Shown here: positions 1 through 43,684 of the stretch, in pieces
How positions within the stretch are numbered: the first letter of the stretch is position 1
How the letters are laid out: the number at the start of each line of letters is the position of its first letter
IMG/VR virus record: IMGVR_UViG_3300043331_001189
Span: 1-43,684 of that record
Reading direction: 5' to 3' (one strand)
DNA: 43,684 nucleotides
Source: a virus
Made by a program: the position numbers and the translations under genes
Notes under the pieces: generated by a model
The model's database searches: none
Seen by the model: only the letters and a program-made list of their open reading frames with translations
What the model was told of the DNA's origin: nothing

Positions 1-97
1 GGGCGGGGCTTTGGGGTGCTCACGTGCCGTCTCCCTTCCAGGGGCCTGCGGATGCCACCTCGACCTCCACGGGCGGGTTGTTCGCCAGCGCCTCCAG
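1..97. repeat. Terminal direct repeat, left copy
   Basis: Bases 1-97 match the last 97 bases of the window (43588-43684) exactly. Both lie inside the same minus-strand gene pair, whose GTGA start/stop overlap is reproduced in both copies. This is what an assembler leaves when a circular or circularly permuted molecule is opened at an arbitrary point. A biological terminal repeat of this size is less likely because it cuts through a gene. Confidence 0.95.
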
Positions 98-676
98 CGG
101 CACGCCGAGCCGCGTCTCCACGAGGTCCAGCGGCGGCGCCCCCTCCCACTTCGGCTTGCTGAGCTCCGCCTCCCGCCAGGCCTTCATCTCCAGCGCCTCG
201 GGCTTGAGGGGCGGCGCGCTCGCGCACGCCAGGCAGCGCGCCGGCTCGCCCGGAGTTGTGCGGATGCCGTGGATGCAGGGCTGCCGCCCGGCCAGCTGGC
301 CCCCTCCATGCGCCGCCTCCATGCAGCGCGGCGAACACCAGTAGACTCCTCCCGGCGCCAGGTCCAGGGCCACGGCCCCACATCCGCCGGCGCACGGCGT
401 CCGAGTCCCGAACGCCTCCACCGGCTGCTCCTCCACCAGCTCCCACCACACAGTTCCCGCCTCCGTCGCCACCGCGAACTCCCGCGTCGGCCGGCGCTGA
501 TACGGGCGCTGGTAGTAGCTCCGCACCCGCTCCCACTCGTCACGCCCGACCTGCACCGTCACCGACGGGCGGGGGTTGCGCTCGGTGGCCAGCGCCCGGA
601 GGATGTCGCGCAGGGCGGCGTCCAGCGGCGTGCGGTCGGCCTTGTCGGGCGGGGCGATGGAGTCGTAGGGGGTCAC
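20..676 (-). CDS. Late-operon protein with Cys clusters, unknown function
   Basis: 218 residues from a GTG at 676 whose GTGA overlaps the stop of the upstream gene. The frame stays open further upstream, but that stretch looks like a shadow of the upstream gene. The middle holds Cys-rich Zn-binding-like groups (CAGGCG, a YWCSPRC stretch, CLACAS), and the C-terminus is Pro/Glu-rich. Its TGA overlaps the GTG of the next gene (base 23, equal to 43610), so it is part of the packaging operon leading to the terminase. No family recognised. Confidence 0.75.
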   Translation of the reverse strand: MTPYDSIAPPDKADRTPLDAALRDILRALATERNPRPSVTVQVGRDEWERVRSYYQRPYQRRPTREFAVATEAGTVWWELVEEQPVEAFGTRTPCAGGCGAVALDLAPGGVYWCSPRCMEAAHGGGQLAGRQPCIHGIRTTPGEPARCLACASAPPLKPEALEMKAWREAELSKPKWEGAPPLDLVETRLGVPLEALANNPPVEVEVASAGPWKGDGT

Positions 677-957
677 GGACGTACCCGCCGAATCACGTCG
701 CGCGGGCACTCGCGCAGGCGCGCCATCATGCACGCCGCCTGGGCGTCCGTCGTCGGCGCGTGACGCGCCACGCCCGTGCCCATCCTCTCCGGCACGGGCG
801 CCGACGGGGCGCCGGAGAGCAGGTACACGCCGTCGGTCGTCGTCAGCACGACGCCCTCCCCCAACGGATCCCGTGCCATCCCCAGCACCCGGGTGCCCGG
901 CGGCATCACCGCCGCGATGACCCATGACCGCGCCACGTCCTTGAGTCCCATGCTCAT
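673..957 (-). CDS. Small conserved-looking late protein
   Basis: 94 residues starting MSMGLKDVARSW. The start at 957 is chosen because the frame above it overlaps the DUF5681 gene in poor codon usage. It has a compact beta-rich middle and an Arg-rich C-terminus with two Cys. It lies 13 bases after the DUF5681 gene and overlaps the next start by four bases. Function unknown. Confidence 0.75.
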   Translation of the reverse strand: MSMGLKDVARSWVIAAVMPPGTRVLGMARDPLGEGVVLTTTDGVYLLSGAPSAPVPERMGTGVARHAPTTDAQAACMMARLRECPRDVIRRVRP

Positions 958-970
958 GCCTCGCCTCCCG

Positions 971-1321
971 TCACGCAGCCTCCGACGGCGGGCTGAGGTC
1001 CACATCCTCCTCGGACTCGGCCCGACGCTCATCCATCTCCGTGGGCACGTTGCCGGCCCCGGGCTCACCGTCCGAGTACGCGAGCAGCATCCGGCACGCC
1101 TCCAGCGCGCACCGCAGGATGTCCGCGCCGGCGTCCGGCTCCCTGCCGCGGCGGGCGATGGCCTCCAGCGTCTCGACGGTGGAGGCCCGCTTGGTGCGGG
1201 CGAGCGTCCGCGCCGTCCGCGCGCCGGGTCGTTTGCCGTGCGGGTTGCCTGACTGCCCGGGCCTCCACCTGGTGGACACCGGCGGCGCCACGCCACTGAT
1301 GGGAGATGCTCCTGGCTCCAT
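971..1321 (-). CDS. DUF5681 domain protein, possible small-terminase-like DNA binder
   Basis: 116 residues. Residues 16-32 carry the DUF5681 signature (TRWRPGQSGNPHGK), followed by a basic Arg/Thr-rich helix and an acidic tail. The domain is common in phage genomes, often close to packaging genes, and has been suggested to bind DNA. Here it is the first gene of the leftward late operon that leads, through the circular join, to the large terminase, so a small-terminase-like role is an inference from position. The ATG at 1321 is preceded by a GGTGAG ribosome-binding-like sequence. Confidence 0.75.
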   Translation of the reverse strand: MEPGASPISGVAPPVSTRWRPGQSGNPHGKRPGARTARTLARTKRASTVETLEAIARRGREPDAGADILRCALEACRMLLAYSDGEPGAGNVPTEMDERRAESEEDVDLSPPSEAA

Positions 1322-1514
1322 GTGCTCACCATGGCACATCAGCCTGTGGCCGGGCAACGGCCAGCCTGCGCCGGGCGTGTTTCGCCTGTCTTGGTTTCGG
1401 TCAGCTGGAGTGCGCGCGCGCAGTCCCGACCGGCCCGCCGAAATCGGCGGCGAAAGTGATTGCGCACACTTACGTCGTCGACGGAGTGGCACCGTGCGTG
1501 CAGAGTACGGGGGC
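1322..1514. promoter_or_regulatory. Divergent intergenic region, late operon versus accessory operon
   Basis: No gene is seen in these 193 bases, which separate the leftward DUF5681 gene from the rightward gene at 1515. They must hold promoters in both directions, but I could not place good -35/-10 pairs. They contain a near-palindrome (1405-1428) and a perfect inverted repeat, CCGCCGA-AA-TCGGCGG (1435-1450), followed by AAAGTGATT. Confidence 0.6.
1405..1428. repeat. Near-palindrome, related to 2505-2528
   Basis: CTGGAGTGCGC followed by CGCGCAGTCC is close to a two-fold symmetric site. It differs from the perfect palindrome at 2505-2528 at only three positions over 24 bases. Because no gene ends just upstream on either strand, a protein-binding site fits better here than a terminator. 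Confidence 0.5.
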
Positions 1515-1730
1515 ATGACCACCACGACCACCACCGACTCCGTCACCATTCAGCAGATCGAGCAGCTCCGCCGCGAGGCCGCTGAGGCCGGGGACACCGA
1601 GCAGGTGTCGCTGTGCGACCTGGCGCTCTCCACGTGGAGCACCCGCGCCTTCGTTGGCGGGCCGACCCAGCGGGACGCGGCCCTGCGCGCCTGCGTCCGC
1701 GCCATCAACGCCCGCGAGGACATGGAGTAG
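1515..1730 (+). CDS. Small orphan protein
   Basis: 71 residues beginning with a run of six Thr, then a helical region (QIEQLRREAAEAG) and an acidic end. The ATG at 1515 follows a short G-rich stretch (CGGGGGC) that may act as ribosome-binding site. First gene of the rightward accessory region. No family recognised. Confidence 0.65.
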   Translation: MTTTTTTDSVTIQQIEQLRREAAEAGDTEQVSLCDLALSTWSTRAFVGGPTQRDAALRACVRAINAREDME

Positions 1731-1795
1731 CCCTGACGACCATCCATGTCCTACACACGGCGCGCGTACAGGACTGCGCGATCGCCACGATCCCG

Positions 1796-2014
1796 ATGCC
1801 CCGGCCCACTTACCACATCGAGACGACGGTCCGTCTCGGCAGGCGGGGGCCGCAGTACGTCGTGCACAGCGGGGAGGACGGGGCGGACATGCGCGTGTAC
1901 CCCGCCTACCTGCCGCGTAGGCGCCCTATGCGCGCGTGCGGATTGCGCGAGTCGATCGTCGCGGCTGTCGCGCGCGCGCTGCCTGCTACGCGGCCCGCGT
2001 CGGCGGTGTCGTGA
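1796..2014 (+). CDS. Small orphan protein
   Basis: 72 residues starting MPRPTYHIETTVRLG. The N-terminal half looks like a small beta fold; the C-terminus is Arg/Ala-rich. The start is the first ATG in a frame with good third-position G/C. The stop overlaps the GTG of the next gene (GTGA). Function unknown. Confidence 0.55.
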   Translation: MPRPTYHIETTVRLGRRGPQYVVHSGEDGADMRVYPAYLPRRRPMRACGLRESIVAAVARALPATRPASAVS

Positions 2015-2139
2015 GCGACCTGTCGAAACGGGAGTACCTGAGCCTCCGGGATCTGGAGATCCGACACCACGTCCGTGACGGCCGCCGGATTCTCCGGGGC
2101 GGCAAGTACCGGCCCGGCGAGGCCCGGAGGCTGCCGTGA
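2011..2139 (+). CDS. Very small basic protein
   Basis: 42 residues from a GTG that overlaps the preceding stop. The sequence is strongly basic (REYLSLRDLEIRHHVRDGRR). The coupling and codon usage support translation. A hairpin follows at 2196-2215. Function unknown. Confidence 0.5.
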   Translation: MSDLSKREYLSLRDLEIRHHVRDGRRILRGGKYRPGEARRLP

Positions 2140-2195
2140 GCGGCGCGTCGCGGCACGGGCAGGGCAGACGAGTCCGGAGTGCGCAGCGCTGTAGC

Positions 2196-2215
2196 CGCCC
2201 CTCTCCGGAGGGGCG
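2196..2215 (+). terminator. Hairpin, possible terminator
   Basis: CGCCCCTC and GAGGGGCG form a perfect 8-bp stem around a 4-base loop (TCCG), 57 bases after the stop at 2139. There is no T-run, so it may be a factor-dependent terminator or an RNA-stabilising stem. Confidence 0.5.
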
Positions 2216-2275
2216 CGGTCCAGAGGCGCAGCTCGCCGCCTCCGGCCGTACCACCCAGCGAGCGCGAGGCACCAC

Positions 2276-2491
2276 ATGGACACCACACCGATCGACCGTC
2301 GACCCGACGCAGTCACCACCTACCGCCGCGCCAATGGCTCGCAGGCCGCCACCAGCCGCCCGCGCGTCCAGCGCCCGCCCCGCGTCTACCCGCTGGCGCA
2401 GACGCCCAGCCCGGCCGCGCGCCGGGCGGCCAACGTGGCGAGGCGGGGCGTCATCCCCGGCGCCGCGGGCGCCACCAACGACACGCTGTAG
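2276..2491 (+). CDS. Small basic, Pro-rich protein
   Basis: 71 residues, Arg/Pro/Ala-rich, likely disordered. Third codon positions are almost all G or C, which supports this frame over the longer overlapping frames that start at 2136 and 2179. A perfect 24-base palindrome follows 14 bases after the stop. Function unknown. Confidence 0.6.
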   Translation: MDTTPIDRRPDAVTTYRRANGSQAATSRPRVQRPPRVYPLAQTPSPAARRAANVARRGVIPGAAGATNDTL

Positions 2492-2504
2492 CCGTCTCGG
2501 ACAC

Positions 2505-2528
2505 CTGGACTGCGCCCGCGCAGTCCAG
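2505..2528. terminator. Perfect 24-base palindrome, terminator or operator
   Basis: CTGGACTGCGC-CC-GCGCAGTCCAG has 11-bp arms and a 2-base centre. It lies just after the gene ending at 2491, so it could terminate it. A near copy at 1405-1428 in a promoter region argues instead for a DNA-binding site. The next bases contain TTCGCCGATGTGATT, similar to the AAAGTGATT that follows the first copy. Confidence 0.55.
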
Positions 2529-2647
2529 TTCGAGTTGTCGCATGTTTCGCCGATGTGATTACGGCGGGTTGGCTCGCTGATTCGCTGGCCCGCCGAGTGC
2601 AGTACCAGATAACGCCGCAATGACGCGGCCGATGCAGTGAGGGCACA

Positions 2648-2848
2648 GTGAGCGCCTACGACTATCAGACAGGTGAGTACCTCGGGCACGCCACGGAACG
2701 CCTGGAGGCCGAGTCCGAGGCCGCCGGCCCGACTGGCGCGGTGCTGGGCTACCAGCTGGAGGACGGGGATTGGGATTTCTGCTCGCCGGATGCGGGCGCT
2801 GCCCTGCGCCGGCGGGGCTACGAGATCCGCACCGTCTACTGCGACTGA
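2648..2848 (+). CDS. Small acidic protein
   Basis: 66 residues from a GTG start, preceded by GCAGTGAGGGCACA, one of three similar leaders in this region. The protein is acidic, with a Tyr-rich start and an EDGDWDFCSPDAG stretch, and ends in a single Cys before Asp. No family recognised. Confidence 0.65.
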   Translation: MSAYDYQTGEYLGHATERLEAESEAAGPTGAVLGYQLEDGDWDFCSPDAGAALRRRGYEIRTVYCD

Positions 2849-2863
2849 GCCCGCTCGTCGCAC

Positions 2864-2926
2864 CCCTCGCCGGACCGCCGGCACCCGCGTCGAGTCGCGG
2901 GCGAGGGACTGCCCCAATTCCGGGGC
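2864..2926 (+). terminator. Hairpin cluster between small genes
   Basis: After the stop at 2848 the RNA can form an 8-bp stem (CCCTCGCC 2864-2871 with GGCGAGGG 2900-2907) or an internal CCCGCG/CGCGGG stem, then GCCCC/GGGGC (2911-2926). There is no T-run. The stretch 2849-2948 otherwise holds nothing I can assign apart from the leader of the next gene. Confidence 0.45.
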
Positions 2927-2948
2927 TCCGTGCAGTGAGGGCAACACC

Positions 2949-3203
2949 ATGACCAAGCCCGCGAACGAGATCTGGGCGCTTCCCGCGGACCGGCTGGCCA
3001 GGATGGCCTGCCGAGTCACCGCGCCCCTCGCCACGTCGCTGACCACGGTGCGCCTGGCCACCGGTCGGTGCGTCAGCCCCGACCGGGACGCGGCCAAGGC
3101 TTGGCTGCGCGGCGCGGCACGCGAGGCGGGGGTCAGCCCCGCTGACGGGCGCCTCACTCGGGCGCTCCACTGGGTCGACCTCGTCTCCCTGGTGGCACTG
3201 TGA
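2949..3203 (+). CDS. Small orphan protein
   Basis: 84 residues starting MTKPANEIWALPADRL. The start follows GCAGTGAGGGCAACACC, sharing GTGAGGGCA with the leaders at 2648 and 3475. It is helical and Ala/Arg-rich. Its stop overlaps the GTG of the next gene, indicating translational coupling. Function unknown. Confidence 0.65.
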   Translation: MTKPANEIWALPADRLARMACRVTAPLATSLTTVRLATGRCVSPDRDAAKAWLRGAAREAGVSPADGRLTRALHWVDLVSLVAL

Positions 3204-3391
3204 GGCGCTTCGCGGTCACGGTCGCGGAGCTAGAGGTCATCGCTCAGGCGCTGGCGCTGTGGGAGGCCACGGCCCCGGATGACGAGCAGTCAGAGGGCGA
3301 CGTGTCCTACGCTGACGCGACGCGCCTCCGCGTCGCTTGCGAGACCGCCGCCGCCAAGGTGGCGATTTTGCGCGCAAGGCGCCGCAAGTAG
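3200..3391 (+). CDS. Small helical protein
   Basis: 63 residues from a GTG overlapping the previous stop (GTGA). It looks like a helical hairpin with a strongly basic C-terminus (RARRRK). An 8-bp hairpin follows the stop. Function unknown. Confidence 0.6.
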   Translation: MRRFAVTVAELEVIAQALALWEATAPDDEQSEGDVSYADATRLRVACETAAAKVAILRARRRK

Positions 3392-3403
3392 ACCGGGCCA
3401 CTC

Positions 3404-3427
3404 GCGGGAGAGCCCTCGATCTCCCGC
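3404..3427 (+). terminator. Hairpin after small-gene pair
   Basis: GCGGGAGA (3404-3411) pairs perfectly with TCTCCCGC (3420-3427) around an 8-base loop, 13 bases after the stop at 3391. No T-run. Confidence 0.5.
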
Positions 3428-3474
3428 TACCAGCGTACCGCCGGGTCGCGCCGGCACTACGACGTGAGGGCAAC

Positions 3475-5934
3475 ATGACCATGACCAGGGCAGATCAGGC
3501 AGTGACGCAGTTGTCGGTGGACGTGGCGGGTGGCGTGGTGCTGGTGACGGACGGCCACACCCGGTGGCTGGCCGACGAGGCGGCCTACGACGCGGCGCAT
3601 GACGCGCTCGACTCCCAGTCCGCCATCGGCGACGACGAGGGTGGGGCGGAGGCGTACACCGAGCTCTGCCGCCTGGTGGCCGCGCGCTCCGCCATCGCCT
3701 CGCCTGACGCGGGCTCCGCCCACGGCGCCGCGGCGGCGCAGGAGGCCCTGGTGCTCCGCGCCATCGACGCCGGCCTCGTCACGCTGGATGACGCGGTGGC
3801 CTACTGCCCGTCCGGCGCCCTCGCGGTGAGTCTCTCCGCCCAGGCGTCAGGCGAGTACGTCCAGACGCGCGCCGAGCAGGCCATGCAGGACGTCCGGGCG
3901 GTGGAGGTCGACGGCCAGATGGAGATCCGCGACGGGGAGACGCGCTGGCGGACCACCCCGGAGATCTTGGCGGCGGCGCTGGAGGTGCTGGCGCTCCAGC
4001 CGCCGTGCGAGGACGGGGAGTATGACGGCTGCCCCGGCCACATCTACGCCTACGCCGACCTGTGCGCCGAGGTCCGCCGCATCTCCCGCACGGCCATCGG
4101 CGCCGACGCGGTGGCGGTGGTGGAGGCCGACCAGGCCGGGACGGCACAGGCGGGGTACGAGTTGGTCCTGCGCTGTGCATCCTGGGTTGCGGGCGAGTCC
4201 ACTGACGGCCCCGATCCGGTCGTGACGGTGGCGGAGCAGTTGCGCCGCATCGGCGCGCACGAGACGATGGCCACGGTAGAGCAGGCCACCATCGCCCGCC
4301 AGATGGTCTCCCGCCTCTCCTCGCCCGTCCGCCCGGTGGTCCTGGCGGTCTCCGAGGCGCGCGCGCTGGCCGACATCGACCCGACGCTGGTGCGGGTGGG
4401 ACGGGCTTGGCCGCACCCCGCGACTCCGCAGGCCGTCTACGAGCAGTTGGACCCGTGGTGCCCGTGCTGCCAGGCGGATTCGCCGGCCGCCGATGCGGGC
4501 GGTCCCGAGCAGATCTGCGAGGAGTGCGCGACGTGCTGCCAGGACGGGCGGACGTGCGGTCCGGCTTTCGCCGGCGCCGGCACCATCGACTTCGGCGGCC
4601 GGCCGCCCGATGCCGAGCCCGAGGAGGCCGAGTTCCTCGCGCGCGTCGACGCCCTGCTGGACGACCCGCGACCGGAGCCCTCGGGCGAGTGGGTGCGCGT
4701 CCACACCATCGGCGGCGACGCGGAGCACTCCGACTACTCCCGCCAGGTGCGCATCGCGGGCGACGAGGGCGCGGAGCCCCGCCCGGGTGACGTGTACGTG
4801 GAGCCGAGCGCCAGCACCCGGCAGCGCCTCGCTGGCCGGGCGGAGATCATCGACCCCCAGCACGGGGGCTCGCGCCTGCCGTGGTGCCATAGTTCAGCGG
4901 CAGACCGGTTTGAGTCGCCTCCGGGGCGACACTACGAGGAGGAGCGGGCCGACGCTCCGTACATGGGCGTCCCGGCCGCCGCCTGCACTGCGGCCTTCTA
5001 TGTGGGCGGCCACTGCCGCTCGCGCCTCTCCACCATCTACGTCCGCGCGGACGCCGGCCTGGACGACTACGCCGCGGCTGCCATCCTCGCGGATATGGTG
5101 CGGCCCCTGCCGTACGGGCCGGAGGTCCGCGAGCGCCTCCGCCTGCTCGCCCAGGCGGACAACGTCGCCTGGGATGATCTCCAGGAGTGGGCGCCCGGCC
5201 AGCGCCTCGACGACGTGACCACCACGTTCCCCGGCCTCGCGCGCATCTGCGCCTGCGTGATGCTGACCGCGCGTCGCCGGGCGGAGCTGGTGGCCGAGTG
5301 GCTGATGACGGGCGGCGTGTCTCCCTCGACCGGCGAATTGGAACTGCTCGGCACGTCGGAGCACGCCGCCGCGTCCGACGACTCGCGCGACTACCTGGAC
5401 CACCTGGACCGGCTGGCGGTGGCGGAGCGGACGGCGGAGGCGCCGCGGGTGGAGCTCCTGGTCGGAGGCGGCCTCTGGATTGGCCCACTCTCTCCCAGCG
5501 CCGACCCGGTGGAGGTGTACAGGACCCGTGTCCCCCCTGGCGACACGACGGTGGCGCTGGTCGCCTCCCCCATGCGTGGCCTCTCCGCCGGCCGGGGCGC
5601 CATCGGCTACGGCTACCAGTTCGCCCCGGTGGTGGTGGCGGTGTCGCCGCTGCGCTGCCCCGACAGCCCGACAGGCGAGTGCGAGCCCATGGCGACTGAG
5701 TTGTCCAGGTGCGTCTACGGTAAGCACCCGCCGCGCCGCCTCTACACCATCGCCGTCGCCCCGCACGCCCGCTCCGTCCGCCTGGACTTCTCGGGCCTGG
5801 TCGCCGCGCTCAACGCGCTGGAGCCCGGCTGGGGCGGCAACCCGAGCAGCCGCATCATTGGGTCGCCCAAACCCCAGGGCTCGGCGCTGGACCCGGAGAC
5901 GGTGGCGCGGCTGGTGGTGAGGTGCGTGTCGTGA
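3475..5934 (+). CDS. Large 819-residue orphan protein with duplicated N-terminal domain
   Basis: 819 residues; the ATG at 3475 sits behind GTGAGGGCAAC, the leader motif of this region. Residues about 13-100 and 141-250 look like two copies of one domain (each starts with a VDG/TDG strand pair and a TRW motif, then helices with an LCRLV or LCAEV step). A Cys-rich knuckle follows at about 329-362 (CPCC, CEECATCC). The last third has RADAGLDDYAAAAIL near 520 and GWGGNPSSRIIGSPK near 785; these recall the DHH and DHHA1 motifs of phosphoesterases, but the catalytic pattern is incomplete, so that is only a suggestion. By far the largest gene outside the virion operon. Confidence 0.75.
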   Translation: MTMTRADQAVTQLSVDVAGGVVLVTDGHTRWLADEAAYDAAHDALDSQSAIGDDEGGAEAYTELCRLVAARSAIASPDAGSAHGAAAAQEALVLRAIDAGLVTLDDAVAYCPSGALAVSLSAQASGEYVQTRAEQAMQDVRAVEVDGQMEIRDGETRWRTTPEILAAALEVLALQPPCEDGEYDGCPGHIYAYADLCAEVRRISRTAIGADAVAVVEADQAGTAQAGYELVLRCASWVAGESTDGPDPVVTVAEQLRRIGAHETMATVEQATIARQMVSRLSSPVRPVVLAVSEARALADIDPTLVRVGRAWPHPATPQAVYEQLDPWCPCCQADSPAADAGGPEQICEECATCCQDGRTCGPAFAGAGTIDFGGRPPDAEPEEAEFLARVDALLDDPRPEPSGEWVRVHTIGGDAEHSDYSRQVRIAGDEGAEPRPGDVYVEPSASTRQRLAGRAEIIDPQHGGSRLPWCHSSAADRFESPPGRHYEEERADAPYMGVPAAACTAAFYVGGHCRSRLSTIYVRADAGLDDYAAAAILADMVRPLPYGPEVRERLRLLAQADNVAWDDLQEWAPGQRLDDVTTTFPGLARICACVMLTARRRAELVAEWLMTGGVSPSTGELELLGTSEHAAASDDSRDYLDHLDRLAVAERTAEAPRVELLVGGGLWIGPLSPSADPVEVYRTRVPPGDTTVALVASPMRGLSAGRGAIGYGYQFAPVVVAVSPLRCPDSPTGECEPMATELSRCVYGKHPPRRLYTIAVAPHARSVRLDFSGLVAALNALEPGWGGNPSSRIIGSPKPQGSALDPETVARLVVRCVS

Positions 5935-6113
5935 GCGCCGCGGAGATCGTGGTCAGCATCCTGGCGCTGTTCGGCCTGACCGTCCTGTCGCTGGCGCTCA
6001 CCCTCGTCATCCTGGCTCGCGCTACCGGCCGCGCGGGGCTGACCATCGGCCGCTCCAGCGTCGACGACGGCCTCTGCCCGTGGTGCCGCGGCACGGGCAA
6101 GTCAGACGAGTAG
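5931..6113 (+). CDS. Small single-pass membrane protein
   Basis: 60 residues from a GTG overlapping the stop of the 819-residue gene. Residues about 5-27 form one hydrophobic segment (IVVSILALFGLTVLSLALTL). The cytoplasm-side or periplasm-side tail ends in CPWCRGTGK, a Zn- or redox-like Cys pair. The coupling suggests it works with its large neighbour. Function unknown. Confidence 0.65.
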   Translation: MSAAEIVVSILALFGLTVLSLALTLVILARATGRAGLTIGRSSVDDGLCPWCRGTGKSDE

Positions 6114-6120
6114 CACGCCG

Positions 6121-6173
6121 GCCCCGAGCGCATCGGGGCTTCGCTCCACCGCACGTCATCCCGACGTGCGGTG
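6121..6173 (+). terminator. Tandem hairpins
   Basis: Two perfect stems in series: GCCCCGA/TCGGGGC (6121-6139, 5-base loop) and CACCGCACGTC/GACGTGCGGTG (6147-6173, 5-base loop). They fill the 75-base gap between genes, and the second ends just before the GGAGGTG ribosome-binding site of the next gene, so it could also affect that gene's translation. Confidence 0.6.
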
Positions 6174-6188
6174 AACCGGAGGTGTCGC

Positions 6189-6866
6189 ATGTTGATGCTG
6201 TTGGCTGTGTTGTCGCTGTCTCAGGCGCCAGTGATTCCGCCGGAGATTCCGCCGGAGGTCGCTCAGGTGGCCAAGGACCTGGACGCGATCGCCATCGCGT
6301 CGCGGTCCAAGGGCGGGGCGAACTCCGCCAAGTTCGTTGAGCAGATGCTCACCGCGGCGCCGCGGGGCCAGGAGACGGCCCTGGAGCGGCTGGCGCGCAT
6401 CAAAGAGGGCGTGCTCTGCGGCTGGGTGGAGGGCCTGCTCATCGTGGCGGAGGGGCTCGGTCCGGCGGTCTTCGCGCTGGCGGCGCAGTCGCGCAGCTAC
6501 CAATTCCTGGCGGATGACCACGCGCTGGCCGTGTTCCGTCTCCGCCACCTCCAGCGCGGGCGCTGCGGGGGTCCCGGCGGCAAAGCGGGACTCGAGGAGT
6601 GGCGGGTGCTCGGCATGAAACTCATGGGCGCCGTGCGAGGGCCACTTCACCGGCAGTGGGAGAGCGACCGCCTGCGCTGGCTCCAGCCTGGCACTCCTGG
6701 CGTGTTGTGCTCAGGGCAGGCGGGGATCTGCGCCCAGGCGCCCGGCGGCGTGCTCCCGCAGCCGTACGTGGTGCTCGCATTCTTCGCCGCGGCTGCGCTG
6801 GCCGTGACGCCCTGGCCTGACGAGGTGGCCGGAGCGCCCGCGCTCGTCGCGCTGCTCTCGCGCTAG
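6189..6866 (+). CDS. Secreted or membrane-associated orphan protein
   Basis: 225 residues. The ATG at 6189 is chosen because a strong GGAGGTG lies six bases upstream and the product then begins with a Sec-type signal (MLMLLAVLSLSQA) followed by a Pro-rich linker. The middle is helical, with scattered Cys; a second hydrophobic stretch near the C-terminus (VVLAFFAAAALAVTPW) could span the membrane. It closes the rightward accessory region. It could be a lysis or superinfection-exclusion factor by location, but no domain supports this. Confidence 0.65.
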   Translation: MLMLLAVLSLSQAPVIPPEIPPEVAQVAKDLDAIAIASRSKGGANSAKFVEQMLTAAPRGQETALERLARIKEGVLCGWVEGLLIVAEGLGPAVFALAAQSRSYQFLADDHALAVFRLRHLQRGRCGGPGGKAGLEEWRVLGMKLMGAVRGPLHRQWESDRLRWLQPGTPGVLCSGQAGICAQAPGGVLPQPYVVLAFFAAAALAVTPWPDEVAGAPALVALLSR

Positions 6867-6874
6867 AGAACACG

Positions 6875-6930
6875 GACCGCGAGGAGACCGGGGCCGGGCG
6901 CGTCCTTCCCCGGCGGTTGCCCTCGCGGTC
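6875..6930. terminator. Bidirectional terminator between convergent operons
   Basis: GACCGCGAGG (6875-6884) pairs with CCTCGCGGTC (6921-6930), and the inside can pair further through CCGGGG/CCCCGG. It lies between the plus-strand stop at 6866 and the minus-strand stop at 6977, where both transcripts must end. The remaining bases hold no gene. Confidence 0.7.
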
Positions 6931-6976
6931 TAGAGCTCCGAGCGCCAGCCCTCCCGGCCGGGCGGCGCATCGGACA

Positions 6977-7723
6977 TCAGCCGAACAGCGGGCGCTGGCC
7001 GTTGCGCTCCAGCGACGTAGGGCCGCCGCCGATGCGGTCCCGGGCGATGGCCGCGTACTTCGGGTCGCGCTCGATCCCGATGAAGCGGCGGCCCAAGAGC
7101 ATGCAGGCCTGGCCGGTTGTGCCAGATCCCGCGAATGGGTCAAGAATCACGTCGCCGGCGCCCGTGAAGTCCTCCAGCAATTCCAGCATCAGGGGCAGGG
7201 GCTTCTGGGTGGGGTGCAGACGGTCGCCTCGGTGGACGCCGTGCGTCCAGACTCCGCGCTTGCCGCCGCTGTTCCAGGCTTTCGCTTGGCCGGCGGCGTG
7301 AGCGATCGCGATTCCTTCCGCGCCCTGCGCCGGCCTGTCGCCGGAGATCTGGGGCGTTCCGTCTGGGCGGACCCAGACGCCGGCCCGCAACCACGCCTCG
7401 CCCGCGGCGCGCGCGTACTCCCCTAATTGCTCCAGGGCGCAAAAGAACACCACCCAGCGGCGGGCCAGCAACAGAGACGCCTGGAGGTGGTGGAAGTCTG
7501 AGAGCGGGGCGAAGTCGATGGGGATGTCGGACCCGCCATCGCGGAGTGAGCGCGCTCGCGCGTGCGTGCGTTCGTCGTAGGGAGGATCGCCGATGATGTG
7601 GTCGACCGCCGCCACCCCGAGCGTCGGGAGTACGGCCTGCCACTCTCCCTCGACCAGCGCCCACCGCGCGCGCCACGCCAGAACATCCTCCGGCGTCCCT
7701 TCACCCCGGCCCGGCGCGCTCAT
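6977..7723 (-). CDS. DNA methyltransferase, beta-class, N6-adenine or N4-cytosine
   Basis: 248 residues. Motif IV DPPY is at 46-49 and the AdoMet motif I FAGSGTT at 197-203, with HPTQKP at 170-175. The order IV, then target-recognition region, then I is that of beta-class amino-methyltransferases; DPPY favours adenine. The product would transfer a methyl group from AdoMet to phage DNA, probably protecting it from host restriction or marking it. The ATG at 7723 overlaps the stop of the VRR-NUC gene, so the two are co-translated. Last gene of the minus-strand block. Confidence 0.92.
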   Translation of the reverse strand: MSAPGRGEGTPEDVLAWRARWALVEGEWQAVLPTLGVAAVDHIIGDPPYDERTHARARSLRDGGSDIPIDFAPLSDFHHLQASLLLARRWVVFFCALEQLGEYARAAGEAWLRAGVWVRPDGTPQISGDRPAQGAEGIAIAHAAGQAKAWNSGGKRGVWTHGVHRGDRLHPTQKPLPLMLELLEDFTGAGDVILDPFAGSGTTGQACMLLGRRFIGIERDPKYAAIARDRIGGGPTSLERNGQRPLFG

Positions 7724-8028
7724 CTCATCCTCCGCCCAGTGACGGCGAACACCGCCTCTTCCGGCGACTCCACCACCAGCAGCGGGCCGCCCGCGCCCGC
7801 CCACGCTAGCGCCCACTCCTGTTCGTCCGCCGTCAGCCGGCGCTCGTGCTTCGGCTTGGCGCCATCCTTGACCTCGAGCAGCACCGTCCGCCCGCCGTAG
7901 CCGCACAGCAAGTCCGGCACTCCGCCACCCACGCGGGCCAGACGAGGCTCCACGACGACGCCAGCCGCCCGGAGCGCGGCAACGATCTGCGTCTGGTTGG
8001 CGTCGACTTTCCTGGCGAAGCGGCTCAT
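7720..8028 (-). CDS. VRR-NUC domain nuclease
   Basis: 102 residues, the usual size of stand-alone phage VRR-NUC proteins. It shows GGGVPDLL (35-42) and the catalytic strand LLEVK (50-54), followed by a Gln/Glu helix (TADEQEWAL). The family belongs to the PD-(D/E)XK nucleases and acts on branched DNA, for example Holliday junctions. Four-base overlaps on both sides tie it to the methyltransferase and to the replication genes. A role in resolving replication or recombination intermediates is likely; a restriction-type pairing with the methyltransferase is less likely. Confidence 0.88.
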   Translation of the reverse strand: MSRFARKVDANQTQIVAALRAAGVVVEPRLARVGGGVPDLLCGYGGRTVLLEVKDGAKPKHERRLTADEQEWALAWAGAGGPLLVVESPEEAVFAVTGRRMR

Positions 8029-8210
8029 GCCCCCATCTCCTCCAGCACGTCGGGCGCGCGATCGTCCGGCAATGGCCCGTAGTTGCGGCGCACGTACTTA
8101 TTGAGGAACCATTCGGGCTCGACTGACGGCACGTCACCGAGCGACGAACGGGCGATCAACGTCTCGATGTGCTCCGTCGCCATGTTGCGGTTGATGATGT
8201 CAGCAATCAT
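8025..8210 (-). CDS. Small protein between loader and nuclease
   Basis: 61 residues starting MIADIINRNMATEHIE, with ATGA overlaps at both ends. Acidic and helical with a conserved-looking EWFLNKYVRRNYG segment. No family recognised; position implies a role with the replication genes. Confidence 0.7.
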   Translation of the reverse strand: MIADIINRNMATEHIETLIARSSLGDVPSVEPEWFLNKYVRRNYGPLPDDRAPDVLEEMGA

Positions 8211-9088
8211 CCCTCTCTCCTCCGTCTCGACGGCATCTTCTGGCAGTCGGGCAGGATTCCCCGCTTCGCCGCCCGGTCCCACATCGCATCCCCGTACTTC
8301 GCGCGGAACGCCTGGGGCTCCAGGTTGCTGGTGATGACGGTGCGCCGGCCGGCGGCCTCGCGAGCCATCCACAGGTCGCGCAGCGTCGACACCGCCAGTC
8401 CCGTCACCTCGTCGCCGACCTCGTCGACCACCAACAGCGCGGCTTGCTCCATCGCCCTCAGCCGCGTCTCGTCGTCGCCCGAGAAGGCGCTCACCCGGTT
8501 GAACTCCGGCGCCTGCACCCACCACAGCGGTTCGCTGGAGCCCGTGGACCTCTCCGCTGGCGTCCGGCGCGCCATCTCCCGGAACACCCAAGCGGAGGCC
8601 ACCGTCTTGCCGATGCCAGTCGGCCCCACCAGCGTCAGCAGCGGGCAGAGCGAGCGGTCCGCCGCCATGAACTTCTTCGCCAGGTCGATGAGCTGGCAGT
8701 CCTGGAGTTGGCGGAGAGAGGCGAGCGCGCGCCACGGCACCCCGAGCTTCTGGAGGCGCGACTCGAGCCCGGCCCCGTCCTGCGCCCGCCCCCGCGCCTC
8801 GCCGGCCTCCTGGAGTAGCTGGCGGTAGGGGATGAGTCCGTGCTGGCGCTGCAGCGCGTCCAAGTCGTCCAGCGTGTACCCGTGGCGCCTGCGCGTCGTC
8901 TCCGCCACCTCCGGGGTGACGTTGACACCCGCGCGGCGGTATCCCTCCAGGTCGTCGTTGACGGCGCCGCGGCGGCGCTGGGCCTCGTCCCGGTAGGCGA
9001 CGACGGCCTTCTGCCGGCAGTCGGGCTCTAGGTGGCACCGGGCGGTGGCCGGGCGGTCGTGGCCGCAGTCGTGGCAAAGGGACCTCAT
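8207..9088 (-). CDS. DnaC-like AAA+ helicase loader
   Basis: 293 residues. An N-terminal Zn-like group (CHDCGHDRPATARC, then C24) is followed by a helical linker and an AAA+ core: Walker A GPTGIGKT at 155-162, Walker B LLVVDE at 218-223, sensor VITSN at 251-255. This is the layout of DnaC/DnaI-type loaders that put the host replicative helicase on DNA. The ATG at 9088 overlaps the stop of the preceding replisome-organiser-like gene, the usual phage pairing. No phage helicase is visible, so the host helicase is presumably recruited. Confidence 0.88.
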   Translation of the reverse strand: MRSLCHDCGHDRPATARCHLEPDCRQKAVVAYRDEAQRRRGAVNDDLEGYRRAGVNVTPEVAETTRRRHGYTLDDLDALQRQHGLIPYRQLLQEAGEARGRAQDGAGLESRLQKLGVPWRALASLRQLQDCQLIDLAKKFMAADRSLCPLLTLVGPTGIGKTVASAWVFREMARRTPAERSTGSSEPLWWVQAPEFNRVSAFSGDDETRLRAMEQAALLVVDEVGDEVTGLAVSTLRDLWMAREAAGRRTVITSNLEPQAFRAKYGDAMWDRAAKRGILPDCQKMPSRRRREG

Positions 9089-9969
9089 TCGTACTCCAAT
9101 ATCCCACGTTCGGTTACCTTCGACGGCGCCTCTTGCTTCCACTCCCTGCCGCGCTGCAGCGAAACGCCGCCCGGGCCCGCCGTTGGCTCCGGTTGCGCGC
9201 AGGCGTCCCAGCGCTGCTCCAGGTCGACGTAAGTCGAGCAGCGGGCCGCGTAGCGCGCCACGACGCCAATCCTGAAGCGCCGGAGAATCTCCGCGGGCTC
9301 GTGGCGGGCGCGGAGGCGGGCCAGGGCCTTCCAGTCGCGGCCGGAGGGCGACGGGTCGACGCCGCGGTCCGCCTTGAACGCGCGGAACAGCTCGTCCACC
9401 AGCTGCTTGTAGGCGTCGTCGGCGGTGTCGTCGCCCAGCGGTGGTGGTGGGCCGGATGCCCCCGGGAGTCCCACCAGACCGAGCGGGGCCTGCGGGTCGG
9501 CGCCAGCCGAGCCCGCAAGTCTTTTCTTCGCTCGTCGCTGCTCGCTGTTCGATGCTCGCTGAAAGGGCTGGTCCGCTGCTGGTGGTGTGCTGGCTGGCTG
9601 TCCAGCATGTGCTGGCTGGGTGCTGGGCAAAAGTTGGCCGCTCCCGGCGCGTGGGGCTGCAGCCGTGCGAGCCCTCCCGGCGCGTGCGCGGACCTCCGAC
9701 AACCGGAGATAGCGCGCAACTCCGCGCACACGGTACGACTCCCCCGCCTCCAAGAAGCCGAACGCCACCAAGGCCGCCGCAAGCCCGGGCGCGGTGAAGC
9801 CGAACCATCCCGGGAGCTGTTCCGCCGTCACCCGGTCCGCCTTGTTCCGCCAGCACCAGCGCCACATCAGCGCCAGGCCGCCCAGGACTTGCGGCAGGAG
9901 CAGGCCGGTCGCGCCGGCCACGGCCTGCGCGTCGTCGAAGGCGTCAAGGTCCACAGCGATGTAGGGCAC
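9085..9969 (-). CDS. Replisome-organiser-like protein
   Basis: 294 residues from a GTG at 9969 preceded by GAGGAGTAGCCC. The first 90 residues resemble the winged-helix part of phage replication initiators (LGGLALMWRWCWRNK, then a short helix-turn and a wing near YRVRGVARYLRLSE). A Pro/Ala/Gln linker separates this from a C-terminal helical domain (about 185-260) such as those that contact the loader. Gene order with the DnaC-like loader supports an origin-binding or loader-partner role. Sequence identity to a named family is not obvious. Confidence 0.65.
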   Translation of the reverse strand: MPYIAVDLDAFDDAQAVAGATGLLLPQVLGGLALMWRWCWRNKADRVTAEQLPGWFGFTAPGLAAALVAFGFLEAGESYRVRGVARYLRLSEVRARAGRARTAAAPRAGSGQLLPSTQPAHAGQPASTPPAADQPFQRASNSEQRRAKKRLAGSAGADPQAPLGLVGLPGASGPPPPLGDDTADDAYKQLVDELFRAFKADRGVDPSPSGRDWKALARLRARHEPAEILRRFRIGVVARYAARCSTYVDLEQRWDACAQPEPTAGPGGVSLQRGREWKQEAPSKVTERGILEYE

Positions 9970-9972
9970 GGG

Positions 9973-10288
9973 CTACTCCTCCCACGTCGGATCGTCGCCG
10001 TCAGGGCAGGCGTCGCATCCGCGGCACTCCTCGTGACCGCCACACAGGCAGATGCAGAGGTCGCCGCCACAGCCCCCGCATTCCAGGCTGCCGCTTCCGC
10101 CGCAGTTGTCCGGCCAGTCGCAACAGCAACAGCAGTCGACTTCTTCGTCCTCCGGAACCCAGATCAAGGCCCCCCCGCAACAGCCCGCCCGACACCCCCA
10201 CGCGGCCAGGCGCAGGGGGCGGGCGGTTGGCGCACTCGCCAAGCTTCGGAGTCTCGCGTCGGCTGGCCCCGACGACGACGTACGACAT
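9973..10288 (-). CDS. Cys-rich protein, reading frame interrupted by +1 shift at a G7 run
   Basis: The ATG at 10288 directly follows the previous stop and opens a frame with good third-position G/C (MSYVVVGASRRETPKLG...). This quality drops at a run of seven G (10170-10176 on the minus strand). From there the frame one base further on is good and encodes WVPEDEEVD, a run of five Cys, CGGSGSLECGGCGG, then CICLCGGHEECRGCDAC, ending at 9973 just before the next gene. A +1 shift joins the two into about 104 residues. It may be a homopolymer error or a real slip. If separate, the Cys-rich part could start at a TTG (10167). It could bind metal; function unknown. Confidence 0.55.
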
Positions 10289-10579
10289 CTACCACGACCG
10301 CAGGCACGCGTCACGAGCGCCCGTGCTTCTCCATGTGATCCGCGCCGCGTCGGGCGCCACGCGCGCCAGGGCGTCGTGCAGGTCGGCGGCGGCTCGGATG
10401 TAGACGCGGGCCAACTCGCACGCCGCCGCGACCCGCGCGCCCGCCCGGTCGATGGACGGAAGGGTGCCGGCCGCGGCGCTCAGCATCACCTGGAGCATCT
10501 GACGCTCCGACAGGGCGTCGCTCGCGGCCTCCGCCACCAGGTCCTCCGCCCTCTGTCCGCGGGTGGGGTCAGCGGGCAT
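10289..10579 (-). CDS. Small helical protein
   Basis: 96 residues starting MPADPTRGQRAEDLV, mostly helix (ALSERQMLQVMLSAA and ARVAAACELARVYIRAAADL). The start overlaps the end of the ParB-like gene by 11 bases. No family recognised. Confidence 0.65.
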   Translation of the reverse strand: MPADPTRGQRAEDLVAEAASDALSERQMLQVMLSAAAGTLPSIDRAGARVAAACELARVYIRAAADLHDALARVAPDAARITWRSTGARDACLRSW

Positions 10580-11468
10580 CGGGCGCCTCGGGCGCCGCCT
10601 CCCACGACGCAACTAGCTTGTCGACTGCGCGCCCCTTGTACGCTGCCCGGAAGAACGGGAGGGCCTGGCTGTTCGCCACGAGCTTCATCATGTGGCCGCC
10701 ACCCGTCATATGCGCGTAGATGGCGGAGAGCGTCTTGATGGCGATCTCCTTGCGGTTGCCGGCGGCCCGCACGCCGTTACGGCTGCTGCCGTCGCCCGCG
10801 AGGACGTAGTTACGGAGCGTCAGGGCGGGGTGTCCGGTCTTCAGGCCTTCGCCCGTCAGCGCCGCCCGGTGAAAGGCGGACACCTCGGTCGGGTTGCTCC
10901 GGTGCGCAAACGCGAAGGCCCCGAGGACCGGGCCCCGCGCGAACGTGCGCGACGATACGCCTGCCGCGCTCGCGAGCGTGGCATGGATGGCCCAGTCGAT
11001 GCCCTCCCGGAAGTGCCGCATCCACGAGTCGTAGGCCACCAGCGTTCGGATCTGCGGCAACTTGTGGGAGTCGCGCCCCAGGCCGGCCAAGAGAAGAACG
11101 CAGATGTTGAGCGCCGACCGCCGCTGGTTGATGTAGTCGACGTTCCCGCGGTACATCCCCAGCAGGTCGGTCGTGCTGCGCGTCCTGCCGGTGTCGATGA
11201 CGTTGCGGGCGTCTGGTGAGACGCCGCGCTTGACCGCCATTGGGACGGGCTTGCCGTAGACCTCCACGGCCGACAGCCGATGGTGGCCGTCGATGAGCGC
11301 CCCGGTGTTGTCGAAGACGATCTCGGACGCCTCCGGGATCCAGTCGCCGCCCTCCATGGACACGGCCAGCGAGAGGACGAAGCCCTCGGACAGCCGGCGG
11401 TTGCCCTTCGACAGCGCCAACCACTCCTGAGCCAATCCCGGCGTCACCACTTCGATTTTGACTTGCAT
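10569..11468 (-). CDS. ParB/sulfiredoxin-fold domain protein
   Basis: 299 residues; the ATG at 11468 has a perfect ribosome-binding site, GGAGGTGATT. The N-terminal domain carries the ParB-type box IDGHHRLSA (59-67), followed by VEVYGKPVPMAVKRGV. The remaining 200 residues are helical without a recognised helix-turn-helix. In phages such proteins occur alone and are thought to act in DNA binding, nicking or nucleotide hydrolysis. There is no ParA gene in the window, so a classic partition system is not supported. Confidence 0.75.
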   Translation of the reverse strand: MQVKIEVVTPGLAQEWLALSKGNRRLSEGFVLSLAVSMEGGDWIPEASEIVFDNTGALIDGHHRLSAVEVYGKPVPMAVKRGVSPDARNVIDTGRTRSTTDLLGMYRGNVDYINQRRSALNICVLLLAGLGRDSHKLPQIRTLVAYDSWMRHFREGIDWAIHATLASAAGVSSRTFARGPVLGAFAFAHRSNPTEVSAFHRAALTGEGLKTGHPALTLRNYVLAGDGSSRNGVRAAGNRKEIAIKTLSAIYAHMTGGGHMMKLVANSQALPFFRAAYKGRAVDKLVASWEAAPEAPDAR

Positions 11469-11578
11469 GCAGATAAATCACCTCCCAGCCCCGGCGCCGC
11501 GAACGCCGGAGAGGGAGGGCCTCAGTTGCTACGAGGGGTGTGGCGCCGGTTCGCGGCCAGCTCCTGCAGAATAATGTA
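11469..11578 (-). promoter_or_regulatory. Gap with hairpin and ribosome-binding site before ParB-like gene
   Basis: 110 bases without a gene. It contains the hairpin CCGGCG/CGCCGG (11491-11509), suitable as a weak terminator or pause after the gene ending at 11579, and the GGAGGTGA that starts translation at 11468. It is the only sizeable break in this minus-strand block, so a promoter for the replication genes could lie here; none is clear. Confidence 0.45.
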
Positions 11579-11971
11579 TCACAAGTTGGTGATGGGCGCT
11601 ACGCACGGCGGGACCTTCGTCGTCGCGACGGGGCCGCGGGCCAGCACCTGGCCGTCCCGGCGGTACTCGTGGTTGTGACCGCCTTGTGGGCCGGCGACAA
11701 CCTGGCGCTCAAGGGTGCAGATATCGCAGGCGTAGTGAGTAATGCTCTGCCGCTCGTCGCCACCCGCAAGACACCCCAGCACCGGCCGCCATCGGTGCAT
11801 CCTGGCGCGCGCCGGCGGCTCCCGTCGCATCAACTCCAACAACTCGTTGTAGGCGAGGGCGAGGGCGGCGTTAATCTGCTGGCCGACCTCGTCGGGGCGC
11901 GCCCGGAAGTGCCGCTCCAAGACCTGGAGGACCTCGCTAAGCGCCTGGCGACGGGCGGAGGCGTCAGACAT
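11579..11971 (-). CDS. Orphan protein with His/Cys cluster
   Basis: 130 residues starting MSDASARRQALSEVLQVLE, overlapping the DUF5131 gene by eight bases. The N-terminal half is a long helix pair. The second half contains HYACDICTLERQVV and GGHNHEY, a possible metal site. No family recognised. Confidence 0.6.
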   Translation of the reverse strand: MSDASARRQALSEVLQVLERHFRARPDEVGQQINAALALAYNELLELMRREPPARARMHRWRPVLGCLAGGDERQSITHYACDICTLERQVVAGPQGGHNHEYRRDGQVLARGPVATTKVPPCVAPITNL

Positions 11972-12854
11972 CCGGGAACTCCTTCACGCGCCACAGGTCG
12001 TCGGGGATGGAGCCCTGCTGGCCAGGGAGGAGCGCGGAGTCCTGCTTCATGAAGAACGGGACTCCAGCATCGCGGCACTGCTCGCGGATGTCGCGGTAGG
12101 CGTCGACGGCGCCGGGGAAGGTGCGGCGCTTGTGGCCGGACTCGCCACCGCAGATCACCCAGGAGAGGCGCTGGCGACGCTCCCAAGTCCGCCCCACGCG
12201 CTCCATGCCGTCAACCTCCGCTCCATCGGGCGCATCGTCGTCCGGGTCGGTCACATCGCGCGACCGCACGAGCCACTCGGACAGATCCACCGGCCCCAGC
12301 ATCGGCTCCACCGACAGGCCGAGCAGTCCGAACCCCTTTGCCTCCAGCAGCCGCGGAACGTACTTGTCGGCCGTCGGCTGGTCGCTGACGGAGGCGATGA
12401 GCCACACCAGCGGGCGCGCGTCTTCGGGGATGGCGGGCGCGCGCTCCGGACGCTTGGTGAGGAGGAGCCAGAGGAGTCCGCACCGATCGACGGGGCCAAC
12501 GCGGGAGGTGTCCCGGATCAACTGCATGAACCGCGCGAAGATCTCCGGGGCGATCTCCGCATCCAGCGGGTCGCACAGCGACGGGAAGACCTTGTCGCGC
12601 CGCCCGGCCTCCGCCGCCTCGCGCGCCCACTTCAGCGGAAGCTTCCAGCCGGACTCGGCGCGAGGTTTCCGCGGTGCGCCCGGACCCCAGGACGCCGCGA
12701 CACCGCCCCGCGGGTCGCCATTGCGGTTGTAACGGGCGTTGTCGGCCTCGGCAAAACAGTTGGCGCACCCCGTGTGGACCTTCGTACACCCGAACCACGG
12801 CGACCACGTCTTGCCGTGGTCGCCTGTCCAAGAAATGCCCGTGACGGCACCCAT
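11964..12854 (-). CDS. DUF5131 (phage Gp37/Gp68) family protein
   Basis: 296 residues from the ATG at 12854. The family signature is clear: SWTGDHGKTWSPWFGC, then KVHTGCANCFAE, giving Cys 23, 30 and 33, and later GGESG and a DAGVPFFMKQ end. Members are frequent in phages and mobile elements; the three Cys suggest an Fe-S or Zn centre and some have been compared with radical SAM enzymes, but no activity is established. It starts two bases after the HNH gene, under the same promoter. Confidence 0.88.
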   Translation of the reverse strand: MGAVTGISWTGDHGKTWSPWFGCTKVHTGCANCFAEADNARYNRNGDPRGGVAASWGPGAPRKPRAESGWKLPLKWAREAAEAGRRDKVFPSLCDPLDAEIAPEIFARFMQLIRDTSRVGPVDRCGLLWLLLTKRPERAPAIPEDARPLVWLIASVSDQPTADKYVPRLLEAKGFGLLGLSVEPMLGPVDLSEWLVRSRDVTDPDDDAPDGAEVDGMERVGRTWERRQRLSWVICGGESGHKRRTFPGAVDAYRDIREQCRDAGVPFFMKQDSALLPGQQGSIPDDLWRVKEFPDV

Positions 12855-12856
12855 GT

Positions 12857-13282
12857 TCACGCCCCCTTGACCTTGTTGTGGCCGCTGACGTAACGCCTTG
12901 GGCGGCCCCACTCGTCGTAACGATGAAACACCCGTCCACATGCGCAAGCGCAGAGCACGCGCGGATTGGACTCGCCGGGCGCCCGCCGGGGCGGACCGTC
13001 AGGCCGGCGGTGGTGATACTGATGATGGGCATTGCTCGGCACGACCTCCAGATTGTCGGGCGAGTTGTTCTGCTTGTTGCCGTCGCGGTGGTGAACGATC
13101 TCTGCTGGCCGCAAACGCCTGCCGATCGAGCGTTCCGCCACCACCCGATGTTCATAGGCGTAGCCGCGCACGTCCGCGAGATGATGCGCAGTGCCCACCC
13201 GCACCAGCACGTAGCCATTGGACGCCAACGATCGTCCGCCGCGCCAATTGGGGTTTCGCGGTCCAGCCCGCCCGTCCTTCAT
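12857..13282 (-). CDS. HNH endonuclease
   Basis: 141 residues; the ATG at 13282 follows GGAGGT. It has a NUMOD-like start (NPNWRGGRSL), YEHRVVAE (43-50), and the HNH core VHHRDGNKQNNSPDNLEV (63-80), followed by Cys-rich CACACG (111-116) and GHN. This is the phage HNH type often found as free-standing homing endonucleases or near terminases. It is the first gene of the block driven by the promoter at 13302-13330. It may be a mobile gene or a true member of the operon; no split gene lies nearby. Confidence 0.9.
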   Translation of the reverse strand: MKDGRAGPRNPNWRGGRSLASNGYVLVRVGTAHHLADVRGYAYEHRVVAERSIGRRLRPAEIVHHRDGNKQNNSPDNLEVVPSNAHHQYHHRRPDGPPRRAPGESNPRVLCACACGRVFHRYDEWGRPRRYVSGHNKVKGA

Positions 13283-13301
13283 GTGCGACCTCCGTCCGAC
13301 T

Positions 13302-13330
13302 TCAATACTCGCGTCCGCCGTGCCTGTCAA
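13302..13330 (-). promoter_or_regulatory. Leftward sigma70-type promoter for the HNH/replication block
   Basis: On the minus strand, TTGACA (13325-13330), a 17-base spacer and TATTGA (13302-13307) give a near-consensus promoter about 20 bases before the start codon at 13282. The -35 box lies within a 20-base block also found at 19211-19230. Confidence 0.75.
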
Positions 13331-13337
13331 CCACGGC
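13317..13337. promoter_or_regulatory. Probable operator, inverted repeat at the leftward -35 box
   Basis: GCCGTG (13317-13322) and CACGGC (13332-13337) are inverted around CCTGTCAAC, which contains the leftward -35 box. A bound protein would block that promoter and could act on the rightward one. The block 13315-13334 is 18/20 identical to 19211-19230. Confidence 0.6.
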
Positions 13338-13341
13338 ACCA

Positions 13342-13370
13342 TTGCGCACCCGGCGCTCGCGTGCTACGAG
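13342..13370 (+). promoter_or_regulatory. Rightward promoter for the repressor gene
   Basis: TTGCGC (13342-13347), 17 bases, then TACGAG (13365-13370). The start codon at 13376 lies only six bases after the -10 box, so the mRNA would be leaderless, as for lambda cI made from PRM. No ribosome-binding site precedes the ATG, which agrees. Confidence 0.5.
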
Positions 13371-13375
13371 ACGGC

Positions 13376-13591
13376 ATGCTCGAACCAATCTATAGAGAGA
13401 CGGGGTGTCGGATTTCGGCGGCGCGCAAGCGCGCGAAGATGTCTCAAGAGGCGCTGGCGAAATCCGCCGGCCTGAAGCGGGAGACGCTCTCGCGCATCGA
13501 GAACGGGCGCTTCCGGGTGCAGTTGCACACGCTGGTAGACTTGGCGGGTGCGTTGGGGCTCCAGCCGGCGGCGCTGGTGAAGGGGGCGTGA
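13376..13591 (+). CDS. XRE-family helix-turn-helix regulator, probable phage repressor
   Basis: 71 residues, a complete single-domain XRE fold: RISAARKRAKMSQEALA, recognition helix KRETLSRIENGR, then TLVDLAGALGLQPAALV. It has no dimerisation or cleavage domain, like small Cro/C-protein-type regulators. It sits between divergent promoters with an inverted repeat and is transcribed away from the replication block, the classical switch position. No integrase is present, so it may only time early transcription. The first base of the next gene's ATG is the last of its TGA. Confidence 0.88.
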   Translation: MLEPIYRETGCRISAARKRAKMSQEALAKSAGLKRETLSRIENGRFRVQLHTLVDLAGALGLQPAALVKGA

Positions 13592-13914
13592 TGGCGCCTC
13601 CGGCCACCATGGAGGGCGTCGCGGAGACCCTGCAGCGCATGGCGACCGATGCGCTCGGCGCCTGCGTGCGGCGCGGCTGGCGGACGGACTGGAGCGCGCG
13701 CGGCTGCCACCTGCATCTGGAGGCGTCGGAGTTGATCGAGGCGTGCCGTGGCAAGGGCGATTCGACCCCGGCACAGGAGGCCGGTGACGTACTGCTGGTT
13801 CTCTTGTCGCTGTGCGCCGCCCACAACGTCAGCATGGCGGAGGCGCTCGCGCACTTCGATGCGAAGCTGGCCGGCATCTTGGCGGGCACCGTTGGCGCGC
13901 CAGGTGGCGCATGA
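13591..13914 (+). CDS. MazG-like nucleotide pyrophosphohydrolase
   Basis: 107 residues, starting on the last base of the repressor stop codon. The MazG-type metal site is visible as E44-x2-E47 with a following E50 and E63-x2-D66 (LEASELIEAC and AQEAGDVLL), within an all-helical protein. Such enzymes hydrolyse NTPs, dNTPs or (p)ppGpp-like nucleotides; phage versions are thought to alter the host nucleotide or alarmone pool. Being in the repressor operon, it may be made early or in a quiescent state. Confidence 0.8.
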   Translation: MAPPATMEGVAETLQRMATDALGACVRRGWRTDWSARGCHLHLEASELIEACRGKGDSTPAQEAGDVLLVLLSLCAAHNVSMAEALAHFDAKLAGILAGTVGAPGGA

Positions 13915-14045
13915 CTTCCACCGCCGACCTGGCCGCCAAGATGCGCAAGCTCGGGTTCGACGAGGTGGCGGAGCGGCTGGAAGCGCTGGTGGAGGCGCTG
14001 ACGCACTTGACGTGGTGTCGGCCCTGTTCGGAGGGAAGTCGGTAG
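13911..14045 (+). CDS. Small helical protein, end of repressor operon
   Basis: 44 residues with a four-base overlap (ATGA) with the MazG-like gene. One amphipathic helix (LAAKMRKLGFDEVAERLEALVEAL) and a C-terminal CRPC. Function unknown. Confidence 0.6.
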   Translation: MTSTADLAAKMRKLGFDEVAERLEALVEALTHLTWCRPCSEGSR

Positions 14046-14056
14046 CGCGAACGCCT

Positions 14057-14073
14057 GCCCCGGATAACGGGGC
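14057..14073. terminator. Hairpin between convergent genes
   Basis: GCCCCG-GATAA-CGGGGC, a perfect 6-bp stem in the 38-base gap between the plus-strand stop at 14045 and the minus-strand stop at 14084. It could end both transcripts. No T-run. Confidence 0.6.
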
Positions 14074-14083
14074 GCGAGGGCCG

Positions 14084-15178
14084 CTACTTCTTCTCGGCCT
14101 TCTCGCGGCGCTTCCGGTACGTCTCCAGCGCCGTCTTGGCCTGCTCCAGCGTCTTGATCTCCGAGACGTACTTGTCGACTTTCTTCGCGTCGACGCCCAG
14201 GGCGGCGGCCTCCTCGCGGAAGGCGATGATGGTGCGCTCCATCTCCTCCGCCTGCTCCGCGGAGAGGGCGGGGGCGGCTGCCCGTCGCGCCAACTCCGCC
14301 TCGATGGCCGCAGCAAGCGCCTTGTTCTGGGCCTGGAATCGGGACCTGGCCGGGTCGTTCACCGACTCCTGAACCTTCGGGAGAATCCACCGCAAGGCGT
14401 CGTCGCTGGCCTCGCTGACCGCCTTGCCCTTCTCGTTGCCGAAGGGGAGCTTGGCCTGCTGCGGGTCGGAGGACGTGGCGCCCTTGTGGTCCTGGTACTC
14501 CACCACCTTCGCCTTGCCGAGGTCGACGCCACGGGCGATGAACCAGTCGGGGCTGACACCAAGGCCCAACACGAGGCGCGCAGCGCGGGACGCCATGTTC
14601 TGGACGGCGCACTGGCGGGCCTGGATCTCGTCCTTCGAGTAGCCGGGGCCGATGGCGCGCTTCCCCTCGGTGAGCGCGACGCACCGGCCGCTGGACATCC
14701 ATAGGGCACTGGTGACGCACACGTAGCGCGTCGCCCTGCCGTCCTCGCGCTTGGTCTCCCGCGTCTCCGCCAGGCACTCCTGTGGCCCCGGCTGGTGGCC
14801 GATGATGTGGCCGGCGTCGTTCACGATGGGGATGGGCGCGGCGAACTTCATCCCGAAGAACTTCAGGAGCGCCTGGGCAGCGCGGCCCATCGGGTAGACG
14901 GTGCTCGTCTTGCCGTCCTCCGACTTGTGGATGACGTACTGATCGGGCTCAGTCCAGGCCAGCGCCATCCGCACGGCCTTCTCGAAGAACTCGGCGCGGC
15001 GCCCCAGCGCCTCCAGGGCCTCCGGAGTGACCTCGTCCGGGTCCAGCAGGTCTCCGCCGCCGATGCGCACGGGCGACGCCTCGATCGCCTGGTCTGCGCG
15101 CGTGGTGGCGATGGGTTGAAGCGGCTGGCGTTCCGTCGTGGTCGTCTTGGGCTGCTGCTCACTCGCGTTCTGCTGCAT
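14084..15178 (-). CDS. Putative recombination (single-strand annealing) protein
   Basis: 364 residues; ATG at 15178 with GGAGGA upstream. The N-terminal 35 residues are Gln/Thr-rich and disordered. The core has KFFGMKFAAPIPIVND, a TRYVCVTSALWM strand and QARQCAVQNMASRAARLVLGL; the C-terminus is a long Lys/Glu coiled coil (TLEQAKTALETYRKRRE). It overlaps the Cas4-like exonuclease gene by 20 bases. In phages an exonuclease is nearly always paired with an annealing protein, so that is the likely role, but I do not recognise RecT, Erf or Sak motifs. Confidence 0.5.
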   Translation of the reverse strand: MQQNASEQQPKTTTTERQPLQPIATTRADQAIEASPVRIGGGDLLDPDEVTPEALEALGRRAEFFEKAVRMALAWTEPDQYVIHKSEDGKTSTVYPMGRAAQALLKFFGMKFAAPIPIVNDAGHIIGHQPGPQECLAETRETKREDGRATRYVCVTSALWMSSGRCVALTEGKRAIGPGYSKDEIQARQCAVQNMASRAARLVLGLGVSPDWFIARGVDLGKAKVVEYQDHKGATSSDPQQAKLPFGNEKGKAVSEASDDALRWILPKVQESVNDPARSRFQAQNKALAAAIEAELARRAAAPALSAEQAEEMERTIIAFREEAAALGVDAKKVDKYVSEIKTLEQAKTALETYRKRREKAEKK

Positions 15179-16244
15179 CTGTGTCCTCCTGCTGTCGGGT
15201 GATCTTTAGGCGCCAAGACTTCCCGTGCGGCGCCTTCTCGACCTTGAATGGACCGGCGTAAAACTCCCTGCCAGCCGTGAGGGCGAAGCGTGCGCGCACC
15301 GTCTCGTACGTCTTCTCGTAGTGCTGACGCTCCGGGCGCGCCTTCTCCAGTGCCTCCAGGTCTGCCACCAGCGCCGCGTCGTCCACCAGTAACGCGGGAT
15401 CAACCGGAGCGTCCGCGGGGTTGCAGATGCCGCGAAACGGGCACCCGGGGCACTCGGAGCGGGTGGGGATGCGGTCGGGCAGTTCGATCTCAGCGGCGCG
15501 CATCGCACTCCCCCATCGCGCGGAGCCGTCTTCGCCAGGATCGTCGACCGGAAGAGAGTCCGCCGGCCCGTCCTGCGTGAACGGCCGCACGAACTCGAAC
15601 GCCGCGACGTAATCCCTGACCGCGTCGCGCACTCGCTCGGCGCGCTTCAGGAGCACTTCCGCCCGGTCGTAGTCAAGGGCGACGGCGACACAGCGCCAAC
15701 GGCCGGTGACCTTGCTCTTGAAAATGAACAGGCCCAGCGGTCTGCCCCGGAGGAACAGATAGATCTGGAGCTGCGCGTAGTAGCGCTGCAACAGGGACGT
15801 GGGGCCGCTCGCCAGGTCCACGCCCTCCACCGAGTCGCCCGGGATGAATGCCAACCCTTTAACCTCGACGGGCACCCACCCCACGCCCGGGACGTTGGCC
15901 TCCGCGTCCAACTGGCCGGCGATCTCCAGCGAGTCGTCCCGGAAGGTGGCGTTGCGGTTCCGGAGTTCTACCCCGAGGTCATCCTCCAGCTCCTGGAAGA
16001 CCTGGCGCTCGTGCTGTCGGCCCTCCTGGAAGATGGAGGCCAACTCCGGAGAGACGGGCTCCGCCGCCCACGGAATGACGCGCTGGTAGACGATGCGACG
16101 CTCGCACTCGTACCCTAGAAGGGTCGCGGCGGTGGCCGTTGGCTTCCAGATGGAGCCGCGGCTGGCGTGGCGCTTGGCCAGCTGGCGCCGCTCCAGGTCG
16201 GCGGCCCAGGACTGGAGGGCGGCGAGATTGTCGGCGTCGGTCAT
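15159..16244 (-). CDS. Cas4/RecB-like PD-(D/E)XK exonuclease with Fe-S cysteines
   Basis: 361 residues. Nuclease motifs: H78-E79, GQLDAE (110-115, Asp113), VEVKG (126-130, Glu127 and Lys129) and QLQIYLF (158-164). One Cys near the start (Cys47) and three near the end (Cys265, 268, 274; CPGCPFRGIC) match the four-Cys Fe-S clasp of Cas4 and AddB. It would resect DNA ends to give single strands for annealing or packaging-linked recombination. No CRISPR array or cas1/cas2 is present, so it is a phage recombination nuclease rather than part of an adaptation module. Confidence 0.88.
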   Translation of the reverse strand: MTDADNLAALQSWAADLERRQLAKRHASRGSIWKPTATAATLLGYECERRIVYQRVIPWAAEPVSPELASIFQEGRQHERQVFQELEDDLGVELRNRNATFRDDSLEIAGQLDAEANVPGVGWVPVEVKGLAFIPGDSVEGVDLASGPTSLLQRYYAQLQIYLFLRGRPLGLFIFKSKVTGRWRCVAVALDYDRAEVLLKRAERVRDAVRDYVAAFEFVRPFTQDGPADSLPVDDPGEDGSARWGSAMRAAEIELPDRIPTRSECPGCPFRGICNPADAPVDPALLVDDAALVADLEALEKARPERQHYEKTYETVRARFALTAGREFYAGPFKVEKAPHGKSWRLKITRQQEDTDAAERE

Positions 16245-16447
16245 CCGGAGTGCCCCAGCGCCTCGTCCGCCCGACGCTGAATGGCGCCCAGGGCCTCGCG
16301 CACCGCCGTTAGCGAATTCTGCAACTCCAAGACAGTGGCGGGGTCCGTCATGGCCTCACGAATCTCGTCGATCGTCGGCAGGCACAGCAGGCCGGCCTCC
16401 GTCTCCAACCGGATCTCGCCCAATGTCACGCGCGTCTTGGCGTCCAT
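16241..16447 (-). CDS. Small helical protein
   Basis: 68 residues starting MDAKTRVTLGEIRLE, with an ATGA overlap to the exonuclease gene. A short beta start and a C-terminal helix (ELQNSLTAVREALGAIQRRA). Function unknown. Confidence 0.65.
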   Translation of the reverse strand: MDAKTRVTLGEIRLETEAGLLCLPTIDEIREAMTDPATVLELQNSLTAVREALGAIQRRADEALGHSG

Positions 16448-16788
16448 CACCCCTCCCTCGTGTCGCTCTGCCCACTGCCAGTCCGGCCCCACCCCACCGA
16501 GCGCGTCGGCCAGCACTGAAGCCTCCCGCGCGCCGTGTCGATGATGATCGGCCCAGTGTTCTCCATGGGCGTCCAGGGGAACTCCGGCGCCTGGTACGAC
16601 ACGGCGGCCACCCGGTCGAACTCCTCCGCCACCGCAACGAGCAGCGCCCAGACGCGCGGGGGAAGTGGGCCGACGACGGCAAGCCCGTAGTCGCGTCCGC
16701 GGGCGGTGCTGTCGGCGACGCGGCGGAGGCGGGCAACCACCACGTCGCCGTTGATCTCCAGGCCGTTCACCTGCGCCCCGCGAACCAT
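16447..16788 (-). CDS. Early-operon orphan protein
   Basis: 113 residues starting MVRGAQVNGLEINGDVVVARL; beta-rich with a central helix (VWALLVAVAEEFDRVAAV). It overlaps the preceding gene by 22 bases and shares one base with the next. Function unknown. Confidence 0.65.
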   Translation of the reverse strand: MVRGAQVNGLEINGDVVVARLRRVADSTARGRDYGLAVVGPLPPRVWALLVAVAEEFDRVAAVSYQAPEFPWTPMENTGPIIIDTARGRLQCWPTRSVGWGRTGSGQSDTREG

Positions 16789-17102
16789 CGCCGCACCTCG
16801 TTGACCTGCGCATCGTCGAGCCGCAGGAAGTCGTTGTCCCAATACACCTTCCCGTTGGCGGCGCGCCGCTCCGGAATGCGGATGAGCCCGCCCGCGCGGA
16901 TGGAGTTGAGGGCCTCCGACACGACCTCTCCGACCAGCACTGCCTCGACCGACAGGCCCAGGTCGCCCAGCTCCAGCCGCCCGTACGCCCAGAGTTGGCG
17001 GACTCCGTTGCGCCGCCGCACATCCTGGAACGCGGTGACGCGGTACACGTCAGCGGTGGCGCGGAGTTGGCGGTGGCGTTCGTCGGCGGTGGGGATGGTC
17101 AC
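16767..17102 (-). CDS. Early-operon orphan protein
   Basis: 111 residues starting MTIPTADERHRQLRATADV; four-base overlap with the preceding gene. Mixed alpha/beta, with no Cys and a basic C-terminus (RRWFAGRR). Function unknown. Confidence 0.65.
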   Translation of the reverse strand: MTIPTADERHRQLRATADVYRVTAFQDVRRRNGVRQLWAYGRLELGDLGLSVEAVLVGEVVSEALNSIRAGGLIRIPERRAANGKVYWDNDFLRLDDAQVNEVRRWFAGRR

Positions 17103-17413
17103 GCCGGACCCCGTACGGCCCGGTCGGCCAAGGCCTCAGCATCCGAGAAGGCCGAGAACTGCCCCAAGACCTCGCAGTTGAACGAACGCCATCGGTCCGC
17201 GGTGGCTGGGTTGTCGTTGGCGGCCCGTCGGGTCAGGATGACGACGCACTCGACCGGCCGTCCCGTCGAGAAGGACTCCCACATCGCCGCGGCCTGGCGC
17301 TCATTGGCCGGAAAACATTGGTCGTAGCGCAGCATATCGAACATGGACGCCACTCGTCCGCGGACCACCAGGAACGACTGGAACGCCGCCATCCTCTTCG
17401 GTTTCGTGCTCAT
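17099..17413 (-). CDS. Early-operon orphan protein
   Basis: 104 residues starting MSTKPKRMAAFQSFLVVRG, with ATGA overlap to the gene before. It has MFDMLRYDQCFPANE and a VECVVILTRR strand. No family recognised. Confidence 0.65.
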   Translation of the reverse strand: MSTKPKRMAAFQSFLVVRGRVASMFDMLRYDQCFPANERQAAAMWESFSTGRPVECVVILTRRAANDNPATADRWRSFNCEVLGQFSAFSDAEALADRAVRGPA

Positions 17414-17667
17414 GGCCCTCCCGTCCAGTCCTTCACCAGCATGAACCCGTCCAACCCCACCGACTCCACCCGGTACCCGTACTCCTCCGCCACTGCCTGC
17501 ACGTCGCGAGTGAAGGCGCGGCCGAGCGGGGCGTAGCGGAGGCGTTCGCCGTCGCGGGCGCCGCCCAGCAGGGACCCAAGGTCGAGGCGGACTTCTGCGC
17601 GACGAAGGCTCTGGTCTGCCGTCATGCCGCGCGTCGGTGGCCCCCATGACTCCGAAAGCGCGGCCAT
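17410..17667 (-). CDS. Early-operon orphan protein
   Basis: 85 residues if started at the ATG (17667) that shares a base with the previous stop; an ATG at 17625 would give 71. Neither has a clear ribosome-binding site, and the coupled start is preferred. The C-terminal half (YGYRVESVGLDGFMLVKDW) looks like a small beta-alpha unit. Function unknown. Confidence 0.55.
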   Translation of the reverse strand: MAALSESWGPPTRGMTADQSLRRAEVRLDLGSLLGGARDGERLRYAPLGRAFTRDVQAVAEEYGYRVESVGLDGFMLVKDWTGGP

Positions 17668-18014
17668 CAGCGGCCATCCGCCTTGGCGAGCGCCGCACGG
17701 AGCGCGCACCCCGAACGGTGGCCGTCGATCTCCTCGCCACCGCACGACGGGCAACATGAGCCCACGCCGCGGACCGGGACCGACCACTCCGCGGCGCGCA
17801 GCACGGCGTACATGTCCGGGGCCGTGGCGATGAGCAGGACGGCGCGCTCGCAGTCATCCAGCGATCCGTCCACATGAACCGTGTCGCGCCGCCACGGGTC
17901 GTCGCCCCATTGGACGCCCGGAAAGTAGCGTCGTTCGGACCCATCCTCGCGCCTCTCGTTCGTGCGGCCGGACACGGCGCGCCACCCCCTCGACCACGGA
18001 CCGAGTTCACTCAT
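17667..18014 (-). CDS. Small phage protein with Zn-finger-like Cys group
   Basis: 115 residues starting MSELGPWSRGWRAV. It contains the ATAPDMYAVLRAAEW segment of a widespread family of small phage proteins, followed by CCPSCGGEEIDGHRSGC, four Cys and a His that can bind Zn. Eight-base overlap with the preceding gene. Role unknown. Confidence 0.7.
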   Translation of the reverse strand: MSELGPWSRGWRAVSGRTNERREDGSERRYFPGVQWGDDPWRRDTVHVDGSLDDCERAVLLIATAPDMYAVLRAAEWSVPVRGVGSCCPSCGGEEIDGHRSGCALRAALAKADGR

Positions 18015-18246
18015 GCTCCCTCCCGTACTGCGCAATCTTCGCCCGCACGTCGTCAAGGCGCGCGTGCGCCTGCTGGAGCGCCTTCGTCGCGTCGGCCAGG
18101 AGCCAGCGCGAGAACTTCTCCGTCACGGCACGGAGGTGGGCGCGCGAAGCGGCGTTCACCTCCTCGAGCGCTGCGGCCTCCTCCCGACAGAGGGCGGTCC
18201 ACTGCTCGCGGCGGGCAAGCGCGGGATGGATGAGCGGGGCCGTCAT
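18007..18246 (-). CDS. Small coiled-coil protein
   Basis: 79 residues starting MTAPLIHPALARREQW; almost wholly helical with heptad-like Ala/Leu/Glu spacing. ATGA overlap with the repeat-bearing gene before it. The longer open frame upstream is only the antisense of the Ala repeat tract. Function unknown. Confidence 0.65.
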   Translation of the reverse strand: MTAPLIHPALARREQWTALCREEAAALEEVNAASRAHLRAVTEKFSRWLLADATKALQQAHARLDDVRAKIAQYGREHE

Positions 18247-18830
18247 GGCAGGCCCGCCGCCACAACGGTGAAGGGGACGCGCTCGCGCACCATATCCGCC
18301 AACCGCTTCTGGCAAGAGGTACGGGCGGCGTCGGCGGCGTCGGCGGCGGCGTAGGCGGCGGCGGCGTCGGCGTCGGCGGCGTAGGCGGCGGCGGCGTCGG
18401 CGGCGGCGTAGGCGGCGTCGGCGGCGGCGGCGTCGGCGGCGGCGTAGGCGGCGGCGGCGGCGGCGTCGGCGGCGTAGGCGGCGTAGGCGGCGTAGGCGGC
18501 GGCGTAGGAGGACTCCCTGGCGAAGCCACACCAGAACTCAGCCGTCGCGGCGGTCTCCGCATCCACCACGCGGGGCAGCTCACGCAACAGGCGCGCCCAT
18601 TCTGGCGAGCCGACCGTCTCCATGGCGTCTGCGCAGAACAGCCGGGCCAGGTCCGCGCTCACCCAGCGGTCCGCGACGCCGAGCGCGCGCAACAGCCAGA
18701 TCATCCAGTCGGCGCGCGGCGCATCCGCCCACGCTTGCTCCGCCGTCCGGTCGCCACACCACTCGCGGGCCTCCCGGCACGCCCCCAGCCTCATCAACAG
18801 TTGCGCAAACGTCGTGCTCAATGCGGTCAT
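18243..18830 (-). CDS. Protein with Ala-Tyr-Ala repeat tail
   Basis: 195 residues. The first 105 form a compact domain (GACREAREWCGD, AWADAPRADWMIWLLRALG) that recalls small proteins annotated as putative immunity proteins in bacteria and phages. Residues 109-169 are a low-complexity tract of AYAAYAA, ADAAAA and similar units, followed by a short basic-hydrophobic end. Tyr falls every 3-10 residues, so the tract may form a long amphipathic helix. It is encoded by a G+C trinucleotide repeat. The overlap of starts and stops on both sides supports expression. Confidence 0.7.
   Translation of the reverse strand: MTALSTTFAQLLMRLGACREAREWCGDRTAEQAWADAPRADWMIWLLRALGVADRWVSADLARLFCADAMETVGSPEWARLLRELPRVVDAETAATAEFWCGFARESSYAAAYAAYAAYAADAAAAAAYAAADAAAADAAYAAADAAAAYAADADAAAAYAAADAADAARTSCQKRLADMVRERVPFTVVAAGLP
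18324..18506 (-). repeat. Imperfect trinucleotide repeat coding the Ala/Tyr/Asp tract
   Basis: About 183 bases built mainly of GCC/GCT-type Ala codons punctuated by TAC (Tyr) and GAC (Asp), read on the plus strand as ggcggcgtc and ggcggcgta units. Length changes in whole codons would keep the frame. Confidence 0.85.
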
Positions 18831-19003
18831 TGCCCGTCCTCCCGCTGAACCTCACGCAGCCACCAGTCCACGACAGCCACCTCCCAGGATGGGGCGACGG
18901 GATGGGCGCTAAACCCGCGGCACCCGCACCCGGTCGCGCACGCCGGGCCATGCAACGACCGCGCGTGTCCGCAGCTGGTGTCTCCACAGAAACGGGCACT
19001 CAT
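18827..19003 (-). CDS. Small Cys-rich protein
   Basis: 58 residues with six Cys in the first half (FCGDTSCGHARSLH, ACATGCGCRG), a likely Zn- or metal-binding knuckle, and an acidic Trp-rich tail. ATGA overlaps on both sides. Function unknown. Confidence 0.65.
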   Translation of the reverse strand: MSARFCGDTSCGHARSLHGPACATGCGCRGFSAHPVAPSWEVAVVDWWLREVQREDGQ

Positions 19004-19191
19004 GGGCGCGCCATCCCCAGCGCCTCCACGGCCAGCCTGGTGACGCAGTCCGCGGCGTGTTCGTCCAAACACCACCGCGTGTCCTTGCCCCGCACGAACG
19101 GGGGCGGATCCAAGAGGCATCCCACACAGCCGCGCTCCTGGATGAGGCGGCGCAGCACATTCTCCAATAGGCGGACCCGAGCCTTGTTCAT
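19000..19191 (-). CDS. First gene of leftward early operon, small Cys protein
   Basis: 63 residues starting MNKARVRLLENVLRRL, with CVGC, C41 and C49. Its ATG lies six bases after the -10 box of a strong promoter, so the transcript should have no 5' leader. Being first in the early operon, it is expected to appear earliest. Function unknown. Confidence 0.7.
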   Translation of the reverse strand: MNKARVRLLENVLRRLIQERGCVGCLLDPPPFVRGKDTRWCLDEHAADCVTRLAVEALGMARP

Positions 19192-19197
19192 CCACCC

Positions 19198-19226
19198 ACC
19201 ATAGCGCCCGCCGCCGTGCGTGTCAA
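19198..19226 (-). promoter_or_regulatory. Strong leftward early promoter, leaderless
   Basis: TTGACA (19221-19226), a 17-base spacer, TATGGT (19198-19203), all on the minus strand. Six bases separate the -10 box from the ATG at 19191, so transcription should begin at or next to the start codon. The spacer begins with GCACGGCGG one base after the -35 box, as at 13302-13330. Confidence 0.8.
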
Positions 19227-19238
19227 GCACCGTGCTTG
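19224..19238. promoter_or_regulatory. Perfect 15-base palindrome, probable operator
   Basis: CAAGCAC-C-GTGCTTG overlaps the end of the leftward -35 box and lies between the two divergent genes. The placement is typical of a repressor operator. A related but weaker symmetric site occurs at 13317-13337. Confidence 0.7.
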
Positions 19239-19308
19239 TTGCGTCCGGGCGGGCGGAGTGGTATGTGGTGGAGGAAATGCTATCGCGTGCTGAAGAGGGA
19301 GGGCGGGC

Positions 19309-19665
19309 ATGAGCGAGACGAACGAGCGGGCAGAGCGGTGGTGGCAGGCGTTTCTGGTCCGGGCCGGCATCGGCTACGGGACAGCGCTGGCCGCGGTGGG
19401 GGCTGACGCCGCCGTGGCCGAGTACGAGAAGCGGTTCCACTTCGCCCCGACGCTGGACGCCGCCATGGCCAAGGCGAGCGACGAAGAGATCGGCAAGCTT
19501 CGGGCGCTGGTGCTGAGGGGGACGGGGCTGGCCGACGCCATCCTGCTCACGGTCTGTTCGGGTCGGTGCGATGCGTCGTCGCCGGACGGCCCGATCCGCC
19601 ACGTCCAAGCGTGCATCAACCTCCGCCAGTGGTTGGCGGACTGCAAGGCGGAGGGACTGGAGTGA
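19309..19665 (+). CDS. Orphan protein, first of rightward cluster
   Basis: 118 residues starting MSETNERAERWWQAFLVRAG, after a GGGAGGGCGGGC leader. Helical with three Cys in the second half. The stop overlaps the GTG of the next gene. The 117 bases before it hold only the divergent control region. Function unknown. Confidence 0.7.
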   Translation: MSETNERAERWWQAFLVRAGIGYGTALAAVGADAAVAEYEKRFHFAPTLDAAMAKASDEEIGKLRALVLRGTGLADAILLTVCSGRCDASSPDGPIRHVQACINLRQWLADCKAEGLE

Positions 19666-19922
19666 GCGCCTGTCCCGGCTGCGGGGGAGTCGTCGCCTGT
19701 GCCCGCTCCTGCCGGACGCGCACGCACGAGGTCATCGGCAAGCCCGTCGTGCTCTGCGCCTGCGGCGGGACGTTGCCGGAGCGGCGTGGCGGCATCAAGG
19801 CCAAGTTCTGCTCGGCGGAGTGCCCGGCGCTGGAGGAGAGCCGGCGACCGAAGCTCCAGGTGGCCGGGAGGAAGTCGGCGGCGAGTTTCGGGGTGCCGCA
19901 GCGGTTCGGGGGCGTGCGGTGA
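19662..19922 (+). CDS. Cys-rich Zn-binding-like protein
   Basis: 86 residues from a GTG coupled to the previous stop. Cys groups CPGCGG, ARSC, CACGG and CSAEC suggest one or two treble-clef-like Zn sites. The C-terminus is basic. Possibly DNA- or RNA-binding; function unknown. Confidence 0.65.
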   Translation: MSACPGCGGVVACARSCRTRTHEVIGKPVVLCACGGTLPERRGGIKAKFCSAECPALEESRRPKLQVAGRKSAASFGVPQRFGGVR

Positions 19923-20098
19923 AGCCCCTCAAGTGCCCCGCCTGCGGCCGGATGCTGCGTCCGTATGCCCCGCTCGGAACGCCCATCCTGCGTCAACTTG
20001 AGTGCCCCGAGAGGTCTTGCGGCGCGATCTGGTGGCAGGGCAAGCGCGGGAGGCTGGGCAAGCCGGTGGCGAAGGGACCGCGGGAGGAGGACGCGTGA
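19919..20098 (+). CDS. Small Zn-ribbon protein
   Basis: 59 residues from a GTG overlapping the preceding stop. A Zn ribbon is formed by CPAC (near residue 6) and CPERSC (near residue 29), with a basic tail. Coupled to both neighbours. Confidence 0.7.
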   Translation: MKPLKCPACGRMLRPYAPLGTPILRQLECPERSCGAIWWQGKRGRLGKPVAKGPREEDA

Positions 20099-20838
20099 CC
20101 GTCGCAGCCCTCTACGTCCAGCGCGGCGGCTGCTACTACGGCCTCCCGGGCGTGGACCCGTGGGACGAGGCGCGGGACGCCAGGACTTATGCGGGGCCGC
20201 ATCCGGTGGTGGCGCATCCGCCGTGTCAGCGTTGGGGCCGTTACTGGTTCGGCGGCCCGAGCGCGACCGTCCGAAGGAAGCTCGGGGATGACGGCGGGTG
20301 CTTCGCGGCGGCGTTGGCGGCGGTGCGGCGCTGGGGCGGCGTGCTGGAGCACCCGGAGGCGTCACGCGCCTGGCGCACATTTGGACTGCACGAGCCTCCG
20401 CGGTCCGGCGGGTGGGTGGTGGCGGACTTTGAGGGCGGGTGGACGTGCTGCGTCGCGCAGGGTCATTACGGGCACCGCGCCCAGAAGCTTACTTGGCTCT
20501 TCGCCGTCCGGTGTGCGTTGCCGTCGCTGACGTGGGGGCTGAGCGTCTCCGCCGCGCGACTGGACCAGGGGTTCCACTCGGCGGAGGAGCGGGCGCGGTT
20601 CCGGCGCGGGATGTCGCGGAAGGCGGGTGTGACGCCGGAGGACCGGGCATGGGCGCGGGATCGATTCGAGGCCATCACCGGCCGCAAGCGCTTCGAACGC
20701 CTGACCGCCAACGAGCGCGCGGCCACACCCATCCCGTTCCGGGACCTCCTGCTGGAGATGGCGCGCAGCGCGGCGCCGGGTAATCGCGCGGCCCCGGCGC
20801 GTCTAGAAGTTCACAACGCAGGAGGGAGCACCGCATGA
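20095..20838 (+). CDS. Conserved phage protein with AHPPC motif, function unknown
   Basis: 247 residues from a GTG coupled to the Zn-ribbon gene. The start (ALYVQRGGCYYGLPGVDPWDEARDART), VVAHPPCQRWGRYW and GGVLEHPEAS mark a family I recognise from many phage genomes. The PPC/PCQ-like motif and EHP recall the catalytic loop of cytosine-C5 methyltransferases, but the AdoMet-binding motif is not visible, so an enzymatic role is speculative. A basic C-terminal region may bind nucleic acid. Confidence 0.7.
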   Translation: MTVAALYVQRGGCYYGLPGVDPWDEARDARTYAGPHPVVAHPPCQRWGRYWFGGPSATVRRKLGDDGGCFAAALAAVRRWGGVLEHPEASRAWRTFGLHEPPRSGGWVVADFEGGWTCCVAQGHYGHRAQKLTWLFAVRCALPSLTWGLSVSAARLDQGFHSAEERARFRRGMSRKAGVTPEDRAWARDRFEAITGRKRFERLTANERAATPIPFRDLLLEMARSAAPGNRAAPARLEVHNAGGSTA

Positions 20839-21188
20839 AGATGCTGGAGAAGATCGCGGAGACGTGCCACGAGGCGAACCGGGCGTATTGTCAGGCGCTG
20901 GGGGACAACTCCCAGCCGGCCTGGAAGGATGCGCCGGCATGGCAGAGGGAGAGCGCGCTGAACGGGGTGATGCACGCCCTGACGCACCCGGACGCCAAGC
21001 CGAGCGACTCCCACGAGTCGTGGCTGGCGGAGAAGCGCGCGGCCGGGTGGAAGTACGGGCCGGTGAAGGACCCGGAGAAGAAGGAGCACCCCTGCTTCGT
21101 GGAGTACAACGCGCTCCCGCCGGAGCAGAAGGCGAAGGACTTCATCTTCCTCGCCATCGCCCGCACCCTCGCGCCGCTGGCGGAGTAG
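20835..21188 (+). CDS. RyR-domain protein
   Basis: 117 residues, essentially one RyR (ryanodine-receptor repeat) domain: EANRAYCQALGDNSQPAW, DAPAWQRESALNGV, SHESWLAEKRAAGWKYG and DPEKKEHPCFVEY are all present. Prokaryotic and phage RyR proteins are thought to bind small ligands, possibly nucleotides, but no activity is proven. Four-base overlap with the gene before; a terminator follows. It may act against host signalling-based defence, which is only a hypothesis. Confidence 0.9.
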   Translation: MKMLEKIAETCHEANRAYCQALGDNSQPAWKDAPAWQRESALNGVMHALTHPDAKPSDSHESWLAEKRAAGWKYGPVKDPEKKEHPCFVEYNALPPEQKAKDFIFLAIARTLAPLAE

Positions 21189-21201
21189 CACCGCGCGGGC
21201 C

Positions 21202-21230
21202 GCGGGAGGGCGTCTAGGGCGCCTTCCCGC
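21202..21230. terminator. Bidirectional terminator
   Basis: GCGGGAGGGCG (21202-21212) pairs with CGCCTTCCCGC (21220-21230) with one G-T wobble, between the plus-strand stop at 21188 and the leftward late operon, which ends at 21214 inside the stem. Confidence 0.7.
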
Positions 21231-21540
21231 TCGCCCGGCGCGTTCCGCCGCGGAGTAGGTGGAGGATCTCTTGGAGCGCGGCGGCCTGTGCGCGCTGCGC
21301 TTCCTGGTAGCCCTCAGCGGCCTTCTCGATGCGCTGCACCCGGCCCGGGAGAAGCGCCACCTCCGCCAGTTGCTTCCCGTGCTCCTCCAGCAGTCGGCGG
21401 TGGTCCAACTGCTCCCGGCGGAAGTCCTCCGCCGCCGTGTACCGCGCCCAGGTGTGGCCCACGCACCCGCCGGCCGGCGTGAGGAGGACGCCGACGACGG
21501 CGATCCCCGTCTTCAGGTCTAGTTGGCCCCGGAGGCTCAC
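21214..21540 (-). CDS. Single-pass membrane coiled-coil protein, possible lysis-related
   Basis: 108 residues: a hydrophobic segment at about 11-29 (TGIAVVGVLLTPAGGCVGH), then a helical coiled coil (LLEEHGKQLAEVALLPGRVQ) and a basic tail. The layout resembles phage inner-membrane spanins or Rz-like proteins. It is the last gene of the late operon, a usual position for lysis genes. No recognisable partner endolysin; call tentative. Confidence 0.55.
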   Translation of the reverse strand: MSLRGQLDLKTGIAVVGVLLTPAGGCVGHTWARYTAAEDFRREQLDHRRLLEEHGKQLAEVALLPGRVQRIEKAAEGYQEAQRAQAAALQEILHLLRGGTRRASGKAP

Positions 21541-21803
21541 CGCTTCCGCGCCTCAACGGGCTTGCAGCCGTTGGTGGCCTGGCGCTGGAGCTCGAAGAGA
21601 CAGGCAGCCTTGTCCTTGCCCTCCGCGTAGACGTTGGTGCCGTAGGTGCCACCGTCCGGTCGGCGCCCGTGGTGGCAGGCTGCGCGGCACTTCACCTTGC
21701 CGTCCTTCGGTGGCTCGTACTCGACGCACTTCGAGAGCCCGGGCGAGCGGTCCGTGCATTCGTCGGGCTGCGCGAAAGCGAGCAGGGCGAGGAGCCAGAG
21801 CAT
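21537..21803 (-). CDS. Small secreted Cys-rich protein
   Basis: 88 residues. The signal peptide MLWLLALLAFAQPDEC may end in AFA-Q; the mature part has six Cys that could form disulfides. The ATG at 21803 is preferred; an in-frame GTG lies two codons earlier and would overlap the previous stop. ATGA overlap with the last gene. Function unknown. Confidence 0.6.
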   Translation of the reverse strand: MLWLLALLAFAQPDECTDRSPGLSKCVEYEPPKDGKVKCRAACHHGRRPDGGTYGTNVYAEGKDKAACLFELQRQATNGCKPVEARKR

Positions 21804-21805
21804 GG

Positions 21806-22147
21806 TCACTCCGTCGGCGCGTTGGCGACGGCGTCGGACGTGCAGAGTGCCACCAGGGCCGTCGCGCACCCGCCAATGGTGCCGTTGGACAGGTAGCCGC
21901 CGCCCACGGGGAGCCACAGACCCTTCGCCCCACCGCCGTCCGCGAAGGCGCCGCGGCACCTCCCCCGGCAGAGCCAGCTGGAGCCCTCGCGCTCGAACTC
22001 CAGGCGCGTCAGGAAGGTCCGGGCGTCGACGTAGGCCGGGGGCGTCGCGTCGGCCCGGGCGGGCGGCCCGGGCAACACCACCACCGCGGCCACCGCCAGG
22101 CCCAGCGCCGTCATCGCCCCAACGGCCATCTTCTCGTGCGTCTTCAT
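21806..22147 (-). CDS. Secreted small protein
   Basis: 113 residues. Basic start (MKTHEKM), hydrophobic core (GAMTALGLAVAAVVVL) and ARA-D form a good Sec signal. The mature part has four Cys and many Gly (GGGAKGLWLPVGGGYL). No family recognised. It belongs to a run of exported proteins at the end of the late operon. Confidence 0.65.
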   Translation of the reverse strand: MKTHEKMAVGAMTALGLAVAAVVVLPGPPARADATPPAYVDARTFLTRLEFEREGSSWLCRGRCRGAFADGGGAKGLWLPVGGGYLSNGTIGGCATALVALCTSDAVANAPTE

Positions 22148-22154
22148 TCGCCCC

Positions 22155-23036
22155 TCACTGCGCCCCGAAGGCGCACCACATGAACGACCAGTTGCCGACC
22201 ACGTTCCCGGCCGGACACGTCAGCGTGAAGCTGCCAGCGCCAACGGCGGAGACGTACCAGCCGGCGCAGTCCACGGCGCTGGAGGACAGCGGCGTCACCT
22301 GGACATTGCTGGTGGCCGCCACCGTGGAGTTGGTGATCACCACCGACGCGGCCCCGGCCGCCACCGCGCTCCGGCCACAGGGCTTGTCGATGGTGGCGGC
22401 CCCGGGCGACCCTGTGGAGTCGGTGGACTGGAACACCAGGTTGCCGGCCCAGGACAGGCACGTGAGCGCCGTGGTGCCGTTGTCCCGCCAGCACCCGAAG
22501 TTGCCGGAGGTGAGGTCGACGGAGCGGTCCCAGGTGTAGCCCGTGGTGCCGTTGGTCGAGTGGTTATTGGTGTCGAAGGCCCCCGTGCCCTCGGAACGGA
22601 TGCCATCCGGGCCGGGCTGCACCTCGCCCGCCGCGGTGAACGTCCCCGCCGTCTGGGTGCCGGAGGCGTTCCCGCGCAGGGTGGCGTTGGCCGCCGGCCA
22701 CTGGATTTCGGTGGCGTTGTTCGCGAAGGTGACACCGTCGCCGCTGGTCATCAGCGGGAAGAGGCCGCCGGTGCTGGTGAGGTTGTTCACCCCGGCGTCA
22801 CCGCGCCCGGAGACGTACCCCAGCGCCGTCACCTCACCCGCGAGCTGCGTCCGCCCGACAACCCCGGCATCCCCGTTGACCGTCAGATCTCCGAGGGTGG
22901 ACGGGCCACTGACGATCAACTGGATGAGCCGGAGCGGGCTGGTTGCGCCGGTGTCGTCCAGGGCGCGCGCCACCCCGCCGACGCACCCGGCGATCACCAG
23001 GCATACCAGCACCTTCTGACGGGTGGCCGGCGTCAT
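22155..23036 (-). CDS. Putative tail-fibre-like lipoprotein
   Basis: 293 residues. MTPATRQKVLVCLVIAGC is a lipoprotein signal with lipobox IAGC. The mature part is rich in Gly, Thr, Asn and Val with repeated short strands (GDLTVNGDAGVVG, GRGDAGVNN), as in fibre shafts. The end (VVITNSTVAATSNVQV, AGSFTLTCPAG, NWSFMW) resembles the beta-rich C-terminal domain of phage tail fibres. A fibre with a lipobox is unusual. Alternatively it is a phage-encoded surface lipoprotein. Confidence 0.6.
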   Translation of the reverse strand: MTPATRQKVLVCLVIAGCVGGVARALDDTGATSPLRLIQLIVSGPSTLGDLTVNGDAGVVGRTQLAGEVTALGYVSGRGDAGVNNLTSTGGLFPLMTSGDGVTFANNATEIQWPAANATLRGNASGTQTAGTFTAAGEVQPGPDGIRSEGTGAFDTNNHSTNGTTGYTWDRSVDLTSGNFGCWRDNGTTALTCLSWAGNLVFQSTDSTGSPGAATIDKPCGRSAVAAGAASVVITNSTVAATSNVQVTPLSSSAVDCAGWYVSAVGAGSFTLTCPAGNVVGNWSFMWCAFGAQ

Positions 23037-23572
23037 GGCGCACAGGTCTCCGTCTGGCAGGCCCGGAGGGAGGTGGTCAGGATGGGCGCGGCGACGGATG
23101 TGCCCACCGCGTTCGCCCGCGCCACCAGGCGGTAGTTGCCCGGCCGAAGCGAGACGTTCTGCACCGTCCCCATGATGGAGGACTTACCGGAGGTGGGCAC
23201 GATGTCCTTCCCGATGACGTAGTACCACCCGGCCGGCGGATTCCCGGACTCGGCGTCGTTGACGTAGACGTAGAACTCCACCGCCCCGGTGCCAGAAAAG
23301 GTGCCGGAGGAGAGCGTGGCCGTGAAGATGTAGGAGCCGACGCCGGAGAGCACGACGCCCTCGTTGGCCGCGGTGGGCGCGTCCCGGGTGCAGACGTTGG
23401 AGGCACAGCGGTAGCCGGCCAGGGTGGTCAGCCCGTTGTTCTTCACCCGCCCGCCGCCCGAGGACGTGCCGCCGTCACCATCCTCGATGACGAAGCGGGT
23501 GACCTGGCCCATGGCCTGGGCCGCCAGAACGGCGCTCACCACCACCGCGATCATCAACAGGCCGCGCTTCAC
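23033..23572 (-). CDS. Secreted beta-rich protein
   Basis: 179 residues with a clear Sec signal (MKRGLLMIAVVVSAVLAAQAMGQ, cleavage likely after AMG or AQA). The mature part is predicted beta sandwich, including TFSGTGAVEFYVYVND and LRPGNYRLVARANAVG, with two Cys pairs. ATGA overlaps on both sides. Could be a virion surface or host-surface protein; no family assigned. Confidence 0.65.
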   Translation of the reverse strand: MKRGLLMIAVVVSAVLAAQAMGQVTRFVIEDGDGGTSSGGGRVKNNGLTTLAGYRCASNVCTRDAPTAANEGVVLSGVGSYIFTATLSSGTFSGTGAVEFYVYVNDAESGNPPAGWYYVIGKDIVPTSGKSSIMGTVQNVSLRPGNYRLVARANAVGTSVAAPILTTSLRACQTETCAP

Positions 23573-24879
23573 TCCTCACCTCCCGCTTCGATGACCGCTC
23601 GCTCCACCGCCGCCGCGTACTCCGGATCGCGCTCCAACAGCGCCTCGTGGAGCGCCAGCCCCGCCCGCGTCCCGCCCGTCTGCAAGGCGCGTTGTAGCAT
23701 GGCCCCGAAGCTGCCGAGAACCGGCCCACCGGCCGCGGACTCGACGAACTCCCATACCATTTTGCGCACACCGGGGCTTCGGACGGCGTTCCGGATGATG
23801 GTGCCCGGCCTGCCCTGGGTGAGCGCCATCACGGTTCCCAGGCCACCGCCAATGGCCGCGCCCTCCGGACCGCCGACAGCCGCCCCGCCGCTGGCCAGCA
23901 TGACGGGGAGGAGTCGGTGCCCCAGCGTCCAGACGCGGGGGGCGATCTCCCGGCGGACCGGGTTGGCCATGGCCGCCTCGGCACCAGCCTCCACCGCGGC
24001 CGGGGCCAACGCCCCGCGCGCCTGGGCGAGCCCCTTCTCGGCGTCCACGAGGCTTCCGCCCAGCCGGTCGGCGCCGCGGTCGAGGACGTTCTCGGCGGCC
24101 CGTTGGCGCACGGCGGCGGCCTTGGGGTCGGCCAGGAACGCCTGCGCCTTGGAGATCTGCGCCGGAGTGTAGTGGCCGGAGGCGTTGGCCACCACTTCCT
24201 CTGCCTCCCTGAGCGCCCGGAGGCCCGCTGCAGCCTCGCCCCCGAGAGAGCTCTCTGCGGACTTCTTGGCGGCATACCTGGAGCCGTACTCGGTGGCGGC
24301 CTGGTCAGCCTCCGCCAGCCGCACGCCCTGCGCAGCCCGCCCGCGGAGTGCGCTCACGGCCTTGGAAACGCCGTGTCCCACCGCGCCAGCGCCAGCTCCA
24401 ACGGCTCCGCCAATAGCGGTGTCGGTGAGCACCTCGCCCACTTCACCTTCAGTCAGGTCCGCCTCGCTGGTGCCGAGGCCCTGGGCCGCCCCGGTGGCCG
24501 CTCCCAGCGCCATGGCGCCCTTCAGGCCCTTGGCGGCAGCTCCGCCCGGGAGGAGGGCGCCGCCCACCGCCCCCACGACTTCCCCGCCGCGGTAGAGCTC
24601 CGGGTTCGCGCCTTCGGCCGCGGCGTATTTCCGACGCGCCTCGTCGCGGTTGCCCGAGTAGTCGAAGTCCCCGCCGGAGAGCAGGTCGGCCAGCCCGCCC
24701 GCCACCCCTTCCATCTCGTCGGCGAAGCCCAGGGAGACCCCTTGGAGACCTCCCCACAGCGCCGACTCGCCGCCGGACATCACCGGCTTGGCGCGACTCC
24801 GCCAACCGGCGGTGTCCGCTGGCGCCGACTGGTTCCCGGAGCCGGGTTCGACCGGACTCGCTCGCTCGCGCCAGCTCAT
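23569..24879 (-). CDS. Putative internal virion (DNA ejection) protein
   Basis: 436 residues starting MSWRERASPVEPGSG, with four-base overlaps on both sides. Gly/Ala-rich stretches (GGEVVGAVGGALLPGG, AIGGAVGAGAGAVGHG) alternate with long helices; near the end are further hydrophobic Gly-rich parts. Such composition is common in podovirus ejection proteins that leave the capsid to cross the envelope. Its neighbours upstream are two similar proteins, giving a three-gene set as in T7 and P22. No direct family match. Confidence 0.55.
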   Translation of the reverse strand: MSWRERASPVEPGSGNQSAPADTAGWRSRAKPVMSGGESALWGGLQGVSLGFADEMEGVAGGLADLLSGGDFDYSGNRDEARRKYAAAEGANPELYRGGEVVGAVGGALLPGGAAAKGLKGAMALGAATGAAQGLGTSEADLTEGEVGEVLTDTAIGGAVGAGAGAVGHGVSKAVSALRGRAAQGVRLAEADQAATEYGSRYAAKKSAESSLGGEAAAGLRALREAEEVVANASGHYTPAQISKAQAFLADPKAAAVRQRAAENVLDRGADRLGGSLVDAEKGLAQARGALAPAAVEAGAEAAMANPVRREIAPRVWTLGHRLLPVMLASGGAAVGGPEGAAIGGGLGTVMALTQGRPGTIIRNAVRSPGVRKMVWEFVESAAGGPVLGSFGAMLQRALQTGGTRAGLALHEALLERDPEYAAAVERAVIEAGGEE

Positions 24880-26723
24880 TGGACAGGCCGGAATCCTTCC
24901 TTGGCGGCGTCCTTCAGGTCGGCGGCGTCGATCTCGAACGTCTCGGTGCCGTTGGTGACACGGATCTTCGCGGGGGCGGTGGCGCTGGTCGGCGCGCCCG
25001 TCGCGCCGGGCGCCCACCCCCCCGCCTCTTGGATGGTTTCCCACGTCCGGCCCGGGTACTTGGCGCGTAGGTTGCGCTCGGCGCGACGCATCACATCCAC
25101 CGCGGTTTTGGTGGCGATCTGGACCTGTTGCTCCGACGCCCCAGGCTGTGTCCCCGTCTCGATGGCGGCGCGCTCCGCCTCTGAGGGCGTCACCGCGGCG
25201 CCGCTCCGGGCTCGAAGGATGATGTTCCCGAGCTTCGCGAGATCGGTCCGGAGCTGGATCCCCTCGTCGGAGCCAATCCCCCACGACGCCAGCCGACCGA
25301 CGACGCGCCCGACGCCCGGCAGGTCCCCGCCCTTCAGGGCGCCCTCCAGTCGGTTCAGCGAGTCGGACAACTCCGAGGCGCCCTCCGCGTCCTTGGTGGC
25401 CTTCTCGACGAGGGATTGGTCGAACTTCTCTCGCTGGAGTTCCTGAGCCGGCGTCAACCCCCCGCGCCCCCCACCCTTGGCGCGCACCTTGTCGATCTCC
25501 CCCTGCGCCCGGATGCGCTCCTTCTGGAGGTCCACGTTGGCCTCCAAGAACTTGGCGAGCGGCCCCCGCGACAGGGTGGCGTAACTGGCGCCCGCGAACT
25601 CCGGCCGCTTCGCCATGCCGGGGAGGACGCTGGCCAGGAACTCCCGCGCCATCCGGGACTGCGGGCTGTTGGGGTCGGCGTCCTGGGCCGTGGCCGCCGC
25701 CGCCTTCTTCCGGGCGGCGTCCGCCTGCGTCAATGCCAGATCCGCCAAGGGCCGGTCGGCGTTCTCGTCCAGGGCGTCGTACCCCGGCCCGGTACCGCGG
25801 CCGATCATCGCTCCGCCTGCGCGCGTCAGGCCGGCGATGAAGCGGTTGCGCCGAGATGCCTCCAGGGCCAGCTGGAGGGGGTCGGGGACGGGCGCCGCTG
25901 CCGGGGGCGCGCCGGCGGCCTGGACCTGCTGGGCAAGCTGCAGCGGCGAGGGCTGGGCTGCAGCCGCAACCGTGGCCGCGTTCCCCGGCGACGGAGCCCC
26001 GAGCCCCTGAGCGACCGCGACGTTCGGCACCCGCACGTCCGCTGTCCGACCCACCCCGACGGAAGGCGCCGCCCGGGCTGACGGAGGTGGAGCGGAGGCG
26101 TCCTTGGCCATGGAGACGAGAGCGTTCGCGGCGTCATCCATGGGCGGCGGGGTGCGTGCGACGGTAGCGGGCTGGGGCTGGGGTGCGGCGTCCGCCCCGG
26201 GAATCCCAAGCACCCCAGGGATGCGGCGGACGGCCCCGGCAACGGCGCCACCGATGTCCTCCAGCGACGCGGGGCCATCCCCGTAGCCCGGGACGCCCAT
26301 TGCCGCAGCCAGCTTCGCGCCAGGGCTGTTGGCGAGCCCCTCGCCGGGGTGCGTCAAGCGACGGAGGAAGCCGCCCTGTTCCTTGGCGGCGGCGTCCTGG
26401 AGGTCAGCGGCGAGCGCCTCGCCCGTGGGCGTAGGCGGCGCCAGCGCGCGGAGTCCAGCGGCGTCACCCGCGCGAGTCCGCTCGGCGATGGCGTGCTGCC
26501 TGTCCTCCTCGGCCGCCGCCCGGGCGCCGACCTCCGGGGTCCACTCCTCGGGCGCCTGGCCGCCCGGCCACGTCGCGGGGGTGGTGGTGTGGGTGGCCGT
26601 CGGGAGGGTCCGGCCCGCCGCCGCAAGCGCCCGGCGTAACTCCTCCCGACGCAGTTCCTCCTCGTAGGAGCCGCCCATCCCGCCCCAATCAGCTCCGCCC
26701 GGGTCCACCGTCCCGCCGCCCAT
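24876..26723 (-). CDS. Putative internal virion protein
   Basis: 615 residues from an ATG at 26723 (a GTG one codon earlier is also possible; both overlap the previous stop). Pro/Ala-rich disordered N-terminal half, then helical parts (RNRFIAGLTRAGGAMIG, LVEKATKDAEGASELSDSL). It ends with a small domain (IRVTNGTETFEIDAADL). No enzyme motif is seen. Located in the presumed ejection-protein set. Confidence 0.55.
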   Translation of the reverse strand: MGGGTVDPGGADWGGMGGSYEEELRREELRRALAAAGRTLPTATHTTTPATWPGGQAPEEWTPEVGARAAAEEDRQHAIAERTRAGDAAGLRALAPPTPTGEALAADLQDAAAKEQGGFLRRLTHPGEGLANSPGAKLAAAMGVPGYGDGPASLEDIGGAVAGAVRRIPGVLGIPGADAAPQPQPATVARTPPPMDDAANALVSMAKDASAPPPSARAAPSVGVGRTADVRVPNVAVAQGLGAPSPGNAATVAAAAQPSPLQLAQQVQAAGAPPAAAPVPDPLQLALEASRRNRFIAGLTRAGGAMIGRGTGPGYDALDENADRPLADLALTQADAARKKAAAATAQDADPNSPQSRMAREFLASVLPGMAKRPEFAGASYATLSRGPLAKFLEANVDLQKERIRAQGEIDKVRAKGGGRGGLTPAQELQREKFDQSLVEKATKDAEGASELSDSLNRLEGALKGGDLPGVGRVVGRLASWGIGSDEGIQLRTDLAKLGNIILRARSGAAVTPSEAERAAIETGTQPGASEQQVQIATKTAVDVMRRAERNLRAKYPGRTWETIQEAGGWAPGATGAPTSATAPAKIRVTNGTETFEIDAADLKDAAKEGFRPVQ

Positions 26724-27652
26724 CACTCCTCCCCCGGCTTCTTCTTGGGCTGCTGGAGGCCGTTCATGTACTGCGCGAACGCCCCGAGCCCCTGCCCGGC
26801 CCCCTGGCCGATGTTCCCGAAGGTCTGCTGCGTCTGGGTGGCGTGCCCGCCGGCCACGTTAGCGGCGTTCCCGAGCGCTCCCGCGTAGGCGTTGGCGCCG
26901 GCGAGGCGGTTCTCGTACGCCTGTTGCTGGCCGGCGACACGCCCCGCCTCGTTGAACTCCGCCACCCTGTCCCGAGCGCGGCCGCGCGTCACGCCCTCGT
27001 CGAAGGACTGGCCGCGCATGGTGGTGGACAGTTGGCCGTAATCCTTCATGGCCTGGAGCGCCTGGCGCCGACCCTCCGCCGCCGCGCCGAAGCCGGATGC
27101 CGCAGAGCGGTTGGCCGCGTCCTGCCCGGCCTGCTGCTGGAGCGCGAAGTCCACCCCGGAGCCTCCCATTCCGCGGGCCTGGAGTCGCTGCTGGATGGCG
27201 CCCTGCTGGGCGTTGGCCTGCTGATTGGCAGCGGACTCCGCGTCGTTCATCGCCGCGCGGAACTCCAGGTTGTCCGGCCGGGACATCCGCTGGAGGTCCA
27301 TGGCGGCCTGGCGCTGGAGGGCGACCGACTGCGGATCGGCGTAGACGCTCTCGACGGCTGACGGCCCCAGGTGCGGCGTGAGGGCGGCGAGCTCCGGGGC
27401 CTTCAGGATGTCGGGGCCGTAGAGGGCGAGGGCCTGGTCCATGTACTCTTGGGCCTTCGCGCGGTCCCCGGCGGACAGGGCGTTGCCGATGAGGTTGGCA
27501 ACGATGGGCGCGAGAAAGCCGATGCCTGCGCCAATGGCCGTTCCTATGCCCGGCGCCACAGCAGTCCCGGCGGCGGCGCCCGTGCCTGCTCCCGCCAGGC
27601 TGGCGCTCAGGTCGATGGGGGAGTCCAGCAGTTCGTCCGGATCGTAGGCCAC
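26723..27652 (-). CDS. Putative internal virion protein with Gly-rich hydrophobic segment
   Basis: 309 residues from a GTG at 27652 sharing a base with the previous TAG. Residues about 18-55 are a Gly/Ala hydrophobic run (GAGTGAAAGTAVAPGIG, GAGIGFLAPIVANLIG), then Gln/Ala helices (NQQANAQQGAIQQRLQARG). This pattern is common in podovirus ejection or head-assembly-associated virion proteins. No named family. Confidence 0.6.
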   Translation of the reverse strand: MAYDPDELLDSPIDLSASLAGAGTGAAAGTAVAPGIGTAIGAGIGFLAPIVANLIGNALSAGDRAKAQEYMDQALALYGPDILKAPELAALTPHLGPSAVESVYADPQSVALQRQAAMDLQRMSRPDNLEFRAAMNDAESAANQQANAQQGAIQQRLQARGMGGSGVDFALQQQAGQDAANRSAASGFGAAAEGRRQALQAMKDYGQLSTTMRGQSFDEGVTRGRARDRVAEFNEAGRVAGQQQAYENRLAGANAYAGALGNAANVAGGHATQTQQTFGNIGQGAGQGLGAFAQYMNGLQQPKKKPGEE

Positions 27653-28245
27653 TACTCCAGCCTCCCGCTCGGACTGAACGGCCGGCCGGTGAGCGCCTGG
27701 CCCAGCCACGCGATGAGCACGGAGGGACGTAGCGGGCCGGCGGCGTCCGTGACCTCGACGGACTTCAAGATCGACCCGTCCCGTGGATGCCGGAACCGGA
27801 GCGCGGCCCGGTCAGCAACCCAGCCGTCGTCCCTATCGTAGCGCACGCGGCCGAGCACGAACTCGACTTCAAGATCGAACGGCGGTTCCCGGACCACGGC
27901 GTAACCGTGCTTGCTCAAAAACAGGTCAAGATCGGCGATGTACCCGGGGATCAGGGTGGCCCCATCCATGACCACGGGCTCGAGAGGCGGCGTGTAGGGC
28001 TCCGGAGGCGGCTCGCGGCCGGCTGCTACCTGGCCCGCCCGCGTCAGGCCGGCGATGAGCCGGCGCTCCCCCTCGCGATCAATGATCGTCTCGGCCGCGT
28101 CGGCATGAACCACGAGGCGAACGCGGCCAGGCCCGACAGTCGCGCCAGGACGCTCGTACACATCCGCCCGTGGTCGCAAGATCCGGACAGCGGCGCAGGC
28201 CTGGAGCGCCGACAGCACCACCAGCATTAGGGCCATCCTCAGCAT
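27652..28245 (-). CDS. Putative lipoprotein in virion operon
   Basis: 197 residues. MLRMALMLVVLSALQAC is a lipoprotein signal (lipobox LQAC). The mature part has alpha/beta sequence and a Pro-rich loop (REPPPEPYTPPLEP); the second half resembles a small beta domain (DLEVEFVLGRVRYDRDD). It starts one base before the previous stop ends. Likely anchored in the outer membrane of the infected cell, perhaps for exclusion or lysis; function unproven. Confidence 0.65.
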   Translation of the reverse strand: MLRMALMLVVLSALQACAAVRILRPRADVYERPGATVGPGRVRLVVHADAAETIIDREGERRLIAGLTRAGQVAAGREPPPEPYTPPLEPVVMDGATLIPGYIADLDLFLSKHGYAVVREPPFDLEVEFVLGRVRYDRDDGWVADRAALRFRHPRDGSILKSVEVTDAAGPLRPSVLIAWLGQALTGRPFSPSGRLE

Positions 28246-28995
28246 CTACTGGACCCTCCGGCGCATCCGCTGCTCCAACTCCATGGGTCCACCGCTACCG
28301 ACAGGAGTCCGCCGGCCCGGGGCGCTCATGCCAGGGGTGGAGGCCATAGGCCTGGACCGGTCGTTCACGTTCTCGAACTTCCCTTTGCCCTCCGTGCTGG
28401 AAGACGACGTGGGCGTCGCCGGCGTGTACCCGCCCTCCCAAGTCCCCAGGTAGGAGTCCAGGCCCCCGTACTTCCCCGCCAGCGGCTCCAGGGTGGCGTT
28501 GCCCTCCGCCCGGGTCAGGAAGGTGTCGAAGCCGCGCATGCCGGAGCCGTACCCGCCCCCGGCGCCGTACTGGTTGGTGAGTAGCCCGCCCACGCCCCCG
28601 GCCGTCTGGGTGGCGCGCGCCGACTCCGCCGCCTTGCCCACATCATCGCTCACCTGGCCGTAGAGCTTCGGGTCCATGGCGGAGAGGGTAGCGGCGGGGG
28701 AGAGGTAAGATTTCTGCTGGAGAGCGCTGATGCCCTGCTGCGCCGTCTGGCCCAGCTGGTTGACGTTGGAGGCGAGCTGGTTGGCCATCCCCTGGCCCGC
28801 GCCCTGGTTGGCGGTGAGGTACCTCTCCAAGTTCACGAACCCGGTCCCGCCCCCGCCGCGCTGCGCTGGCGTGCCAGCCTGAACAGTTGGCGCGCCAACG
28901 GAGGTCGGGGCCACGCCCCCGCCGAGACCTGGACCGGGCGCCCCGCGCGGAGCCGCCCCGGGAGTCCTCTCGTTCTCGTCGTCCACGTAGGCCAT
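28246..28995 (-). CDS. Putative virion protein, Gly-rich
   Basis: 249 residues starting MAYVDDENERTPGAAP. A disordered Gly/Pro/Ala N-terminus precedes NLERYLTANQGAGQGMANQL and SNVNQLGQTAQQGISALQQ, a Gln-rich helical pair, then Gly/Tyr-rich sequence and FDTFLTRAEG. The type is often found beside ejection or tail genes. No family name is certain. Confidence 0.55.
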   Translation of the reverse strand: MAYVDDENERTPGAAPRGAPGPGLGGGVAPTSVGAPTVQAGTPAQRGGGGTGFVNLERYLTANQGAGQGMANQLASNVNQLGQTAQQGISALQQKSYLSPAATLSAMDPKLYGQVSDDVGKAAESARATQTAGGVGGLLTNQYGAGGGYGSGMRGFDTFLTRAEGNATLEPLAGKYGGLDSYLGTWEGGYTPATPTSSSSTEGKGKFENVNDRSRPMASTPGMSAPGRRTPVGSGGPMELEQRMRRRVQ

Positions 28996-29012
28996 GGCGC
29001 TCCGACTCTACC

Positions 29013-29465
29013 TCACCCACCCACCGCGAGCCACGTCACGGAGTACTTCAGCCCCGGCGTCAACCCCGCCTGGGCGGTGATGCGCAGCAGCCGCCCGCCG
29101 CGATCCGCCGAGATGACCTCCCGCCAGGCCGGCACCGTCAACCCCCCATCGCCCTCCACGCCCGTCCCCACCGGGTTGCCCTCCGCGCCCGCCGAGTCCA
29201 GCAACTTCGCCCCGAGCGCCACCACCCCGAGACAGGGGCCGGCGACGGTCAACGCGCGCTCCAGCGGCTCCGTGGACGACGGCGGAAGCCCCCGGTACTG
29301 GATGATCTGGACGTTGAGCTGCGCCAGCATGACGCGCCGCATGAACGCCGCCAGCGGGGCCAGCACCCGGTTGACGGGCGTGGCGATGGCCTGCTCCACC
29401 CACGTCCGGTGCTCCGCGGGCACCCGCTCCGTGGTGAGGCGGGCGAATTCGACGGGGGCCGTCAA
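29013..29465 (-). CDS. Small virion-operon protein
   Basis: 150 residues if started at a TTG whose TTGA overlaps the stop of the nozzle-like gene. Helical first half (EHRTWVEQAIATPVNRVLAPLAAFMRRV), then a beta half ending VTWLAVGG, as in fibre- or tail-associated proteins. No ATG or GTG gives a better start. Function unknown. Confidence 0.55.
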   Translation of the reverse strand: MTAPVEFARLTTERVPAEHRTWVEQAIATPVNRVLAPLAAFMRRVMLAQLNVQIIQYRGLPPSSTEPLERALTVAGPCLGVVALGAKLLDSAGAEGNPVGTGVEGDGGLTVPAWREVISADRGGRLLRITAQAGLTPGLKYSVTWLAVGG

Positions 29466-32400
29466 CGGGTGCTCCTCTTGGACTCCACCTCGCCCTCCAG
29501 GTTGAACCCCTGAAGCGCGAAGGTCTCCCGCGCCGTGTCGTGCTCCATCAGCCACCGGATGCGGGCGCCGCGCATCCAGCTCCGCGCCACCCAGAAGTCG
29601 ATTTCCGTCCGGTGCGCTCCCGCCCCGCCCGGAGGCGCCATCAGCGTCGCGTCGCTGTAGGTGGGGGACAGGTCGGTCCACCACTTCAGGTCGACGCTGG
29701 CGAAGCGGCTGTCGTCGAAGTGCAGGCTCCCCAGCTGCCAGAGCTTCTGTGCCCCCGGCTTGCCGCCGTCGATGTCGATGGGCTCCACCTTCGAAGCGAT
29801 GGAGATGTCCCGCGCCTGCACGGTGTTGCCGACGCTGAACCCCGTCGCGCTCTCCAGGGTGATGGTGTTGGTGGCCGCGGCGAAGGACGCGACGGTGCCG
29901 GTGGTCGCCGTCGTGCTGTTGTAGATGCGCGCGCCAGGGAAGAAGTAGCGCTCGGGGTTGGCGGGAGCCGCCGTCCATGTGATGGCGGCGCCGGCCAAGG
30001 TGGCCACGGTGCTGCTCACCAGGCCTGGGTAGACGGGGTCCGTCTGGTCGGCCAGCGTCTCCGCGCGTCGCTCGCTCGCCACGTAGGCCCCGGCACCCAG
30101 ATAGAGCGTGTCCGAGTCCGGCTCCATCAGGCCATGGCGGAAGCCGCCGGTGACGCCGTCCCAGACGTGCGGGCCGGTCCAGTCCCCGGTGTTGGCGTAG
30201 TAGACGTAGGCCAGCACCCCGGACGTGTCCCCGCTGGAGTCCGGGAAGAAGAAGAACACCCGCTGTCGGGTGTTGTCCGCCACCGCGAAGGCGTAGGCGT
30301 TGAGGACGGAGGTGGTGGCCGCCACCTCCAGCGCGCGTAGGTCCGCCTCGATGGGCTTGGAGATGAGGCGCGCTGAGTCCCCCGCTTCCACGACGCCCTG
30401 GTTGGTGAGCGCGTAGATGCCGCGAGGCCCCGCCACCGCCGTCTTTGCGGCCTTCAGGTTCAACTGGAGGTCGTACTCGTCGACGCTCCAGTTGATGCCG
30501 TCGCCCAGGAGGCGGTGCCAGCCGCGATCCGTCATCACCAGGACGTAGTCACGGGTGGCGTGCGCACGCTGGATGGTGCCGATGCCCAAGTCCTTGAACT
30601 GCGTCGGCGGGACCGACCACGGCTCGTCGGGGTCCCCCCACATGAACCCGGCGCTCGCGTCGGACTCGTTCGACTGGAAGAGTCCGGGATCCTGGTCGAA
30701 GAACCATCCGGTGTTGGCCGCGGCGCCGACCGTCACGCCGCTCTCGGTGTAGGTGAACTGCGTGGACGACGGCACGGTTGCGACCGTCTTGAGTCCGTTC
30801 GGAAAGTTGGTGGTGTTCGAGCTGCGGGCCAGTTCGATCTGTTGCCCGACGGCGAAGTAGTGGTCCCCGGCGGTGTTGACGGTGACGGTCGACCCGGAAC
30901 GGGCGATGTTCGACATCAGCACGACGCTGGAGACGCGGGGGGCGAGGGTGTCGCCCACCTGGACGCCGCCGCCCACGATCGTGAAGGCGCAGAACGGGCC
31001 GATGGCTGGCGTGCGCGCGTAGATCCGGATTCGCCCCGGCGCCTCAATGTCGGTGCTGACGTAGGCGGCGTACAACTCGTCGTTGGTGGTCGAGCCGTTG
31101 ATGGCCCGAACGATGGACTTCGCCGTGTCCGCGATGTTCTGAGCCACGCTCCCGGTCGAGTAGACCTTGAACTCGCCGGCCGCGACATCCTCAGTGGATG
31201 CGGCGGCAATGGGCACCGACCACGTCAAGGACGTGAGGTCGTCGGGGTGGTCCGCGAAGATCAACTGGTCCGCGATCTGGAAGCTGAGGGCCGCGCCCGC
31301 GGTCAGCAGCCGCAGTTCGAGAGCGCGGATCCCGGCCACGTTGAACATCAGTACCGCGTCACGGAAGAGAACGGCGTCCCGCGCCTTCGGCGGCCGGTAC
31401 TTCGCGTCGGTCAACTTCCCTAGCGACGTGTACAGCACCGGGGCGCGCAGTTCGTCGTACGCCCTGTCGGTGACGGTCATCGTCCCGGCGGCGATTTCGA
31501 GGTTGGTGGGCGAGCCCTCCCAAACCTGCGCCAGGTTGTCGCTCGGCTCGCTGTTGGCGTCCGCGGACTTCGCGCTGCGGTAGACCTGCACGAAGTCGTC
31601 GACAGTGACGCCAGATGGGATGGGGATGGCGATGTCGGCGTTTCGGGAGGAGAAGCCGTAGGTGATGCTGTTGACGGGGTTGCCGGAGAAGCCGGACGCG
31701 CCGCCGTCGTTGTAGGTGAACGACGTGGCAGAGACGACGGTGACGGAGAAGCGGCCGGCGGCGAAGTTCGTCTCAGCCCCGCCCAGCGTCACGTCCACAT
31801 ACTCGCCCGTGGCGAAACCGTGCGTGGTGTTGATGACGGTGACGACGGCGGTGCCGGAAGTCTTGGAGATGTTCCCGGTGGTGGCGGTGACGTTCGCCGG
31901 GACGGCCAACACGAAGCGGCCGGAGGGCGGGCCAAGCTGGAGGCGCCGGTTGGCGTTGGTGTGGCCCCAGACGATGCGGTACGCCCACTGCCCGTTGGCG
32001 GAGGTGAAGCCGCCGGACTCGTTGGATGTGCGGCGCAGCGTGGCCACGCCCTGAAGCCCTTCCGGCATGCCGGTGAGGCGCCACGTCCCGGTGGGCGTGT
32101 CCAGCTCGTACATGCCGAGCGAGGAGAGGAAAAAGAGGGAGTCCTCCGCTTCGAAGAAGTGCGCTCGGCCACCCACGTCGGGCGGGTCGTACGTGCCGCT
32201 GTACGTGCTCCAGGCGCTCCCGGTCCACCGGGCGATGCTGTTGGTGCCGTAGTGGGCGATGAGGCTGCCCTGGTAGAACTGGAGCGTGTTGATGGTGCCG
32301 CCGAGGCCCTGGGTGAACGACATCCAGTCGAAGCCGCGCCGGGGCTGCAACACGCCGCTGCGCTCCAGCGCGACGTTCTGCGCCTGGTTGAGGCTCCCGG

Positions 32401-32542
32401 TTGGCGCATGCTCATCCGTGGGCGTCCGCCACAGCCCTCTCCACTTGTCGACGCCCGTCATGAACGGCAACCAGTCCGGCTCGTTGTTGCAGCCGGCGAA
32501 GAGGGAGAGGAGGAGAAGGGCGGAGGCGACGCGGTTGGGCAT
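29462..32542 (-). CDS. Tail nozzle-like protein, with N-terminal lipobox
   Basis: 1026 residues. The segment KWRGLWRTPTDEHAP, then SLNQAQNVALERSGVLQPRRG, resembles the start of long podovirus tail nozzle proteins; the rest is beta-rich with Ig-like insertions and an RDYVLVMTDRGWHRL propeller-like region. With the ATG at 32542 the product begins MPNRVASALLLLSLFAGC, a textbook lipobox; third codon positions there are nearly all G/C, supporting translation. An ATG at 32461 overlaps the stop of the preceding lipoprotein gene by four bases, like other joins in the operon, and would omit the signal. Confidence 0.65.
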   Translation of the reverse strand: MPNRVASALLLLSLFAGCNNEPDWLPFMTGVDKWRGLWRTPTDEHAPTGSLNQAQNVALERSGVLQPRRGFDWMSFTQGLGGTINTLQFYQGSLIAHYGTNSIARWTGSAWSTYSGTYDPPDVGGRAHFFEAEDSLFFLSSLGMYELDTPTGTWRLTGMPEGLQGVATLRRTSNESGGFTSANGQWAYRIVWGHTNANRRLQLGPPSGRFVLAVPANVTATTGNISKTSGTAVVTVINTTHGFATGEYVDVTLGGAETNFAAGRFSVTVVSATSFTYNDGGASGFSGNPVNSITYGFSSRNADIAIPIPSGVTVDDFVQVYRSAKSADANSEPSDNLAQVWEGSPTNLEIAAGTMTVTDRAYDELRAPVLYTSLGKLTDAKYRPPKARDAVLFRDAVLMFNVAGIRALELRLLTAGAALSFQIADQLIFADHPDDLTSLTWSVPIAAASTEDVAAGEFKVYSTGSVAQNIADTAKSIVRAINGSTTNDELYAAYVSTDIEAPGRIRIYARTPAIGPFCAFTIVGGGVQVGDTLAPRVSSVVLMSNIARSGSTVTVNTAGDHYFAVGQQIELARSSNTTNFPNGLKTVATVPSSTQFTYTESGVTVGAAANTGWFFDQDPGLFQSNESDASAGFMWGDPDEPWSVPPTQFKDLGIGTIQRAHATRDYVLVMTDRGWHRLLGDGINWSVDEYDLQLNLKAAKTAVAGPRGIYALTNQGVVEAGDSARLISKPIEADLRALEVAATTSVLNAYAFAVADNTRQRVFFFFPDSSGDTSGVLAYVYYANTGDWTGPHVWDGVTGGFRHGLMEPDSDTLYLGAGAYVASERRAETLADQTDPVYPGLVSSTVATLAGAAITWTAAPANPERYFFPGARIYNSTTATTGTVASFAAATNTITLESATGFSVGNTVQARDISIASKVEPIDIDGGKPGAQKLWQLGSLHFDDSRFASVDLKWWTDLSPTYSDATLMAPPGGAGAHRTEIDFWVARSWMRGARIRWLMEHDTARETFALQGFNLEGEVESKRSTR

Positions 32543-32859
32543 GCCCCGTGGTGTACCTCAGGTACCCCGGGGGTGTACACGGACTCGGAGGCCAGCCCCT
32601 GTGTCCCGGAGTCGGATTCGTCGCCGTAGGGGACGGAGCAGTAGACCTCGCAGCCCCCGTTGAAGCAGAGCGGCCGGCGCTGGACCCAATGCTCCTCCTC
32701 GCGGGTGCCGTCCGGGAGGTAGCCCGCGTCCCACTCCCAGACGCCGCACAGTGGGGCCTGGGTGGTGTCAAGGATGTAGGCGCAGTGGTGATCCCAGATG
32801 CACTCCTGGCCGGGGCAGGCAAGGAGGAGGGTGGCGACGAGGGCTGCTGGGACGTTCAT
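32458..32859 (-). CDS. Putative Cys-rich lipoprotein
   Basis: 133 residues. MNVPAALVATLLLAC is a lipoprotein signal (lipobox LLAC), followed by nine Cys in the next 95 residues (CIWDHHC, CFNGGCEVYC). The last 28 codons overlap the nozzle-like gene in another frame, where codon usage is poor, so the functional end may lie earlier or the overlap may be real. It is the first gene of the tail segment after the plus-strand cassette. Confidence 0.55.
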   Translation of the reverse strand: MNVPAALVATLLLACPGQECIWDHHCAYILDTTQAPLCGVWEWDAGYLPDGTREEEHWVQRRPLCFNGGCEVYCSVPYGDESDSGTQGLASESVYTPGVPEVHHGACPTASPPPFSSSPSSPAATTSRTGCRS

Positions 32860-32993
32860 GTTGCGCACTGGTGGCCTCGGGTGTATGGTGCGTACGTTCC
32901 GCTGACGGGCAGGTCGGCGGTGTTCCTCTCCATGTTGCACCGGAGGCCCCGCCGCCGGTTGCCTGCCCGCGACTGGTTGGCGGGGTAGTTTCC
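32860..32993. promoter_or_regulatory. Divergent region between tail segment and plus-strand cassette
   Basis: 134 bases with no gene. A leftward promoter for the tail genes and a rightward one for 32994 should lie here, since a terminator at 33678-33705 lies upstream of the tail segment. I could not place convincing boxes on either strand. Confidence 0.4.
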
Positions 32994-33290
32994 ATGGCGA
33001 AGAAGAAGGCGGCGGCCCCGAAGGTCGCGTTCGAAGTTGGCAAGACGTACCTGCTTCGCGGCGTCACGATGTACCAGATCGGCACAGTGGTGGGCATCAC
33101 GCCGACGGAGCTTCTCCTGTCCCCGGCCGCCTGGGTGGCGGACACGGGGCGGTTCAATGCCGCCCTCAAGTCGGGCGTGCTGGCGGAGGTGGAGCCCTAC
33201 CCCACGGAGACGCTCCCGGCCGGCGTCAACCGCGGCGCACTCTCGGACTGGTGCACCTGGCCGCACGGGGTGCCCACCGAGGTGAAGTGA
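32994..33290 (+). CDS. Small conserved-type phage protein on opposite strand
   Basis: 98 residues: MAKKKAAAPKVAFEVGKTYL, then RGVTMYQIGTVVGI, LSPAAWVADTGRFN and EVEPYPTETLP. I recognise this pattern from small phage proteins of unknown role near structural genes. It is on the plus strand while all flanking genes are minus. The last base of its stop is the first of the next ATG. Confidence 0.75.
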   Translation: MAKKKAAAPKVAFEVGKTYLLRGVTMYQIGTVVGITPTELLLSPAAWVADTGRFNAALKSGVLAEVEPYPTETLPAGVNRGALSDWCTWPHGVPTEVK

Positions 33291-33469
33291 TGGCTGCCGT
33301 CGCAGCCATCCTGCGCGCAGGGTTCGAGTGGTCGGGGTCGGGGTCGCGGTCGTGGTCGGGGTCGCGGTCGTGGTCGGGGTCGCGGTCGTGGTCGCGGTCG
33401 GGGTCGTGGTCGCGGTCGGGGTCGTGGTCGCGGTCGTGGTCGCGGTCGTGGTCGGGAGGTGACTCATGA
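33290..33469 (+). CDS. Ser-[Gly/Arg/Trp] repeat protein, copy 1
   Basis: 59 residues. A short head (MAAVAAILRAGFEW) is followed by alternating Ser and one of Gly, Arg or Trp to the end (SGSGSRSWSGSRSW...). Each Ser-X pair is one hexanucleotide, NGGTCG, with N only G, C or T. The start is coupled to the preceding gene (TGATG) and the stop to the next (ATGA), which supports this frame although all six are open. No family known; possibly a cationic, aromatic membrane- or nucleic-acid-binding peptide. Confidence 0.6.
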   Translation: MAAVAAILRAGFEWSGSGSRSWSGSRSWSGSRSWSRSGSWSRSGSWSRSWSRSWSGGDS

Positions 33470-33654
33470 CGGCAGCCATCCTGCGCGCAGGGTTCGAGTG
33501 GTCGGGGTCGGGGTCGCGGTCGCGGTCGTGGTCGGGGTCGCGGTCGTGGTCGCGGTCGTGGTCGCGGTCGCGGTCGTGGTCGCGGTCGTGGTCGCGGTCG
33601 GGGTCGTGGTCGCGGTCGTGGTCGTGGTCGCGGTCGTGGTCGCGGTCGTGGTCG
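33329..33654 (+). repeat. Hexanucleotide NGGTCG tandem repeat, two arrays
   Basis: Arrays at 33329-33454 and 33499-33654, each over 20 units, where the first base of each hexamer varies among G, C and T but not A. The plus strand has GG or GGGG every few bases, so it may form G-quadruplexes. The head regions between them are duplicated as well. Confidence 0.95.
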
Positions 33655-33663
33655 GGAGGCTGA
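33466..33663 (+). CDS. Ser-[Gly/Arg/Trp] repeat protein, copy 2
   Basis: 65 residues; the ATG overlaps the stop of copy 1 and follows GGAGGTGAC. Head MTAAILRAGFEW is the same as in copy 1, and the Ser-X tail differs in order and length. A 51-base stretch (33472-33522) is identical to 33302-33352, showing recent duplication. Function unknown. Confidence 0.6.
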   Translation: MTAAILRAGFEWSGSGSRSRSWSGSRSWSRSWSRSRSWSRSWSRSGSWSRSWSWSRSWSRSWSGG

Positions 33664-33677
33664 TCACTGCCACCAAT

Positions 33678-33705
33678 GAGCCCGGCGGAAGCGCTCGCCG
33701 GGCTC
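33678..33705. terminator. Strong hairpin between repeat cassette and adaptor gene
   Basis: GAGCCCGGCG (33678-33687) pairs perfectly with CGCCGGGCTC (33696-33705) with an 8-base loop. It follows the plus-strand cassette and overlaps the last codon region of the leftward adaptor gene, so it may stop both transcripts. Confidence 0.7.
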
Positions 33706-34621
33706 ACCAGAACGCCTCGTTGGCCAGATGATCCGGCTCATCCTGGTCCCTATCCGCCAGGCCGCCGTAGAGTTCCTCTTCCAGCGGCCGGAGCTCCGCG
33801 GCCAGCTTCTTCCACAACGAACCCTCTGGCGGCACCAGCGTCATGGCCACCCGATGTGCCAGGACGACGTGCGCCTCTGGGGGCATCTGGAGCACGGGGG
33901 CCTCTTCCGCGAGGCACACGTAGTCGCCCACCACCAGGGCCGAACGGGCGGCGGCAGTCGCGTTGAATTGGATGGCGGACCCAACGATGGCCGCTGGCGT
34001 CGAGTCGTCCACCAGCGAGTCGAACGGCGGCCTGGCCTGGATGATGTCGCAGGGCGTCGACGTGGTGATGCTCAGAGAGGCGGGGGTGACGTTGAGGGTT
34101 AGGGATAGGATGGTGGGATTCACCGCGTCCTGAATGACGGTGATGACTCCTGCCGTCGCGGGCGCCACCAGTTTGTTCGGCCGCCGCGGGTAGGTGAGGC
34201 GGTACGAGTACGAGGCGGAGTCCGGCGTCGGGTAGAACACCAGCGAGTTGTTCCGCCAGAGGTAGGCCTTCGGGATGCCGCGCGTGGTGGGGTTGAGCCC
34301 CGCCAAATCCGTCTCGACCCACTTCTCCAGGTGTCCGACTGCCCCGTCCGGCGCCACCAGTTGCACCAGGGCGATGGAGCCGTGGAGCGCCCGTGTCACC
34401 ACTCGGTACGAGGCGGTGCCCGCGGTGAAGGCGGTGTCCTTCTGAGTGTTGAAAAAGCCGGACTTTTTCGCGCGGATGCGCTTGGCGATGGTGAGCGCCT
34501 CGGAGTTGGCGAGGCGCAGGAGGTCTGCGTCCTGCCAGCCCGGGGCGTAGGCGGACGACGCGGGCGCCAGGGCGCGCGCGCGGATTTCGGCCGCCAGATC
34601 CGCCGAGTCGTACCGCGCCAG
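33704..34621 (-). CDS. Head-tail adaptor-like protein, probable non-standard start
   Basis: The frame is open and codes plausibly from LARYDSADLAAEIRARALA through WQDADLLRLANSEALTIAKR and TAGTASYRVVTRALHG; this is the pattern of podovirus adaptors. No ATG, GTG or TTG occurs before the GTG at 34402, which would remove 73 codons of this region. A CTG at 34621, seven bases after the previous stop region and behind AAGGCGGG, is the best start and gives 305 residues. The end is acidic. Alternative: start at 34402 with 232 residues. Confidence 0.65.
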   Translation of the reverse strand: MARYDSADLAAEIRARALAPASSAYAPGWQDADLLRLANSEALTIAKRIRAKKSGFFNTQKDTAFTAGTASYRVVTRALHGSIALVQLVAPDGAVGHLEKWVETDLAGLNPTTRGIPKAYLWRNNSLVFYPTPDSASYSYRLTYPRRPNKLVAPATAGVITVIQDAVNPTILSLTLNVTPASLSITTSTPCDIIQARPPFDSLVDDSTPAAIVGSAIQFNATAAARSALVVGDYVCLAEEAPVLQMPPEAHVVLAHRVAMTLVPPEGSLWKKLAAELRPLEEELYGGLADRDQDEPDHLANEAFW

Positions 34622-34625
34622 GCCG

Positions 34626-34823
34626 CTACCCGCCTTCCGTCGTCCGCAGGGCCTGGAGCCGCGTCAGGAGGTCTGGCCCCTCGGCGGGCGCGGGTGGGGC
34701 CGCTGACTGCTCCGGCTTCTGGGGACGCAGGACGGCCATCAGGCGGCCCATGCGTGCCCGGCCATCCAGGCCCCGGAGCTCCTCCAGGGCCGCCCTCCTG
34801 CCCTCTGCCTCGTGTGCGTCCAT
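34626..34823 (-). CDS. Small protein before adaptor
   Basis: 65 residues starting MDAHEAEGRRAALEEL; helical first half, Pro/Ala linker, helical end (DLLTRLQALRTTEGG). Nine-base gap after the decoration-like gene. Could be an assembly chaperone or head-completion factor; no family known. Confidence 0.65.
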   Translation of the reverse strand: MDAHEAEGRRAALEELRGLDGRARMGRLMAVLRPQKPEQSAAPPAPAEGPDLLTRLQALRTTEGG

Positions 34824-34831
34824 GCCGCCTC

Positions 34832-36049
34832 CTACAGCGTGAGGGTCAGGGTCGTGTCGTTGCTCCCGCCCGTCAGGTTGGCGCCGCCGCCCACGGGGGT
34901 TGCGGTGCCTCCGGCGATGACGGAGACGGTGGGGAGAGCGCCGTTCACCAGCCTGGCCCCGGTGGCCGTGTAGCCGGTGCCGGTGACCGAGACGGTGATC
35001 GCGTTCCCAAGGTGCCCGCCGCGCACCGCCGTCAGGGTGACGGTCCCGCCCGAAGACGTGGCGGTGACGTGGCCGCGCACCAGGGCGTCGGTGCTGGCGT
35101 TGATGGCCGTCACGATGCTCGCCGCGGTGGTGGTGTCGTTGCCGTTGGTGCCGGTGGCATTGACGGTCACGCCGTTGATGACGGTGGCGTACGTGCCTCC
35201 GTCTGCCCCAGAGACGACGGTGGTCTGCGCCGCCTGCGCGCCCTCGTACTGCGCGAGCGTGCCGCCGGTCAGCCGCGCGCCCGAAACGGCCAGGTCGGTG
35301 CCGTCCGTCGTCGTCAGGGTGATGGCGTTGCCGGCGATGCCGCCGTACTTGGCGAAGATGTGGACCACCGCACCGCGCGCCAGCGCCCGGACGTGCTTGG
35401 AGACAATGGCCGTCGTGGAGCCGTTGATGGCCGCCGCCAGGTTCGTCGCCGTGGCCGCGTCGGTGGCGCCCACCACGAATTGGTTGTTGGCCGCCGTCGT
35501 GGCGTGCGCAGTGATGGCCTGGCCGTTGATGGCAATCGCGTCGGCGGCGTCGACGCTCGCGCACGTCGCCGTGCCAGTGGCCACCACCCCCAGGTTCTCG
35601 ATGGTGACGCCGTTGGAGCCGGCGCCGGGCTGGGAAGCGGTGACGGTGACCACGGCCAGGGCGCTGGTGGCCGTCACCACCCCGGAGATGCCAGCCGTGG
35701 TGCTGGCGTTGATGGCAGCGGCGAGCGCCGCGGCATCCAGTGTGTCCGTGCCCCCGGAGATGTCGAACTCGTTGTTGCCGGTGGTGGCCGCAGAGCCCTT
35801 GGCGGTGAAGGGCACGCCGTTGATGAGCAGGACGGTGCCTGCCGCCATCGACGCGAGGGTGATGGTGGCGGACCCGGCCTCGGCGGAGTCCCGCACGGTG
35901 ACGGTGCGGATGGTGTGGGCGCCGTTGAGCCCGCCCTCCAGGTGATCGATGAGGGCGCGCAGGTTGTTCGGGGCTCCGGCGTCGGAGTCGAACGAGAGGT
36001 CACCAGCATTGAGGCTGGCGACCGTGACGGTGGTGTTCTTCGAGGCCAT
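34832..36049 (-). CDS. Capsid decoration-like protein with three repeated domains
   Basis: 405 residues, no signal. Three related domains of about 100 residues (near 48-150, 151-265 and 270-385) share an ING strand, a helix AAAINAST or AAAINGST or VTAINAST, and a VTATS/VTVTA strand ending GSNGVTI, AGNAITL or LGNAITV. This pattern occurs in phage tail and head-decoration proteins. Being next to the capsid gene favours decoration or a head fibre. Very Thr/Ala/Val-rich. Confidence 0.65.
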   Translation of the reverse strand: MASKNTTVTVASLNAGDLSFDSDAGAPNNLRALIDHLEGGLNGAHTIRTVTVRDSAEAGSATITLASMAAGTVLLINGVPFTAKGSAATTGNNEFDISGGTDTLDAAALAAAINASTTAGISGVVTATSALAVVTVTASQPGAGSNGVTIENLGVVATGTATCASVDAADAIAINGQAITAHATTAANNQFVVGATDAATATNLAAAINGSTTAIVSKHVRALARGAVVHIFAKYGGIAGNAITLTTTDGTDLAVSGARLTGGTLAQYEGAQAAQTTVVSGADGGTYATVINGVTVNATGTNGNDTTTAASIVTAINASTDALVRGHVTATSSGGTVTLTAVRGGHLGNAITVSVTGTGYTATGARLVNGALPTVSVIAGGTATPVGGGANLTGGSNDTTLTLTL

Positions 36050-36076
36050 GGCCGAGTCTCCCGGTAAGGCGGTGGG

Positions 36077-37330
36077 TTACTCGGTGACGCCCGTCATGGC
36101 GATGGTGCGGCCCGGGGCGAGGAGCGCCGGGTGCAGGATGAAGTTGGCCCGCGCCTCGTAGGAGGTCTTGTCGGCCACCTGGTTCCAGAGGTCCGAGTCG
36201 TCGTCCGGGCCGAGGTCGAACTTCACGTCGTGGGTGCCGACGCGGAACAGGTTGTCCGGGCCGAACGCCATCATGTCGCCGTCGCGGATGAGCGGGTCCA
36301 CCAGGAGCTCCGTGGGTCCCGTCTGGCCGTAGTAGACGATGGACTCGACGCCCGTGGTACCGCGGCTGCGCTCATAGGAGCCGTCGAAACGGCGAGAGGA
36401 CATCAGGTCGGAGTTGAGGATCTCGTACGAGACGGAGGGCACCAGCAGCGTGGTGTTCTGCCGCTCGTCCTTCCGGGCCGCCAGGGTGTCGCGCCCCACC
36501 AACTTGCGCATCGCCTTGAGCACCAGGAGCATGGTGGGGCGGCCGAAGCTGGACGAGACGTTGGGCTTGAACCAGGGGTAGGTGCCCACGTTGATGCCCA
36601 GCAGCGTCCCGGACGTGGTGGTCATCAGCTTGTGGAAGCCGGCCATCTCGTTGAACGCCGTGGTGGAGCGGGCGCCCTTGAAGTAGAGCCAGTCGTTCGC
36701 CACCACCGACGAGGACGTGCCCGAGACGGTGATGGTCTTCGCGTCGAGGTCGACGCCCGTCACCGTCAGGTCGGCGTTGTGCTGGTTGGCGGACGCCGTC
36801 TGGGCGTCGAACGCCTCCAGCTTCGCGTTGATGAGCCGGATGGCGGTGGGCGCGTTCCAGGTGGCGTTGGTGATGGTGATGACGCCGGTGTCGATGGACG
36901 ACACCTGGAAGATGCCCTCCTGGCCGTAGTGGAGGGAGTGCTCCAGCCGGAACTCGACGCCCGCCTGCAGCGCCATGATGCGCTGCTTGGTGGCGTTGGC
37001 GAAGGCCGTCGCCCCCTGGCTCAACGCCTCCGCGAAGGTGCGGGTGGTGATGCGCGTCCGCATGTGGAACTCGTAGGCGGAGATGTCCGTCTGCGCGCTC
37101 TCCATGACGATGGCGTCGTTGAGCGTCGCCTCGGAGCCGGTGGTTCCGTTGTACGTCCCGCCGTGCTCCATGGTGAGTTCGGCCGCGTACTTGAAGGTGT
37201 TGCCCACCTTCGTCTTGTCGGAGAACGGCGCCTTGTCCCGGAGGATGGTCGCCTTGAACGGCATCTTGACGAGCTCGCCGTAGACGGTCTTCGCCATCTG
37301 CGACTGCGTCGGGGTAGCTGCGGAAGCCAT
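36077..37330 (-). CDS. Major capsid protein
   Basis: 417 residues, between scaffold and decoration-like genes. It has N4-gp56/HK97-type features: an N-terminal arm with VYGELVKMPFKATILRDKAP, FKYAAELTMEHGG, an E-loop-like IDTGVITITNATW region, ARKDERQNTTLLVPSVSYEIL, and a C-terminal RANFILHPALL. No protease gene is visible. It has its own upstream control region, fitting high expression. Confidence 0.85.
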   Translation of the reverse strand: MASAATPTQSQMAKTVYGELVKMPFKATILRDKAPFSDKTKVGNTFKYAAELTMEHGGTYNGTTGSEATLNDAIVMESAQTDISAYEFHMRTRITTRTFAEALSQGATAFANATKQRIMALQAGVEFRLEHSLHYGQEGIFQVSSIDTGVITITNATWNAPTAIRLINAKLEAFDAQTASANQHNADLTVTGVDLDAKTITVSGTSSSVVANDWLYFKGARSTTAFNEMAGFHKLMTTTSGTLLGINVGTYPWFKPNVSSSFGRPTMLLVLKAMRKLVGRDTLAARKDERQNTTLLVPSVSYEILNSDLMSSRRFDGSYERSRGTTGVESIVYYGQTGPTELLVDPLIRDGDMMAFGPDNLFRVGTHDVKFDLGPDDDSDLWNQVADKTSYEARANFILHPALLAPGRTIAMTGVTE

Positions 37331-37489
37331 GTGAAGTCACTCGCTGCGCGCGTGCGCGCGTGAAGAGGCAGAGACGAACTGCGGCTCTGGCTCCCTTGCG
37401 GTAGTGGCTTCAGGCTTCGGGGTGGCCCATCGCCCTGGCGGGTAGAGGTGCGCCCCTGCGCCCGCGGCCTACATCTCCGGGGCCAACGA

Positions 37490-37519
37490 ACGTGACGCTA
37501 CGTGACGCGACGTGCGGCG
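37490..37519. repeat. Three 10-base tandem repeats
   Basis: ACGTGACGCT, ACGTGACGCG and ACGTGCGGCG in direct order, one per DNA helical turn, about 160 bases before the capsid start. The third is degenerate and runs into the possible -35 box. Likely an activator site or spacer element for late transcription. Confidence 0.7.
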
Positions 37520-37686
37520 GTCAAGCGCACATCCGCCCATCGCGCGATTGACCGATGCCGAAATGTGGGTGTCGCTCGCATCCTCCCGTTGACGTATTGA
37601 CGCGAGTTCGCCCGGCGTCGTCTTCTCAAGATCGGCGCAGTCGTGGTCCCCGGACTCCACCGAACGCGCGGTGGCACGGCGACACG

Positions 37687-37703
37687 CCGGGGCGCTGCCC
37701 CGG
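37687..37703 (-). terminator. Hairpin after scaffold gene
   Basis: CCGGGGC-GCT-GCCCCGG, a 7-bp stem with a 3-base loop, 50 bases downstream of the scaffold stop (37754) in the direction of transcription. It may reduce read-through so that the capsid gene depends on its own promoter. Confidence 0.5.
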
Positions 37704-37753
37704 TCCCCGCTCCTCTCGCCGGAGGGGCACAGCGGCTTTGGTGTGACGACCGA

Positions 37754-38788
37754 CTATCGGCGGATGCCGGTGATCTCCTCGAACATCGTCCGCTCGCGCG
37801 ACGGGAGGAACTTCCCGGTGGTCGGGTCGCGCGGGCGGCCGGCGCCGTTGCTGTTCGATTGCGCCGACGGCAGCTGGACGCCGACCGGCACCGCTCCGGC
37901 GCCGCCCTGCGCCTGCGTGGCGGCGCGCTTGCGCTCCTCGCGCATCACCCACGCTTCCGCGGCCCGGTTGAGCCACTCGTCGCCCATGACGGCGGCCAAC
38001 TCGTCGCCGCGGAGCTTTCCGAAGAGCGCGGCCTGTTCCGCTCGGAGGTCCTCCGTCGCCAGCTTGGCGAGCAGTTTCGGGTCCGACGCCTGCTGCGCCT
38101 CCTCGGGGGTGAGCTCTCCGGCCAGGAAGCGCGCGTCGATTTCCTCCTGGTAGCCCGCCATTTTGGAAACATAGGGCCAGGACGCCGGGCCTTCCGGGAC
38201 ACCCCCTTCCTTGAGCGCCGACACGAACGTCTGGCCGATCTCCCGCATCCGGCGCTGACGCACGGCCTCCGACTTCTCTGCCTGCGCGCGCTGCTCGGCC
38301 TCCGTCTTCTCGGCCTTGAGGCGGGCGAGTTCCTCCCGGTCGGCGCGCGCCTGCTGCTGTTCCGGCGTCTCCTGGGAGCGCTGATGCTGCTCGATGAGGT
38401 AGTCGGCGGCCCAGCCCTTCGGGTCCAACTCCGCTTCCTTCATCAACCCGGCCGGATCCTTCTTCAACCGGTCCTTCCAGGCCGCGACCTCCTTCTCGTG
38501 CTCCGCACGGGCGCGCTGGAGCTCCTCCCGTTGCTGCTGGAAGGCCGCACCCTGCTGGGCGTACCGGAGCGCGACTTCGTGAGGGACCTCCCGCTCCTGG
38601 CCGTACACCTTGAGGCGCCAGGCCGGCGGGGGGGTCGACGAAGGACCAGCCCCGGTTTCCCGGGGCGTGGTGGACCCGGTGACTCCCGGGACGGGGGGCG
38701 AGGCAGCGCCGGTTGACGTTGGCGCCGCGGAAGGGGCGGGGGCTCCGCCAGCGGAGGCGGGCGCGGGTGCGGCGGGTGCGTCAGGCAT
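37754..38788 (-). CDS. Scaffolding protein
   Basis: 344 residues, position between portal and capsid. Pro/Ala-rich disordered start, a central charged helix (QQQREELQRARAEHEKEVAAWKDRLKK, then REELARLKAEKTEAEQRAQ), and a basic end (RPRDPTTGKFLPSRERTMF), the type that contacts capsid protein. Glu/Lys/Gln-rich with no Cys, as is usual for scaffolds. Confidence 0.82.
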   Translation of the reverse strand: MPDAPAAPAPASAGGAPAPSAAPTSTGAASPPVPGVTGSTTPRETGAGPSSTPPPAWRLKVYGQEREVPHEVALRYAQQGAAFQQQREELQRARAEHEKEVAAWKDRLKKDPAGLMKEAELDPKGWAADYLIEQHQRSQETPEQQQARADREELARLKAEKTEAEQRAQAEKSEAVRQRRMREIGQTFVSALKEGGVPEGPASWPYVSKMAGYQEEIDARFLAGELTPEEAQQASDPKLLAKLATEDLRAEQAALFGKLRGDELAAVMGDEWLNRAAEAWVMREERKRAATQAQGGAGAVPVGVQLPSAQSNSNGAGRPRDPTTGKFLPSRERTMFEEITGIRR

Positions 38789-38975
38789 TAGGAGTCTCCA
38801 GGGTGGGGTAGCGGAAACGACGGCGCCACGAACGGAGCGCGCTGGTGGTGTCCGAGGCGGTCGCGTTGGCGTCGACCCCGAGAATGCGGAGTTTCACCAC
38901 CAGCTCGCTCAGGCACGCGGCGGTGACGAGTCGCCCGTCCACCGTCGCGCGGAAGCCGGCGTCTTGATCACGCAT
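38781..38975 (-). CDS. Small protein between portal and scaffold
   Basis: 64 residues starting MRDQDAGFRATVDG. Overlaps the portal end by eight bases and the scaffold start by eight. Ala/Arg-rich. No family recognised. Confidence 0.65.
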   Translation of the reverse strand: MRDQDAGFRATVDGRLVTAACLSELVVKLRILGVDANATASDTTSALRSWRRRFRYPTLETPNA

Positions 38976-41256
38976 TCGGGGTCACCTCTCCGGTGGGGTT
39001 CCAGGACTGGCCGTTGCTCGGGTTCTTCGGTGGCGAGGGCGCGCGGGGCTCACTGGGCGGCTTCTGTGGCTGCTCGCCACCGCCCGACTCCGCCGGAGCG
39101 CCTCCAGGCGTCTGTGTGCCGGGCGGAAGCATCCCGGCCATGGGCATCTGGGGCGGGGGGCCGTGGAGCAAGAGGAGCAGCGGGTCTCCCGCCATCCACT
39201 GCATGGCGATGCGGACGTGCGCCATCATGTGCGCGCCGGCGTTGGCCACCACCCCGGGGTTCTTCCGGGCCGCGGGGGACGCCAGCACCGGCCGGTGCCC
39301 CAGCAGGTGTTTGATGGGGTTGTCGGTGAAGAGCGCCGTGCTGGTGGGCGGCTGGCCATCCGGGCCCGGCGGCAACGGCGCGCCGTTCATCCCCACCGGC
39401 TCCAACGCCTCGCCTGAGAGCAGGCGCTCATTCTCCTCGCGGATGGTGAGCATCTCCGCGTGCTCATCCTCCACCAGCGGCTCCCACTTCCCGGTCTCCC
39501 AGAAGGTGATGAGCGCCTCGATGGGCATCCCCGCGGCCTTCGCGTTGATGATGCTCTCGGCCACCACCTGGCGGCCGGAGACGGAGCGCATGATGGAGGC
39601 GGTGGTCTCCACCTTCACCCTGTCGATGCCGCCCAAGTCGGAGCCCGCGAAGCTACCCATGACGGCCCGCTTCGACTTCCCGAGCATCAGCGGCAGGGTG
39701 CGACTCTCGTGGCCGAACTGCTTGAAACGCTTCAAGATGCCGGTCGCCACCTGACGACGCAGCTCATTGTACGCCTTGGCGAGCCCCGAGACGCTCCGTT
39801 GCGTCTTGTCGTCCAAGAGGACGGCGAGCGAGCCGGAGGATGGGAGCGGCCCGCGGCCCATGGCCTGGTCATCCATCCCGAGCTTCGAGCCGAGGTCGCC
39901 CTTCAGGGTGTCGCGGAACTCGAAGATCTGCGGGTCCGTGTGGGCCAGGTCCAGCGTCCGCGGCCAGCCCGCCGGGTCGCCCTTGGCGTACAGAGCCAGA
40001 AGCCCCTCCCGGAGATCCTCCGGCCGTAGATCGCTCCCCTCCGCCGAGACGATGACGTTGAGCCCCTGTGCGGCCTGGTTGCTGTAGGGGATGGACGTGA
40101 GGGTGTCGACCGCCTTCTGAAGCCCCAGCGCATCGTGGGCGGACGTGTAGGCCCGCGGCGTGCCGAACCGCTCCCCGGCCGCCATGCGGTAGCAGGCCAG
40201 GTCATCCTCGCCCGTCTCGTCGACGTATCGCGCTGGGCCGCAGTCAAGCACCAGGTTGCCGGCCACCACTCGGCACCAGCGCCCTTCGGGGCACCCGGGC
40301 GTCTTCCGGTGGCGGAGTTCCAGGACGGCCACCTCGTCGGATGGGACTCGCGGCGCGTCGGTGGCGCCCAGCGCGCCCATGCTCCATCCGCGGATGAACC
40401 TGGACACCCGGTCCTCCCGCGTGTCGCCGGACATCGCCCGGAGGCGGCTGGCATTCTCGGCGAACGCCCGCGCCCGCTCTGCGTCTCCCAGCGCCAGCGC
40501 CTCCTGTGCGCGCGCCTCCTCGCGGGCCGCCAGGTCGAACTTGTTGATCCACCGCCGGAGGATGAGCCACTGCACGTCACCCCGGGCGTCGTACTCAAAA
40601 CCCACGTCGGTGGGCAGGAGGTGGCGAATCGCCGCGTCACCGACGCGCCGCTGCGTCAGGCGCAGGTTCGGCGGCGGCGTTCCGGAGGGCTCTCCGCCGG
40701 CGGGCGGAGGGGTGGCGTCGGTGCCGCCTGGAGCTGGCGGCGGCGTCCCATCCTGCGGCGCAGGAATGATGCCCGGGCGAGCCTGCCCGAGTGGCCCTGC
40801 CTCGTCTTCCCACGCCACATCCACCCAGGACCAGCTGAGCGCCTCCGACGACTCCGCCGCGCCCACGCACTGCTTCTCGGCGCCGAGTTCGTCGAAGTAG
40901 TAGTCGAGGACGGCGCGGGCCAGCACCGTGGACGCCTGAGAGTCCGAGTCGGAGTTGCTCGGCACCGGGACGAACGCCGACGGCTCCGACGTGGCGATGG
41001 TGAGCTTGTTGCGCAGGACGGTGCGGAACTCGTTGTCCTTCAGGATGCGGATCTGTCCCTGCTTGCCGGTCCGCCCCACCGTCGCCGTGTCGTAGCCCTG
41101 TTCGTCCTGACCGTAGTAGGCGTAGGTGGCGGCCTGCATGCGAGGGAGGTCCCGGTTGAGCAGGGCCATCTCGAACTCGTCGAACTTCTCCTGCACCTTC
41201 GGACCGAGCTTGTCGGGCGGCAGGGTGGCCCAATGCTGGAGCGTGTCGTCCGTCAT
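38968..41256 (-). CDS. Portal protein, P22-like long type
   Basis: 762 residues, at the size of P22-type portals. It has helical stem and wing parts (VLARAVLDYYFDELGAEK, RWINKFDLAAREEARAQ), RHLLPTDVGFEYDARG, FRDTLKGDLGSKLGMDDQ, and a long helical C-terminal barrel followed by a Pro/Gly/Met-rich tail (PPQMPMAGMLPPG). It forms the ring that receives packaged DNA and the adaptor. Lies four bases after the terminase stop. Confidence 0.88.
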   Translation of the reverse strand: MTDDTLQHWATLPPDKLGPKVQEKFDEFEMALLNRDLPRMQAATYAYYGQDEQGYDTATVGRTGKQGQIRILKDNEFRTVLRNKLTIATSEPSAFVPVPSNSDSDSQASTVLARAVLDYYFDELGAEKQCVGAAESSEALSWSWVDVAWEDEAGPLGQARPGIIPAPQDGTPPPAPGGTDATPPPAGGEPSGTPPPNLRLTQRRVGDAAIRHLLPTDVGFEYDARGDVQWLILRRWINKFDLAAREEARAQEALALGDAERARAFAENASRLRAMSGDTREDRVSRFIRGWSMGALGATDAPRVPSDEVAVLELRHRKTPGCPEGRWCRVVAGNLVLDCGPARYVDETGEDDLACYRMAAGERFGTPRAYTSAHDALGLQKAVDTLTSIPYSNQAAQGLNVIVSAEGSDLRPEDLREGLLALYAKGDPAGWPRTLDLAHTDPQIFEFRDTLKGDLGSKLGMDDQAMGRGPLPSSGSLAVLLDDKTQRSVSGLAKAYNELRRQVATGILKRFKQFGHESRTLPLMLGKSKRAVMGSFAGSDLGGIDRVKVETTASIMRSVSGRQVVAESIINAKAAGMPIEALITFWETGKWEPLVEDEHAEMLTIREENERLLSGEALEPVGMNGAPLPPGPDGQPPTSTALFTDNPIKHLLGHRPVLASPAARKNPGVVANAGAHMMAHVRIAMQWMAGDPLLLLLHGPPPQMPMAGMLPPGTQTPGGAPAESGGGEQPQKPPSEPRAPSPPKNPSNGQSWNPTGEVTPNA

Positions 41257-41260
41257 GCCC

Positions 41261-42730
41261 CTACCCTACCCCACCGAACGCTCGGAGGAGAGCGCGGCCC
41301 GTCTTCGACACGTCGCCCTCCTGGTTTCGCGCCGGGATGGTGTTCTGGAGGTCCACGCCGTAGAGGTGTGGCACGCGGCCCTTGTTGGGGATGACGTTGC
41401 GGTGCATGTAGAGCAGGCAGTCCAGCAGGTCGAAGTGCCCGAAGCCGTCCACCCGCTCATACTCGGTGTGGTGCTTGTTCCAGATGGCGGCCTGGCACTG
41501 CGCCAACGTCTCCCGGCACTCCGGCGAGAACTCGATGTCCGAGCGCAACAGCGCGTCCTGGAGGTCCATCAGGCCCGCCTGCTTGTCGTCCTTTCGCGGG
41601 GCAATGGTGACGAAGTTGTACTTGTCGGCCAGATCGCGGCGGACGATGCCCAAGTCGTCGTCCATGATGCGAAAGTGCATCCCGCGCAGCTGGGGCATCT
41701 GGGCGAACGTCTCCGTCTCCAGTCGGCGCGTCTCCTTGGCGATCTCCTCCGTCGTCGGGCGGATGAGCTTCAGGTTGCGCTGCAGCCGGGACTTCTGCCG
41801 GCGGAAGTCGTAGTAGCCCACGGAGATGCCAGTCGGGTCGCGGCTGCCCCCCAGGTCGATGAGGGTGTACCAGTCCGCAAACAGCGGAGTGGACTCCTCC
41901 TCGCGCAACAGCGCCTCCGCCAGCGACTCACTCAGTCGCGGCAGGACGGCACGCGTCTCCTCGATGACGAACTCGGCGCCGAACTCGCGACGGTAGACGG
42001 TGGTGGCCTTGAACTCCTCAACCGTCATGCGTTTGGCCGCCGCTTCTTTCTCGAGAATCTCCTGGCGCCGCTCCGGCGATAGCATGGGGTTGTCGTCGAA
42101 CACGTAACGTGCGCTGTTCCCGGTGGCCTTCGCCGCGAGGTAGTAGCGCTGGAAGGGGTGTCCTGGTGTCTCCGGCGGAGAGGATGCCATCAGGCCGCGC
42201 CCGTTGGTGGTCCACGTCTGCGGCGACAACACGGCGTCCGCCACCCGAGGCAGTTCGTCGATGAACGCGGCCTCGTCCAGCGCCCACACGTCAAGCCCTC
42301 GCCCGCGCAGGTGTTTGTAGTTGCCGTTGTCGCACCCGGCGATTTTCAGGACCGCTTTTGTGCTGGGAAAGTAGATGCGGTGCTTCCCCCACTGTGGCAC
42401 GGGTCGCACATCGGCCGGCGCGAACTCCAAGAGTCCCTCGACGATGGGTTCGATGATGTCTTCCACGTCGACGGCCTGCGAAGCCCCGAGGGCGGCGCGC
42501 GCGCGCCTCTTCCGCAAGCAGCACTCGAACATCAACACGAGGAGCAAGTAGGTCTTGCCCAGACGCCGGGCGCAGTTCCACACCTGATCGGCCTTCGAAG
42601 CGTAGAACTGCTGATACATCTGGAACTGGATGGGGTGCAGCAGCCACCACAGCTGCCCCTTGCGCCACGCGGCGGCGCGGGCCTTCGGCGAGCGACGGAC
42701 GGCAGCGGCGCGCGACTCGAAGTCCGTCAT
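41261..42730 (-). CDS. terL: Terminase large subunit
   Basis: 489 residues, the usual length. ATPase: Walker A-type CARRLGKT (53-60), Walker B VWALDEA (148-154), coupling motif MASSPPE (181-187). Nuclease: IDLGGSRDPTG with Asp292, MDDDLGI (Asp near 357-359) and FDLLDCLL (Asp434/437). It cuts and pumps concatemeric DNA into the prohead. The DUF5681 gene is the only small-subunit candidate. Six bases separate its start from the upstream membrane-protein gene. Confidence 0.95.
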   Translation of the reverse strand: MTDFESRAAAVRRSPKARAAAWRKGQLWWLLHPIQFQMYQQFYASKADQVWNCARRLGKTYLLLVLMFECCLRKRRARAALGASQAVDVEDIIEPIVEGLLEFAPADVRPVPQWGKHRIYFPSTKAVLKIAGCDNGNYKHLRGRGLDVWALDEAAFIDELPRVADAVLSPQTWTTNGRGLMASSPPETPGHPFQRYYLAAKATGNSARYVFDDNPMLSPERRQEILEKEAAAKRMTVEEFKATTVYRREFGAEFVIEETRAVLPRLSESLAEALLREEESTPLFADWYTLIDLGGSRDPTGISVGYYDFRRQKSRLQRNLKLIRPTTEEIAKETRRLETETFAQMPQLRGMHFRIMDDDLGIVRRDLADKYNFVTIAPRKDDKQAGLMDLQDALLRSDIEFSPECRETLAQCQAAIWNKHHTEYERVDGFGHFDLLDCLLYMHRNVIPNKGRVPHLYGVDLQNTIPARNQEGDVSKTGRALLRAFGGVG

Positions 42731-42736
42731 GCACCG

Positions 42737-42970
42737 CTACGTCACCGGCCCAAGCCCCGCCGCCCGCTGCTCCAGCTTCAGCACCCGCTTTTCGAGCCGC
42801 GAGTAGAGCGCTCCGCCGGCCTCGTCGGAGGCGCGGACGGACGCCTGGAGCTTGGCCACCTCCTGGACGAAGTTCCGGCGCTCGTCGGTGCGGCGGAGCC
42901 AGAGCAACCAGCCGACGAAGGCGAGGAGTCCGAGGAAGGCGGCGGCGATGCTGGGGGCGAGGGTGTTCAC
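42737..42970 (-). CDS. Single-pass membrane coiled-coil protein
   Basis: 77 residues from a GTG coupled to the previous stop. Residues 4-26 are a membrane helix (LAPSIAAAFLGLLAFVGWLLWL), then a coiled coil (VQEVAKLQASVRASDE, LEKRVLKLEQRAAG). This one-helix layout recalls class III holins or Rz-like spanins, but those usually sit with an endolysin. Lysis or membrane-linked role is only a suggestion. Confidence 0.65.
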   Translation of the reverse strand: MNTLAPSIAAAFLGLLAFVGWLLWLRRTDERRNFVQEVAKLQASVRASDEAGGALYSRLEKRVLKLEQRAAGLGPVT

Positions 42971-43149
42971 GAGTAGTAGACGAACGGGACGCGAAGGGTG
43001 GAGTCGGTGCTGTTGGTGGGCTCGTCGGAGGAGCGGGTGACGCCGTGGACGTAGTCGACCACCTCGCCGGGGCGGGCCACTGCCACCGCGCCACCGCCCG
43101 CCACCGCCTGCTGCGCCAACGCCTCCATCTCCGCCATCTCCGCCGTCAT
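42967..43149 (-). CDS. Small acidic protein
   Basis: 60 residues with four-base overlaps at both ends. Met/Glu/Ala helix then DYVHGVTRSSDEP and a Thr/Ser-rich tail ending FVYYS. Function unknown. Confidence 0.65.
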   Translation of the reverse strand: MTAEMAEMEALAQQAVAGGGAVAVARPGEVVDYVHGVTRSSDEPTNSTDSTLRVPFVYYS

Positions 43150-43610
43150 CCGCCCGTCTCCTCGAGCGCCCGCTGTGCCATCCCCATCGACACGTAGCGC
43201 ACGTCCTCAGGGTGATAGGTGTCGATCTTGGTGATCTTCCCCCGCTCCACGGTGGCCACCTCCACCGCCGCCGGCCCCGACGACGACGTGAGGCGCACCC
43301 ACCTCTCCGGCGGGCAGGGCTGCAGCACGGCCACCAGGTAGAGACGCATCTCACGCCGCGTCCCCGTGATGGGCGTGCCGTCTGTGGGGTGATGGCCCTG
43401 GACGTAGGTCTCGACGCGCATCACCTTGGCGGGCGACTGCACCCACTCGGCCACGGCCAGGCGTTCGGCGCGGGCCTCGCGCGCCACGCGCTGCTTGGCG
43501 ATGTCGAGGGCCTGGCCGAGCTCGCCGTCCACGTAGGCGAGCGCCGTCCAGCGCACGGCGTCGATGGGCGGGCGGCCTTCGTCGGCCGGGCGGGGCTTTG
43601 GGGTGCTCAC
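43146..43610 (-). CDS. Late-operon orphan protein spanning the circle join
   Basis: 154 residues from a GTG at 43610 (identical to base 23). The GTG overlaps the stop of the gene at 20-676, so the two are adjacent on the circle. Mixed alpha/beta: LAYVDGELGQALDIAKQR, MRVETYVQGHHP, MRLYLVAVLQPCPPER and ITKIDTYHPEDVRYVSMG. No family recognised; located between the DUF5681 gene and the terminase. Confidence 0.75.
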   Translation of the reverse strand: MSTPKPRPADEGRPPIDAVRWTALAYVDGELGQALDIAKQRVAREARAERLAVAEWVQSPAKVMRVETYVQGHHPTDGTPITGTRREMRLYLVAVLQPCPPERWVRLTSSSGPAAVEVATVERGKITKIDTYHPEDVRYVSMGMAQRALEETGG

Positions 43611-43684
43611 GTGCCGTCTCCCTTCCAGGGGCCTGCGGATGCCACCTCGACCTCCACGGGCGGGTTGTTCGCCAGCGCCTCCAG
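43588..43684. repeat. Terminal direct repeat, right copy
   Basis: Exact second copy of bases 1-97. Position 43610 is therefore the same base as position 23, and the gene starting at 43610 follows directly on the gene ending at base 20. The unique genome length is about 43,587 bp. Confidence 0.95.

Follow-up and report, generated by a model that had tools for sequence, protein, structure and literature searches.

Predicted exported, cysteine-rich proteins in the late operon of a podovirus and a possible export signal on its tail nozzle

Introduction

The Llp protein of phage T5 is a superinfection-exclusion lipoprotein, and the llp gene lies adjacent to and downstream of the gene for the receptor-binding protein pb5 (PMC9586334). 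A further exclusion lipoprotein is Rtp45 (PMC12685063), and Llp, Cor of T1-like phages, and Rtp45 are alike in being small phage lipoproteins with a disulfide (PMC9586334, PMC12685063). Ltp of the Streptococcus phage TP-J34 is a host-surface phage lipoprotein that blocks DNA entry and has the tape measure protein as its target, according to the title of a reference cited in PMC3952083. The Bacillus phage Izhevsk has 13 ORFs with predicted lipoprotein signals, which the passage describing them does not present as clustered in the tail operon (PMC7685451). In P2-like phages the lysB/lysC overlap runs into the tail gene R, and a lipoprotein start is embedded in another frame of the upstream gene (PMC3091744).

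Ltp, a Gram-positive phage protein, is expressed from the lysogeny module, whereas the lipoproteins predicted in the locus described here are encoded in a late operon. One gene of this locus, termed gene A, encodes a small, cysteine-rich predicted lipoprotein that may be compared with Llp, Cor, and Rtp45, but it has seven cysteines and is located before the tail nozzle gene. LysC of P2-like phages ends at its own stop, whereas in the present locus the embedded signal continues in frame into the nozzle, and gene A itself is a predicted lipoprotein. The nozzle has the same predicted fold over its whole length as the podovirus nozzles T7 gp12, P22 gp10, SU10, and GP4, from which this phage differs by a lipoprotein-type extension that is in frame and precedes the ordinary start. 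The general kind of protein is known from T5 Llp, Cor, Rtp45, and many-lipoprotein phages, but such proteins are unusually dense here and are conserved in a relative, and it is unusual for a tail nozzle gene to allow a reading with an export signal.

Results and Discussion

The window phage and its relative

The window, which is the whole stretch of DNA analyzed, corresponds to the IMG/VR virus record IMGVR_UViG_3300043331_001189 (43,684 bases, 70.8% G+C). It belongs to a soil-type phage, a podovirus, with its late operon on the minus strand. A megablast search of positions 20001-43684 against 50,697 phage records gave zero matches, and the only record in that collection matched by the terminase, portal, and nozzle was a Silvanigrella phage, with 24-25% identity. 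Genome scans for host assignment detected no relative. A close relative was found among viral contigs (IMGVR_UViG_3300033690_000035, hereafter G001), which has the same gene order, is 64% identical in the portal, 69% in the major capsid protein, and 61% in the terminase, and has orthologs for nearly the whole late operon. The comparison rests on this one close relative in the collections searched. G001 (L010-L012) is a permuted contig, and its ends are located within the late operon, close to the orthologs of 29013-29465 and 28246-28995. The features of the window considered below are as follows, with genes named by their start positions.

32458-32868, minus strand: gene A, predicted small cysteine-rich lipoprotein between the adaptor-like gene and the nozzle gene (PS00013, aligned cysteines, BLASTP)
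32462-32542, minus strand: N-terminal extension of the nozzle with the lipoprotein-type signal MPNRVASALLLLSLFAGC (codon LOD, ribosome-site energy, extension in the relative)
29462-32461, minus strand: tail nozzle body with the predicted T7 gp12/P22 gp10 fold (AlphaFold model, Foldseek and VIA-align matches, homolog starts)
27652-28245, minus strand: predicted lipoprotein gene, an insertion with a virion-type gene on either side (PS00013 match, GGAGGG ribosome site)
23033-23572, minus strand: predicted Sec-secreted protein that contains two pairs of conserved cysteines and is encoded after the ejection-type genes, at the operon end (57% identical ortholog, L012:628-1182)
22155-23036, minus strand: predicted Sec-secreted, tail-fiber-like, cysteine-containing protein (ortholog with the type I signal AWG|LD)
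21806-22147, minus strand: predicted small Sec-secreted protein (ortholog L011:15249-15608, 4/4 cysteines conserved)
21537-21803, minus strand: small cysteine-rich protein with a short Sec-like N terminus (ortholog L011:14738-15010, 3/6 cysteines conserved)
21214-21540, minus strand: protein with an N-terminal membrane segment and a charged, helical-looking tail (ortholog of similar anatomy; spanin-like by anatomy only)

Concentration of export signals and cysteines

The PS00013-type lipobox rule for bacterial lipoproteins as Lgt/LspA substrates requires lysine or arginine in the n-region and a cysteine at positions 15-35. Signals were called using this rule and a home-made scanner with lipoprotein and Sec heuristics. 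The scanner finds 21803 only if a start upstream is used, misplaces two cleavage sites, and missed the G001 nozzle extension, the 21803 protein of each phage from its own start, and window 32859 from its ATG. Among off-frame starts inside ten virion genes, the lipoprotein heuristic flagged 0 of 496, the Sec heuristic 15 of 496, and the bare PS00013 rule 7 of 447. Seven of the 12 genes called in 21214-32542 were signal-like, as compared to one of the 52 in the rest of the window (Fisher, p 9e-6), and to 16 of the 507 genes on the plus strand of 38 other loci (Fisher, p 9e-8). When two genes flagged only from an alternative start were left out, the enrichment was still significant (5/12; p 6e-4 within the window and 4e-5 against the other loci). 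The 38 other loci, which contain nozzle homologs, had neither a cluster of signal genes nor a nozzle extension. The scanner flagged 0 of 11 genes in L005 of G001, probably because gene A overlaps its neighbor too far for calling.

The distribution of cysteines is an independent mark, which agrees with the signal enrichment. In the window, the predicted exported mature parts contain 27 cysteines in 673 residues, versus 17 in 5407 residues of 12 virion-type proteins, and in G001 there are 37 in 757 residues versus 13 in 3282 residues of seven virion-type proteins; the product of 28245, with no cysteine in 180 residues, was excluded from the exported set in this count.

Gene A

In both phages gene A is located between the adaptor-like gene and the nozzle gene, with an RTGA junction. 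A lipobox had been proposed in the first-pass annotation for its product read from ATG 32859; it is better read from GTG 32868, because the ATG start lacks a lysine or arginine, while the GTG start provides a complete PS00013 match. The seven cysteines of gene A, including that of the lipobox, align with those of L005:9660-10055 in G001 (BLASTP E 0.001). Hence, as judged from its sequence, gene A is a cysteine-rich lipoprotein in both phages. It may resemble myxobacterial cysteine-rich lipoproteins. The last ~28 codons of gene A overlap the nozzle extension, and the codon usage there is off-frame for gene A.

The region from the adaptor-like gene to gene A in the window contains a long imperfect tandem array of 12-, 18-, and 30-base units of the GTGGTCGCGGTC type (33328-33656), in place of which the adaptor and gene A of G001 overlap as ATGA. 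Between the same two genes, on the plus strand and opposite to the late operon, there is also a 98-codon ORF with gene-like codon usage (32994-33290).

The tail nozzle

A family search with the product of 29462-32542 matched no family. A 24-row alignment led to a confident AlphaFold model (pLDDT 84.2), which in Foldseek and VIA-align comparisons matched solved nozzles, including those of T7, SU10, P22, and GP4, along the chain. In VIA-align the Z value was 27.8 for the Pa223 tail protein (rmsd 3.0, 447 aligned), 25.9 for SU10, 22.2 for P22, and 20.4 for T7, with unrelated propellers appearing from about Z 18. As judged from the model, the product of this gene is a podovirus tail nozzle, because it matches solved podovirus nozzles along its length. 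The gene order and the tight junction also agree with this assignment, as homologs of the adaptor-like gene (33704-34402) precede the nozzle. The nozzle gene of G001 contains an in-frame TAA (L005, about 10940-10942), which could be an error, a sign of a pseudogene, or a site of recoding.

Two possible starts of the nozzle

The ordinary start of the nozzle, ATG 32461, is located 27 codons downstream of the long start at 32542 and overlaps the stop of gene A as ATGA. In the window and G001 this start occupies the same residue, eight positions ahead of GLW, and forms the junction ATGA or GTGA, although the codons differ; its position also corresponds to the starts of homologs in distant phages. 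Among the 35 other loci in which the nozzle start is readable, 34 have an upstream gene that ends at -20 to +16 nt relative to it. The internal start, coupled to gene A, probably serves for the virion nozzle; translation would restart at the junction, and the nozzle would be made in the cytoplasm.

The lipobox assigned to 32542 in the first-pass annotation is thus located in an N-terminal extension of the nozzle. In the window it is a complete PS00013 match, while the corresponding 48-codon extension in G001 is signal-like and ends in SPAC, but has proline at -2 and a net charge of about zero, is detected neither by the lipoprotein scan nor by PS00013, and contains no canonical lipobox. Codon usage in the 27 codons that precede M28 is that of the nozzle frame, with 0.54 bits per codon (LOD) and GC3 of 26/27. 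This score was reached by 0 of 2518 off-frame codon windows and was mid-range among the true ones (655/1259 at or below), and the gene A frame across the overlap scored below every true codon window; these codon windows are not independent, because they overlap. The G001 extension had a weaker score, reached by 2 of 1800 off-frame codon windows, with 14 of 900 true ones at or below. The ribosome-site energies were -6.9 (window) and -7.2 kcal/mol (G001) at the long starts, as compared to -4.7 and -3.0 kcal/mol at the ordinary starts; this evidence for the long start is modest, because random sites have a median of -3.4 and a tenth percentile of -7.3. Together, codon usage and ribosome-site energy favor the long start, which counts against the ordinary start as the main one.

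One explanation of the lipobox at 32542 is that it is an accident of overlapping frames, with the Ser/Pro-rich tail of gene A reading as hydrophobic in the nozzle frame and the internal start alone being used. Such an accident is conceivable, because Ser/Pro codons in one frame are Leu codons in another, and it would fit the non-canonical sequence in G001 as well as the fact that, apart from the window and G001, 0 of 35 nozzles whose start is readable were flagged as signal-bearing (3 of the 39 loci stop short of the start). On the other hand, the codon usage in the overlap follows the nozzle frame and not the gene A frame in both phages, and a comparable 27-codon off-frame stretch was not seen in the 2518 codon windows, which leaves this explanation tenable but somewhat doubtful. 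It is also conceivable that both starts are used, the internal one for the virion nozzle and the upstream one for a lipid-anchored envelope nozzle, for example a decoy blocking incoming phage. The coding-like extensions, the ribosome-site energies, the full lipobox in the window with its signal-like counterpart in G001, and the retention of the RTGA start in both phages are in line with the use of two starts. We consider it unlikely, given the features of the G001 extension that depart from a lipoprotein signal, its low position among true codon windows, the nearly cysteine-free nozzle body (one cysteine in 999 residues), which differs in this respect from most other exported proteins, and the lack of any known function of an exported nozzle. 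That one nozzle gene serves two destinations, providing a cytoplasmic virion part and a lipid-anchored envelope form that is perhaps a decoy against superinfecting particles, appears quite unlikely.

The sequence favors translation of the long start in the window, and since the upstream in-frame start adds a lipoprotein-type signal, a minor exported, possibly lipidated, form of the nozzle may be made. The nozzle is the sole real candidate for the earlier suggestion that virion parts are exported and lipidated; its coding-like extension supports this suggestion, while the conserved ordinary start, which would yield an unexported nozzle, and the non-canonical extension of G001 speak against it. 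If an exported form exists, a virion part would have a second job in the envelope. In the accessible part of the literature, chiefly outside subscription journals, no lipidated or signal-bearing podovirus nozzle was reported.

Two other readings of the overlap were considered. A programmed frameshift from gene A into the nozzle was rejected, because the nozzle frame is open for only five codons (window) or three codons (G001) above the long ATG, and no slippery heptamer common to both phages was found by eye. An Rz/Rz1-type spanin arrangement, in which a lipoprotein gene with its own stop lies embedded in the gene for an inner-membrane coiled-coil protein, does not fit either, as the embedded frame meets no stop ahead of the nozzle and a lipoprotein signal is found at the beginning of gene A itself.

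Predicted secreted proteins at the operon end

The Sec signals proposed in the first-pass annotation for 23572, 22147, and 21803 were borne out by the comparison with G001, where the ortholog of each keeps a signal and a recognizable mature protein. The 23572 gene has a GTG start with a strong ribosome site. Its product is identical to the ortholog at 7 of 20 signal positions and at 94 of 157 positions of the mature part, with 4/4 cysteines conserved, and its structure model is poor (pLDDT 45). The corresponding identities of 22147 are 9/31 and 28/78. In both proteins the signal has drifted between the phages, while residues just past the cleavage point are held in common, which are QVTRF in 23572 and D..PPA.VD in 22147. 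In 21803 the short signal is more conserved (7/12) than the remainder (22/67).

The lipobox claimed earlier for 23036 was not upheld, because Lys8 violates the strict PS00013 rule and the G001 ortholog has valine opposite to Cys18, together with a type I site, AWG|LD. Hence, 23036 is predicted to carry a Sec signal in both phages, with a lipobox that is not conserved. Its C-terminal domain is 42% identical to a protein of an uncultured huge phage (E 0.03), and a Pfam match to K1-lyase_C (E 0.013) was below the cut-off. The 21540 product has no PS00013 lipobox and no family match above cut-off. None of the predicted exported proteins matches a named family above its cut-off, and PADLOC gave no match for seven proteins.

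A predicted lipoprotein gene private to the window phage

The 28245 gene has a complete PS00013 match (LQAC) and the ribosome site GGAGGG. It is missing at that place in G001, where the orthologs of the flanking genes touch, and no relatives were found in PHROGs, Pfam, NCBIfam, PDB, plasmids, or viral contigs. The lipobox recorded for it in the first-pass annotation is therefore a sound predicted signal of a lipoprotein that appears private to the window phage.

Possible roles of the predicted exported proteins

Gene A and the run of four Sec-signal proteins at the operon end are all retained in the syntenic G001, and their signals are kept although the signal sequence drifts. Judged by the comparison with G001, the export set is real, while its job can be proposed only by analogy. 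In our view it is fairly probable that the late operon carries a set of envelope-bound proteins, serving in superinfection exclusion, receptor masking, or lysis, with the virion nozzle made from the internal start. The earlier proposal of an envelope-protein set inside the tail operon is well supported for 32859/32868, 23572, 23036, 22147, and 21803, which have conserved signals and cysteine-rich mature parts, and 28245 likely belongs to this set too. Late in infection, the exported proteins would go to the periplasm, the outer membrane, or the cell surface, where they could change or mask the receptor and thereby keep sister virions from re-adsorbing, as with T5 Llp and Rtp45. The fiber-like 23036 protein could itself cover the receptor. 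Alternatively, the exported proteins could help to break the envelope at lysis.

A narrower form of the latter role is that 22147, 21803, and 21540 are a holin/spanin-like lysis cassette and not exclusion proteins. Lysis-type genes are located at the operon end in T7, as these genes are here, and 21540 has a membrane segment with a helical-looking tail. However, there was no match to a lysis family, and the mature parts of 22147 and 21803 are cysteine-rich and soluble-looking, which makes a dedicated cassette somewhat unlikely. Some signal-bearing genes, chiefly 23572 and 23036, could also encode virion fibers that travel by way of the periplasm and are added to the particle when the cell lyses or later. 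These two genes occupy the place of the fiber gene in the T7 gene order, 23036 has a fiber-like C-terminal domain (by a weak match), and no other clear fiber gene was recognized. This route is improbable, because exported disulfide-type proteins would need to meet particles assembled in the cytoplasm, the literature searched offers no precedent, and 34832-36049 or other genes could encode the fiber.

We therefore prefer the envelope-bound set as the explanation. A conserved block of envelope-bound, cysteine-rich proteins in a podovirus tail operon would point to an uncharacterized late program at the host surface, and export signals in phage genes are easily overlooked in annotation.

Other features of the window

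A tandem repeat of the GGCGGCGTC type is present at 18324-18508. On the plus strand, 5931-6866 encodes a small membrane protein and, after it, a protein that may carry a Sec signal and gave no Pfam match; the two could be lysis genes. The 11964-12860 region encodes a DUF5131 protein (Pfam E 1.3e-39).

Follow-up and report, generated by a model that had tools for sequence, protein, structure and literature searches.

What is made from two short, overlapping genes whose tails are little else than one repeated hexanucleotide, and is it their protein or their DNA that is conserved? The question is raised by a virus contig record of 43,684 bases with a GC content of 71%, which is referred to here as the window. 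On its plus strand the translations give gene A (P0001, 32994..33290, 98 aa), which has about 90 homologues in a family that we designate A-I, followed by gene B1 (P0002, 33290..33469, 59 aa) and gene B2 (P0003, 33466..33663, 65 aa). B1 and B2 each consist of a head of 12-14 residues, MAAVAAILRAGFEW in B1, where it falls in a head family, and MTAAILRAGFEW in B2, and of a tail (Ser-X)n in which X is Trp, Arg or Gly. A census of the hexamers gives 20 perfect TCGNGG units in B1 (33332..33451; N is C in 7, T in 7 and G in 6) and 25 TCGNGG units in B2 (33502..33651; C 11, T 10, G 4), so that the variable base is C, T or G and never A, the other five bases being invariant, and the Ser-X array has the top TRF score among all repeats in the window. 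A block of 51 bases, made up of the end of the head and the first hexamers, occurs in two identical copies (33302..33352 and 33472..33522), the stop of gene A overlaps the start of B1 as TGATG (33288-33292), the stop of B1 overlaps the start of B2 as ATGA (33466-33469), and a Shine-Dalgarno-like GGGAGG (33454..33459) lies within the end of B1, 6 nt 5' of the B2 start. An earlier, sequence-only reading had described B1 and B2 as a coupled pair with a shared head and a Ser-X tail, and the positions, hexamer runs, overlaps and block duplication that it gave all prove correct, but it overlooked the upstream partner, gene A, which is coupled to B1.

The three genes form a short plus-strand island inside a structural region on the minus strand, where a terminase and a major head protein are among the neighbouring genes. 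A perfect hairpin of 12 bp (33677..33706, plus strand; RNA fold -29 kcal/mol, z -2.7) lies 3' of B2, between the converging cassette and the minus-strand structural genes, and is a possible, candidate terminator lacking a T run, which a scan for consensus terminators did not call. A target of a diversity-generating retroelement would show adenine-directed changes and go with a template copy and a reverse transcriptase; the variable letters of the two arrays are not centred on A. A second low-complexity gene of the window (18243-18830, minus strand) has a Shine-Dalgarno-like site and a reading frame of 195 aa, with an Ala/Tyr/Asp-rich tail whose repeats, of the GGCGGCGTC type, are encoded by an array at 18324-18508.

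The pair formed by gene A and a Ser-X gene is present in hundreds of uncultured phages from many environments. A first scan with B2 led to two loci, L010 and L011, that both have gene A beside Ser-X genes, and a search with gene A led to GenBank MW202573, in which MNAAIIRAGLDA(SW..)n comes after A and overlaps it just as in the window. Another sequence initially returned as a relative, L009, is not a member, its frame and strand being different. Profile scans with gene A gave 80 + 79 IMG/VR loci and 9 loci in GTDB genomes, of which one, in an Isosphaeraceae contig of 649 kb (L100), is probably a prophage. In nearly all gene A loci a period-6 array begins directly after gene A, 52 of 68 automatically called B genes start at position -4 or -1 with respect to the stop of A, and tandem B paralogues number up to six per locus, L010 having several B copies with a single A. 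About a quarter of the gene A loci have no detected array.

The link is also seen from the side of the arrays, which were scanned for with the plain DNA patterns (TCGBGG)8 and (AGCDGG)8 that are blind to gene A and returned many contigs. Some of these arrays carry another head (MRxxKQKYR) and follow another gene, A-II, which hhalign identifies as a homologue of A-I (probability 96.8, E 2e-10), and a scan with A-II added 80 further loci, mostly with a Ser-X array downstream of it. Among distinct non-truncated loci, a Ser-X array is found within 170 nt downstream of A-I in 82 of 115 and of A-II in 44 of 58. When the count was limited to arrays that combine W, R and G and are preceded by 700 nt or more, a profile search found A-I or A-II at most 1.5 kb away for 60 of the 65 mixed arrays with TCG and for 16 of the 17 with AGC (76 of 82 when pooled). 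Pure SRSRSR or SWSWSW hits of (AGCNGG)n are simple repeats without gene A and were excluded. Apart from gene A, a comparison of neighbours across the loci revealed nothing conserved.

Neither A nor B has a significant profile match in Pfam, PHROGs or NCBIfam, the best match in the family libraries being phrog_7000 (function unknown) with one gene A relative at an E of 0.0026. In phage and plasmid collections only MW202573 (A-I) and MW202825 (A-II) were found, both of which are metagenomic, and in MW202825 (L535) A-II and a Ser-X array lie at about 2940-3400, the annotation of the record having no feature where A-II matches. A partial coverage of the literature produced no paper on the module, which apparently is widespread and undescribed. 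It is probably also under-counted, since many contigs, in IMG/VR among others L018, L020, L027, L033, L047, L051, L064 and L068, end inside an array, which indicates that the arrays break short-read assemblies.

Three observations lead us to assign the gene to the Ser-X frame, namely the counts of start codons, the shifts of the Ser codon and the protein-like constraint on the head. An ATG between gene A and the array is found in the Ser-X frame in 82% (A-I) and 77% (A-II) of loci, as opposed to 16% and 2% in the +1 frame and 12% and 16% in the +2 frame. An array keeps to one Ser codon, but which one varies between phages (TCG in 186, AGC in 64, TCT in 56, TCA in 16, AGT in 4 and TCC in 1 of 327 arrays), and the hexamer accordingly reads TCGNGG, TCTNGG, TCANGG, AGCNGG or AGTNGG depending on the phage, with Ser-X encoded throughout. 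As TCN and AGY are more than one synonymous step apart, the other frames of both strands change while Ser-X is kept, and the +1 frame thus gives GR, GL, GH/GQ, GA or GV according to the Ser codon. The head, furthermore, has the consensus MNAAILRTGFD among relatives, and its variability is highest at third codon positions (1.47 bits, against 1.09 and 0.93 at the others). The Ser-X protein frame is in other words the conserved one as far as comparison of sequences can tell, and the head search, together with the start codon counts, bears out the earlier proposal of a maintained protein family. That the conserved frame might be the one on the minus strand, as had also been considered, is not borne out, for that frame changes completely with the Ser codon; a minus-strand ORF of 283 aa (32856-33707) and the other minus frames, which are fully altered between phages in the same manner, are regarded as incidental.

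Rapid change, likewise proposed from the window alone, is apparent when close relatives are compared. In L065 and L090 the gene A sequences are 97.9% identical in nucleotides and the heads are the same, yet the tails differ throughout; in L109 and L113 (99.6%) a part of the tail is reordered, and entire hexamers distinguish L023 from L025. In such near-identical phages the changes in length and order leave the frame intact. Several contigs end inside arrays, and lengths from short reads must therefore be treated with caution. The tail is, to judge by such pairs, rebuilt fast and its composition rule kept. Heads resembling that of B (MSAAVLRAGYD, MSAAVIKVGY and MSAATLRTGYE) also occur with lost or degenerate tails, at L086 3240-, L153 12891-13300 and L044/L056, and these genes may show the outcome of array decay.

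The composition rule itself is simple. Over 327 arrays X is W in a fraction of 0.295, R in 0.306 and G in 0.310, with a spread of 1.2, 1.5 and 2.2 times the binomial variance, respectively, and over 125 arrays the mix depends weakly on a genomic GC content ranging from 28 to 71% (r 0.23, 0.15 and -0.24). The order of X is near random with some segmental duplication. Within arrays synonymous variation is nearly absent: the entropy is 0.16 bits for the Ser codon versus 1.48 bits for W/R/G (327 arrays) and is higher for the latter in 326 of the 327, one Arg codon only is used in 215 of 285 arrays, and Gly is encoded by GGG in 2694 of 2827 instances. The observation that A is never used at the variable position therefore holds in the window but not elsewhere, since AGG is the sole Arg codon in the arrays of some other phages, and the limit to three letters, which is real in the window, means that W, R and G are each given by a single codon rather than that A is avoided. 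Overall the tail contains about 15% Trp and 15% Arg, and B is short with a net positive charge. An AlphaFold2 prediction for B2 shows no stable fold (pLDDT 51, pTM 0.15), with a low-confidence helix at residues 2-13 and coil after the head, and B is accordingly predicted to be disordered.

Whether a mix this even needs selection was approached with a crude simulation of block exchange and mutation in which only Ser and {W,R,G} were required. Exchange with purifying selection yielded the observed values in 0 of 112 runs without extra mutation at position X1 and, under the same requirement, in 2 of 42 runs with it. Some runs match when the W/R/G mix is bounded, and when a bounded mix is combined with mutation concentrated at X1, 10 of 14 do. 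Keeping the mix without concentrating mutation at X1 left the Ser codons more varied than observed, and this residual excess implies that the account lacks one element, either a restriction on the Ser codon or mutation biased towards X1. Within the limits of such a model, the notion that the near-equal W/R/G mix is maintained by selection is supported.

The constant partner of these tails is predicted to be a Sm/LSm-like β-barrel. The AlphaFold2 model of gene A as a single chain (from 89 sequences; pLDDT 93, pTM 0.81) is a five-stranded bent barrel of the Sm fold, and the best solved structures in a Foldseek search are mostly Sm/LSm chains, at E values above 0.001. After structural realignment the best 50 listed are all Sm/LSm chains with Z up to 8.7, although a Z near 8 in this tool can reflect a common arrangement, and gene A superposes on them at about 2 Å over 64-71 residues (1.8 Å over 64 residues for 1i8f). 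The Pfam LSM model does not match gene A, and an hhalign comparison with LSm and Hfq profiles, in which the expected positions of archaeal LSm are aligned, is not significant; this comparison was a weak one, some LSm loci and 2 of 3 Hfq loci being inverted and not readable through. As sequence profiles do not confirm the relation, the term Sm-like is used here as a statement about fold only. Gene A furthermore differs from Sm, LSm and Hfq in having an extra helix at 54-60 and a conserved ADTGRF motif. Two of its fold neighbours in BFVD are labelled DUF6948, an identity that we rejected, gene A having no match to a Pfam, PHROGs or NCBIfam model and no mention of it having been found in a paper.

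On comparative grounds, then, A and B constitute a two-part module of linked genes with fast arrays and a conserved protein grammar. For its function we favour, at a probability of roughly 0.4, a module with a selected mix in which A is an RNA- or nucleic-acid-binding protein of Sm fold and B provides a sticker-spacer tail that forms ribonucleoprotein (RNP) clusters. A would be a small protein of Sm fold with affinity for RNA or another nucleic acid, B would dock through its short conserved head, and the disordered tail would be a multivalent chain with Trp and Arg as stickers and Ser and Gly as spacers. Such a tail could gather A and nucleic acid into RNP clusters during infection, and the clusters might protect, sequester or process RNA. 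A fuller version, in which the phage has a two-part RNP-condensing system of a Sm-fold protein and a hyper-evolving chain with W:R:G at about 1:1:1, the order being scrambled by array exchange and perhaps by mutational bias at one base of the hexamer, is put forward tentatively and seems somewhat unlikely in all its parts.

Low-complexity tails or partner proteins are likewise part of how LSm14, Edc3 and some Sm proteins function. Gene B resembles the SR/RS, RGG and FG-like domains of RNP condensates in its predicted disorder and in having Arg and aromatic residues spaced by Ser and Gly, but it alternates strictly, uses Trp rather than Tyr or Phe and has near-equal W, R and G, and no common descent is implied. 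A further parallel is offered by the Borg elements, in which in-frame tandem repeats build disordered regions that are under strong selection and evolve fast, the repeats being near-perfect units of varied sequence in many unrelated proteins, five Borg Sm proteins among them (PMC9879509). As in the Borg tandem-repeat (aaTR) proteins, the unit of gene B (6 nt) is divisible by three, the frame is kept in close relatives and the repeat region is predicted to be disordered. Unlike them, gene B has imperfect units with X almost random among W, R and G, and follows one fixed alternating grammar with one variable base, and whereas the Borg repeats belong to the Sm protein and occupy its N-terminus, the phage B is a separate gene coupled to the Sm-like A.

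Several other explanations must be weighed against the clustering of A and nucleic acid. Peptides rich in Trp and Arg are a known class of antimicrobials, and B, being short, net positive and about 15% each in Trp and Arg, could be a membrane-active peptide that contributes to killing or lysis of the host, A being its coupled regulator or antidote, a notion to which the weak AF2 helix in the head and the tight coupling of A and B would also be suited. The tail is nevertheless much more polar than peptides of that class, half of its residues (50%) being Ser and a third of X being Gly. Neither a signal sequence nor a transmembrane segment can be seen in the head, the partner is predicted to be folded, no lysis gene is a consistent neighbour since neighbours are unconserved, and the multiple copies of B with one A in L010 would be odd for a toxin. 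We therefore regard a membrane-active B as rather unlikely. Strict alternation of two residues would likewise fit a two-faced β-strand with Ser on one face and W/R/G on the other, and B could be an adhesive or structural silk-like protein on virions or the host surface, the more so as the cassette of the window sits within a structural region. This seems more improbable still, as the cassette lies on the strand opposite to the structural genes and has varying neighbours elsewhere, no signal peptide is apparent, AF2 predicts no β-structure in B, and the coupling to a Sm-fold-like protein would be left unexplained.

Explanations that dispense with a selected Ser-X protein fare worse. The arrays could be slippage repeats tolerated neutrally where a small, dispensable gene ends, which would account for quickly changing copy number and order and for the contigs that end in arrays, yet a W:R:G ratio near 1:1:1 with near-binomial variance over 327 arrays is not what neutral exchange with purifying selection reproduces in simulation, and the link between A and the array recurs in two divergent A families, making this a very improbable account. 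That the array acts as DNA or RNA, as binding sites or as a recombination or packaging signal, with an incidental frame, is suggested by the near-invariance of the hexamers within an array and their very regular spacing, but is strongly disfavoured, to the point of being scarcely tenable, by the change of hexamer between phages while Ser-X stays, by an ATG and a coupling specific to the Ser-X frame and by heads conserved as protein. Hardly any more credible is the +1 frame, (Gly-Arg)n in the window and (Gly-Leu)n or others elsewhere, as the real or a second product made by an internal start or frameshift. The variable base is its wobble position and it runs in frame into the next gene in L012 and L011, but its peptide is unconserved, an ATG is as rare as noted above and the window has no start for it. 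The two loci may be described in their own right: the +1 frame of the array is in frame with a downstream zinc-finger protein gene in L012 (5279-5732) and with downstream HNH-like sequence in L011 (553-1140), so that a run of Gly-Arg or Gly-Leu could become fused to the downstream gene through an internal start or a shift of frame.

Other alternating genes are occasionally found in the vicinity. In about six lineages (Gly-X)n genes with X being Asp, Tyr, Ser or Asn, likewise made of hexamer arrays, occur near gene A (L011 1-90; L024 1-71; L039 77-160 and 897-; L061 4401-; L143 9668-), and it is suggestive that these acidic, aromatic chains could be a counterpart of the basic Ser-X tails. A small ORF among the Ser-X genes of L010 (8981-9223) ends in IEAEIEAEIEAEIEAD, which is also an alternating tail encoded by repeats.

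The module was spotted in raw sequence and is conserved in phages of many environments, and none of the family libraries searched has a name for it. Its hundreds of independent tails, which vary in order, length and codons, amount to a natural experiment on disordered proteins, and as the alternation and the even mix of Trp, Arg and Gly are constant across them, rules for such chains could be read from nature. If gene A is indeed a nucleic-acid-binding Sm-like protein, a phage-encoded RNP system would furthermore join the known ways in which phages handle RNA.
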